From Comamonadaceae bacterium (lineage in GTDB: Bacteria > Pseudomonadota > Gammaproteobacteria > Burkholderiales > Burkholderiaceae_C): DNA of 39,170 nucleotides. Under the pieces are notes generated by a model, which saw only the letters and a program-made list of their open reading frames with translations, had not been told where the DNA came from and ran no database searches. Where the stretch lies: the NCBI GenBank assembly GCA_007279715.1, contig QYPA01000147.1, forward strand, positions 1 through 39,170, given 5' to 3'. Positions 1 through 39,170 of the stretch are shown here, one piece after another (the stretch's first letter is position 1; the number at the start of each line of letters is the position of its first letter). The translations under genes and the position numbers were made by a program.

Positions 1-771
1 GGACACATGGACACGGAGCTGCCAGGCTTGTGGTTTAACCAAGAAGAGCTTTTGTCCTTGGTCACAATCCAGCAGCTGCTAGAACAACTCGAACCCGGGC
101 TCTTAGGCGCCAAGCTCAAACCGCTGCATGACCGCCTTGTCGATCTATTGGAAAAACAAGGGCTTACCAGCCAAGACATCGCCCGTCGCATACGGATTGT
201 TCATGCTGGCAAGCGCAAGGTCACGATTAAGTCTTTTGAAGGAGTCGCCGCAGCGACCATGGCGAGGCAGAAAATCAAGATTTGGCACTTTAGCCGCCAG
301 ACAGGAACTACCACCGAGCGCACCGTTTCCCCCCAGCGCCTAGTTCATTACCGCGACAATTGGTACTTAGACGCGTGGTGCCATATGCGCGACGATGTTA
401 GAAGCTTCAGTATTGACGCCATCACCAAGCTCAGCATCTTGGATGAAAAGGCCAAAGAAGTCAGCGACAAATCGATAGATGAAACGGTGGGCGCAGGGTA
501 TGGAATTTTTGGGGGAGCGCCCAAGGCTTGGGCCAAGCTGAAATTTACGCCTGAGCGTTCACGATGGGTCTCAGGCGAGAGTTGGCACCCGAACCAGCGC
601 AGCAGCACTGAAAAGGATGGGAGTTACATTCTTGAAATACCGTATTCTGATGAACGTGAGCTCATGGGCGACTTGTTGCGCTATGGGGCGGATGTTGAAG
701 TGTTGGAGCCAGCAGACTTAAGGAAGCGGATCAAGCGGGCGCTTCATGATGCGGTAGGTAGGTATGTTTGA
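1..771 (+). CDS. WYL-domain transcriptional regulator, 5' end cut by window
   Basis: The frame is open from the first base, and the first ATG (position 7) falls inside a sequence typical of the middle of WYL regulators (ELPGLWFNQEELL). The N-terminal winged-helix DNA-binding domain therefore lies upstream of the window. The visible 254 residues contain a linker helix region, the WYL-type Sm-like fold (about residues 75-145, including RDNWYLDAWCH, the family's characteristic stretch) and a C-terminal WCX-like segment ending in RIKRALHDAVGRYV. WYL proteins bind nucleotides or nucleic acid and often control defence islands (the BrxR and CapW type). Its codon use is more GC-rich than that of the genes that follow, so it may belong to the island backbone rather than the AT-rich cargo. 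A role as repressor of the adjacent cluster is inference from position. Confidence 0.85.
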   Translation, partial: GHMDTELPGLWFNQEELLSLVTIQQLLEQLEPGLLGAKLKPLHDRLVDLLEKQGLTSQDIARRIRIVHAGKRKVTIKSFEGVAAATMARQKIKIWHFSRQTGTTTERTVSPQRLVHYRDNWYLDAWCHMRDDVRSFSIDAITKLSILDEKAKEVSDKSIDETVGAGYGIFGGAPKAWAKLKFTPERSRWVSGESWHPNQRSSTEKDGSYILEIPYSDERELMGDLLRYGADVEVLEPADLRKRIKRALHDAVGRYV

Positions 772-906
772 GATAAATTAACTGATATTCGACACTAAAA
801 ATGTGACTCAGAGTTGATAGAATCGCTTTTAATTTAAGAAGTTATCCTTATGTTTTATCTATAGAGATTTCTGAGTAGTAGATTTGCAGCTTTGAAACTA
901 AACAGA

Positions 907-935
907 TTGATTGTAGTGTTATGAATATTTATAGA
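907..935 (+). promoter_or_regulatory. Candidate sigma70 promoter for the forward defence unit
   Basis: TTGATT (907-912) and TATAGA (930-935) are separated by 17 bases, in the AT-rich 250-base gap between the WYL gene and the gene at 1023. It is the best-spaced pair I could find there, but each hexamer has two mismatches to consensus and AT-rich DNA yields such pairs by chance. The rest of 772-1022 shows no gene. Confidence 0.3.
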
Positions 936-1022
936 GTGAAAAGTTTTTTGCCAATTAAAGATATTTTTTTAATGAACTTTCCTTGATCACCAAATAACCA
1001 TAATAAATGAAATGAGGACCTA

Positions 1023-1799
1023 ATGGTTAATAAATTTCAAGGAGTAATTTCTAGAGCCCCTTTTTTTGGAAAAGCCGAAATTCTCCCTCGAATAGTGATA
1101 CCCGCTAAAGGCGATAAATTCTTTGCCACTTCAACAATATCTCCTTTAATAATTGCTGAAGTGCTTGTCGCCCCAGTAGCACATGTTAATAAAAAATCAA
1201 AAATAAAGCAAGAAATTAGGGAGGGTTGGAGTCGCGAAATTCGTCAAGGCGATTTTTCAAAAGTTGTTCCAGGTGCAAAATCGATAATAATTAGCGCAAG
1301 GAATTCATGGAATTTATATGATAACAATATAAATATTATTGAAACCGCCTATATTCTTGATGGTGCAAATTATTTGAACGAACTAGTTGCTGAAGCGAGT
1401 ACTATAGAAATACCAATTGTTATAATTTTCGATAAAAATGAAAATGAAGAACTGTCAATAAGAAGTCAAATTATAGAAAAAAATACATCTAGCGTAAACG
1501 ATGTAAGATTTAAAGTAGGTACTAATGCTCCGAGACTCCCAATTGATGAGAATTGGAAGGATGTGAAAATAAAAACTGATCCATTTGTAATAAAAACAGG
1601 AATGGGTTATACAGCGGCGATAAATGTAATTGAAAAAAAATCGAAAATCATTCATCACATATTAATTGGAGCTAAATCAATAGGTAATGAACTGGAATTT
1701 ATTCGACTTAAGCACGGCACGCTTGTAGATATTGAGCTGAAAATCAGAAAACAATCGGCAGATCAAAAGTCGCAGTACGAAGTAGAGGTTTTAAATTAA
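1023..1799 (+). CDS. Hypothetical protein, first gene of forward defence unit
   Basis: This 258-aa protein matches no family I recognise. ATG at 1023 is preceded by AGGA four bases upstream. It is rich in Ile, Lys and Asn, with alternating hydrophobic strands (PIVIIFDKNENEE, IIHHILIGAKS) suggesting a soluble alpha/beta protein without signal peptide or membrane segments. A stretch AYILDGANYLNELV near residue 108 faintly recalls the DG motif of DGQHR proteins but lacks the Gln-His-Arg part, so I do not assign it. Its stop lies one base before the start of the GIY-YIG gene, and the next genes follow within 12 bases, so it is very probably co-transcribed with the GIY-YIG, DGQHR and SNF2 genes. 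It could be a sensor, an immunity partner or a structural subunit; the sequence does not say which. Confidence 0.75.
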   Translation: MVNKFQGVISRAPFFGKAEILPRIVIPAKGDKFFATSTISPLIIAEVLVAPVAHVNKKSKIKQEIREGWSREIRQGDFSKVVPGAKSIIISARNSWNLYDNNINIIETAYILDGANYLNELVAEASTIEIPIVIIFDKNENEELSIRSQIIEKNTSSVNDVRFKVGTNAPRLPIDENWKDVKIKTDPFVIKTGMGYTAAINVIEKKSKIIHHILIGAKSIGNELEFIRLKHGTLVDIELKIRKQSADQKSQYEVEVLN

Positions 1800-1800
1800 T

Positions 1801-2229
1801 ATGAGATATGGATGGTCTTTAGAGAAAGAAGATTGGACTATTCTTCATCAATTATTAAGCGATACAAAGTGGACCAGGGTCTATCTTGAGCGTGAGTACA
1901 AAGATAGTATTCCGAACAAGCCTGGCGTTTACATTATATGTGGAAAGACCGAAGCGATTGGATTTATGGGGGAAGCTATAAGTAAGCTTAATAATGCTGT
2001 TTACGTCGGTCAATCAATTAATTTGAAGGGTCGATTTCAAGACCATGTGGCTGGATATGGAAAAGTTAAAAAGGCAAAACTAACATTTCGCAGACTTGAG
2101 TATTGGTGGACGGAACTTGAAAAAGGAGATTTAAGTAGGATCGAGCAAGCGCTTGTTAATGCGTTGGGTCCGAGCGCAAATGAGGTTAATGTGATCAAGG
2201 CAAAAGTTGGTGAACCTGTACGAATTTAA
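1801..2229 (+). CDS. GIY-YIG nuclease-domain protein
   Basis: This 142-aa protein is essentially one GIY-YIG domain. The first motif is PGVYIICG (about residues 41-48), the second AVYVGQS (about 67-73), followed by the catalytic arginine in LKGRFQDH and the metal-binding glutamate in RIEQALVNALGPSAN, in the order expected of the fold. These residues cleave DNA with one divalent metal in UvrC and homing nucleases. There is no added DNA-binding domain, so specificity would have to come from a partner; the adjacent DGQHR protein is the obvious candidate. It begins one base after the upstream stop and is followed by AAGGAG and the next start within 12 bases, so the four genes form one operon. Role as the cutting subunit of a modification-sensing system is inference. 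Confidence 0.8.
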   Translation: MRYGWSLEKEDWTILHQLLSDTKWTRVYLEREYKDSIPNKPGVYIICGKTEAIGFMGEAISKLNNAVYVGQSINLKGRFQDHVAGYGKVKKAKLTFRRLEYWWTELEKGDLSRIEQALVNALGPSANEVNVIKAKVGEPVRI

Positions 2230-2240
2230 GGAGATTATAA

Positions 2241-3629
2241 ATGATTGTTTTTCCTGCTATTAAAGCGAAAATGGGATCCTGGGATTATTTCATGGTCAAA
2301 ATGAATATGCGCGAACTTTCTGAAAATGTTAAGTTTGCAACCGACGTGTACGATGACCATACATTAAGCGAGGCAATCCAACGTGTTCTTAATGAGTCCC
2401 GAGCCAAGACTAGTATTGCAACATATTTGGTTAAACAAAGAGATCGTTTTTTCTCTTCTATTGTTGTAGCTGCACTCGATGGAAATCCTAATTGGTATCC
2501 GGTTACGATGGAAGAGGATCCACGATTCGACTTATTTAAAGGTGATAAGCGGCTGAGTGAGTCATTTGGAGTACTTTCCTTTGATGGGTCGCAAAATTAT
2601 TATGCTCTAGATGGGCAGCATCGCCTAAAAGCAATTAAATCATTGGTAGACCCGACTAGTGAAATGTCTTTACAGGCACCTCCGGATTTCAAAAATGAAG
2701 AGGTTAGTGTCATAGTTGTAGTACCAAGAGCAGCCGAAGATATGACAGAATTTATGAGGCGATATAGACGGTTATTTGGGAACTTAAATCGTTATGCAAA
2801 ACCAATGGATCCAGTAACTAATATAATTATGGATGAGGATGATTCATTTGCAATTGTTACACGAGAATTAATTAGTGAGTACGAGTTTTTTAAATGGACA
2901 GGTAGGCATCGCAGTTCTGCTCGCGTTAAGACTGAAGGTGGTAAAAATATTAAAAAAACGGATTCTTACTTCACGAGCCTTGAGACTTTATACAACATGA
3001 ATATCGAATTACTATCATCGATTAAAAGAAAAAGTGCTGGCTGGGATGCGGATGGTGTACAAAAAGATGATTTTCGCAGATTTAGGCCTTCAGAGGATGT
3101 TATTGAGAGTTTATATAAGGAATTACAGAGCTATTGGGATGGTCTTCTTAAAACTCTTCCTGTTCTGCGCAATAAACCAGTAGACATGAGAGACCATAAT
3201 GCAACTGCGGAATCTGGTACCGAAGATAGCATATTCTTTTGGCCGATAGGTCAGCAACTATTAGTTGAGGTAGCAAGAAAACTTTTAAATTATCAGCCCG
3301 ACCCGGATAATCCGACTGTCGAATCGATTGAAAAAGCATTAAAACCTTTAGCACACATTAAACACAACTTTAAAGATGTTCCATGGCGACACCTTCTTTT
3401 AATTCCAGACGATCAAGATTGGTCGAATTGGAAAATTAGAAATGAAGACCGTCCTAAAGCTGTGAATCTTGCAACTAGAATTGTAATGTGGCAAATAGGG
3501 TTAGATGAGCTTTCAGAGCAAGAGATTGAAGAGCTTAAGAATGAATGGACGTTAAAACTTTTACCAGCTTTAACTGATGATCAAATTCATTCTCTATGGG
3601 ATAGTATTGAGGACGGGGTGCATCGCTGA
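2241..3629 (+). CDS. DGQHR-domain (DndB-like) protein
   Basis: This 462-aa protein carries the signature YALDGQHRLKAIK at residues 121-133 (DGQHR at 124-128). DGQHR proteins include DndB, the regulator and DNA-binding partner of phosphorothioation (dnd) clusters, and related proteins of other DNA-modification clusters such as Dpd. The N-terminal part (FSSIVVAALDGNPNWYPV, then SFDGSQNYYALDGQHR) has the usual strand-rich layout around the motif. The C-terminal half is helical and has no motif I recognise. A good AAGGAG lies seven bases before the ATG. It lies 11 bases after the GIY-YIG gene and 3 bases before the SNF2 gene. In SspE, a similar DGQxR motif takes part in sensing phosphorothioate DNA, so a sensor role is attractive here; that is inference. 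Confidence 0.85.
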   Translation: MIVFPAIKAKMGSWDYFMVKMNMRELSENVKFATDVYDDHTLSEAIQRVLNESRAKTSIATYLVKQRDRFFSSIVVAALDGNPNWYPVTMEEDPRFDLFKGDKRLSESFGVLSFDGSQNYYALDGQHRLKAIKSLVDPTSEMSLQAPPDFKNEEVSVIVVVPRAAEDMTEFMRRYRRLFGNLNRYAKPMDPVTNIIMDEDDSFAIVTRELISEYEFFKWTGRHRSSARVKTEGGKNIKKTDSYFTSLETLYNMNIELLSSIKRKSAGWDADGVQKDDFRRFRPSEDVIESLYKELQSYWDGLLKTLPVLRNKPVDMRDHNATAESGTEDSIFFWPIGQQLLVEVARKLLNYQPDPDNPTVESIEKALKPLAHIKHNFKDVPWRHLLLIPDDQDWSNWKIRNEDRPKAVNLATRIVMWQIGLDELSEQEIEELKNEWTLKLLPALTDDQIHSLWDSIEDGVHR

Positions 3630-3632
3630 TTT

Positions 3633-5156
3633 ATGCTTTTGAACGAAAGCATAATTGCAACCGTAGAAAACTATAACGGAGTGTGTAAAGTAGAATTAAA
3701 ATCTACCTTACATCCCATGAAGCATAGTTTACGCAATAAACAGTTAATTCAAAATTATCTGCGCGGGGATGCGATACTGAGAAAGAAGTTAAGCAATGGA
3801 CAAATTCTAGAAAAGATATTTAATCCGAAAGAATCATCTGATGATAAAATCATTTCCCTCATCCGACCGTACATATTGCCGTTAAAGGTTATAGATTCAC
3901 TATATGATTATCAGCGGTTAGGTGTTGCTTGGTTACTTTGTCATCGAAGGGGTATTCTTGCGGATGACATGGGCCTTGGTAAAACTTATCAAGCGATTTC
4001 TGCTGCAAGAAGATTAATTCGTAGCGGACGCGTGGATTGGGGCTTGATAGTTGCACCTAAATCGTTATTAATTAATTGGTTAAATGAGTTTAAGAAGTGG
4101 GCTCCTGAAATAAAAGTTTCAGCTGTTAGCCGTTCTGATATAGATAAAAATGGAGGTTGGTTAAAATTAATTAATTCGAATCACCTTGTAATAACCACAT
4201 ATGAATCGCTACGTGGAGATATAAGTGAAATACTTTCTAATCCACCGGATTTAATTATCGCCGATGAAGCTCACCGTCTCCGTAAGCGAGATTCTTTAAC
4301 TTTTCAAAGTTTTAGAAATATTCATTCAAAATACTTATGGGCATTGACGGGGACTCCTCTTGAAAGATCATCAGAGGATTTAGTTGTATTGATGTCGTTG
4401 ATAGAGCCTCGACAGTTTTCAATGAATGATCTCTCAATACATCGTTCATCATTACAAGCTAGGGCTCGCCCTTACTTTTTAAGAAGAATGAAACTCGATG
4501 TTCTTTCAGAACTACCACCAGTCATTGAAAGAGTTGAGGCAATTGAGTTATCAGCAGGTCAGCGTAAAAATTATGATTTGACATTACGTAACAACACCTT
4601 TTTGAATCATCTCGCTCAATTTAGCAAATTACGCGAAATATGTGATTATGACGATATTAGTAAGGAAAGTTCAAAAATTGACAGGATAATTGATTTGGTT
4701 TTAAATATTTGCGTTTCGCGTGAAAAGGTTGTAATATTTTCTTACACGCTCAAACCATTGATGATTATTTCTGAAAGATTACAAAACCAGAATATAGAAT
4801 TTCAAATGTTAGTTGGAGCTCAAACCATTGATGAGCGTGTGAGAGTTATTGATGCATTCAAAAATAAATCTGAATGTTCTGTATTGCTTGCCTCCACTAA
4901 GGTTGCAGCAGAGGGATTCACTTTTACAGAGGCAAATAATGTTATTTTTGTGAACAAGTGGTGGAATCCATCTTCTAATTCACAAGCGAGGGATCGTTTA
5001 GTTAGGATAGGTCAAAAGAAAGTTGTTCAAGTAATTAGCTTTAAATCAACTCATACGCTAGAGGAATCGCTCGAAAAGATATTAAGCGATAAGCAGAAAA
5101 CCTTTGATCAAGTCATTTCGGCTTTATCAACTAAAGGATTAGATCAAGTTATTTAA
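3633..5156 (+). CDS. SNF2-family DEAH helicase/translocase
   Basis: This 507-aa SF2 ATPase has a complete SNF2 motif set. A Q-like motif DYQRLGVAW is followed by Walker A ADDMGLGKT (residues 110-118), DEAH (211-214), the motif III-like WALTGTPLER, and in the second RecA lobe VVIFSYTLKP, STKVAAEGFTFTEANNV and the arginine-finger motif SQARDRLVRIGQ. Enzymes of this kind translocate on double-stranded DNA rather than unwinding it. It is short for the family: an 85-residue N-terminal extension and no extra C-terminal domain. SNF2 proteins also occur in Dpd and DISARM clusters. It starts three bases after the DGQHR stop and ends two bases from the convergent PAPS-reductase-like gene, so the two units abut tail to tail. 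It probably supplies the motor for the forward module. Confidence 0.9.
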   Translation: MLLNESIIATVENYNGVCKVELKSTLHPMKHSLRNKQLIQNYLRGDAILRKKLSNGQILEKIFNPKESSDDKIISLIRPYILPLKVIDSLYDYQRLGVAWLLCHRRGILADDMGLGKTYQAISAARRLIRSGRVDWGLIVAPKSLLINWLNEFKKWAPEIKVSAVSRSDIDKNGGWLKLINSNHLVITTYESLRGDISEILSNPPDLIIADEAHRLRKRDSLTFQSFRNIHSKYLWALTGTPLERSSEDLVVLMSLIEPRQFSMNDLSIHRSSLQARARPYFLRRMKLDVLSELPPVIERVEAIELSAGQRKNYDLTLRNNTFLNHLAQFSKLREICDYDDISKESSKIDRIIDLVLNICVSREKVVIFSYTLKPLMIISERLQNQNIEFQMLVGAQTIDERVRVIDAFKNKSECSVLLASTKVAAEGFTFTEANNVIFVNKWWNPSSNSQARDRLVRIGQKKVVQVISFKSTHTLEESLEKILSDKQKTFDQVISALSTKGLDQVI

Positions 5157-5158
5157 AT

Positions 5159-6001
5159 CTATTTGTGGCAAACAAGACAGGCACCACCTCCTTCATCCTC
5201 AAGGTAAAGCTCATCTAGATCTAGATTTTCTGAATTGCAAACTCTAAGTGGGTTAATTTTTCGGTTTGCAAGTTCTCGCTTTTTTCTAACTTCGAAGTCG
5301 GATTTAATTTGTTGAACCCGCTCGGGCTTCTCCAAGTCAGTTAGTGGTTCATTTTGAGACCATGTAAAACGTGTGCCCGTTTCGATTGCTGTTTTCTCCA
5401 TGTTTTTGGCATTCTCGAAAGCTTCAGGATGTCGTTCTTTCAAACGTACCCATTCAATCTTTTGTTGAAAAAAGCAGAATGTGCATCCGCTACGGGAACG
5501 CCATTCATAGTACTTAGGCAATCCTAGCCCGGACGCTTCAAGAATATCTAAGACGCCTTCTTTATTGACGTTAGCATCACGAAAAGGTAATTTAACAGTT
5601 AAATTTTTATGGTTTGATTGCATCCCGTCGCGATGCTCTTCATCAGCCCGTATTGCTACATAAGATATAACTTGATCGCCCTTGTTCAGCCACTCGTTAA
5701 TCCATACCTTAAATGGTTGAAGCTTTAGTTTGATGGTGCACCACCTTGTTTGAGGTGAGGGGAGAAAGTTACCGTTATGCCTTAGCCAGAATTTAAAATC
5801 GCGGTCTGGGTTGAGGTAGTTAATTTTTTTACCAAGTAATCCTTCTAGCTTCCCCAGAAATTCATAGACTTCAGGAAGCTCCTCTCCTGTATCAGTGAAG
5901 AAGTATTGGATGTCAAGTTCAGGAAAATTTTCTCTCATGTAAACAGCAAGGGCTGCACTATCTTTGCCGCCTGAAATTCCAAGAACATGATGCGTAGTCA
6001 T
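5159..6001 (-). CDS. sspD: PAPS-reductase-family ATP pyrophosphatase, SspD-like
   Basis: This 280-aa protein has the PP-loop SGGKDS (residues 10-15) near its N-terminus, which binds ATP and releases pyrophosphate in PAPS reductases, DndC and SspD. Cysteines at RWC (88), CTFC (173-176), 255 and CLVC (275-278) could bind an iron-sulfur cluster or carry sulfur; DndC is a known [4Fe-4S] protein. The likely task is to activate DNA backbone phosphate by adenylation before sulfur insertion. It is much shorter than DndC and close to the SspD type. Its start overlaps the ATPase gene by four bases, so the two are translationally coupled. The symbol rests on family and neighbourhood (DUF4007 plus ATPase), not on a database match. 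A free-standing PAPS reductase for sulfate assimilation is unlikely in this operon. Confidence 0.8.
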   Translation of the reverse strand: MTTHHVLGISGGKDSAALAVYMRENFPELDIQYFFTDTGEELPEVYEFLGKLEGLLGKKINYLNPDRDFKFWLRHNGNFLPSPQTRWCTIKLKLQPFKVWINEWLNKGDQVISYVAIRADEEHRDGMQSNHKNLTVKLPFRDANVNKEGVLDILEASGLGLPKYYEWRSRSGCTFCFFQQKIEWVRLKERHPEAFENAKNMEKTAIETGTRFTWSQNEPLTDLEKPERVQQIKSDFEVRKKRELANRKINPLRVCNSENLDLDELYLEDEGGGACLVCHK

Positions 6002-9000
6002 AGGGATTCCTTGTTATCTTTTGAAACTTTGATGCCAATGTCAGCTAATGCGGCTAAGACAATTCTCGGGTCTATATCTTTAAGCATTGGCAAGATTCGG
6101 TTTGTAGTCTCATCAATCTTTATTTGATCTTTCGTTGAAACCTCGATGGTTTTAGTTAAATCATTTCCAAACCCAGATGAGAAGACGAGGCTAAACATTT
6201 TCCTCGAGGAGTCGCGACCGCGAAGATTCGTAATTGACTCCGCTTTACGAAAATCCATTGAGAGGCTACCGAGCTGAATAATTGCAGCGTCGAGATCTCG
6301 GTCGACCCAAACGTGACTCGGCTTACTTATCGCATTGCTAATAAGTGACTCAATGGATTCAACTGATCCATCGAACTCTTCTAGCCTCGTTACGAATGAC
6401 TCGAGGTGAAAATTACCGGTTATCCCTTTTAAGGACTTTGCTCTCATCCTCAGATCTTCATAGTTATCCGATTCATGTTGCAAAGATGTGAGTATGATTT
6501 TTTTTATTTCAACGAGCTTTTGCGCATACGCGCCTTTCAACTCATCAATGACCTTTACAAGACTTCTAACAAGATCTTGTTCGGACTTCGAGTTCAGGAT
6601 AGTTGGTAAGTCAGCGAACAAAACTTTATTTGGGTCGCTAGCTTTAAGTAGCATCGTGCGGACCTCTTGCGCTAGCTGCGAGACCGTATTTGTACGCTTT
6701 GTCCAATTCGGCAAGGCCATTGCAATTGAAACCAAGCCTCTAGCTGTGTCTAAAGGTGCAAACTTACTGAAGTCCGTTTGCCTGCCTGTTGCTGACAAAA
6801 TATTTTCAGCAATTGCTCTAGATAGACTGCTTTTGTTTTCACCTGCACTAACGTATTTGAACTGAATAAGCTTAGGGTCATTCAGTAGTTCGTCAATGAT
6901 GACTTCAGTGATGTTTGGAGTAAAAACACCATCGAAATAAACCGCTATATGTGATTTATTCGCTAAAAAGTAAGCTAGTGCGATAAGTGGCATCACTCCT
7001 TTCTTCATCCCGAAAGGGGGAGCTTGCCAAACTTCATAAATTTCAGCTAGGCTAACTTTATCTTGAGCTTCTTTAAAAATATTCTCAGTCTTTTCCCAGA
7101 TGCTTTTATACGAGGATCCATATTTAGCATCGTCTTTGGGCTTTCCAAATCCCCATCCCTTGGGTCCTCGGTTGCCGTGTAGTCCTGGAGTATGCAGAAC
7201 GGTGTAATACAGTCCCGCATCTGCTGGATACCCCACGTACCCTAATTTAGACAAACTACCATCTTGGAGCATCTTGTACATCAATTGCCGACGTGCTTTA
7301 ACTATATTGCTAGATAGTTCATCTTTATTGATAAGTTCGCTGTTAATCTCAGGTGTCTCACCGAACACATCTTCAGCGATTTCAGAAGCGATGCTTGAAA
7401 GCGTTGAATTTTTCTTGCGTTGAATTAATGAGCCATCGCGGTACCAGCTTGCACTTTGATAAGCGTCTACTAGTTCCTCTTGTAATGTGGCTTTTAAGCT
7501 GTTGATTCTCGAGTTAAGTTCACGCCTTGCAACTGAGTCACCCTCAAGTTCGGTGCTACTTGAAAAAACACGTTCTGCGGCAGTTAACTCTTGTGAAATT
7601 TCAGTGAGCTTCTGTGCATTTTTTGAAATGCCTATAAGAATAATTTTCTCAAGATGACCTTTTGAAAGCTCCAATATTGAATTTTGGAGCTGCTTTTCTG
7701 TCATTTGCGAGTCAGGTACGCAAAGCACAAAGGCACCTACACTTCCGAGGCTAGCCTTGTAGGTAGCGAGGTAGTTAGCAAGTTCACTCAAGGGGGTGAT
7801 GGTTTTAACGAACCAACGCATCGTTCCTTTCTCGTGATAAAGGCGCTTGGCAATGATTGGATTTAAATCACTTAATTCTGTAATTGCCTTAATATTAAAA
7901 GCGGTTATTTCGTTGCGAGATGACTTGATTGCATTTTCAATGTCAAAGTCACTACCAGCAAAAACACCATAAGCATCTAAGTGTTTTCTCTCAATTAGAA
8001 TTTTCCAATCTACAAGTTCAGCTAGAACACTCGCGGCTTGGGTCTTTTCTTTCGACGAAAGGCATGAAGTGATAGTTGAAAGATCAGCTGCTAGTGCTGC
8101 TCCAGTTCTGAACATTTCAATCAAGGCAACTGTTTTGGCTACCTGTACATGAAGCTGACTACCTTTTGCTTCAGCACGTTCCACTGAATCAACTGCTAAG
8201 GCCCACCGATGTCCGTCCGGAGATGCCAATATGGCTGGTTCCGAGTTCGACCGCAGGTAGTCCCAGTAATTTGATGGAAGATACATGGCATCCCATGCAA
8301 GCTTAGTTGACTGCAGATGTTCAATGAAGCCGAGGGGTTCTCTGGACGTTAAAAATCCAAAAATACTCCGCTCATTTTGACCAAACTTCCGCCGGGATAT
8401 CGGACCTAAAAGTGCAGTAACGGCAGGATGAAGTGGCCAACATGCGAGAAGCGCCTTTTCTAAGTTTTCCGGGGATGCAGGTCGCCGTTTCTTAATATTT
8501 TCAGCAATTATTTTGCTAATCTTTTGAACCGAACTTAAATCGATTTCAGTACTTTTTTTAATCGATCTTCCAATGAGTTCAATTACTTCGTCAGTCGCTG
8601 CCACCAACGGGATATCAATAAATCGGCCTTGAATTTTGGCCCAATCATCCCGAGTTTGCCTTCCAAGCGCAGTCGCGTATGCTTCAAAAGGTTGGTGAAG
8701 TATTCCGACAACAACGAAATTGCCTTTACTTCGGCTTGCAGCCTCCGCCAACTGCTGAAAGAAGTAGATATCCTCGCCGCCCTCAAGGGCCGAATTTTCT
8801 AAAAACTTACCCAACTCATCAATGATTAAAAGCAGACCTTGCTGATTTTTTTCAGAAAGCGCTACAAGTTCAGCTATCAGATCTGTGGATTTTTTCTTAG
8901 ATAGAACGAGGCCTGTCCGCTTTTCAATTGAAGCTATTAATTGCTCTCTGATGTTTGCCCTTTTCCCGACCACAGGCAGAACAGTCCACCCCTCTCCTGA

Positions 9001-9357
9001 GGATGCAAATGTTTTATGAACAGTAGAAGCGTTCGGAAGCGCAAGGATCTTCTTTGCTTTTTCTCTTAGAACAGCATTTGGCCCGACGAGTGAGCACAGC
9101 ATCAAAGCAAGTGAAGATTTACCTCCACCGTAGGGCCCAGTCCAAGTAAAAGCACGTTGCTTTGTTTTCAGAATTTGCTCTGACATGCTTTCGAGCAATG
9201 ACCTAGCGGTGCCTTGACATACGTAACCCGACATTGCATCTTCACGCCCAAAATCATCGTCGATTTGTATCGAACGAAGAAACTGCCGCGATATTTCTAC
9301 TGCTGATAGCAAAGTTTTTTCCTGACTCAAATCTATATTGGCGTTATTTTTAGTCAT
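5998..9357 (-). CDS. sspC: Large P-loop ATPase, SspC-like partner of the DUF4007 protein
   Basis: This 1119-aa protein has Walker A GPYGGGKSS (residues 74-82) and Walker B LLLIIDELGKF (175-185) in an N-terminal AAA/STAND-like ATPase domain. The rest is long and mostly helical, with a conserved-looking patch WQAPPFGMKKGVMPLIALAY in the second half that recalls the large ATPases of BREX and phosphorothioation clusters. It overlaps the DUF4007 gene by 8 bases upstream and the PAPS-reductase-like gene by 4 bases downstream, the tight order expected for sspB-sspC-sspD. In Ssp systems the ATPase supports the sulfur-modification complex. The assignment to SspC comes from order and ATPase motifs; BrxC-like is the alternative, but no PglZ or BrxL is present. 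I could not check whether its length agrees with described SspC proteins. Confidence 0.75.
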   Translation of the reverse strand: MTKNNANIDLSQEKTLLSAVEISRQFLRSIQIDDDFGREDAMSGYVCQGTARSLLESMSEQILKTKQRAFTWTGPYGGGKSSLALMLCSLVGPNAVLREKAKKILALPNASTVHKTFASSGEGWTVLPVVGKRANIREQLIASIEKRTGLVLSKKKSTDLIAELVALSEKNQQGLLLIIDELGKFLENSALEGGEDIYFFQQLAEAASRSKGNFVVVGILHQPFEAYATALGRQTRDDWAKIQGRFIDIPLVAATDEVIELIGRSIKKSTEIDLSSVQKISKIIAENIKKRRPASPENLEKALLACWPLHPAVTALLGPISRRKFGQNERSIFGFLTSREPLGFIEHLQSTKLAWDAMYLPSNYWDYLRSNSEPAILASPDGHRWALAVDSVERAEAKGSQLHVQVAKTVALIEMFRTGAALAADLSTITSCLSSKEKTQAASVLAELVDWKILIERKHLDAYGVFAGSDFDIENAIKSSRNEITAFNIKAITELSDLNPIIAKRLYHEKGTMRWFVKTITPLSELANYLATYKASLGSVGAFVLCVPDSQMTEKQLQNSILELSKGHLEKIILIGISKNAQKLTEISQELTAAERVFSSSTELEGDSVARRELNSRINSLKATLQEELVDAYQSASWYRDGSLIQRKKNSTLSSIASEIAEDVFGETPEINSELINKDELSSNIVKARRQLMYKMLQDGSLSKLGYVGYPADAGLYYTVLHTPGLHGNRGPKGWGFGKPKDDAKYGSSYKSIWEKTENIFKEAQDKVSLAEIYEVWQAPPFGMKKGVMPLIALAYFLANKSHIAVYFDGVFTPNITEVIIDELLNDPKLIQFKYVSAGENKSSLSRAIAENILSATGRQTDFSKFAPLDTARGLVSIAMALPNWTKRTNTVSQLAQEVRTMLLKASDPNKVLFADLPTILNSKSEQDLVRSLVKVIDELKGAYAQKLVEIKKIILTSLQHESDNYEDLRMRAKSLKGITGNFHLESFVTRLEEFDGSVESIESLISNAISKPSHVWVDRDLDAAIIQLGSLSMDFRKAESITNLRGRDSSRKMFSLVFSSGFGNDLTKTIEVSTKDQIKIDETTNRILPMLKDIDPRIVLAALADIGIKVSKDNKESL

Positions 9358-10279
9358 GACCGTACGCAGCCTCGAGTAATTTTTTCTTTAATGACTCAAT
9401 GCTTTTGTCCGAATTATTTTTTAACGTTACTTGACGAAGACCTGCTTGCTCCGTCCATTGAATCTGACCTTTGCTTAGTTGCTCCAGTCTAATAAGCCTC
9501 TCAGCGATTACGCCCTCATCCATTTTTAGTACTCGTCCAGGAGAACCGTAATCGTGGGCTATGCGATCAAACGCCATAACAGACCCAGAGTTTTCAAGTT
9601 TTTGCCAGTAGTCAAGTAGTGTGTAGCCAAAGATACCGTCATGAAGTGACCGTTTAGCACCTCTACGAAATTCAAAAGAATCTTTTGAGTTGTGAACAAC
9701 AAGGCCTAGTTCACCGAGAAGGGGCTCACTAAGCTCTTCAGGAGAGTCACTATCGACACGGGGAACGTAGCTACGAACGCAGCATTCAACATCTCGCTTA
9801 AGAGTTGCACTCGAGATTTTTATCGACCGTTCTTTCAGTGCGTCAGTGATTGAATTTGCAATCAACTCTCTGTCAAATACCTGCTGCACAACATGATTGA
9901 AAAGGTAATACCAGGTAGTTGTTCTCTCAGGATTGCTAGCTAAAAACCAATGCATCAACCAGATTGTTGCAATGTCTTCACTGTACGGATCTAGACCGTC
10001 ACGATCATCAAAGATGAGCTTTCCTATTGATGTTGTTTCATAGTGATCAGGTGTTTCTACGAGGATATTGCAAGCAAGCGCCCAAAAACGAATCGAGCTG
10101 ACCATATTCTTGCCTACACCGAAATCAACTATTGCCGATTCATCCGCAAATAGTGATTTCCTTGCGCCTTTTGTGTCGTAGGTAACTGCGTCGAATGCTT
10201 TTTTTAGCCACAGCTGACGCAAAGGAAAGGTCTCGTGACCTGAGAACTGAGGCTTTTTACCTAGGATCGATTCGTTCAT
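9350..10279 (-). CDS. sspB: DUF4007 protein, SspB-like DNA nickase candidate
   Basis: The 309-aa sequence contains two stretches typical of DUF4007: FSGHETFPLRQLWLKK (residues 12-27) and FGVGKNMVSSIRFWA (53-67), followed by a helical region with TWYYLFNHV. DUF4007 is, to my knowledge, the family of SspB, described as the nicking enzyme of the SspABCD phosphorothioation system that modifies one strand. No classical nuclease motif is evident by eye. The gene opens the sspBCD-like run and lies 170 bases downstream of the methyltransferase gene, a gap that holds an extended -10 promoter and an inverted repeat, so this run may have its own regulated transcript. The 3' end overlaps the ATPase gene by 8 bases. 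Confidence 0.85.
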   Translation of the reverse strand: MNESILGKKPQFSGHETFPLRQLWLKKAFDAVTYDTKGARKSLFADESAIVDFGVGKNMVSSIRFWALACNILVETPDHYETTSIGKLIFDDRDGLDPYSEDIATIWLMHWFLASNPERTTTWYYLFNHVVQQVFDRELIANSITDALKERSIKISSATLKRDVECCVRSYVPRVDSDSPEELSEPLLGELGLVVHNSKDSFEFRRGAKRSLHDGIFGYTLLDYWQKLENSGSVMAFDRIAHDYGSPGRVLKMDEGVIAERLIRLEQLSKGQIQWTEQAGLRQVTLKNNSDKSIESLKKKLLEAAYGHD

Positions 10280-10297
10280 GTTTCAATAATACTTCTA

Positions 10298-10336
10298 CGA
10301 ACTGGAGAAAGTCCCCAGTTCGCATAAATTTTAGCA
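10298..10336 (-). promoter_or_regulatory. Promoter and inverted-repeat operator before sspB-like gene
   Basis: Reading the minus strand, an extended -10 TGCTAAAAT (complement of 10328-10336) is followed at 10322-10298 by a 25-base inverted repeat with arms CGAACTGGGGA and TCTCCAGTTCG around a 3-base centre; one arm position is a G-T mismatch. The repeat would cover the transcription start, which fits an operator better than a terminator, as no T-run follows. A -35-like TTGCTG lies about 20 bases upstream of the -10. The WYL regulator or the DGQHR protein could bind it; nothing in the sequence identifies the protein. Confidence 0.5.
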
Positions 10337-10449
10337 CGACCTGATTTTATGTACAGCAAAAACTTTCTAAGCGTGATCGAAAGTGCTATTTTTATAAATA
10401 ACAAACTCAATGAGTAGTTAAAATAAGTTATATAGAAAAATATTTGATT

Positions 10450-13029
10450 TTAAATTTTCAATGATAAAAACTGCTCGATACCTACATTTTTAGGAACTTT
10501 TTTACCCGAATTTGGGGATGGCAGCATCAGGGTGACAAGTTTTTTGGGTACTTGGCTTGTACTCACATGAATTGGCCTGCCTTTGCCGTAAAAATAGAGT
10601 CGATCAAAGCTGCAGTTGGAAGCAATCCATTGAGCTACTTCGAGCATATCCTCGTCTTCAATCACAAAGTCGATTGCAGCACCTAGTCGGTCACAGATTG
10701 GTTGTCCCTTCGTATTGCATTCATGTGATGCGTGTTGATCTAGCTTTGGTTCAATTCGGCCGGTGATTTGTTTTGCAAGTGCTTGGGAGCTAAAGCCGTA
10801 GGTTAGATTGATTGATCCAAAGTAATCGATAAGCGGGTCGAGCACTTCGGTTGCAAGTTTGTAGAGTGAGTTATAGGTTTCAGGGTTTAGGGGTAGGTTT
10901 GGAATCCCTAATTTTCTTTGTGTTTCCCCGCATTCAATAAAATTTCTGAAGTTGAAGTTATCACCGCATGTTTGATCTAGGTCGGGTATGGTGTTGCTTG
11001 GTGATATTTCAAAGCCAGCAACCCTTTTTCGCTTAACTTCTAGAAGTTCGATCAGCTGATTGGGCATTGGACCAAAGGTTTCTTCTTTGAGAACTTGACA
11101 TGCTTCTAAAGATTCATCAAATGAAAGCTGCTCTGCGTATCCAGACATGTCTTCATGCATGAAGTTACTTTTCCGATACAAAATTTTTGATGGGTACTGA
11201 ACTGACCCATACTCAAATACATCGTAATCTTGAGTGCGAAGATTTATTTTCACCCTGCGTTTCAAGAGCGGAAGCGGTGTCGAATCAAAGTCTTCGAACT
11301 CTAAGAAAGAAAGTTTTCCTGACCCAATGTGAATTTTTACAATGTGGACATCACTCATTGACTCCCATATAACTAGCCCACACCCGACATAGGCTCGTAA
11401 TAAAACAGGCATTCTTTCTAAAAGACTGATATGAAACTGTAGAGATTGATTCGTTTCTATCCATCCAAGTCCCTGACTAGAAGCGAGATCACAAGCCTCC
11501 AAAATTGATGCTGGATTTGCGGCTTGCATGATGAGTTGCAGCCCCGCGGTTTGAGCAGATTTGTAGTCATTAAAAAAATACTTGATATCTCTCTGAATCC
11601 TTGCTTCAAGCTTTTTATAGGGAGGCCTTTTTTCAAATTGTTGTGAAGCCATGTACAACAAAAGTTCATCTGCCCGAGCCTTAGAAGAAATTTCCAAAAG
11701 CGATTGATCAAAGTGAGTTCTAAGAAGTCTTATGGCCCTTGAATAACTAGGAATTTGCTTTGATAGCTCAGGCAAAAAATTCACTTCAATGGGTTCAGGG
11801 TACCTACCGAAGTCAAGACTCAGTTCCCAAAGAAGATTAAGCAGTTCCTTTGAAGAATCAAATTCTGCTTGTGATTTTGAAGGTCTAGCTATTCTTACCC
11901 GCGCAGATCGAATTGAATTCGTTCTGATAAACCTTGCGGTCAGCAATCTTTCAGTTAGATCATTACTTCTGAATCGCCTTGAATTGAATTGCTGTTCAAG
12001 TTCTTTATCAGTAAAGATAAACGCTATTCCAGGCCCCACCATAAAAACTTGTTGGCCCAGTGCATGTTCCAAATAATCTTTCAACTCACCTTGTGAAAAA
12101 TATTTTTGAAATGTATTCCTTGACGTTAGATAGCCGTCGAGGTAAGGCTTTCCTGGCTGACCTGGCCCGTAGAGCATCACAGAAACAGCAAGAACTTTTT
12201 TAGCTAGACCATGTGCTTTACTTATTGCTTCGATACGCTCTGCTGAATCCTCGATAACATTAACGACAAACCCTAAGTTAACTACGTCGGCATTCACCAG
12301 AGAGTTTTCTGGAGCGTAATGCGGGTCCCAGCCTGCTGATTCAATGCCTGCTGATTGCAGGGTGTTTAAATCGGTTCCTCGCCCGCATCCATAGTCGAAA
12401 AAAGATGACCCTTCTGAAAGCAGGCCATGCTTTATCAATAGTTGTACTGGCGCAGATAAAGCCGTACGGCTAAGTGCTGTTAGGTGCCTGGCTACTTGAC
12501 CGTTTGAATTTTCACTTTCTTCTGAAAATTCTTCGAGTACGTTTCCAATGGGTGAGAAGGTAGATCCGTTGAGCTCATAGCCCTTACTTGCAATCAGACG
12601 CTCCCAATTTTTCTTAAAGCCAATGATTCTGACGTTTTCAAAAAGCCCAAGCACCTCTGCTTCAGAAGTTGTGTTGCACCATTTATTAAATTCTGGATGA
12701 GCAGAAGAAACCAATAGTTCTTTGCGGTGAAGAATTGGGGGATTAAGTGAAGTCTTGTAGGTGCGGTAAGAAAATTTATCAGAATTTGGTTCGATCAACC
12801 AACTCCCAAGCAAAGCAGGGAATGGGTCACTCTCAAAGTGCTCATACTCTAGAAGTGAAACTTTGCAAGAGCGAATGTTTAGCTTTACTACGTTTACTTT
12901 AGATTGCTCGAATTCAATCGTTTTGAGAGCATTGTTTATGAGCTCTACATGCACGTCATCCTGCAACGACCTGATCTCTGATATGTGAATGTACAAATCA
13001 TCAAAGATCTTTTTACCGATTGTCTGCAT
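10450..13029 (-). CDS. DNA phosphorothioation-associated methyltransferase with C-terminal M15-like domain
   Basis: This 859-aa protein carries the hallmark of the phosphorothioation-associated putative methyltransferase family (I recall TIGR04096): HLTALSRTALSAPVQLLIKHG, then SAM motif FFDYGCGRGTDL (210-221), GWDPHYAP (233-240) and VVNLGFVVNVIEDSAERIEA (249-268). Two further traits stand out. Residues 47-71 and 563-587 are an internal repeat (VVKLNIRSCKVSLLEYEHF against IVKIHIGSGKLSFLEFEDF). Residues 720-823 resemble a D-Ala-D-Ala-carboxypeptidase (M15) fold, with candidate zinc ligands His769 (ASHE), Asp787 (GAAIDF) and His821 (PIHVS). No strong ribosome site is seen, but the start GKKIFDDLYIHIS matches the family's N-terminus as I know it. 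It lies 94 bases after the Hsp70-like gene. The methylated substrate is unknown. Confidence 0.85.
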   Translation of the reverse strand: MQTIGKKIFDDLYIHISEIRSLQDDVHVELINNALKTIEFEQSKVNVVKLNIRSCKVSLLEYEHFESDPFPALLGSWLIEPNSDKFSYRTYKTSLNPPILHRKELLVSSAHPEFNKWCNTTSEAEVLGLFENVRIIGFKKNWERLIASKGYELNGSTFSPIGNVLEEFSEESENSNGQVARHLTALSRTALSAPVQLLIKHGLLSEGSSFFDYGCGRGTDLNTLQSAGIESAGWDPHYAPENSLVNADVVNLGFVVNVIEDSAERIEAISKAHGLAKKVLAVSVMLYGPGQPGKPYLDGYLTSRNTFQKYFSQGELKDYLEHALGQQVFMVGPGIAFIFTDKELEQQFNSRRFRSNDLTERLLTARFIRTNSIRSARVRIARPSKSQAEFDSSKELLNLLWELSLDFGRYPEPIEVNFLPELSKQIPSYSRAIRLLRTHFDQSLLEISSKARADELLLYMASQQFEKRPPYKKLEARIQRDIKYFFNDYKSAQTAGLQLIMQAANPASILEACDLASSQGLGWIETNQSLQFHISLLERMPVLLRAYVGCGLVIWESMSDVHIVKIHIGSGKLSFLEFEDFDSTPLPLLKRRVKINLRTQDYDVFEYGSVQYPSKILYRKSNFMHEDMSGYAEQLSFDESLEACQVLKEETFGPMPNQLIELLEVKRKRVAGFEISPSNTIPDLDQTCGDNFNFRNFIECGETQRKLGIPNLPLNPETYNSLYKLATEVLDPLIDYFGSINLTYGFSSQALAKQITGRIEPKLDQHASHECNTKGQPICDRLGAAIDFVIEDEDMLEVAQWIASNCSFDRLYFYGKGRPIHVSTSQVPKKLVTLMLPSPNSGKKVPKNVGIEQFLSLKI

Positions 13030-13123
13030 GTTTGATAAAGCTACTCAGAAGCTCTCAATTCCTTTGGTTAATAAATAATTAGAGTTCTAAATACTTGAAC
13101 TATTTCTTACGAGGTCGAAGAAC

Positions 13124-14470
13124 TCATGACCAGGGAGTTATCTTTTGCTTCGGAGGCCCAAATCCGCGAATACTAATCAGCTTAGCGTGCTCATGAACTA
13201 CTTTTTCATAGTCTTCATGAGCCCCCCCAAGACCAACAGCCATTCGCTCATAACCAGCACCATGCATGTTTAAATTTGCCGTGACCGGTTTAAAAAATTT
13301 AAATGTGAATGGTGTACCGTTGATTGATAAAGGCTTAGCTACAGCATCACGTAAAAATTTGATGTCTGCACCACCACCCGCCATGACAACAATGATTTCA
13401 TTAGACAATCCGGCTGTCTTAGAGAAACTGTTAATTGTCGAATAAGCATTTCTAAGGCAGGCTTCTACCCCACCACTAATAATGGCAGCCATAGAGTCGA
13501 TCTCAGATGAATTCACTAAGTCTTTCAAAGAAAAGTCTATGCCTGAAACATTCATACGTTGGATTTTGAAAAGATTCTCTTTATGGAATCGGATCGCATC
13601 TTGAATTTCCGCTTTTTTTGCATCGAAAATCTTCGGATTTGATTCCCTCATAAGGGATAGTAAAACACGGTCTATCTCATCACCTGCTTTAAATACGCTG
13701 GTCGCTGGTCCTGCCGGAATGAGACGAACTCCTTTGTTAGTCCTTCTATCTGGTGATAAATGCTGGAATACGCCAATATCGGTTGTGCCAGCACCAACAT
13801 CTACCACCATGCAAATTTGTCGTTCGTTATCTGTGTTGAGTAGTAATTCGACTGCAGCAGCTATTGGTTCAACAGTGTCAATGTCGACTGAAAGTTCAGG
13901 AAGAATTTCTGTGGGGTCAGAAGGATTTGTCCATGAACATAGAACTTCGGCAGTAGTAACACCCCAGTCACCAGCTGAAGCCATATTCACAGCCATCCAT
14001 CCAATTTGTCCGAGCGCACGATCGGCATCCACTTTAATGGACGACGGCCAAACTGGGTGTGCAATTCGAATATTAGCCATATTGGGATCGGCTGGCACAG
14101 ACCACAGTCTCGATTCATTTGCCGAAAACAGTGCGTAACCCATCAATCCTGTCAAAACACATCTTCGTGTGATTTCTAAGTCGGGATGAATAAGTCGATT
14201 CAGGAGCTTAGGCTCTGTCAACCAGCGTTTGGGACTAGTTATTGATATCGCAAGTTTTCTTTTGCTAAGGATCGCATCTTCTGCGTGCTGACCAAAACGA
14301 ATCGTCTTTAAGTCATCGTCAATACAGAAAGCACTTGGAATAGATGCCCCATCGATACGTTGCACAGTGGTGATTTGCCCAAGAGGTATTACTTTTCGAT
14401 CCGAATTACTTTCACGAACGACCGCACGAATAGAGCTAGTTCCGAAATCAAGACAAAGAACTGATGTCAT
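13124..14470 (-). CDS. Hsp70/actin-fold ATPase
   Basis: This 448-aa protein has the three nucleotide-binding signatures of the Hsp70/actin fold: phosphate-1 CLDFGTSSIRA (6-16), phosphate-2 VVDVGAGTTDIGVF (222-235) and adenosine motif VVMAGGGADI (361-370). It ends soon after the nucleotide-binding domain, so there is no DnaK-type substrate-binding domain or lid; it is an Hsp70-like ATPase, not a general chaperone. GAGGA lies six bases before the ATG, and the gene starts 9 bases after the stop of the helical protein gene, so the two are a pair. A DnaJ-type zinc knuckle is encoded just upstream, which suggests a dedicated Hsp70 and co-chaperone device within a DNA-modification cluster. Function, such as ATP-gated assembly or activation of the modification or effector proteins, is inference. 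Confidence 0.85.
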   Translation of the reverse strand: MTSVLCLDFGTSSIRAVVRESNSDRKVIPLGQITTVQRIDGASIPSAFCIDDDLKTIRFGQHAEDAILSKRKLAISITSPKRWLTEPKLLNRLIHPDLEITRRCVLTGLMGYALFSANESRLWSVPADPNMANIRIAHPVWPSSIKVDADRALGQIGWMAVNMASAGDWGVTTAEVLCSWTNPSDPTEILPELSVDIDTVEPIAAAVELLLNTDNERQICMVVDVGAGTTDIGVFQHLSPDRRTNKGVRLIPAGPATSVFKAGDEIDRVLLSLMRESNPKIFDAKKAEIQDAIRFHKENLFKIQRMNVSGIDFSLKDLVNSSEIDSMAAIISGGVEACLRNAYSTINSFSKTAGLSNEIIVVMAGGGADIKFLRDAVAKPLSINGTPFTFKFFKPVTANLNMHGAGYERMAVGLGGAHEDYEKVVHEHAKLISIRGFGPPKQKITPWS

Positions 14471-14479
14471 TTCACATCC

Positions 14480-15793
14480 TCATACTGGCGAAACAATCGC
14501 AGGAAGAACAATTCTGTATGTGCTGTTTTCACGTTTAAAAATTACAGCAGGTTTCAATATACGCACATTTGTTATTGATGTTTTATCTTCATTTTGAAGT
14601 CTGTGTGATACAGGATCAAATGGCAGGACTTCTCCCAAAGTACCTAGAAGTTCGATGCTGTTTAATTTTGCGGCTTCAAGTAAGCTGGAGTTCAATAAAG
14701 ACAATTTACTGGAATCATCTTGCGATGTATAGAAGTCATGCCAACTTGGTAACAGGCGCGCATAAATGGATGTTGCAGTGTCTTCAAGATTAAGGTGGTT
14801 TGGGCCCGAGGCTTTTAGTTGCAGCAAAGAGGCGTTCGTGCGAGATGATTCATCAAGATGTTTATCAAAATTTCGATACGCGCTTTTGAATACAGGCAGC
14901 AGTGTTTTTACGTAGCTGGTTCCATCTTGACCACCAGCTGAACATAGATCCGCCATTAAAGACAATGTCGGTCCTATTAGCTGCAATTCAATTTCCTGAG
15001 CGATTTTTTTATGACCGGTTGTATTCAGCTGATCTAGGATTGATCGAATGGCCAACGCAAATGGCCCAAGAAGTACAACAGCAGGGTGAGCAATTCGAAC
15101 TTTATGCACGGCTATTTTTAAAAGACTTGTGAGCGCTGATACAACTTTTTTTGGCTGTGGTGCGGCGAGCAGCGCATTGATAAAGCGTACTGCTTCTAAT
15201 AAATTTATAGAAGCTGACTCAGCGGATGTATTTTTAGCGAAATCAAGATTCAACTCCGAAAACTTAATAAGCATCAAAGCTTTTTTTTCATCAACGCTAG
15301 AGCTTTTTACATTGAGCAACACAATTTCTAGAAGTTCAACAGCAGATTGTGATGTTTTCTCTGCCCACTTTAATAGACTGCTTAATCCTTTTTTGTCTAG
15401 ACGGGCACTTAGTAAATGGGCGGCAATGTAGTCTTTGCACCAATCACCACGAATACTGACCATAAGATCAAGAGCTGCATTGACTAGTTCCGGCTTATCA
15501 AGCATTTCAAGCTGCGGCGGGGCCATAGATCGAAAACGAATGGCTTGAATATTTTTCTTTTTAGCTTCGATAACGCCAGCTGTTTGAGCCCATCGGCAGA
15601 GAGCTAGAGACCGTAAATATTCAAAGTCATCTGTGTCGGCGGAAAGTGTTTTACTGTGTGCGATTGCAGTTAATCTGGCCGCAGCAACCTGCCAGTCAGA
15701 AGATGACTTTTTGGGGTCTAGCAAAAGCTTTTCAAGGCTTAGCGAATAATCGTTTTCGCTGAGTTTTTGGATTTGAGGTGAAGAGCCCTGCAT
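14480..15793 (-). CDS. Hypothetical helical protein paired with Hsp70-like ATPase
   Basis: I do not recognise this 437-aa protein. It is leucine-, alanine- and serine-rich and reads as almost entirely helical, with amphipathic repeats of about 35-40 residues that resemble HEAT or TPR-like scaffolds (for example KALMLIKFSELNLDFAKN, VVSALTSLLKIAVHKVRIAH). There is no signal peptide, membrane segment or catalytic motif. The last 40 residues (SITNVRILKPAVIFKRENST) are strand-rich. The spacing of 9 bases to the Hsp70-like gene and 39 bases to the zinc-knuckle gene places it in the same operon. A reasonable reading is an adaptor, or a stand-in for the missing Hsp70 substrate-binding domain. The Shine-Dalgarno is weak (AAAGAA). 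Confidence 0.75.
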   Translation of the reverse strand: MQGSSPQIQKLSENDYSLSLEKLLLDPKKSSSDWQVAAARLTAIAHSKTLSADTDDFEYLRSLALCRWAQTAGVIEAKKKNIQAIRFRSMAPPQLEMLDKPELVNAALDLMVSIRGDWCKDYIAAHLLSARLDKKGLSSLLKWAEKTSQSAVELLEIVLLNVKSSSVDEKKALMLIKFSELNLDFAKNTSAESASINLLEAVRFINALLAAPQPKKVVSALTSLLKIAVHKVRIAHPAVVLLGPFALAIRSILDQLNTTGHKKIAQEIELQLIGPTLSLMADLCSAGGQDGTSYVKTLLPVFKSAYRNFDKHLDESSRTNASLLQLKASGPNHLNLEDTATSIYARLLPSWHDFYTSQDDSSKLSLLNSSLLEAAKLNSIELLGTLGEVLPFDPVSHRLQNEDKTSITNVRILKPAVIFKRENSTYRIVLPAIVSPV

Positions 15794-15832
15794 TTTTATT
15801 TCTTTAAAGTTAATTGTGTTGATTGATTTACT

Positions 15833-16054
15833 TTAATCTGTGAATCCTGTACCACCGCACTTTGGACAACCGCCATCCATTCCGCCGAACCCCATGCACC
15901 TTGAGCAGGTTGTGAATCTGGTCGATGTAACTTGGCGTGATTTTTCCTCGTCGGATAGTGGCGAAGGCGTTGAAGCGGCAGGAGGTAACACGCGGTTTCC
16001 ATTAAAAGGCTTCAGATTAGGGTCTCGCTTTTTGGGGGGCTGCGTCACACTCAT
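15833..16054 (-). CDS. Small protein with DnaJ-type zinc knuckle
   Basis: This 73-aa protein has a disordered, proline-rich N-terminus (residues 1-45) and a C-terminal cysteine cluster, CSRCMGFG (50-57) and CPKCGGTG (63-70). These are two CxxCxGxG-type half-motifs, enough for one zinc site of the DnaJ cysteine-rich domain. No J domain (HPD) is present. It is the first gene of the reverse unit. AAGGAG lies unusually close to the ATG at 16054 (about one to two bases), and a GTG two codons later has better spacing, so the exact start is uncertain. Its position next to an Hsp70-like ATPase gene suggests it acts as a minimal co-chaperone or adaptor for that ATPase, which is inference. Confidence 0.75.
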   Translation of the reverse strand: MSVTQPPKKRDPNLKPFNGNRVLPPAASTPSPLSDEEKSRQVTSTRFTTCSRCMGFGGMDGGCPKCGGTGFTD

Positions 16055-16253
16055 TCTCCTTAGGGTTTGTTAAGTAGCTAAAGGTAGAAAACAGTTTGCA
16101 TTTAAAAGCATCCTTTCAACCAATAAACTGTTCATAGCAGGATAGCTCAAACTTATAAAAGAGCATAAATTTAAGTAGGCTCATGTAATGAGCTTTCACT
16201 TTATTGTTGAAAGTGCTTTTGCCATAGAAACCATACCTTCCAAATTGATTCGC

Positions 16254-16289
16254 TTAGCCGGTTAGCCGGTTAGCCGGTTAGCCGGTTAG
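16254..16289. repeat. Tandem 8-bp repeat TTAGCCGG, 4.5 copies
   Basis: TTAGCCGG is repeated four times and followed by TTAG, without interruption, in the gap between the zinc-knuckle gene and the 145-aa gene. The end lies 9 bases before the stop codon of the latter. Short arrays like this arise by slippage and can vary in copy number; I see no dyad symmetry that would make it a terminator. Confidence 0.9.
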
Positions 16290-16297
16290 TTTTAGTC

Positions 16298-16735
16298 TCA
16301 TCTTTTTGTGCCAGGATTACCTGCGATACGCCATGTCGATGGGATCCTAGCTTTTGTGTATTTGATGTTACCGGAATTTACTCCTGACTTAATCAGATAG
16401 GCTATCCCATGCGCCCTATCTAAATCTTCTTGGCTTATCAATAAATCTGCTGTTGATGGATATGTCAAGACAGCTGTGACTAGTGAGTACTTTTTTGATG
16501 AAATATTCCTTACCGAGCCATTTACTATTTTCTGGAATAAGGGGTCTTCTATCAAATCAAAAACTGGGCCCCATTTTGATCTTTCCGAATCAGACAAATG
16601 TTGATATTTCTGTGCAGTTACGATTGTCTTGGCTGGACCAAGGTTAGCAGGCTTCACATCATCAACATGTTCTTCTTTGATGATCTCCTTGAGTATTGAA
16701 AGTTCACTGAAGGATTTATATTTTTCGTTTTGCAT
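16298..16735 (-). CDS. Hypothetical protein
   Basis: This 145-aa protein is not one I recognise. It is charged and soluble, with a helical N-terminal half (FSELSILKEIIKEEHVDD) and a more mixed C-terminus (LLISQEDLDRAHGIAYLIKSG). AGGAA lies ten bases before the ATG. It sits upstream of the reverse defence unit in the same orientation, separated from the zinc-knuckle gene by about 240 bases that hold the tandem repeat. Base composition resembles the AT-rich defence genes rather than the NERD-helicase gene on the other side, so it marks the outer edge of the AT-rich block. It might be a first gene or regulator of that unit, but there is no direct sign of this. Confidence 0.65.
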   Translation of the reverse strand: MQNEKYKSFSELSILKEIIKEEHVDDVKPANLGPAKTIVTAQKYQHLSDSERSKWGPVFDLIEDPLFQKIVNGSVRNISSKKYSLVTAVLTYPSTADLLISQEDLDRAHGIAYLIKSGVNSGNIKYTKARIPSTWRIAGNPGTKR

Positions 16736-16798
16736 AGATGTCTATTCCTAATAAAAATTACATCACTTGCCTAATTTACATTTTTAGAGATGTAGCTT

Positions 16799-18448
16799 TT
16801 ATCCAACCACGCCTCTCAAAACCCCATCCGTCTTCGCAGATATCACCCACTCCAAGTGCAACCGAGCCCGGGTCAACCCAACAAACAACAGCTTGCGGTT
16901 GATCTCATCTAACTCCGCAAAGTCACATTCAGTTAGTACCACAGCTGCAGCGGCCTGACCCTTAAACCGCCTAACGGACTCAACCAGAAGCTGCCCCGTT
17001 GTCCACTGCGGCGTACCCGCTTCATCAAACGCCCCCGTAAAGCGGCGAACCGACCAGCTTCCCAAAGTATCCAAACCCTGAAGCTGCGATCTTTCACGCC
17101 CGCGCATGCTGATCACTGCGATATCTTCGATGGCAAAGCCTAGCTTTAAACAGCGCTCAACGGCCAAGATGGTGCAAGGCTTTACCCGCTCTGGCGTTTC
17201 AAAAACAATCGGATCAGGTATTTGCCCTTGGTAGTTGCTTTTACTCTCAACCTCCACGCGGGTAAGTTGAAGCCCATTAATCAGGCTGACCAAGGCTTTG
17301 GGTGAGCGGTAGTTTTCATGGGAGGTGACGGTCACGGCTTCAGGCAGTTCAAAACCTACGCGGTCTCGGTAAAGCTGCTGCTCTGGGTCTTCAAGCAAGT
17401 ACAACTTGCCTTCAGGCTTTAAACGCAGAGTGAGCGCTTCGACCCAATCGGCTTGCATGTCTTGAACCTCATCTAAGACCATGACATCCAAGTCAGGCTC
17501 GCTGTTCTCGAGTAGCGCCATGCATTGGCTTGCGATGGCATCAAAAGCATTTTGCGCAGTAAAGTCCACCGCTTGACCGGATTTTCTGAGAAAGCGCACG
17601 GCGTACTCGTGAAACGTTTCAGCTGGCGTTCTCACAGGCGCAACACGGGCCATGTGATCGGCCAACGCGCGGTTAAAGCACAGGTAGGCGGCTTTTTTGC
17701 CGCTGCTATTGGCTTCTTTTAAGAGGCGAAGGGCGAGTTGGGTTTTGCCAGAACCGGCAGTGCCCACAATGCGGATCGTGCCTGAGGGGACGTCCATGCG
17801 GGGAACCCAAGTTGCCAGTCCGCTTGCAAGCCGAGTGGCATCTTCCAAGATCCGCCCTGACAGGGCTGAGACATCGGCTACGACGTTGAACTTATTTTCA
17901 AAAAAGGCGATCACCCGCTCATGGGTGTACGCGTCGGGCAGGCCTGGGCCTAAAGCTTGGGAGATGCGCGAGACGATGTGATCAATTTCAGAGCTGTCCA
18001 CAATTTGCTCACGCGGCCATTGCACTGTGTCCGACTGCACTAAAACGTCAGTGAGCACCAATAGGTGGTTTAAGTGAACACTTAAAGATGCATCTTTAAG
18101 GCGGCTCATCAAAGCGTTGTATTGCAAGCCGACTTGGCCTGTGACGCTTTTGCTTTGTCCAGAGTAACTTTTAAAGATTCCACCGTTGGAAAAATCAACG
18201 CCCCCAGACTTAACTTCAATTAAGAGGACGTCACCGGCTTGGTTGACCACCACGATGTCAATTTCCCCATGTTGCTCATGCTTTCCTTGCCCCCGAGACC
18301 AGTCCACACTGTGAAAAAGGGTGTATGCATCGGAGAGCCCTCGCTCTAAAGTTTGCAAAAGCGACAACTCCGCATAGCCACCAGGGCCGAAAGCGTGATT
18401 GGCGTGGTTCGCGCCGTGTGCTGGGAGAGAGGGGGAAAGGTGGGCCAT
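16799..18448 (-). CDS. NERD nuclease-domain / UvrD-type helicase
   Basis: Counting from ATG at 18448 (549 aa), an N-terminal NERD nuclease-like domain has GEIDIVV (Asp64) and LLIEVKSG (Glu78, Lys80), matching the D...ExK core of restriction-type nucleases. A superfamily-1 helicase follows: Walker A GTAGSGKT (229-236), DEVQD Walker B (326-330), NYRSP, and a C-terminal VGLTRARLHLEWV. An upstream in-frame ATG at 18517 would add 23 residues of unlikely sequence; neither start has a good ribosome site. NERD-helicase fusions process DNA ends and are frequent in defence islands and plasmids. The gene is more GC-rich than the preceding block. It is divergent from the Sel1-repeat gene, with the shared control region between 18449 and 18610. 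Confidence 0.88.
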   Translation of the reverse strand: MAHLSPSLPAHGANHANHAFGPGGYAELSLLQTLERGLSDAYTLFHSVDWSRGQGKHEQHGEIDIVVVNQAGDVLLIEVKSGGVDFSNGGIFKSYSGQSKSVTGQVGLQYNALMSRLKDASLSVHLNHLLVLTDVLVQSDTVQWPREQIVDSSEIDHIVSRISQALGPGLPDAYTHERVIAFFENKFNVVADVSALSGRILEDATRLASGLATWVPRMDVPSGTIRIVGTAGSGKTQLALRLLKEANSSGKKAAYLCFNRALADHMARVAPVRTPAETFHEYAVRFLRKSGQAVDFTAQNAFDAIASQCMALLENSEPDLDVMVLDEVQDMQADWVEALTLRLKPEGKLYLLEDPEQQLYRDRVGFELPEAVTVTSHENYRSPKALVSLINGLQLTRVEVESKSNYQGQIPDPIVFETPERVKPCTILAVERCLKLGFAIEDIAVISMRGRERSQLQGLDTLGSWSVRRFTGAFDEAGTPQWTTGQLLVESVRRFKGQAAAAVVLTECDFAELDEINRKLLFVGLTRARLHLEWVISAKTDGVLRGVVG

Positions 18449-18610
18449 TGGCTGAAATTCTATGCCTTGGATTGGAAAGCAAAGAGAAAAAGACCTGCAT
18501 TTTTTCGGCAAGCTCATCCGGTGAGCTTGGATAAACCTATTGTGAAGGTCAATTGAAGGTTAAAAGTCTTTCTTTTACTTCTCTCCCCTTTAGGCCCCAA
18601 GGAGTTACCC

Positions 18611-20329
18611 ATGCTAGAACTCACCATCGATGAAGACGTAGACACCCTGATTTGGTCATCCATACAAGGCAGTACCAATGCTTGCGACTACCTAAATTAC
18701 ATCAACCACGCCAGCGGCAGAACGGCTGAGTTCGAGGCCGCTTTTGTTTTGGCAGAGCAGTATTGGAAAGCCTCGGACGCTTTTGAGCCTGAGCCGGGAC
18801 TGTTTGCCAATGCGTTTGCGCAAATTCAAACCCAAGCCGAGAACGGGAGCACGGTTGCAATGTTGCACCTGGGGCAGTTCCATTGTTTTGGAATTGGCAC
18901 CGCAGAGGATATGAAGCTAGGTCAAAGTTGGCTCAAGCGGGGTGCTGATTTAGGTAACCGAGACTGCGCCATCTTTTTAGGCCAAAGCATTGGCAAAACC
19001 GATGGGGCCGCCGCCCGGGTTATTTTTGAGCAAGCGATAAGCGAGGGGCACTTGTTTGCCCACACGGAGCTCGCAGAGCTTGATCCCACCCGCGCCCGCT
19101 ACCACTGGGAGCAAGCCCTGCTTTCTGAGCATCCCTATGCGTACACAAAGTATGGTGAGTACCTGATCAATCAATCCGCCACCGATGAAGAAAAATTCCC
19201 CCATGTGGACTGGATTCGCAAAGGCGCAGATGGCGGCGATATTTACGCCCACATCCTGCTTTCGACTTGGTACACCGTTGGCGCCAATGGATGCACCAAG
19301 GACGAGGAGGTCGCAAAGTACTGGGGGCAAAAGGGCGCTGCTATGGGCTCACCGGCTTGCTATTGGACACTTGGGCGCATGGGCTTTTACGCCAATGACA
19401 AAGACGGCAGCGCGGAGTTTGAAAAGCAGTTGCGCCGTGCGAGCATGTTGAAAGACGAGTGGTCGCAAAGCCTGTTGGCTTGGCACTTTGTATGGAAGGG
19501 TAAAACAATTGAAGCGCAGAAAGAGGGCGTTCAGTGGTTGCGATGCGCCGCACGCCAAGGATACAAACCTGCGATGTTCCGGCTCTCGGAGGCACTTCGC
19601 GATGGACGCGGCGTAGATGTGGATGAAAAAGAGGCGCTTTACTGGCTGCAACTCGGCGCTGATTTGGGCAACTGCGATTGCCAGTGCGCTTTAGGCGTGT
19701 GCTACCTCAATGGTGGAATTGTGGAGAAGGATTTTGATAAGGCGCACCAATGGTTTCAAATCGCCAGTCTCCAAGGCGAGGGGTGGCCGTGGTACCTGTT
19801 GGGGATCAGTTATGAAGACGGCTTGGGAGTCACAAAAGACTACGAAGCGGCAGTAAGGTGTTTCAAAGAAGGCGCAGAGTTGGGCGACCCACGCTCGATT
19901 TTTAAAGTCGGAATGGCGTACTACTACGGCAACGGCTTGCCTGAGAGCAATCCAGCGGCTGCCACGTGGCTTAAGCGTGCGGCGGAATTGGGGAATTCTG
20001 ACGCCCAAAGCCAATTGGGGATCATGCTGGCCTACGGACACGGCGTAGACCGTAACTCCAAGCTGGCTAGAAAGTGGTTCGAAGCCGCAGCAGCAGAACA
20101 AAACCGCGTAGGACTTAGAGAGCTGGCCAGGTTTTACGAATGTGGCACAGCAGTGCGCCAAGACATTGAAGAGGCTACCCGTCTGATGGGAAAGGCTGCA
20201 GCCCTTGGAGACCCGGTGGCGATGAAATGGGTAGAGGAGAACTGCCCAGAAAAGCCGGCTTGGTTGCAAGCGATGTTGGAGGGCAAGGGGGGCGAGGAGC
20301 TTGGGGCAGGTGATTCGCCAAAGATTTAA
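18611..20329 (+). CDS. Sel1-repeat (TPR-like) protein
   Basis: This 572-aa protein consists, after about 75 residues, of consecutive Sel1 repeats of roughly 36 residues; clear units are AMLHLGQFHCFGIGTAEDMK, WYLLGISYEDGLGVTKDYEA, SIFKVGMAYYYGNGL and AQSQLGIMLAYGHGVDRNSK. Each unit is a helix pair, and together they form a superhelical protein-binding scaffold. There is no signal peptide, so it is cytoplasmic. AAGGAG lies six bases before the ATG. Sel1 proteins are common on mobile islands and also serve as sensors or adaptors in some defence and secretion systems; a specific partner cannot be named. The 3' end is convergent with the short recombinase gene, 16 bases away. Confidence 0.9.
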   Translation: MLELTIDEDVDTLIWSSIQGSTNACDYLNYINHASGRTAEFEAAFVLAEQYWKASDAFEPEPGLFANAFAQIQTQAENGSTVAMLHLGQFHCFGIGTAEDMKLGQSWLKRGADLGNRDCAIFLGQSIGKTDGAAARVIFEQAISEGHLFAHTELAELDPTRARYHWEQALLSEHPYAYTKYGEYLINQSATDEEKFPHVDWIRKGADGGDIYAHILLSTWYTVGANGCTKDEEVAKYWGQKGAAMGSPACYWTLGRMGFYANDKDGSAEFEKQLRRASMLKDEWSQSLLAWHFVWKGKTIEAQKEGVQWLRCAARQGYKPAMFRLSEALRDGRGVDVDEKEALYWLQLGADLGNCDCQCALGVCYLNGGIVEKDFDKAHQWFQIASLQGEGWPWYLLGISYEDGLGVTKDYEAAVRCFKEGAELGDPRSIFKVGMAYYYGNGLPESNPAAATWLKRAAELGNSDAQSQLGIMLAYGHGVDRNSKLARKWFEAAAAEQNRVGLRELARFYECGTAVRQDIEEATRLMGKAAALGDPVAMKWVEENCPEKPAWLQAMLEGKGGEELGAGDSPKI

Positions 20330-20345
20330 TGTGTCCTACCCGCAA

Positions 20346-20918
20346 TTAAACCAACTCCACAGCGGTTTTCAACTTGCTAGGGCTGCTGTACAGGTAAGCT
20401 GCGGTAGTACTGATACTGCGGTGCCCAGCAAGCGTTTTCAGGATGTGTATCGCTGTGCCTTTGTTGGCAAGAGTTGTCAAAAACGATCTGCGCCCGCTGT
20501 GGCTGCTAGCACCCTCAAGCCCAGCGCCCGCATAAAGCAGTGCAAACGTTTGAGCCAGACTGTTGGCGCTGAATCCCGCTCGAATACTTTTTTGGCTTGC
20601 AAAGAATGGGTAATTGCGGCCCACGCACTTTGTTTGCTCTGCGTAGGCCTGCAGCTCTGCTTTAAGCTTTGCACTGACAAACACTGTACGGGCATGGCGC
20701 CCTTTGGTCATGTCGGGCAGTAAGCGGATCTCATCTTTAATTTCGCCGTCTGTGGTTGTGACATCGCTCCAGCGTAAGCAAGCTACTTCGCCGATTCTTA
20801 AACCCGCCCAGTGTGTGAGCAACATCATTGATCTGTTTCGGGCAGCGTACTTGCGTGTTGTGATGTAGTTCAGTAGTTGCTGCATTTCAGCGATTGAGAG
20901 TGTTTTTGCTTGTGCCAT
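20346..20918 (-). CDS. Short tyrosine recombinase (catalytic domain only)
   Basis: From ATG at 20918, which follows AGGACACAGGACC, the protein has 190 residues; a longer form from 20957 has no ribosome site. It contains the tyrosine-recombinase catalytic set: Arg in GLRIGEVACLRW, a Lys-bearing strand region, HSGRR, GHRS and the nucleophile Tyr in STTAAYLY. The usual N-terminal SAM-like core-binding domain is missing, which is typical of the short integrase-like proteins of plasmids and islands. They may resolve multimers or invert small segments. It is not next to the tRNA, so it is unlikely to be the integrase of the island. Neighbours are the Sel1 gene (convergent) and, across 480 bases of non-coding DNA, HU. 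Confidence 0.85.
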   Translation of the reverse strand: MAQAKTLSIAEMQQLLNYITTRKYAARNRSMMLLTHWAGLRIGEVACLRWSDVTTTDGEIKDEIRLLPDMTKGRHARTVFVSAKLKAELQAYAEQTKCVGRNYPFFASQKSIRAGFSANSLAQTFALLYAGAGLEGASSHSGRRSFLTTLANKGTAIHILKTLAGHRSISTTAAYLYSSPSKLKTAVELV

Positions 20919-21041
20919 GGTCCTGTGTCCTAAATCATGTGTTTGCTTTAGTTGCATTGTGTTTTCATATATTTATCTGGGCAACCTGAGTCCTGCCAAA
21001 TTGACGGGTTACCGAGTAAAAGCAGGGTGAAATGAACTGGC

Positions 21042-21050
21042 TGTGGATAA
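21042..21050 (-). promoter_or_regulatory. DnaA-box-like 9-mer
   Basis: TGTGGATAA is the exact complement of the DnaA box consensus TTATCCACA. It lies in the 480-base non-coding stretch between the short recombinase and HU genes, with AT-rich DNA and a 12-bp hairpin just beyond it. A single box is expected by chance in a window of this size, so this only hints at a replication origin. Confidence 0.35.
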
Positions 21051-21097
21051 CTTTTCAGTGGATTTTTTCTTCAATGATTTCAACGCTCAATGCTGGG

Positions 21098-21130
21098 AAT
21101 CTATGAAAAGCTAAGTTTTCATAGATTTTT
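21098..21130. repeat. Perfect 12-bp inverted repeat with T-run
   Basis: AATCTATGAAAA (21098-21109) and its complement (21116-21127) are separated by GCTAAG and followed by TTT. The stem is perfect but AT-rich, so it would be a weak terminator on the plus strand; it could equally be a protein-binding site. No gene ends immediately upstream of it on the plus strand. Confidence 0.5.
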
Positions 21131-21357
21131 AGGACGTTCTTGCACTCTTTGAGTGCCCAGTTCGCTAGCGCTTCAAATCAACCCTGCAGGCGCTGAACGG
21201 GTGGATCAGCAGCAAGAGTATTCGATGCGAAGTTTGAATGCGCTGTAGAGCGTTCTAGCGCGTGGGTTTTATGTCAAGACCAACATTTTTAGCTCGGGCA
21301 GTTGTTATTTGATGCAACTGCTGGCGGTGTGCTTGGTATTAGAGTATTACAAAGCAA

Positions 21358-21381
21358 AAAGCCCACAAGGATGTGGGCTTT
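21358..21381 (-). terminator. Rho-independent terminator of HU gene
   Basis: AAAGCCCACA and TGTGGGCTTT form a 10-bp perfect stem with loop AGGA, 20 bases after the HU stop codon on the minus strand, followed on that strand by TTTTTGCTTT. Confidence 0.85.
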
Positions 21382-21400
21382 GCTATTTGAGCTTGAAGGC

Positions 21401-21673
21401 TTAGTTCAAGTGATCTTTCAAAGCCTTACCTGGGCGAAATTTAGGCACCTTGGCGGCTTTGATCTTGATCGCTGCACCGGTGCGGGGGTTACGCCCAGCG
21501 CGAGCTGCGCGCTTGGTCACAGCAAAGCTGCCAAATCCAACCAAGGACACGGTGCCGCCTTTTTTGAGCGTTTTTGTAACTGCTTGAACAACGGATTCCA
21601 GAGCTCGGGTTGCTGCTGCTTTTGTGATTTCGGCGTGATCGGCAATGTGTTCGATCAATTCGGATTTGTTCAT
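21401..21673 (-). CDS. hup: HU-family DNA-binding protein
   Basis: This 90-aa protein has the standard HU/IHF length and layout: [20 protein letters not shown] helices, the turn [11 protein letters not shown], the DNA-binding arm [20 protein letters not shown] with the conserved Asn-Pro that kinks DNA, and the closing FRPGKALKD. It bends and compacts DNA as a dimer and can assist recombination or replication. AGGACACACC precedes the ATG and a terminator follows. Chromosomal HU genes in this group look similar, so this could be an island-borne paralogue serving the recombinases; the surrounding unrecognised genes and recombinases favour that. Confidence 0.93.
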
Positions 21674-21788
21674 GGTGTGTCCTGACTTAAATTTATGGCA
21701 ATCAAGAGTTTAAACACAATGTTCATTAAAACCTCTTTTATTTGGAAAACTTTCAGTTGCACTGCATCCCAGTAGTTAAAAACCATTA

Positions 21789-21819
21789 TTGGTAACCCGC
21801 CAACTTATTGGGTTACCAA
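21789..21819. repeat. 10-bp inverted repeat, candidate operator
   Basis: TTGGTAACCC (21789-21798) and GGGTTACCAA (21810-21819) are perfect complements separated by 11 bases, in the divergent region between HU and the small genes that start at 21886. GGGTTACC recurs at 21007 and near 24424. No T-run follows, so a regulator site or recombination site is more likely than a terminator. Confidence 0.5.
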
Positions 21820-21885
21820 ATAGAGGTTGTCCAAGTGCGCATCTGACATAAAACTGTAGTCATGCAAACAACCAAGGACACGCAA

Positions 21886-22167
21886 ATGAGCCCGGATCAG
21901 ATCAAGGACTTGCAAGCAAGGCAAGCGCGTGCTAAGGCCATTGAGTGCCTGCAACACGCCAGCAACCAGCTCAACAAAGCGTCTTACTACATTGATGAGT
22001 ATGTGGAGAAGTTTAAAACGGCGCGCACCCCAGAGGAACGGCAAAACTTGGTGAACTGGGCGATCAACCATTTGGTATCGAGCATTCAGCCAAACCTAGG
22101 CATCGATGCATTGGCGCGTGCGCAAGCCAATCTTGTCAAGCATGACGTCCTTAGGTGCGAGTTATGA
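21886..22167 (+). CDS. Small hypothetical island protein
   Basis: From ATG at 21886, with AAGGA seven bases upstream, the protein has 93 residues; an in-frame ATG at 21862 has no ribosome site. It is helical and charged (MSPDQIKDLQARQARAKAIE, QLNKASYYIDEYVEKFKTAR) with no membrane segment. I do not recognise the family. Its stop overlaps the ATG of the next gene (ATGA), so the two are coupled. It lies near the HU gene in the island backbone, behind the inverted repeat at 21789-21819, which may control both genes. Confidence 0.7.
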   Translation: MSPDQIKDLQARQARAKAIECLQHASNQLNKASYYIDEYVEKFKTARTPEERQNLVNWAINHLVSSIQPNLGIDALARAQANLVKHDVLRCEL

Positions 22168-22520
22168 GTGCTTTGGACCCCAGCCAACTCTCACAATTCA
22201 CGGGCACCGAGAAGTACTACCGTATCAGCCGACGGCACCTGCTGACAGATGGCACCAAGTACTTGGCTGAGCAAGCCGAGTGCTATTGGATGATGGATGC
22301 CATTGCCAGCCATTTATGCGAAATTGATACGCAGGACTGGTTTGTACTGGTGCGCATGGATGTGAGCCAGGGCAGGGCGGTCATGGTCTACGAAGACGGT
22401 AACGGTGGTGAACACGCCAGACAGCAAATCCCCTACACCGACTTCCCCTTGAGCAGCATCACACTTTATGCCTGCTGGGACGGAGAGCATTGGGTGATCA
22501 TGCTGCCCAGCGAGTATTGA
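22164..22520 (+). CDS. Small hypothetical protein, DUF6876-like
   Basis: This 118-aa protein (ATG at 22164, overlapping the upstream stop by four bases) has the pattern LTDGTKYLAEQAECYWMMDAIASHL, which I recall from a family of small proteins on plasmids and integrative elements annotated as DUF6876; I am only fairly sure of the number. A GTG three codons earlier (22155) is a possible alternative start. The remaining sequence alternates strands (WFVLVRMDV, AVMVYEDGNG, ITLYACWDGEHWVIML), giving a compact alpha/beta domain. No catalytic residues can be named. Translational coupling to the preceding small gene suggests one function or complex. Confidence 0.75.
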   Translation: MSALDPSQLSQFTGTEKYYRISRRHLLTDGTKYLAEQAECYWMMDAIASHLCEIDTQDWFVLVRMDVSQGRAVMVYEDGNGGEHARQQIPYTDFPLSSITLYACWDGEHWVIMLPSEY

Positions 22521-22767
22521 AGCTCTTTATAGAACTCGTGTTTTTATGATTTTATGCTCTGCAGGGCCACTTGCCAACCGAGGGATATACAGATGAATTC
22601 TCTTTAATTACCTACTTGAAAAAACCAAGAAGAAGGACTTGTTTGATTTGGCATCAATTCAGGGATCAATTGACCAATCAAGTGGGATCACTGAGCTTTT
22701 GGTGCACATGGGTACGTGCGCTCATGACTTGGCGTTAGCAATTACTATAAGCGTGTGACTTTTTGAG

Positions 22768-22789
22768 ATTTACCGGTTAACCTGTAAAT
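22768..22789. promoter_or_regulatory. 22-bp near-perfect palindrome, candidate operator
   Basis: Centred on GGTTAACC with outer arms ATTTAC and GTAAAT, 20 of 22 positions are symmetric. It lies 60 bases upstream of the 22849 gene, in a 316-base gap that contains no gene. The size and symmetry are those of a dimeric repressor site, probably controlling that gene. The rest of 22521-22836 shows nothing else I can support. Confidence 0.45.
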
Positions 22790-22848
22790 ACCAGCTAAAT
22801 ACGTGTGAATTTCAGGATTTCTCTTGTCCTGACTCCATGGAGCAGCGA

Positions 22849-24339
22849 ATGATCAAGATCACCGTTAACAGCGCAGTGTATGAAGCTCTGCAAAAGTCTT
22901 TTCCCAAGCCTGCGAACAGCGCACACCGTGCGTTGGCCAAATACATTCGTGTGCTGGAGATCATGCTATTCAAGTGCTTGCACTTTGAAGCCACGCCCAT
23001 GCAACGCAAGCTTGATCTGTTTTCGATTTCGCTGCAACAGCTGGCCAACCAAGGGGGGCAGATTGGCCCTAAAAAGCAGCGTGTGCATGCCTGGCTGCGT
23101 GACAACCGACTCAGCTTAGTGGAACCCGTGGTCATCGGATCCAACCTCACCGGTGGCGTAAGCCAATGCAAGCTGTCCCATTTAGTGACCCTGCAGGACA
23201 CCTTGGCCATTGAGGCGTCGATATTGAACGCAGGCAGCACAGGCCATGCATTAGACGAATACCTCAGTGGCGATGACTTTAGCAACTACCAAGTGCTCAA
23301 CCTGCTGTATCCCGAGTTCAAGCGCAAGCTCAGCGAGAGCGAAATCGACCGAATGTTTGACCTGGTTCCTGTGGACACCAAGTCCCTAAAAAACTACCTG
23401 ATTTGGCTGGTCACAGAGGCCACCTTGCTCAGTCCAGCCAAGAAACAGCAAGCACTCAGACAAGGGCGCATTATTTTGGCCGTAGCCAGCGTGATGGACG
23501 GGCATTACGTGCAGCGTAAAAAGCCCAGTGCGTTTGGGCGCATGTACTACGAAGGCGTCAGCGTTCAAAACATCAACAAAGAACTCAGGCGCGCTGTGCT
23601 GGGCAACTGCTGGGAGTACGACATCCGCAGTAGCGTGGTGGCCTGGAAAATGGGTTGGGCCAAGAGCTTCATTGATTCCCGAGGACAGGGAGAGAATGTG
23701 CGACAGGTCTTTCAGGCCACGCTGACCTTTCTGGAAGACAAGCCCGATTTCATGGGCACCGTGCGTTACTTCACCTTTGCCAAAACCAGCCCGGTGCCCA
23801 AGGATCTGCAGCTCAAGTTGCTCAAACAGGCGTTTACTGCCATCAGCTTTGGTGCACGCCAAAACACCACCGGCTGGCAAAACGAGGCTGGCGGGTGGAC
23901 CAACCCGGCACTGGTTGAAATTATCAAGAACCCAGAGGACCGCGCTTGCTTTTTGGCAGATGCGACCGTGCAGGCGTTTATCAAGGAGCAGGGCGTTTTG
24001 GATGCCTATTTGTACGAACTGGTTAAAACGCAGCGCCAGGACTTGCTTAAGAAAACCCTCCTTCAAACGCCCAGTGGCAGGCCTAGCAAGTCCAAGATCT
24101 TGGCCTACTTGTACCAGCACGATGAGACCGAGATCATGGATATCGTGCGCGCAACCGCCTTGGACCATGGCCGCGTTGTGCTGGCCAGCGTACATGACGC
24201 GTTGTTTTTTAAACGTAAATTGGGTGCGGACTTAAAGCACGAGCTGGAATTGACCATGCGCGAGTACTCCAACAACCCCTACTGGCACCTGAGCCCGAAA
24301 GAATTACAGCGCTACGAACCTCGCTTGTTAGATGCCTAG
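22849..24339 (+). CDS. Hypothetical protein with polymerase-like palm motifs
   Basis: GGAG lies six bases before ATG 22849 (496 aa); another ATG at 22837 has no ribosome site. The C-terminal half has three motifs in the order and approximate spacing of family A-type polymerase palms: GNCWEYDIRSSVVAWKMGW (Asp at about 258; motif A), KQAFTAISFGARQNTTG (about 326-342; motif B, with a helix-borne Lys) and VVLASVHDALFFKR (His449-Asp450; motif C, VHD-hydrophobic). The preceding GRMYYEGVSVQNINKELRRA also resembles the region before motif A in viral polymerases. The N-terminal 200 residues are helical without a recognised domain. It may be the replicase or primer-making enzyme of the element. This is pattern matching by eye, not a family assignment. 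Confidence 0.7.
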   Translation: MIKITVNSAVYEALQKSFPKPANSAHRALAKYIRVLEIMLFKCLHFEATPMQRKLDLFSISLQQLANQGGQIGPKKQRVHAWLRDNRLSLVEPVVIGSNLTGGVSQCKLSHLVTLQDTLAIEASILNAGSTGHALDEYLSGDDFSNYQVLNLLYPEFKRKLSESEIDRMFDLVPVDTKSLKNYLIWLVTEATLLSPAKKQQALRQGRIILAVASVMDGHYVQRKKPSAFGRMYYEGVSVQNINKELRRAVLGNCWEYDIRSSVVAWKMGWAKSFIDSRGQGENVRQVFQATLTFLEDKPDFMGTVRYFTFAKTSPVPKDLQLKLLKQAFTAISFGARQNTTGWQNEAGGWTNPALVEIIKNPEDRACFLADATVQAFIKEQGVLDAYLYELVKTQRQDLLKKTLLQTPSGRPSKSKILAYLYQHDETEIMDIVRATALDHGRVVLASVHDALFFKRKLGADLKHELELTMREYSNNPYWHLSPKELQRYEPRLLDA

Positions 24340-24508
24340 CGTCTTAGGACTGCTTACGAGGCACAGATTCAACCAGACCATGTGCCGCGTCTGTCAACCA
24401 AGCGCTGGAGTCCTTCCAGATGGATGGGTTACCAATGATTTCGGTTGCCCAAAGCCAGGGTCTGAAACTAAATTAGTGATTCCTGCAACACACACACAAG
24501 GAGTAGCT

Positions 24509-25000
24509 ATGTCAGGTTTAAGCGCATTGAAATTAGTCACCAGCAAACCCCAGCAGGCCAACAGCCCGCAGCATGCAAGACGGCAAAAGCTTTGTAGCAA
24601 ATTGGATGAACAAATTCAATTGGCCAAAGCCCAGCAGACAGGTACGGAGTTTTTGTCCTTCAAAACCCGCACCGTCAAGGACGAAGCCACGGGGGACAGT
24701 CGACGGGTTTCCGTTCCTAAAAAACTCAAACCATGGTGGTGGACGGATGACAAGGGCAAGTTCTGCATCACAGTGCGCTATGGTGCAAAAACATTAGAAA
24801 TCGTCGAAGGCAAGAACGCCATTCAAACTGAGAGCATGACCGAGGTGATCTCTACGCTGGAGCTGATACGCAGTGCAGTGGACACGGGCGACTTGGACAA
24901 ACGCATTGCCGCAGTCAGCGGCTTGGTAAAAGCGGGGTTTGAAACCGATGCGACTCAGTCCAAAAAATCCACGTTAAAACTGCCGCCCAAGTCTGCCTGA
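24509..25000 (+). CDS. Hypothetical island protein
   Basis: ATG at 24509 follows AAGGAG by six bases, giving 163 residues. The frame is open back to 24332, but that stretch lacks a ribosome site and is probably untranslated. The middle KPWWWTDDKGKFCITVRYGAKTLEIVEGKNAIQ is a likely small beta domain, and the C-terminus (LISTLELIRSAVDTGDLDKR type helices) is helical. I recall similar proteins as an unnamed family on integrative elements of related bacteria (possibly DUF6641) but cannot confirm it. The protein is basic and without membrane segments. A strong terminator follows at 25027, so it ends the transcript begun at the 22849 gene or has its own promoter in the 170-base gap before it. Confidence 0.7.
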   Translation: MSGLSALKLVTSKPQQANSPQHARRQKLCSKLDEQIQLAKAQQTGTEFLSFKTRTVKDEATGDSRRVSVPKKLKPWWWTDDKGKFCITVRYGAKTLEIVEGKNAIQTESMTEVISTLELIRSAVDTGDLDKRIAAVSGLVKAGFETDATQSKKSTLKLPPKSA

Positions 25001-25026
25001 CTCTAGACGATAGGAGGGCAACTTCC

Positions 25027-25057
25027 AACCGGCTGACTTTACGTGAGCCGGTTTTTC
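25027..25057 (+). terminator. Rho-independent terminator
   Basis: AACCGGCT (25027-25034) and AGCCGGTT (25046-25053) form an 8-bp GC-rich stem with an 11-base loop, followed by TTTC, 27 bases after the stop at 25000. Confidence 0.75.
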
Positions 25058-25094
25058 TTTGGGCTAAATAGCTGTAGTTCAAAGGAGTACGACG

Positions 25095-25700
25095 ATGAAA
25101 ATCATGGAAATAGCCAACCCCGAAGACCAGCTGGCCCTTTGGAAGCTGGTGTCTGACAAGATGTGGAAAGCTTTTGCGGAGCAGTCCAACACACTGGGGG
25201 CGGCCTCAGCACAACCACCACCAACCAACTCCAAGCAAAGGGAGCCTGGCAGAGGCAAACGCACACCACTTACGCAGCCACCCGTGGGCAAATCAGCGCC
25301 CAAGCACAGTCCCAAAAACACCAAGCAAGCTGCAGCACCCCGTAGAACCCCTAGGCTGCCAGCGCCCAAGATTCCGCCTAAACCGGTGCCCAAGACTTTG
25401 GCCAACCCCGCAGTGAAGCCAGAGGACAAGAGCAAGACTGCCGCTGACAAACTCTCACCCCTGCAACTCAAAAAGCAACAAACCCAGCAAAGCCAACTCC
25501 TAGCGCAGCAGCTCAGAAAGGACTTGCTGATTCCACAACGCCAGCCACCTAAACCGGGCTCAGCTCCAAGTCCAGCTAATTTTCCCGGTCCCGCCCCCGT
25601 TCTGACTCCTTCACTTGCGACGTCCTTGCCTGCCAACGAACCTAACAAAACCCAAGCGAAACCTGCCAACACGCTGATGGCCATTAAAGGCGGCTATTAA
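25095..25700 (+). CDS. Proline/lysine-rich low-complexity hypothetical protein
   Basis: ATG at 25095 follows AAGGAG by seven bases. The 201-aa protein has a short ordered N-terminus (NPEDQLALWKLVSDKMWKAF) and then a long disordered Pro, Lys, Ala and Gln-rich region (for example KIPPKPVPKTLANPAVKPE). The composition is far from globular and strongly basic, so it may bind nucleic acid or act as a flexible linker. The opposite strand is also open over the same span, a by-product of the composition. It is convergent with the 25704 gene, separated by only three bases. No family is recognised; the Shine-Dalgarno and the ordered N-terminus argue that it is real. Confidence 0.65.
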   Translation: MKIMEIANPEDQLALWKLVSDKMWKAFAEQSNTLGAASAQPPPTNSKQREPGRGKRTPLTQPPVGKSAPKHSPKNTKQAAAPRRTPRLPAPKIPPKPVPKTLANPAVKPEDKSKTAADKLSPLQLKKQQTQQSQLLAQQLRKDLLIPQRQPPKPGSAPSPANFPGPAPVLTPSLATSLPANEPNKTQAKPANTLMAIKGGY

Positions 25701-25703
25701 AAG

Positions 25704-26672
25704 TTAATGGGGTTTGTTGCGTTGTCGCTTGGGCGTTAAAAAGCTCGTCTCCAGTGCGCCAAAGTTATCTAGGATCTGCACCGCTTGGAAATCAAACCCG
25801 GTGTATTGCGCAGCACGCTCTTTTGTCAGCATGAACACGTGCTCTTGTTGAATCCATTGTTTGGACTGCCAACGCCCATCGCTGATGGCGTGGTCCATGG
25901 CCTTTTGCTGCGCTGCTGTCCAGCGTGCCAGGGGTTGCACTGCGGCTTTGCAAGGAAAGCGGCCAATCTCTACGTTGGCGATCAAGTCCTGCGCTGTTTT
26001 CTTGTTTTGACAAAACACGGTTCGAATCAGGTTTTGTTTGCGCCGTCGCGTATCGATGCTATCTTTGTCTCGGATTTGGTTGCGCGGAGACAGGTGCAAG
26101 TGCCGACCCATTTCAAAGCTTCCCCAGCGGTGAAAGTCCTGAGACAGGTCGCTGTAATCCACACAGGTGTTGAGCGCCCATGCGCGGTAGGCGGTGACGA
26201 TGGTTCTTCGGCCCTTTAAATCGAGTTGGAACAACTGGTACTTGGCATCGCGCGCATAGTGCATGCCTCTGACCCGGGCTGCCTCCCACGCCTGCAGCAG
26301 AGCGTTTTGGGCTTGTGCCGACTCCAAGAACACCGGAATGGCCAAGCAAACCATGTGCGGGCGTTGCGTCACCAGATCCGCATTGACCAAGATCTCTACC
26401 CCAGAGCTTAGAAACTTGATGAACTCCATCTCCAGTTGGGGCGAGTCAAACAGCCTTGCACCTTTTTTTTGCCACCAGTGCACGAAGCAGTCGTATTCAA
26501 ACACATCACCAAAATCTTCCCAAACCTTGACCAGTCGCGGGTCTTGGCAGCGTCCCTTTTGTTGACAACACCACCAGTAGTCTTTGCTGCACCTTAAAAA
26601 AGCCATCCACCAAAAGTACAAACTGGCTTGAACTGCAAGGTGTGCCATGGGCTGATTGCGCTGCAAATGCAT
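25704..26672 (-). CDS. Hypothetical island protein (Trp/Cys-rich N-terminus)
   Basis: ATG at 26672 follows AGGAG by six bases, giving 322 residues; the frame extends further upstream but without a start site of similar quality. The N-terminal part is unusual, ASLYFWWMAFLRCSKDYWWC, followed by VWEDFGDVFEYDCFVHWW, which I have the impression of having seen in unnamed proteins of genomic islands. The C-terminal half is basic and helical (DKDSIDTRRRKQNLIRTVF). The clustered aromatic residues are not a transmembrane segment because charged residues interrupt them. The gene is divergent from the 26812 gene across 139 bases. A DNA-related role is possible from the basic C-terminus, but I assign none. 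Confidence 0.7.
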   Translation of the reverse strand: MHLQRNQPMAHLAVQASLYFWWMAFLRCSKDYWWCCQQKGRCQDPRLVKVWEDFGDVFEYDCFVHWWQKKGARLFDSPQLEMEFIKFLSSGVEILVNADLVTQRPHMVCLAIPVFLESAQAQNALLQAWEAARVRGMHYARDAKYQLFQLDLKGRRTIVTAYRAWALNTCVDYSDLSQDFHRWGSFEMGRHLHLSPRNQIRDKDSIDTRRRKQNLIRTVFCQNKKTAQDLIANVEIGRFPCKAAVQPLARWTAAQQKAMDHAISDGRWQSKQWIQQEHVFMLTKERAAQYTGFDFQAVQILDNFGALETSFLTPKRQRNKPH

Positions 26673-26811
26673 GGGTGTCTCCTGTTGAAACAAGGAAGGA
26701 ACCCAAAAAATATAAAGCATGGCGCCATGGCACGTCTTTTTATACCCTTTGCTCCTAGCCTTGGGGTCGCAGTGCATGTCGCCTGCATTAACCCCGTAAA
26801 AGGAGATTGCA

Positions 26812-27843
26812 ATGCAATTAACCAATGGCGCTATGAAATCCAGCGCACCCCCACCACCCCCCATGGGCTCTGACATGGTGATTCACGAATACAACGACAA
26901 GGAACTTGAAACCTTCGATCTGAGTTCATTTGTGATCTCTGCCGTTAACAAGGAAAATAGCACCAAGACTTCGGCCAAAGACGTCCGAGCGCAGGAAGTA
27001 CAAAAGTTTCTCAGCGAAGGCACTGACCTTCACAAGCTTGGAGAAAGGTATGAAGTGGAAGTAGTCGAGCGAGGGCACAAATCGCTCTACGAGCTGTTGG
27101 CCTCGATTTACAGCCTGGCCCAGCGCATCGATGACAGTCCACTCAAAGACAAGATCGTGGATGCCATCCGCATTGAGCTCAAAGATAACCACAGCATCAA
27201 AATACTCACCAACAGCACGCCGATTTCAGCCATGGTGCGCTATGTGATTCGAGCTGACAAAGCCAATGCCAGTCGCTACGTCAAAGTCCTGAGCGTAGCG
27301 CGGGAAGAAAACATCACAGCCAATGAACTAGCCGCCTACATCACACGCCGTGGTGGGGTGAGCCAAATCCAAGAAACCGAGGCGGTGTACCTGACCAAGA
27401 AAAAAGGCGACAAGTACACCAAAGAGCGCACGGCCTTGATCCGTGAGTATTTTGAGCTGGTGGGGGTATCTTCCAAAGAGGACTTCACATACAAGGGCGA
27501 AGTGTTACGCCACAAAGCAGACAAAGAAACCGATGCAGAAACCTCCAGTTTTTGCGTCTTTGTAGCCCACTACGTCGGCGGCGAAGAGTACAAGATGGTC
27601 AACGCCAACGACCTAGGTCGCAGCTATGAAGACAACTTGGTCAAGTTCATGGGCAAGGAGTTCCCCAGTGACCCCTATGTGATTGAAGTGGGACTGCGCA
27701 ACTTCAAACGGCAACTGTCCTTGGATGAGAGCCAGCCCAAGGCCTTGCGCGAGGCCATGGTCCGCCAATTGGCCATTCCCATGCGCAACAAACGCATTGA
27801 TGTCATTGAAATGGAAAAGCCCACCCATGACATTGAGGAGTAA
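26812..27843 (+). CDS. Hypothetical island protein
   Basis: The 343-aa product starts at ATG 26812, six bases after AAAGGAG. After a proline run (APPPPPPMGSDM, residues 12-23) it is a mixed alpha/beta soluble protein. A helical middle (LYELLASIYSLAQRIDDSP, SAMVRYVIRADKANASRYVK, NITANELAAYITRRGGVSQI) suggests a DNA- or protein-binding helical domain, and ITANELAAYITRRGGV has helix-turn-helix-like spacing. I recognise no family. It is followed 73 bases later by the 27917 gene, which has its own strong ribosome site. The position between the two recombinases marks it as backbone of the island rather than cargo. Confidence 0.75.
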   Translation: MQLTNGAMKSSAPPPPPMGSDMVIHEYNDKELETFDLSSFVISAVNKENSTKTSAKDVRAQEVQKFLSEGTDLHKLGERYEVEVVERGHKSLYELLASIYSLAQRIDDSPLKDKIVDAIRIELKDNHSIKILTNSTPISAMVRYVIRADKANASRYVKVLSVAREENITANELAAYITRRGGVSQIQETEAVYLTKKKGDKYTKERTALIREYFELVGVSSKEDFTYKGEVLRHKADKETDAETSSFCVFVAHYVGGEEYKMVNANDLGRSYEDNLVKFMGKEFPSDPYVIEVGLRNFKRQLSLDESQPKALREAMVRQLAIPMRNKRIDVIEMEKPTHDIEE

Positions 27844-27916
27844 ACCCGGTCTTGTCGTCAGTCAGGGCTGCAAGGCCTTGGCTGACCTCATTTGTTACAA
27901 CTAAGGAGATTGATTC

Positions 27917-28408
27917 ATGACAACCTACCTCATCATCCCCAGAAAACCCAATGACCCTGGCACGCATGCCAGCGAATCCTTGGAAGAAGCCGCTTGCCAA
28001 ATCGCCAAAGAGTTGATGCGGTTTCGCGGGCATTACGAAGCCCTGATGGCCTTTCGTTCGGACAGCCCCAGCGCTGGACTTGCGGCTGTGCAGGACATGA
28101 TTCTTTGCACGATTGATCTCGATCCCGAGTCTCACCAGGTCTGGATCAATGATTACTGCGATATCAAAAGCAGTTTGGAGGAGTTTGAGAGCATTCGCAC
28201 CAGAGCGCAGTTCAACTTAGAAAACACACTGACAGAGATGAGTAGCCGGTTTGCTGAGAGTGAGGCTTTCAACGCAATCTGCCCCAAAGAAGAAATCAAT
28301 ATCGACACTGCATTTAGTGAGCTCAATGAATCGGGGGTGAGCTACAGGCTAAACAATGCTGTGCGCAAACTCTATCAATTTAAAGAAATTGAAGGCAGCT
28401 TGGTCTGA
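27917..28408 (+). CDS. Hypothetical island protein
   Basis: This 163-aa acidic protein starts at ATG 27917, eight bases after AAGGAG. It is largely helical (SLEEAACQIAKELMRFRGHY, FESIRTRAQFNLENTLTEMS), soluble and without recognisable motifs. It follows the 26812 gene on the same strand by 73 bases and is convergent with the 28434 gene, 25 bases away. The function is unknown. Its acidity (many Glu and Asp in the second half) would fit a protein-binding or DNA-mimic role, but nothing specific supports that. Confidence 0.7.
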   Translation: MTTYLIIPRKPNDPGTHASESLEEAACQIAKELMRFRGHYEALMAFRSDSPSAGLAAVQDMILCTIDLDPESHQVWINDYCDIKSSLEEFESIRTRAQFNLENTLTEMSSRFAESEAFNAICPKEEINIDTAFSELNESGVSYRLNNAVRKLYQFKEIEGSLV

Positions 28409-28433
28409 TCAGGCCAGGCAGTGCCCAAGCGCT

Positions 28434-28922
28434 TCAAACTGTTCGGGTTGTCAAGGCGATAAAGGACAGTTGTTTTTCGAATTCAATGCAGGCCATTTGC
28501 GCTGCCATGGGATTTTTGCCTGCATTGATTCCCAATTTAAAAGTCTCGCCCGCTGTGGTGATCCGCACCTTGACCACCCCCGCTGGGCTTTTAAATTGGT
28601 AAGTGACATCCGCCCTGGGCAGATGCTCCCGTTCATTAACAATCAAGGTGATCTTTTGTTTCACAAACTCTTGCAGCTTGGGACTGAGGTTCCAGGCTGT
28701 GTTGATTTGTGACTGGTAATCGGCAATGGCCTCTTTAACCACCGCCATGGTGCCTGCAGGACCCACCTTGGCAATCAGGGGAAGCTCAGCGCTCAAGTCC
28801 TCCTTGTGCTGCAACCGCCACTTGATACGCTCATAGTAAGAAATAGCCAACACCCCAGCCTTCATCTTTGCGATGGCTTTTTCGGCATGGGTTTCAAAGT
28901 ACTTTGAGAGTTCTAAAGTCAT
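28434..28922 (-). CDS. Hypothetical protein next to integrase
   Basis: This 162-aa protein begins MTLELSKYFETHAEKAIAK and is helical over residues 1-70, then strand-rich (ADVTYQFKSPAGVVKVRITT). No family is recognised. It lies 67 bases downstream of the integrase gene on the same strand, so it may be expressed with it; a small gene after an integrase is often an excisionase or a regulator, but this protein is longer than usual excisionases and lacks an obvious winged helix. No good ribosome site precedes the ATG at 28922. Confidence 0.65.
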   Translation of the reverse strand: MTLELSKYFETHAEKAIAKMKAGVLAISYYERIKWRLQHKEDLSAELPLIAKVGPAGTMAVVKEAIADYQSQINTAWNLSPKLQEFVKQKITLIVNEREHLPRADVTYQFKSPAGVVKVRITTAGETFKLGINAGKNPMAAQMACIEFEKQLSFIALTTRTV

Positions 28923-28989
28923 GGACGGTGTTGGGTACGGTTTTTCGGTCGTGAGGGCAGGTTAGGGTGGTTGCTGGTTGTGGAACGAG

Positions 28990-30372
28990 TTAGGAGGCTA
29001 GTTTGCGCTTTCCTTTGAGGCGGTTCTCAAAGTCTTGCGTCATTTCTGGGTTTTGTGCAATCAAGGGCATGGTCATTCCTGTTCCCATCTGCACCAGGCT
29101 TAGGATGTTGTTGTTGGCCATTTGTGCTGCCATGATGGCTTTGATCTGGGCACCTTCACTGCTGCCTCTCTCATCCACAACGCCAGCAAACTGCTTGGCC
29201 TTCATGAGCGGGGTTAAATGGCTGTAGTGCTTGGTGATCATCAGGACGGAGGTGCCCATCTGCTCAGCCAAATCGTGAATGGGAATACCTTCCAACAAGC
29301 GCTGGGTGGCGTAGTAATGGCGCAGACTGTACAAACTGCGCTCCTTGCCCGACACAGGGCAGTACAGCAGTTGCACATCTTCCAGCCATTGTCTAAAGGG
29401 TTTGTTCAAGTTGTCTGGCACCGAACCATCACTCAAACGGAACACGCGCTGAGGTACCCGCTTTTTTAGTACCTCCTCAAGCGTCATGCCCGACAAGTCC
29501 GGACTGAGCTGGCGTAGGCGCTCTAACAGCAGCCAGCAGCTGTTGTGGGCTACAAAGTTACGTGCACCGCGCTTGCCGCGTTGTAGACGGAAATGCAGCA
29601 CGGGCTGCCCATCGCGCACTTCAACGTCAATGTGTCGCCACTCCAAGAACTCAGCCTCTGTGCCTGCCCGCATACCCGTTGCGGCCATGAACGGCACGTA
29701 GATGGCAAGCAATGTCCGGATCATTTTGGTTCGCGCAGTACGCCCATTCAGGTTGAACTGGGCGGCGTACTTCATCATGACTTCAAGCTCTTCGTGGCTA
29801 AATTCTGCCCGTCGATCACTCTCTGGCCCGGTGTTTTTGGTAGAAGGGCGGGCATATTCGGTCATGTAGCCACGCTCAATAGCTTCATCAAACACCTGGT
29901 TCAGTGCTGCGTTGTGGTTGTTTTGGGCACTGCCAGACAGTTCACGACCGACTTTTTGACTCCTCCAGCGATGAAACTCAGAGATCACGGCAGGCTTGAT
30001 GCTGTCAATGTTGTAGTTGCCGTAGAAGGGGATCAGGTACAGCTTGATGGCCGACACATAGTCTCGGGTGCTGGGTTTGGCTGTCTCGGCCTTGATCTCG
30101 GCTTCCATTCTGTGCAGAACGATTTCAGCCACAGGCTTGAACTTTTTACTGATGACAGGGCGACCTTCCTCATGGTCAAACGTTGCCTTCATCCACATGC
30201 GCTCAGCAATGCGTGCAGCCTCTTTGACATCGCCTGTATCCGTGCTGCGACGGAACCAAGTTTTAAGCGCATCTAGCTTGTAGTGCGCTTGCCACTTCTT
30301 GCTGTCCACACGACGCACCAGCCTAATCAGCTCAGGCTTGACTATGACAGTTTCGTCAGTGGATACACGCAT
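28990..30372 (-). CDS. int: Tyrosine site-specific recombinase (island integrase)
   Basis: This 460-aa phage-type integrase is oriented away from the adjacent tRNA-Asn. Its start is 125 bases from the tRNA 3' end, the classic place for a tRNA-targeting integrase. Catalytic residues are visible: Arg in AATGMRAGTEAEFLEWRHID, Lys-bearing turn in RLQRGKRGARNF, SLRHYYAT (Arg and His; the first His of HxxR is replaced), and the nucleophile Tyr in ITKHYSHLTP. An N-terminal region rich in basic residues probably binds arm sites, two of which (ACCGTGYAAT) lie between the gene and the tRNA. ATG at 30372 is preferred over the GTG at 30375. The about 60-residue tail after the Tyr (QIKAIMAAQMANNNILSLVQ) is longer than usual. 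It presumably integrated the island to its left. Confidence 0.93.
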   Translation of the reverse strand: MRVSTDETVIVKPELIRLVRRVDSKKWQAHYKLDALKTWFRRSTDTGDVKEAARIAERMWMKATFDHEEGRPVISKKFKPVAEIVLHRMEAEIKAETAKPSTRDYVSAIKLYLIPFYGNYNIDSIKPAVISEFHRWRSQKVGRELSGSAQNNHNAALNQVFDEAIERGYMTEYARPSTKNTGPESDRRAEFSHEELEVMMKYAAQFNLNGRTARTKMIRTLLAIYVPFMAATGMRAGTEAEFLEWRHIDVEVRDGQPVLHFRLQRGKRGARNFVAHNSCWLLLERLRQLSPDLSGMTLEEVLKKRVPQRVFRLSDGSVPDNLNKPFRQWLEDVQLLYCPVSGKERSLYSLRHYYATQRLLEGIPIHDLAEQMGTSVLMITKHYSHLTPLMKAKQFAGVVDERGSSEGAQIKAIMAAQMANNNILSLVQMGTGMTMPLIAQNPEMTQDFENRLKGKRKLAS

Positions 30373-30426
30373 CACAGCAGTGTAAAGTCAGTTTGCTAGA
30401 AAAGCAACCAGAGGCAGCCAAATAAA

Positions 30427-30447
30427 CCGTGTAATAACCGTGCAATT
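30427..30447. repeat. Tandem arm-type repeats beside integrase A
   Basis: CCGTGTAAT and CCGTGCAAT are spaced 11 bases apart between the integrase start and the tRNA. The same arrangement recurs at 32564-32583 beside the second integrase. Direct repeats here are typical of integrase arm-binding sites. Confidence 0.55.
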
Positions 30448-30497
30448 GAGAAGTTAAATAAAAACAACGAGGTAAGTCGTTGTTTTTAAAGGGGTTT

Positions 30498-30573
30498 TGG
30501 CTCCTCGACCTGGGCTCGAACCAGGGACCTACGGATTAACAGTCCGGTGCTCTACCAACTGAGCTATCGAGGA
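30498..30573 (-). tRNA. tRNA-Asn (anticodon GTT)
   Basis: The 76-nt gene reads on the minus strand from 30573 to 30498. It has acceptor stem TCCTCGA/TCGAGGA, discriminator G, encoded CCA, a GGTTCGAGC-type T loop and anticodon loop CTGTTAA, giving anticodon GTT (Asn). It closely resembles other bacterial tRNA-Asn genes. The 5' half and upstream flank are repeated at 32672-32712. It is the integration target of the neighbouring islands. Confidence 0.97.
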
Positions 30574-30576
30574 ATA
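30536..30576. repeat. Att core, left copy of 41-bp direct repeat
   Basis: The 41 bases from the anticodon loop to just beyond the 5' end of tRNA-Asn are repeated exactly at 32672-32712. The pair bounds a 2.1-kb unit that contains the second integrase, as expected for attL/attR. Confidence 0.75.
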
Positions 30577-31017
30577 TATTTGGTTTTATCTAGCAAGAAA
30601 CGTGCTCGAGGGGTGTCACCTGTAAAGGCTTACTCTAAGCTATTTTGCTAGACGCTCATTGTAGCAAAAGAATGACAGGCTTTGAAAAAAATCAATCAAT
30701 TTTTCAAACAAGCCCCCGTAGCAAATTTGCATGGCCGTGCCCTAAGAATGTCCCCCTCAGTTCGACTCCATATCGGGAGTAAGGAGATGACGAGAGGTAC
30801 TGTTTTTTGAGAAATCGGCTCAAGGGGTCGATCACCCAAGCGTGTGCAATTTATGCCTATTGCCGCGATGCACGGCAATGTATTGCCGTTTTGGAATTGT
30901 GAAAGAGCTTGGACCCGTAGTTAAGTACTCAATTAACGGCAATGCTCTGTAAGGCCTATTTCTTGCTCCATCATTAGTTACTTGCTTGTTCAAGCAACTC
31001 TTCAGATTGGAATAAAA

Positions 31018-31245
31018 ATGTCTATCAGTAGTGTCTCGAGCCAAAGCGCATATGCTGTGAATTACACCGCTAAGAATTCTGCACCCATTTCCCTTGCAAA
31101 GACACAAACCACAACTTCGATTGCACAAACTTCCCTTGATACTCCGAATCTGCAAGCTGAATGCCAGTTCGACTCCCTAGCTCGTAGTCAAAAAGCAGCC
31201 CCAGCAGTAAAAACTGTTGGGGCTTTTTTACGCCTCTTAAATTAG
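31018..31245 (+). CDS. Doubtful small Ser/Thr-rich open frame
   Basis: A 75-codon frame starts at ATG 31018 (MSISSVSSQSAYAVNYTAKN). It is rich in Ser, Thr and Ala without a recognised domain, and no clear ribosome site precedes it (AATAAAAATG). Its last dozen codons run through a rho-independent terminator at 31197-31229, which is unusual for a complete gene, and its stop overlaps the 3' end of the second integrase. It may be the 5' end of a gene that lost its remainder, or not coding at all. Confidence 0.3.
   Translation: MSISSVSSQSAYAVNYTAKNSAPISLAKTQTTTSIAQTSLDTPNLQAECQFDSLARSQKAAPAVKTVGAFLRLLN
31197..31229 (+). terminator. Rho-independent terminator
   Basis: AGCCCCAGCAGT and ACTGTTGGGGCT form a 12-bp stem with one G-T pair and loop AAAA, followed by five T on the plus strand. 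On the minus strand, the same hairpin is followed by GCTTTTT and could also end transcription there. Confidence 0.8.
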
Positions 31246-32265
31246 CACTTTACGAATGACTTCGACTTTCTGCTCCAACGTGTACCCAACGCTGCCATAA
31301 ACAGCAAAGTCAGACTGAACGCGCCCGTGCCCTGTGATGCTCTCTGCCAAGGGGAGGGGAATGTCATTACAAGCTTTCAATCTATCTACAAAGGCATGTC
31401 TGAACATATGGCTTCTAAATCCAAAAGGCTTCATGGATTTGTTGAGCGTTGCTGAACAAGTAGTGCCGCCAATTTCACTCGCATACTGGGGAATTAACCA
31501 TTCGCTGTTAACTCTTTTGGCTTGTGCGTGAAGTTCCTTGGCCGCTTCTAACGAATCCCCCAGCAAAGGAACCGCTCGGATACTTGCTCTCGTCTTGCGA
31601 TCAGTGATTGAGTTCTTACGCACCCATAGGTGTGGGATGTCATTGTCAAGTACCAAATCATCGAACCTAGCCATGCTGGGTACCGAGATGCGCATGCCGG
31701 TATTTAGCTGAATAAGTCCCACCATCTTGGCTGGGGTCGGCCAAGCAAGTAAATGAGCCTTGACCTGCAGAAGTAACTCTCGTGTGATGTCAGGAATAGG
31801 GCGGGTATTTTCTCCCTCACCACGAATGCTCAAACTTCTAAATGGGCTCAAGCGATCAATATCTAGATGCTTAAAGGCCATATTGAGCATGGCATTCAAG
31901 ATGTTGTTGTGTTTGCGAACACTATTTGGATGCAGGCCTTTCGCAAGCAAATGGTCGCGGTACTGGGTGATGTGCCAATGTCGCAGTTCATCAAGATACA
32001 GATCTCCGAACAGCTTTGTGAAAGTGTTGAAGTACTGATTGGCGTTAGTCTGAAACTTGCGTCTGTGAGATGAAGTGTTCTCACGCATGTAGATCTCAAA
32101 TGCAATGCTCAGCGTTGGGCGGGCGTGCTTTTGAAAGTCGCGCATATGCTTGCTGACTAACTCGCTTAGAAAGTCTTCATCAAACTCAATCCCGCACAAT
32201 GGGATTCGTCGTTTTACTTTAGTGCTCAGAAAAGTGTTGGGTGCGATTTGTATTTCGTGTGTCAT
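31237..32265 (-). CDS. int: Second tyrosine recombinase (integrase)
   Basis: This 342-aa integrase starts at ATG 32265 (the frame is open from a TTG seven codons earlier). Catalytic residues are Arg in LNTGMRISVPSMARFDD, the Lys strand in RKTRASIRAVPL, HMFRH (HxxR), GHG, and Tyr in SDFAVYGSVGY. In related integrases I expect Glu where Val follows MRIS; the Arg itself is kept. An N-terminal SAM-like domain is present (RPTLSIAFEIYMRENT, then FGDLYLDELRHWHITQYRDH). It is clearly different from the 28990 integrase. It lies 400 bases from the half tRNA-Asn copy and has the same arm-type repeats, so it belongs to a second element at this tRNA. It appears intact. Confidence 0.9.
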   Translation of the reverse strand: MTHEIQIAPNTFLSTKVKRRIPLCGIEFDEDFLSELVSKHMRDFQKHARPTLSIAFEIYMRENTSSHRRKFQTNANQYFNTFTKLFGDLYLDELRHWHITQYRDHLLAKGLHPNSVRKHNNILNAMLNMAFKHLDIDRLSPFRSLSIRGEGENTRPIPDITRELLLQVKAHLLAWPTPAKMVGLIQLNTGMRISVPSMARFDDLVLDNDIPHLWVRKNSITDRKTRASIRAVPLLGDSLEAAKELHAQAKRVNSEWLIPQYASEIGGTTCSATLNKSMKPFGFRSHMFRHAFVDRLKACNDIPLPLAESITGHGRVQSDFAVYGSVGYTLEQKVEVIRKVLI

Positions 32266-32363
32266 GTAAATCTTCAAAAGCTGCAAGCCTAAGCAAATGC
32301 AGCTAGTAGTTGAACTTCACACAAATTTAGTTTCGGTTGCGCTGACTTGGCAACCTTCTGGTG

Positions 32364-32394
32364 AAGAGCCCCGACGTAGTGGACGGGCTCTTTT
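32364..32394 (+). terminator. Candidate terminator hairpin
   Basis: AAGAGCCC (32364-32371) and GGGCTCTT (32385-32392) pair perfectly around a 13-base loop and are followed by TTTT including the arm's last bases. No gene ends just upstream on the plus strand, so it may be a relic of lost DNA. Confidence 0.5.
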
Positions 32395-32563
32395 AGTATT
32401 GAGAAATCGTAAAAGTTAGCAAACCCGAAATCTTAGTTTTTGGGATTTGCAACCAGGTTAGTTGGGCGAAGTAAAAATCACGTCGACTTTGTCAAAAGTT
32501 GGATTGGCGACTGAAGAGTTACATTATGTAACTTTCCATATTATGAGAAACCTACGAAGTATT

Positions 32564-32583
32564 CGTGTAATAACCGTGTAATT
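32564..32583. repeat. Tandem arm-type repeats beside second integrase
   Basis: CGTGTAAT and CCGTGTAAT lie 11 bases apart, matching 30427-30447 (CGTGTAATAACCGTG is identical in both). They are in the same position relative to the tRNA core. Confidence 0.55.
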
Positions 32584-32671
32584 GATACTTTAGGTTAAAT
32601 ACGCCTTATAAGTCGTTGAATTTAAACGACTTTTATAGGGGAGTTTTGGGGGTTTGTCTATTGCTGCGGAC

Positions 32672-32709
32672 TTAACAGTCCGGTGCTCTACCAACTGAGC
32701 TATCGAGGA
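32672..32709 (-). pseudogene. Half copy of tRNA-Asn
   Basis: The 5' half (acceptor 5' strand, D arm, anticodon loop) is intact and identical to the gene at 30498-30573. The anticodon 3' strand, variable region, T arm and acceptor 3' strand are replaced by unrelated sequence (32641-32671), so it cannot form a tRNA. It marks the chromosome-side att junction. The remaining parts of 32287-32933 contain no gene I can support. Confidence 0.8.
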
Positions 32710-32712
32710 ATA
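32672..32712. repeat. Att core, right copy of 41-bp direct repeat
   Basis: Exact copy of 30536-30576. Flanks beyond the core remain similar but diverged on both sides for several tens of bases (for example ATTTGGTTTTA and GCAAGAAA), so the duplicated segment is larger than the 41 identical bases. Confidence 0.75.
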
Positions 32713-32933
32713 AATTTGGTTTTAGCTTGCAAGAAATGTGTGCTGGGAATATCACCTAAAAAGGTTTAGTTCTACACATTTACCAGACTTATATTGCAGC
32801 AAAAAATTCAGGCCGTCTTCTTGTAACGCACCATACGACGTATGAAGTTTGTTAGAGCAGACTGAACTAAAAATCTGCGATGACCGCACATTAAGGGAAA
32901 GATAGAAATGCTTCAGTGCTTACTTCCCGCCAA

Positions 32934-33608
32934 TTACTCTGTGAGCCTCAATGAATGAGGTCTTGTGAATCCAGCGATCGCAAGGGCCAGATCGTCAATT
33001 GATTTGGCGTGGATGGGGTCTTCAAGATAAAAAAGCAAGTCTTGCGAGTACCACCCGTAACTGAGCGCATGGGCCATGCGCGCTATGACAGGAATTTTGT
33101 CTTCTTCAATTTTTGTAGAGGATAGCCGAAACGCCGCAGTCCACATCTGCGTATATTGGTCATGGATTTTTTGTAGCGCTTGGGCTGAGGAGATTTGTCT
33201 TTCTAAAAGCAAAAAAGCTTGCCACTCTTTGGGCCGAGAAAAGCTGATATTTATAAAGGTATTTAATATCGCCTTCACCATGATGGCCACAGGCTGACCC
33301 GCATTTTTTGCGACGGTGGCTTGTAAAAGCGTGGCGCCGTCTTTGCACCGGTTGTTAATCGTTGCGGCTGCAAGCGCACGCAAGTTGGGGTAATAGTCGT
33401 AAAAGGTTCCGATACCGACTCCGGCAACCGAGACCACTTCTCGAATGGTGGTTTTTTCGTAACCTTGGTCTAACAAAATCCGAACAAAGGCTTCTTGTAG
33501 CGCCGTAACGGTCACTTGAGAACGGCTTTGAACAGGCTTCGCTCGCTTGAGAGACGCGGTATTTTTTGCACCACCGGGGTGCTTATTCAAAATCCGAACA
33601 CTATTCAT
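32934..33608 (-). CDS. TetR-family transcriptional regulator
   Basis: This 224-aa protein has a TetR helix-turn-helix at about residues 33-80 (LQEAFVRILLDQGYEKTTIR, then VAGVGIGTFYDYYPNLRALA), preceded by a basic 25-residue tail. The C-terminal ligand-binding part is helical (FINISFSRPKEWQAFLLLER). TetR proteins repress nearby or divergent genes until they bind a ligand. It is divergent from the AraC-like gene, with 61 bases between them, which probably hold its operator. It is the first ordinary chromosomal gene beyond the islands; the regulated substrate cannot be inferred. Confidence 0.92.
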   Translation of the reverse strand: MNSVRILNKHPGGAKNTASLKRAKPVQSRSQVTVTALQEAFVRILLDQGYEKTTIREVVSVAGVGIGTFYDYYPNLRALAAATINNRCKDGATLLQATVAKNAGQPVAIMVKAILNTFINISFSRPKEWQAFLLLERQISSAQALQKIHDQYTQMWTAAFRLSSTKIEEDKIPVIARMAHALSYGWYSQDLLFYLEDPIHAKSIDDLALAIAGFTRPHSLRLTE

Positions 33609-33669
33609 GGATGTTTCAAATAAACTTAGTAATATAAATTTACCACCATTTTGATGGGAATCATTAAAA

Positions 33670-33975
33670 ATGTTAATTCAATTCCAGTCTGGCGCGAAGC
33701 CACAGACCTCTGAGCAACAGTTGGAAAAACTGTGTGCGTGGATTGATTCACATATTGATGAATCCATCGGATGGCCTGAGTTGATTCAGCAAAGCGGCTT
33801 AGATTTCAACAATATTCAGTACATCTTTTCTCGCTATAAATCAACCACTCCGATGACTTGGATAAGAAATCGCAGGCTTGAACTTCACGAGACAAAAAAG
33901 AAGTCACTCAACGCCGTAGCTTATCAAAATCGAGTCGCCAAATCAGAATCCAGATTCGCTAGCCACGCCCAGTAA
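33670..33975 (+). CDS. AraC-type HTH protein, probably truncated
   Basis: This 101-aa protein is little more than an AraC/XylS DNA-binding domain. The first helix-turn-helix and linker helix are clear (LCAWIDSHIDESIGWPELIQ, FSRYKSTTPMTWIRNRRLEL), and the second is recognisable (LNAVAYQNRVAKSESRFASH) but stops before the usual final helix with G-x-SP. There is no ligand-binding domain. The 3' end overlaps the convergent ferredoxin reductase gene by 33 bases. It is either a small regulator or a remnant of a larger gene; the missing C-terminal helix favours a remnant. No convincing ribosome site precedes the ATG. Confidence 0.55.
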   Translation: MLIQFQSGAKPQTSEQQLEKLCAWIDSHIDESIGWPELIQQSGLDFNNIQYIFSRYKSTTPMTWIRNRRLELHETKKKSLNAVAYQNRVAKSESRFASHAQ

Positions 33976-35022
33976 TTTGTGTAGGGCTGTGCTGGTAGTG
34001 GTGTATTGCAGCGGGGTTTTCTGATCGGGAAAAATAATCTCAGAGGCTCCGTAGGCAGCCAGCGTAGCTTCGTGAAATCCACATACGATCAGTTTCTTTT
34101 TTCCAGGGTAAGTATTGATGTCGCCCACAGCGAAGATTCCACGGGCACTAGTTTCAAAGGTCGCGGTATTGACCGGAAGCTGTTTACGCTCCATCGCTAA
34201 TCCCCATTGACTGATCGGTCCCAATTTGGGCGAAAGGCCAAGGTAGGGGAGCAGGACGTCTAAGTTAACCGTGTGCGGCTTGTCCGATGTGTCCGTCACC
34301 TCCACGCTCGTAAGGCGTTGGTTGACTGAGCCGAAACCCGTGATTTGCCCAGCAATAAATTGAACCGCACCGGCAGAACGCAGTGCTTGAAACTTTGCTA
34401 TGGTCTCAGTTTGGGCTTGGAATACGTCTCTTCGGTGAATCAGGGTCAGCCCTTGGGCTAGAGGCTCATTGGTCTCAGCATTGCCATGGCAAAGCGCTAT
34501 CGCCGCCTCTAAGGCGGCATCATCACCACCCACAATCACCACCGACTTGCCTGCCGCAATCCCAAGGTTGGAGGTTTGGTAATGCAATTGGGTTCCGATA
34601 AAGGCTTCTAATCCTTCGAACTTCAAGGTGCGAGGCAAGAACGCGCCTACTCCGGCGGCAATAAAAAGTGTTTTGGTTAAAAAAACCTTGCCTAGGGAGG
34701 TTTGAACGCGGTAGCGTTGGTCGGTTTGTCTTTCAACGGAATCGACCGTTTGGTGAAGATGAAAGTCGGGCTTAAAAGGCGCGGCTTGGGATAGCAAACG
34801 TTCTACGAGCTCGCGCCCAGAACAGACGCTCAATGCTGGAATATCGTAAATGGGCTTATCGGCATAGAGTTCTATGCATTGCCCGCCTGCATGGGGGAGG
34901 GCATCGATGACGTGGGCATGAATGCCCAGCAAACCCAATTCAAAAACTTGAAACAAACCGACAGGGCCTGCACCGATAATGAGAGCATCGGTTTCAACAG
35001 GGCTTTGCATGGTTTGCGTCAT
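33943..35022 (-). CDS. Ferredoxin/flavodoxin-NADP+ reductase, thioredoxin-reductase-like
   Basis: This 359-aa flavoprotein has an FAD-binding GAGPVG (residues 17-22) after a strand, HAGGQCIELYADKPIYDIP (44-62) typical of this reductase type, an NADP-binding segment VVIVGGDDAALEAA (161-174) and the C-terminal FAD contact GIFAVGDINTYPGKKKLIV. There is no CxxC redox motif, so it is a ferredoxin-NADP reductase of the thioredoxin-reductase-like class, not a thioredoxin reductase. It moves electrons between NADPH and ferredoxin or flavodoxin in the cytoplasm. The ferredoxin gene ends 14 bases before its start, so the redox pair is one operon. Confidence 0.9.
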   Translation of the reverse strand: MTQTMQSPVETDALIIGAGPVGLFQVFELGLLGIHAHVIDALPHAGGQCIELYADKPIYDIPALSVCSGRELVERLLSQAAPFKPDFHLHQTVDSVERQTDQRYRVQTSLGKVFLTKTLFIAAGVGAFLPRTLKFEGLEAFIGTQLHYQTSNLGIAAGKSVVIVGGDDAALEAAIALCHGNAETNEPLAQGLTLIHRRDVFQAQTETIAKFQALRSAGAVQFIAGQITGFGSVNQRLTSVEVTDTSDKPHTVNLDVLLPYLGLSPKLGPISQWGLAMERKQLPVNTATFETSARGIFAVGDINTYPGKKKLIVCGFHEATLAAYGASEIIFPDQKTPLQYTTTSTALHKLLGVASESGF

Positions 35023-35036
35023 GCGGCTAGTCGGAG

Positions 35037-35366
35037 TTAGCGGATCAGCTGCGAGAGCTTATCGGTTTTGTCTTTCCATTCTTCTGCTTCAGGCAAGGGC
35101 GCTTTGCGCTTGGTGATGCTTTTCCAGCTGGAAAGCTTCGCCAGTTCGGCGTTTAACGCGGTCATGTGCTTTTGGTCGTGGGGCACGTCTTCTTCTGCGT
35201 AAATGGCGTTGACAGGGCACTCTGGAATACAGACAGCACAGTCAATGCATTCATCGGGGTCGATTGTCAAAAAGTTGGGGCCTTCGCGAAAACAGTCCAC
35301 AGGACAGACATCGACGCAGTCGGTGTATTTGCATTTGATGCAGGCTTCGGTAACGGTATGGGTCAT
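35037..35366 (-). CDS. fdxA: 7Fe ferredoxin, FdxA type
   Basis: This 109-aa ferredoxin begins [25 protein letters not shown], the signature of the seven-iron ferredoxins: the first cluster-binding segment is degenerate (CxxxxxxC spacing for [3Fe-4S]) and the second is the standard [13 protein letters not shown] for [4Fe-4S]. A helical tail of about 40 residues follows, as usual in FdxA. It donates or accepts electrons, and the reductase encoded 14 bases downstream is its likely partner. The length and sequence are normal for Burkholderiales. Confidence 0.95.
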
Positions 35367-35430
35367 TCTGGATTCTTAAGTTTTTTCGCGAAACCGTGAT
35401 TTTATTGGCTTTTACTCAAAGCACCTGAAC

Positions 35431-35464
35431 AAAAAGAAAAAGGGCTGGTTAAAACCAGCCCTTT
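35431..35464 (-). terminator. Rho-independent terminator of SWIB gene
   Basis: AAAGGGCTGGTT (35439-35450) and AACCAGCCCTTT (35453-35464) form a 12-bp stem with loop AA. On the minus strand it is followed by TTTTCTTTTTG, 21 bases after the stop at 35486. Confidence 0.88.
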
Positions 35465-35485
35465 GTCGAAATAGGCGGGTTTCGC

Positions 35486-35866
35486 TTATTTCAAGTGCTT
35501 GCCAATCAGGCCGGCCATTTCGAACATGGTGACTTGGGCTTTGCCAAACACTTCTTTAAGTTTTGCGTCTGAATTGATGTTGCGTTTGTTGACAGCGTCT
35601 TGCAGATTGTTTTTCTTGATATAAACCCACAACTTGCTGACCACTTCGGTACGTGGCAATGGATTTGAACCCACAACCGCAGCTAAAGCAGCGCTAGGTG
35701 TCAAGGGCTTCATAAACGCAGCGTTCACAGCGCGTTTTTTCGCAGGCGCTTTTTTAGCGACTACTTTTTTCGCAGGAGCCGCTTTTTTAGCTGCTACTTT
35801 TTTCGCAGGAGCTGCCTTCTTTGCTGGAGCCGCTTTTTTTGCCGGTGCTTTTTTTGCAGTTGCCAT
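35486..35866 (-). CDS. SWIB-domain protein with histone H1-like tail
   Basis: From ATG at 35866 (preceded by AAGGA nine bases upstream) the protein has 126 residues. Residues 1-45 are AAPAKK/VAAKK repeats like histone H1, very basic and disordered. Residues 50-126 form a SWIB/MDM2 domain (MKPLTPSAALAAVVGSNPLP, LWVYIKKNNLQD, LKEVFGK, GLIGKHL). Such fusions are common in beta-proteobacteria and probably bind DNA or compact the nucleoid. The AAKK repeats make the coding DNA repetitive, so length may vary between strains. It has its own terminator and is probably monocistronic. Confidence 0.93.
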   Translation of the reverse strand: MATAKKAPAKKAAPAKKAAPAKKVAAKKAAPAKKVVAKKAPAKKRAVNAAFMKPLTPSAALAAVVGSNPLPRTEVVSKLWVYIKKNNLQDAVNKRNINSDAKLKEVFGKAQVTMFEMAGLIGKHLK

Positions 35867-36052
35867 AATCAATTGTCCTTCTTGAAGTTAATAGATCACC
35901 AGTGAATTACTTCTTATCTGGTAAGCAGGATGCTACTGGAGAAAGAGGAGGTTTCCAAGCGGGAAAACGCTTTTTTCATTGGTAAATTGCATATTTTTTA
36001 AAGAACATCGCAGAATAGGCCTCTTTTTTGGGCTCTTTTAAGAAACATTTTT

Positions 36053-36574
36053 ATGAACGTAGACTTTTCAACGTGTGACTTGTGTGATGCGCAAAAGGCC
36101 GATTTCAGTGGGATATTTCGTGTTCTCGCGCCGGTTTTTAGAGACTTTGGCGGAGTCAAAAAATTCTGTGGCCCAGTGGAAACGGTGAAGTGCTTTGAAG
36201 ACAACAGCCTTGTTAAAGCGGCGGTGGACTCTCCCGGTTGGCTAGAGACGAGCGCTGGCCGCGTCGCCAAGGTCCTGGTGGTGGATGGCGGCGGCTCTTT
36301 GCGCAAAGCTCTTTTGGGTGGCAACTTGGTTGCCGCCGCTTCGCGTAATGGATGGGCGGGAATGGTGGTCGATGGTTGTGTCCGGGATCTGGAGGAATTA
36401 GGGAAAGCCAATGTAGGCATTCGGGCGTTAGCCTCTATACCCATGCCCACCGACAAACGCAATGAAGGACAAAGCCAAATTCCAGTCCAAATTCAAGGCA
36501 CCTGGGTTCGTCCGGGTGAATGGTTGTATGCGGATGCGGATGGAATCGTGGTCAGTGCGAATCCGCTTAGCTAA
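36053..36574 (+). CDS. rraA: RraA family protein (RNase E regulator / HMG aldolase-like)
   Basis: This 173-aa protein has the RraA fold signature: FSTCDLCDA at the N-terminus, VVDGGGSLRKALLGGNLVAA (77-96), NGWAGMVVDGCVRDLEEL (99-116; Arg111 and Asp112 are the metal/substrate pair of the aldolase-type members) and a C-terminal PGEWLYADADGIVV. Members either bind RNase E and inhibit it or act as 4-hydroxy-4-methyl-2-oxoglutarate aldolases, and sequence alone does not decide this. The 3' end overlaps the convergent EamA gene by 4 bases. Confidence 0.92.
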   Translation: MNVDFSTCDLCDAQKADFSGIFRVLAPVFRDFGGVKKFCGPVETVKCFEDNSLVKAAVDSPGWLETSAGRVAKVLVVDGGGSLRKALLGGNLVAAASRNGWAGMVVDGCVRDLEELGKANVGIRALASIPMPTDKRNEGQSQIPVQIQGTWVRPGEWLYADADGIVVSANPLS

Positions 36575-37509
36575 GAAAGTACTGGCTTTTTGCTCGGAGC
36601 GGTCGCTAATAAGAGGCCCAGCAAAGCAACAGCAAAAGCGATGGCCTGCATTAGAGTGAAGTTTTCGCCTAAGAAAACAATGCCTACCACCGCAGCAGAG
36701 ATGGGCAGCATGACGCTGAAAATCCCTGCTTTGGCAGCAGGAATCGTCTTGAGGCCTGTCATCCAGAGCCATACGGTCCACACACTGGCCGCAAGGGCGT
36801 AAAACAAGAGCAACATCCAAGACGACCCGTGAACGGCTCCAAAGTCGAAGGACAGGGCGTAGTAAATGCCAGCGGGGGTCATCAACACAAAGCCAAAGAG
36901 GTTGATGATGGAGGCAATGCGTTTGGGGCTGATGTTTGCCGTCAGTCTTTTCCCAATCACGATGTAAGCGGCCTCGCAAACCACGGCCCCAAACACCAAT
37001 AGATTTCCGATCATCGCGTTGTTAACCTCACCTTCGCTAGGCAATAAAGAGGCAGTGAGTGCATCCACTGGATGTTTCGCCAATGACAACAAAGCAATCC
37101 CGATAGCAGCACAAGCGATAGAAAGCCCAATGCGCAAGCCCATGCGCTCATTGAGAAAATACCAACTCATGAGCGCCGAGACGGCCGGAATGGCTGCCAA
37201 GATGACTCCCGCTGACACCGCGCTGGTCATGCTGACACCAAAGAGCATACAAATCGAAAATAGGAAATTCCCTAGAAAAGACTCTAAAAACAACAGTCCC
37301 TTGGTCCTTTGATCTAGCGGGAGTTCAGAGCTGGGTTTCTTTAACCACCCCGCCATCGCGACAGCCGCTATGCCAAAACGCAACCAAGCCAATAAAAAGA
37401 CGGGGAGGGCGGCCACCAAGGGTTTCGAGAGAGCGACGTAGGAGCCAACGAGTGTCATACTGAGCGCTAAACAGCCATACGCCAAGCTGCGTTGTTGAAG
37501 ATTTTCCAA
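36571..37509 (-). CDS. EamA/DMT-superfamily transporter
   Basis: This 312-aa integral membrane protein has about ten hydrophobic segments arranged as two EamA repeats; characteristic stretches are PVFLLAWLRFGIAAVAMAGW in the first half, the ALMSWYFLNERMGLRIGLSI helix and, in the second, MLPISAAVVGIVFLGENFTL. DMT transporters export or import amino acids, nucleotides or drugs; the substrate here is unknown. It is divergent from the potF-like gene, with 150 bases between them, and convergent with rraA. It ends in a short basic cytoplasmic tail (TAPSKKPVLS). Confidence 0.92.
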   Translation of the reverse strand: MENLQQRSLAYGCLALSMTLVGSYVALSKPLVAALPVFLLAWLRFGIAAVAMAGWLKKPSSELPLDQRTKGLLFLESFLGNFLFSICMLFGVSMTSAVSAGVILAAIPAVSALMSWYFLNERMGLRIGLSIACAAIGIALLSLAKHPVDALTASLLPSEGEVNNAMIGNLLVFGAVVCEAAYIVIGKRLTANISPKRIASIINLFGFVLMTPAGIYYALSFDFGAVHGSSWMLLLFYALAASVWTVWLWMTGLKTIPAAKAGIFSVMLPISAAVVGIVFLGENFTLMQAIAFAVALLGLLLATAPSKKPVLS

Positions 37510-37660
37510 AATCGGGGAGGGGTTTGGGTGATGAATAAGACGGTAATTATTGTCTAAGATCGACGGGAAGCCCGCTACGCTTTTATAATTTCTGCGGACT
37601 ATGCTGCTCGCCTTGTTTCATGGTCGGCCCTTTTTTTATTCCTGACGGAGATTTTCGATA

Positions 37661-38794
37661 ATGAAAAAATACATTTGGACTGCGTTGGTTTCCACTTTGG
37701 TGCTTGCTGCTTGCGGCAAAAAAGAAGAGGCGCCGGCAGTCGCCGCAAGCGCTTCAGCATCAGCTGAAGAAAAAGTTCTCAATATTTACAACTGGCCAGA
37801 CTATGTTCCTGAGGGGATGATCGCTGCATTTGAAAAAGAGACTGGGATCAAGGTCAATTACGATACCTTTGAAACCAATGAAGCTTTGAATGCCAAATTG
37901 GTCGCTGGCAATACAGGCTACGACATCGTAGTTCCCGGAACCGCCTTTAGCCCTTCACAAACTGAAGCGGGCTTCTTCCAGCCTTTAGACCGCAGCAAGC
38001 TGAAAAATTACGGCAATTTAGATCCCGTCATCATGAACAGCCTGACCAAGGCGGATCCAGGAAATAAGCATTTGGTTCCTTGGGCCTGGGGCTTTACGAC
38101 GGTTGGTATCAACCGCACCAAGGTTGAAAAAGCCTTGGGCAAAATGGCAATGCCGGAAAACGCTTGGGATTTGGTTTTAAAACCTGAATACACCTCCAAA
38201 CTCAAGTCATGTGGCATTGCCTATTTAGACTCGCCTACAGAAATTTTGCCCGCAGCGCTTCACTACATCGGTAAAGACGCTTACTCTAATGATCCTGCCG
38301 ACTACAAAGCCGCCGCAGACATGTTAAGCAAAGTACGCAAAGACATTCGCCTATTCAGCGCAACAATGATCGATGATATTTCGGGTGGCAAGGCGTGTGC
38401 AGTGGTGGGTTGGTCTGGCGATATCAACATCGCGGCAACTCGCGCAAAAGAAAACGGCTCTAAAGACGTGATCGAAGCCCTTTTACCAAGCACGGGCGCT
38501 TTGATTTTCTTTGACACGATGGCGATTACAAAAGATGCCAAGCACCCCAACAATGCGCTGGCATTTATCGATTTCTATCTGCGTGCCGAAAACGGCGCAC
38601 TGGTATCGAATGAGATGAGCTACCCCACCGCCAATAAAGCAGCTTTGGAAAAAATGAAACCGGAAGTTTCTGGCAATAAAACCATTTTCTTAGACCCGGA
38701 GTACGCTAATAAAATGGTCGCACCCGGTAAGTTTTCCAATGAAGGACGTGAGGCGCTGGCAAACGCTTACAACGCGTTCAAAAAAGGCAAGTAA
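37661..38794 (+). CDS. potF: Polyamine ABC transporter substrate-binding lipoprotein, PotF-like
   Basis: This 377-aa protein has a lipoprotein signal (MKKYIWTALVSTLVLAAC, lipobox Cys18) and a SBP_bac fold. LNIYNWPDYVPEGMIAAFEK is the typical opening of PotD/PotF. GYDIVVPGTAFSPSQTEAGF, ALHYIGKDAYSNDPADYKAA, VVGWSGDINIAA and GALIFFDTMAI continue the family pattern, including the aspartates and aromatic residues that bind putrescine. It captures putrescine or a related polyamine in the periplasm. GGAG lies upstream of the ATG, and a TATAAT at 37584-37589 is the likely -10. A terminator hairpin separates it from the ATP-binding gene, so it is probably made in excess over the transporter. Confidence 0.93.
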   Translation: MKKYIWTALVSTLVLAACGKKEEAPAVAASASASAEEKVLNIYNWPDYVPEGMIAAFEKETGIKVNYDTFETNEALNAKLVAGNTGYDIVVPGTAFSPSQTEAGFFQPLDRSKLKNYGNLDPVIMNSLTKADPGNKHLVPWAWGFTTVGINRTKVEKALGKMAMPENAWDLVLKPEYTSKLKSCGIAYLDSPTEILPAALHYIGKDAYSNDPADYKAAADMLSKVRKDIRLFSATMIDDISGGKACAVVGWSGDINIAATRAKENGSKDVIEALLPSTGALIFFDTMAITKDAKHPNNALAFIDFYLRAENGALVSNEMSYPTANKAALEKMKPEVSGNKTIFLDPEYANKMVAPGKFSNEGREALANAYNAFKKGK

Positions 38795-38811
38795 TTTGAA
38801 TTGAGAACCTG

Positions 38812-38852
38812 AAAAGGGCTGTTTGTACGTCGGTATAAACAGCCCTTTTTAA
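38812..38852 (+). terminator. Hairpin terminator between potF-like and potG-like genes
   Basis: AAAAGGGCTGTTT (38812-38824) and AAACAGCCCTTTT (38837-38849) form a 13-bp stem, followed by TT. It lies inside an operon, so it probably acts as a partial terminator that raises expression of the binding protein relative to the permease parts. Confidence 0.88.
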
Positions 38853-38886
38853 TGGAGTTTCTCCCCTAAAGTAGGAAACAAAAAGC

Positions 38887-39170
38887 ATGGTGGATGAAAC
38901 TGGGCAATCCGGTTACCTGGTGACAGAGAAGTTAGTCAAACGCTTTGATGACGCGCTCGCGGTGGACGATGTGACTTTATCCGTGGCAAAAGGCGAGATA
39001 TTTGCCTTGTTGGGAAGTTCAGGGTGCGGTAAATCTACCTTGCTGCGCATGCTTGCAGGATTCGAATCACCCACATCAGGTCGCATTTTGTTGGGCGGGC
39101 AAGACATCGCTTCATTTGCGCCTTACCAGCGACCTATCAATATGATGTTTCAGTCGTATGCGCTTTTCCC
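38887..39170 (+). CDS. potG: Polyamine ABC transporter ATP-binding protein, 3' end beyond window
   Basis: The first 94 residues of an ABC ATPase are visible: [20 protein letters not shown], Walker [10 protein letters not shown] (residues 43-51), [20 protein letters not shown] and the Q-loop MMFQSYALF. The last codon is cut by the window edge. The layout and neighbours match PotG/PotA. It energises the uptake system served by the adjacent lipoprotein. No strong ribosome site precedes the ATG at 38887; the hairpin ends 35 bases upstream. Confidence 0.93.

Follow-up and report, generated by a model that had tools for sequence, protein, structure and literature searches.

In the SspABCD-SspE system, phosphorothioate (PT) modification genes are accompanied by SspE, a DUF262 and HNH protein that acts as a PT-sensing nickase, with reader and cutter in one chain. 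Its DGQxR motif is reported to hydrolyse NTP, PT being read by a separate hydrophobic patch (PMC9646914; PMC13251355), and the PT-reading tyrosine of its YQR motif is given as Y63 in EcSspE (PMC13251355). SspABCD-SspFGH and DndABCDE-DndFGH combine a modification operon with a separate multi-gene restriction operon that has an ATP-driven HerA/FtsK motor. According to a published survey, 2,678 sspBCD loci included 196 with sspFGH, 199 with sspE and 36 more with both (PMC8092258), so most of the surveyed loci lack a known cutter by that search. The window analyzed here, 39,170 nucleotides of a Comamonadaceae genome, holds an SspBCD cassette faced by a four-gene unit with a GIY-DGQHR core and an SNF2 gene. 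We found no description of a GIY-DGQHR(-SNF2) module in the literature searched.

The modification genes occupy the minus strand. SspD, a PAPS-reductase-like sulfurtransferase (5159..6001, 280 aa; PADLOC SspD 443 bits), SspC, an AAA+ ATPase (5998..9357, 1119 aa; PADLOC SspC 1281 bits), and the DUF4007 protein SspB (9350..10279, 309 aa; PF13182 292 bits, PADLOC SspB 365 bits) abut in one cassette (5159-10279), which constitutes an Ssp PT-modification module. The same strand carries, upstream of SspB, a putative methyltransferase (10450..13029, 859 aa) that falls in the PT-associated family TIGR04096 (528.6 bits, cut-off 150). Locus L103, from a genome of the window's order, has the same gene order with a 42% identical methyltransferase homologue, and there the same cassette faces, in the same way, another partner, a DndH/HerA-like operon. 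Neither SspA nor another cysteine desulfurase was seen in the window, and the assembly, which is 57% complete, yields only marginal Aminotran_5 matches and no GmrSD_N domain; IscS is proposed as a possible stand-in for SspA (PMC8092258). The first-pass annotation described the modification operon as devoid of SspE, SspFGH and DndFGH, which agrees with our search of the 39-kb window: HMMs built here detected no FGH, SspE or DEAD-GHKL-PLD module. Homologous modification genes also belong to Type 4 BREX (BrxC/SspC, DUF4007, PAPS reductase, PglZ, BrxL), and the window's SspC matches PADLOC BrxC with 312 bits; however, neither PglZ nor BrxL is annotated among the window proteins scanned, a set that excludes some small ORFs.

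The plus strand carries ORF1 (1023..1799, 258 aa), a predicted GIY-YIG endonuclease (1801..2229, 142 aa; PF01541 29.3 bits, cut-off 22.6), a DGQHR protein (2241..3629, 462 aa; PF14072 111.5 bits, cut-off 29.1; TIGR03187 99.8, cut-off 58.85) and a predicted SNF2-family ATPase (3633..5156, 507 aa; PF00176 152 bits, also PF00271). Spacings of 1, 11 and 3 bp separate the four genes, which are presumably carried on one transcript. The ORFs are present where the first-pass annotation had placed them, with the GIY-YIG, DGQHR and SNF2 families matched in Pfam, and its two operons do converge within 2 bases, SNF2 ending at 5156 and the SspD stop codon starting at 5159. The GIY-YIG protein retains G42/Y44 and Y68/G70 of the GIY and YIG strands, the putative catalytic residues R78 and E115, and N127. 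Across 68 aligned sequences, window included, Y44, Y68, G70 and R78 are found in all 68, G42 and E115 in 67, and N127 in 50; the near-invariance of the putative catalytic residues is consistent, at the level of sequence, with the cutter proposed earlier. The SNF2 protein has both motif I (GLGKT, K117) and motif II (DEAH, 211-214), with conservation checked in 10 aligned sequences, and sequence comparison with solved structures gives SNF2-family remodellers and a snf2/rad54 helicase (1z63) as its relatives.

The DGQHR protein is modelled by AlphaFold2 with a pLDDT of 90.9 as a ParB/sulfiredoxin-like N-terminal domain (residues ~8-190) followed by a helical C-terminal domain. Its N-terminal domain holds the motifs I46-Q47-R48 and D124-G-Q-H-R128, and D, G, Q and R of the DGQxR motif are each present in 85 of 85 aligned DGQHR proteins. 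Among the fold matches listed, the best is ParB (7ng0, Z 7.4, rmsd 2.9 over 95 residues), with sulfiredoxin also matched (1xw3, Z 5.7, rmsd 4.1 over 96), and residues 10-188 compare with SspE at Z 4.6 in both structures used (6jiv, rmsd 4.1 over 127 residues; 7drs, rmsd 3.9 over 125). All Z scores lie below 8 and are weak alone, but as a group they are consistent with the Pfam family, and the model places a DGQxR NTPase motif on a ParB/sulfiredoxin-like fold. Foldseek with the same model returned nothing at E 0.001 or better, the best sensible match being a ParB-N domain (E 0.25), and the C-terminal domain has no clear fold match, which says nothing about novelty.

The window and the SspABCD-SspE system have SspB, SspC and SspD in common, and in both the effector includes a ParB-fold NTPase in which DGQxR is preceded by xQR. 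In place of the fused HNH of SspE, however, the window has a separate GIY-YIG protein; it adds SNF2, reads IQR for YQR, and its DGQHR protein ends in a long helical domain, scores below the Pfam cut-off for GmrSD_N (DUF262; 15.3 against 33.2 bits) and shows no C-terminal HNH (GmrSD_C) match in Pfam. The position equivalent to the PT-reading tyrosine, as assigned by motif order without superposition, is isoleucine in 74, leucine in 9 and valine in 1 of 84 aligned DGQHR proteins, isoleucine in the window and tyrosine in none. The DGQxR motif of SspE had been put forward as part of PT sensing; this view does not stand, given that the motif is reported to hydrolyse NTP while PT is read elsewhere in the protein (PMC9646914; PMC13251355). 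Like SspFGH and DndFGH, the forward unit is a multi-gene operon separate from the modification genes and has a predicted ATP-driven motor, but it contains no FGH homologues, with SNF2 in the position of HerA/FtsK and GIY-YIG as the candidate cutter. We consider it probable, by a modest measure, that the forward unit serves PT-based defence as an exchangeable restriction (effector) module, with a GIY-DGQHR core acting as one unit and an SNF2 motor added in one lineage.

To place the unit in a wider context, 84 DGQHR loci were surveyed. The genome listing behind them gave 80 of 85 confirmed matches, 3 of 13 plasmid records were covered, and L003 (2.2 kb) and L088 (no DGQHR by HMM) stand outside the set. 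The HMMs were built from loci later scanned and are circular for those members, but independent for L103-L112 and L118. Relatives of the GIY-DGQHR pair occur in many bacterial phyla, mostly beside PT modification genes. A GIY match adjoins DGQHR in 75 of the 84 loci (in one as a remnant only), and the pair is the core of the module. PT modification genes are found in 68 loci, 52 with Ssp (L063, L065 and L067 through a single Ssp gene each), 15 with Dnd and 1 with both. Eight of the remaining 16 have SspD or DndC at another place in the same genome or record. Loci with the forward genes and no modification genes were looked for and are uncommon: 8 of 84 (L030, L039, L040, L044, L047, L054, L073 and L083) have no PT modification gene, by these searches, in the locus or in the rest of the genome or record, L044 giving only weak SspD-like and sub-cut-off DndC matches. 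On one side or both, L030, L044, L047, L054 and L083 lie closer to the end of their contig. In the close clade that includes the window, 19 of 20 loci have Ssp genes, and the other is cut 319 bp upstream at a contig end. Loci L039, which has no GIY, and L040 have almost 10 kb of flanking sequence on both sides with no PT gene found. L040 has a stretch that resembles by eye the start of SspD and keeps only a GIY tail, a loss that speaks for an effector module of PT defence; L073 speaks against it, as its GIY is intact, with flanks of 10 and 4.4 kb, and neither SspD nor DndC was found in the assembly. Fusions of GIY with DGQHR were considered as proof of a complex, an idea dropped when none appeared in the loci searched.

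This linkage bears on whether the forward unit is an unrelated defence system that merely shares an island with the Ssp genes. The window is indeed an island with integrases next to tRNA-Asn, and defence genes cluster in islands of this kind. However, PT linkage in 68 of 84 loci compares with a base rate for SspD of 10 in 397 other genomes of the window's phylum, and the co-directional operon layout recurs in relatives from several phyla. We regard coincidental sharing as highly improbable, and strongly disfavour it.

The forward genes diverge together, with Mantel rho of 0.745 for GIY-DGQHR (n=75) and 0.717 for SNF2-DGQHR (n=10), but only weakly with SspD (DGQHR-SspD 0.202, n=52; SNF2-SspD 0.016, n=8). 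They therefore behave as one coherent module, which moves between different modification cassettes. Since the module re-assorts against SspD and SspC, the suggestion that the two operons were inherited together proves too strong. The same independence argues against an alternative in which the pair controls modification and has no restriction role, DGQHR being a DndB-like repressor or controller of PT level and GIY-YIG nicking DNA for sulfur insertion or repair. The DGQHR protein does belong to the Pfam DndB family and shares the DGQHR domain (PF14072) with DndB, which in Salmonella is reported as a transcriptional regulator of dnd genes (PMC4507180); the pair also accompanies Ssp and Dnd systems alike, and varied restriction modules. 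Yet the DGQHR protein scores far below the cut-off of the DndB equivalog family TIGR03233 (72.7 against 328 bits), has G-x-W-x-Y-Y N-terminally where six DndB-type copies have G-V/R-Q-A-G/R-x-x-Y/F-Y, and is linked to a GIY-YIG gene. A second, lower-scoring DGQHR protein of DndB type is also present in six of the 16 Dnd-bearing loci (L005, L042, L046, L052, L069 and L077), and nicking components have already been proposed, namely SspB and DndE (PMC12707154). Moreover, none of 10 SspBCD loci sampled from the window's phylum has the pair. A purely regulatory role appears distinctly unlikely.

All 10 of these sampled loci have some other restriction-like module nearby. Among the 84 surveyed loci, the pair itself is seen beside established or putative restriction modules (FGH, DEAD-GHKL-PLD, GHKL and SspE), with FtsK/DndH-type genes in 13, GHKL820 in 12, PLD in 9 and GmrSD-type genes in 9, so that cutting need not fall to it alone. 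Such company would also suit a backup or suicide role, in which the main restriction would lie elsewhere, in other modules or off-contig genes, and a GIY-YIG nuclease held by DGQHR would cut DNA indiscriminately upon inhibition or loss of the PT system. A role of this kind is proposed for URI/GIY-YIG genes that stand alone, often at the edges of Dnd loci (Rakesh et al. 2024, PMC10853773), and L040 lacks both the GIY catalytic part and modification genes. That work likewise links a GIY-YIG superfamily nuclease to PT modification, although the description compared here mentions no DGQHR partner, SNF2 partner or Ssp loci for it. Against a backup role, the order SspD-(0-2 genes)-GIY-DGQHR-SNF2, co-directional in 7 loci, puts the pair within the operon rather than at its edge, and 8 SNF2 loci, window included, show none of the other searched modules, four of them (L018, L019, L023 and L024) with an extra unassigned or DndB-like protein ahead of GIY. 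We judge the backup role unlikely.

The restriction modules counted in the latter comparison were PLD, FtsK/DndH, DndF-like, both HATPase families and both GmrSD types. They occur in 0 of 8 SNF2 loci against 7 of 11 without SNF2 (Fisher p 0.013), a count that omits L020 (truncated upstream) and L013 (with 167 bp downstream), scores as absent a GmrSD-type gene that L025 has at a distance of 8.5 kb and includes L016 and L018 with just 0.75 and 1.3 kb of downstream sequence. Only 2 phylogenetically independent pairs contribute and the association is not significant when relatedness is counted, so mutual exclusion of SNF2 and other restriction modules is suggestive only. Among GIY-less loci of the close clade, a GmrSD-type nuclease protein (by Pfam on two family members) precedes DGQHR in 4 of 6, with gaps of 58-77 bp, or 580 bp in L011; this exchange with GIY spans 4 phylogenetically independent pairs and is likewise not significant with relatedness counted.

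The earlier reading of the forward unit as the sensing and restriction half holds in part. Its position and linkage fit a restriction partner of PT modification; the occurrence beside other restriction modules, the isoleucine at the PT-sensing tyrosine and the absence of the pair from the sampled SspBCD loci of the phylum count against it. If the unit is the exchangeable effector module that we favour, SspBCD would mark host DNA with PT. DGQHR would bind NTP via its DGQHR pocket and, according to the PT met on DNA, would restrain or license the GIY-YIG nuclease, possibly in a physical complex, a scheme modelled on the single SspE chain that governs its own HNH domain. On ATP, SNF2 would travel along duplex DNA or strip it, which would allow the unit to scan, and phage DNA without the tag would be nicked or cut. 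More tentatively, the unit could represent a new class of PT-reading restriction effector that divides the roles of reader and NTP switch (DGQHR), cutter (GIY-YIG) and motor (SNF2) among separate proteins. It would then be a mobile cartridge, joined to either Ssp or Dnd modification in the slot otherwise taken by SspE, SspFGH/DndFGH or other modules. The conserved GIY-DGQHR pair, linked to Ssp and Dnd across many phyla and joined by SNF2 in one lineage, is a testable candidate cutter for some SspBCD loci; such a separate-protein effector, if real, would account for part of those lacking a known restriction partner, and would reveal whether DGQHR proteins exceed a DndB-type regulator role.

The only other pair seen in the window's phylum (G051) lies at a contig end. 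Its 10-kb stretch contains a cysteine desulfurase and a DEAD helicase along with a DndD-like gene, but no SspBCD or DndC, which counts against the favoured reading. L003, examined as L118, has an intact GIY and a DGQHR cut by the contig end, with the same three kinds of neighbour and no SspBCD or DndC over 10 kb.

ORF1 has no family match in Pfam, NCBIfam or PADLOC and, as a query, no match among plasmids. Its AlphaFold2 model, from two sequences, is confident only from residue 168 onward (pLDDT <50 for residues 1-167), and Foldseek returned nothing for it at E 0.001 or better; the A4 profile found no useful match among PDB sequences. The likeness by eye of its ILDGANYLNEL...IPIVIIF stretch to a degenerate DGQxR protein was dropped, as the single sequence reached hhalign probabilities of at most 0.6% when compared with 12 neighbour sets, DGQHR, SspE-type and DndB-like included. 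In fold comparison the top row is an epsilon/zeta chain (Z 6.8), and the following rows (Z ~5-6) include many SSB, PriB and RuvB-like proteins, which we take to be OB folds. The C-terminal ~90 aa, beyond the N-terminal two thirds, are thus OB-fold-like, and through this end ORF1 may contribute single-strand DNA binding. A free-standing relative of the C-terminal part is present in L011, downstream of DGQHR.

The forward unit lies within the initial 5.2 kb of the window and comprises ORF1 (1023-1799), an open reading frame with no match in Pfam, NCBIfam or PADLOC, followed on the same + strand by a GIY-YIG protein (1801-2229), a DGQHR protein (2241-3629) and a SNF2 ATPase (3633-5156), these three with domain scores over the cut-off. 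The intergenic gaps are 1, 11 and 3 bp, a spacing that suggests a single transcript. On the opposite (-) strand, starting 2 bp beyond the unit, lie SspD, SspC, SspB and a TIGR04096 putative methyltransferase (MT). Coordinates and domain calls thus agree with the first-pass annotation, which described a four-gene unit converging with an Ssp cassette at 2 bp. The contig's first gene (1-771, open at its start) encodes a WYL/WCX-domain regulator; it points at the forward operon, with some 250 bp separating it from ORF1.

The window's DGQHR protein as a tblastn query matched 13 plasmid records. In all three records analysed, a short gene lies immediately upstream of DGQHR, its product showing 18-22% identity to the window's GIY-YIG protein with the GIY-YIG motif residues in common; SspBCD, DndBCDE or an FtsK-type gene is found nearby, the third plasmid also having SspD just beyond. 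A four-sequence DGQHR profile scanned against 84,980 species genomes revealed at least 80 loci in many phyla, and two were found on viral contigs; the 84 analysed loci consist of three from plasmids, 80 from genomes and one viral. A GIY-YIG match is present in 76 of the 84 and lies directly beside DGQHR in 75, one of which (L040) retains only the last ~35 residues of the nuclease. Both the GIY-YIG motif residues and the DGQHR residues are near-invariant among aligned homologues. Pairwise distances of the two proteins correlate with rho 0.745 (75 loci), level with SspD-SspC (0.696, 50 loci) and nearly that of SspB-SspC (0.817, 48 loci). Variant arrangements include one GIY-YIG gene followed by two DGQHR genes in tandem (L015:8174-11437) and 604-725-aa proteins with a second DGQHR-like domain (L023:7691-9517, L024:7643-9457, L014:12370-14544), those of L023 and L024 standing immediately before GIY-YIG, the position of ORF1 in the window.

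Within the 84 loci, phosphorothioate (PT) genes are of Ssp type in 52, Dnd in 15, both in one and neither in 16. For six of these 16 (L006, L020, L061, L076, L086, L087) SspD is found elsewhere in the genome or record, and for two (L043, L072) DndC over the family cut-off. We looked for common occurrence of the forward operon without modification genes, which the first-pass annotation had named as contrary to its reading, and did not find it: SspD and DndC searches left 8 of 84 loci with no PT gene in locus, genome or record, and 19 of the 20 loci of the window's clade (L007-L026, 43-53% identity) carry SspB/C/D genes. The clade's exception is L020, where the sequence stops 319 bp upstream and SspD is on another contig. 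Since SspD occurs in just 10 of 397 other genomes of the window's phylum (E 1e-25), the linkage is not due to chance. The phylum sample holds one other DGQHR match in 298 other genomes (L118, G051:C41:7600-17798), at a contig end, with GIY-YIG upstream and a cysteine desulfurase, a DEAD helicase and a DndD-like ATPase as neighbours; SspBCD or DndC was not found on this 10-kb stretch.

The two operons had been proposed to be inherited together, but they do not form one inheritance unit: distances of DGQHR and SspD give rho 0.202 (52 loci; above 200 of 200 shuffles), and those of SNF2 and SspD 0.016 (8 loci; 89 of 200 shuffles equally high). SNF2 and DGQHR distances give 0.717 (10 loci). The forward module holds together but changes from one modification cassette to another. 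Although the Ssp and Dnd labels form clusters on the DGQHR tree, at least six switches between the two are required. The clearest single case of partner exchange opposite the same cassette is L103, from a genome of the window's order, where MT-SspB-SspC-SspD keeps the window's gene order (identity 42%, 50%, 40% and 70%, respectively) and GIY-DGQHR-SNF2 is replaced by a convergent operon of DndH/SspH/HerA-like, weakly SspB-like and partly SspC-like proteins.

All ten SspBCD loci sampled in the window's phylum have a restriction-like module nearby: DEAD-GHKL-PLD (L104, L105, L107, L108, L110), FGH (L109, L111, L112), DEAD with DndD-like (L106) or DndH-like (L103). The GIY-DGQHR pair is absent from all ten, and across the 84 loci it stands beside modules of FtsK/DndH type (13), GHKL820 (12), PLD (9) and GmrSD type (9); the pair is therefore one among a number of interchangeable partners and at times comes on top of others. 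One SspBCD with two additive restriction modules, SspE and SspFGH, has been described (PMC8092258). Seven relatives carry SspD-(0-2 genes)-GIY-DGQHR-SNF2 on a single strand. Other listed modules occur in none of eight SNF2 loci counted versus 7 of 11 others, an exclusion that amounts to two independent pairs. A GmrSD-type protein precedes DGQHR in four of six close-clade loci lacking GIY-YIG (L014, L011, L016, L026), an exclusion amounting to four, and a GmrSD-type gene is close by in three GIY-bearing loci too. The L014 protein scores 859 bits to PADLOC SspE, and that of L011, with a 580-bp gap, falls in the same cluster; those of L016 and L026 belong to the cluster of the L010 protein, in which Pfam detects GmrSD_N and HNH.

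The forward unit is a real, PT-linked, exchangeable module, and we lean slightly toward its being a restriction effector of the Ssp system; in the window, only this operon can fill the restriction place next to SspBCD. A role of the pair as a backup effector appears unlikely. Rakesh et al. 2024 (PMC10853773) list URI/GIY-YIG nucleases among the neighbours of Dnd genes, with a tendency to lie at the edges of the loci, and regard a backup role in cell suicide as their likely function. A modification-control role for the pair we consider a little less probable again. A Rhodococcus genome paper files a GIY-YIG gene near dnd genes under drug resistance. No description of the GIY-DGQHR pair or the GIY-DGQHR-SNF2 module was found in the titles, abstract openings and text passages searched.

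The DGQHR model (pLDDT 90.9) has a helical C-terminal domain, and residues ~8-190 best match ParB and sulfiredoxin folds: Noc 7ng0 (Z 7.4, rmsd 2.9, 95 residues), sulfiredoxin 1xw3 (5.7, 4.1, 96), SspE 6jiv (4.6, 4.1, 127) and BrxU 7p9m (4.1, 5.0, 115), values below Z 8 that are not decisive alone and agree with the family assignment. When SspE reads PT through a tyrosine, GTP is hydrolysed in the DGQxR pocket and the HNH domain is thereby licensed (PMC13251355, PMC9646914); DndI works comparably with ATP (PMC11662687). By alignment, the SspE tyrosine is Y63, the Y of the YQR motif. Like SspE, the DGQHR family has a complete DGQxR motif together with the Q (84/84) and R (82/84) of xQR. The position that corresponds to the tyrosine by motif order, however, is occupied by I, L or V in all 84 proteins; aromatic residues 14, 16 and 17, which hardly vary in the family, might conceivably substitute. 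From the SspE mechanism, the kept motifs and the ParB-like fold, we infer that DGQHR would be a split SspE-like switch, putatively reading PT and acting on a separate cutter, GIY-YIG. Motifs I and II are both present in the SNF2 protein, whose relatives of solved structure are remodellers of the SNF2 family. ORF1 ends in a predicted OB-like domain, which is free-standing downstream of DGQHR in L011; single-strand binding by ORF1 is our guess.

In L040 (9400-10000), DGQHR is intact beside the GIY-YIG tail, a short upstream frame, read by eye, resembles the start of SspD, and these searches found no SspD or DndC in the assembly. This joint loss of the cutter's active part and the tagging gene agrees with a nuclease that does harm when tagging is absent. 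L073, however, is a counter-example, with intact GIY-YIG and no PT gene found in the assembly; the contig-end loci L030, L044, L047, L054 and L083 are perhaps others.

A DEAD-box helicase, a PLD-like nuclease and an HATPase, the last MzaB-like in L008, make up a three-gene set that is a common Ssp partner, present in five of the ten sampled phylum loci and also in L004, L008, L033, L051, L053, L074 and L081. Twelve loci (L007, L026, L028, L034, L047, L050, L054, L055, L057, L059, L071, L087) have a member of a family of ~800-830-aa HATPases as a neighbour of the pair or, in L026, of DGQHR alone. Upstream of the window's methyltransferase gene, an actin/Hsp70-fold protein (PADLOC PDC-M61B, 121 bits) and a 437-aa protein weakly matching PDC-M61A (13124-15793, -) form another candidate defence pair, and a 572-aa protein with NERD nuclease and UvrD-type helicase (16799-18517, -) is a further candidate. 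Three phage-type integrase genes (20346-20957, 28990-30375, 31237-32286) surround tRNA-Asn (30498-30573), so the Ssp locus probably lies on an integrative island.
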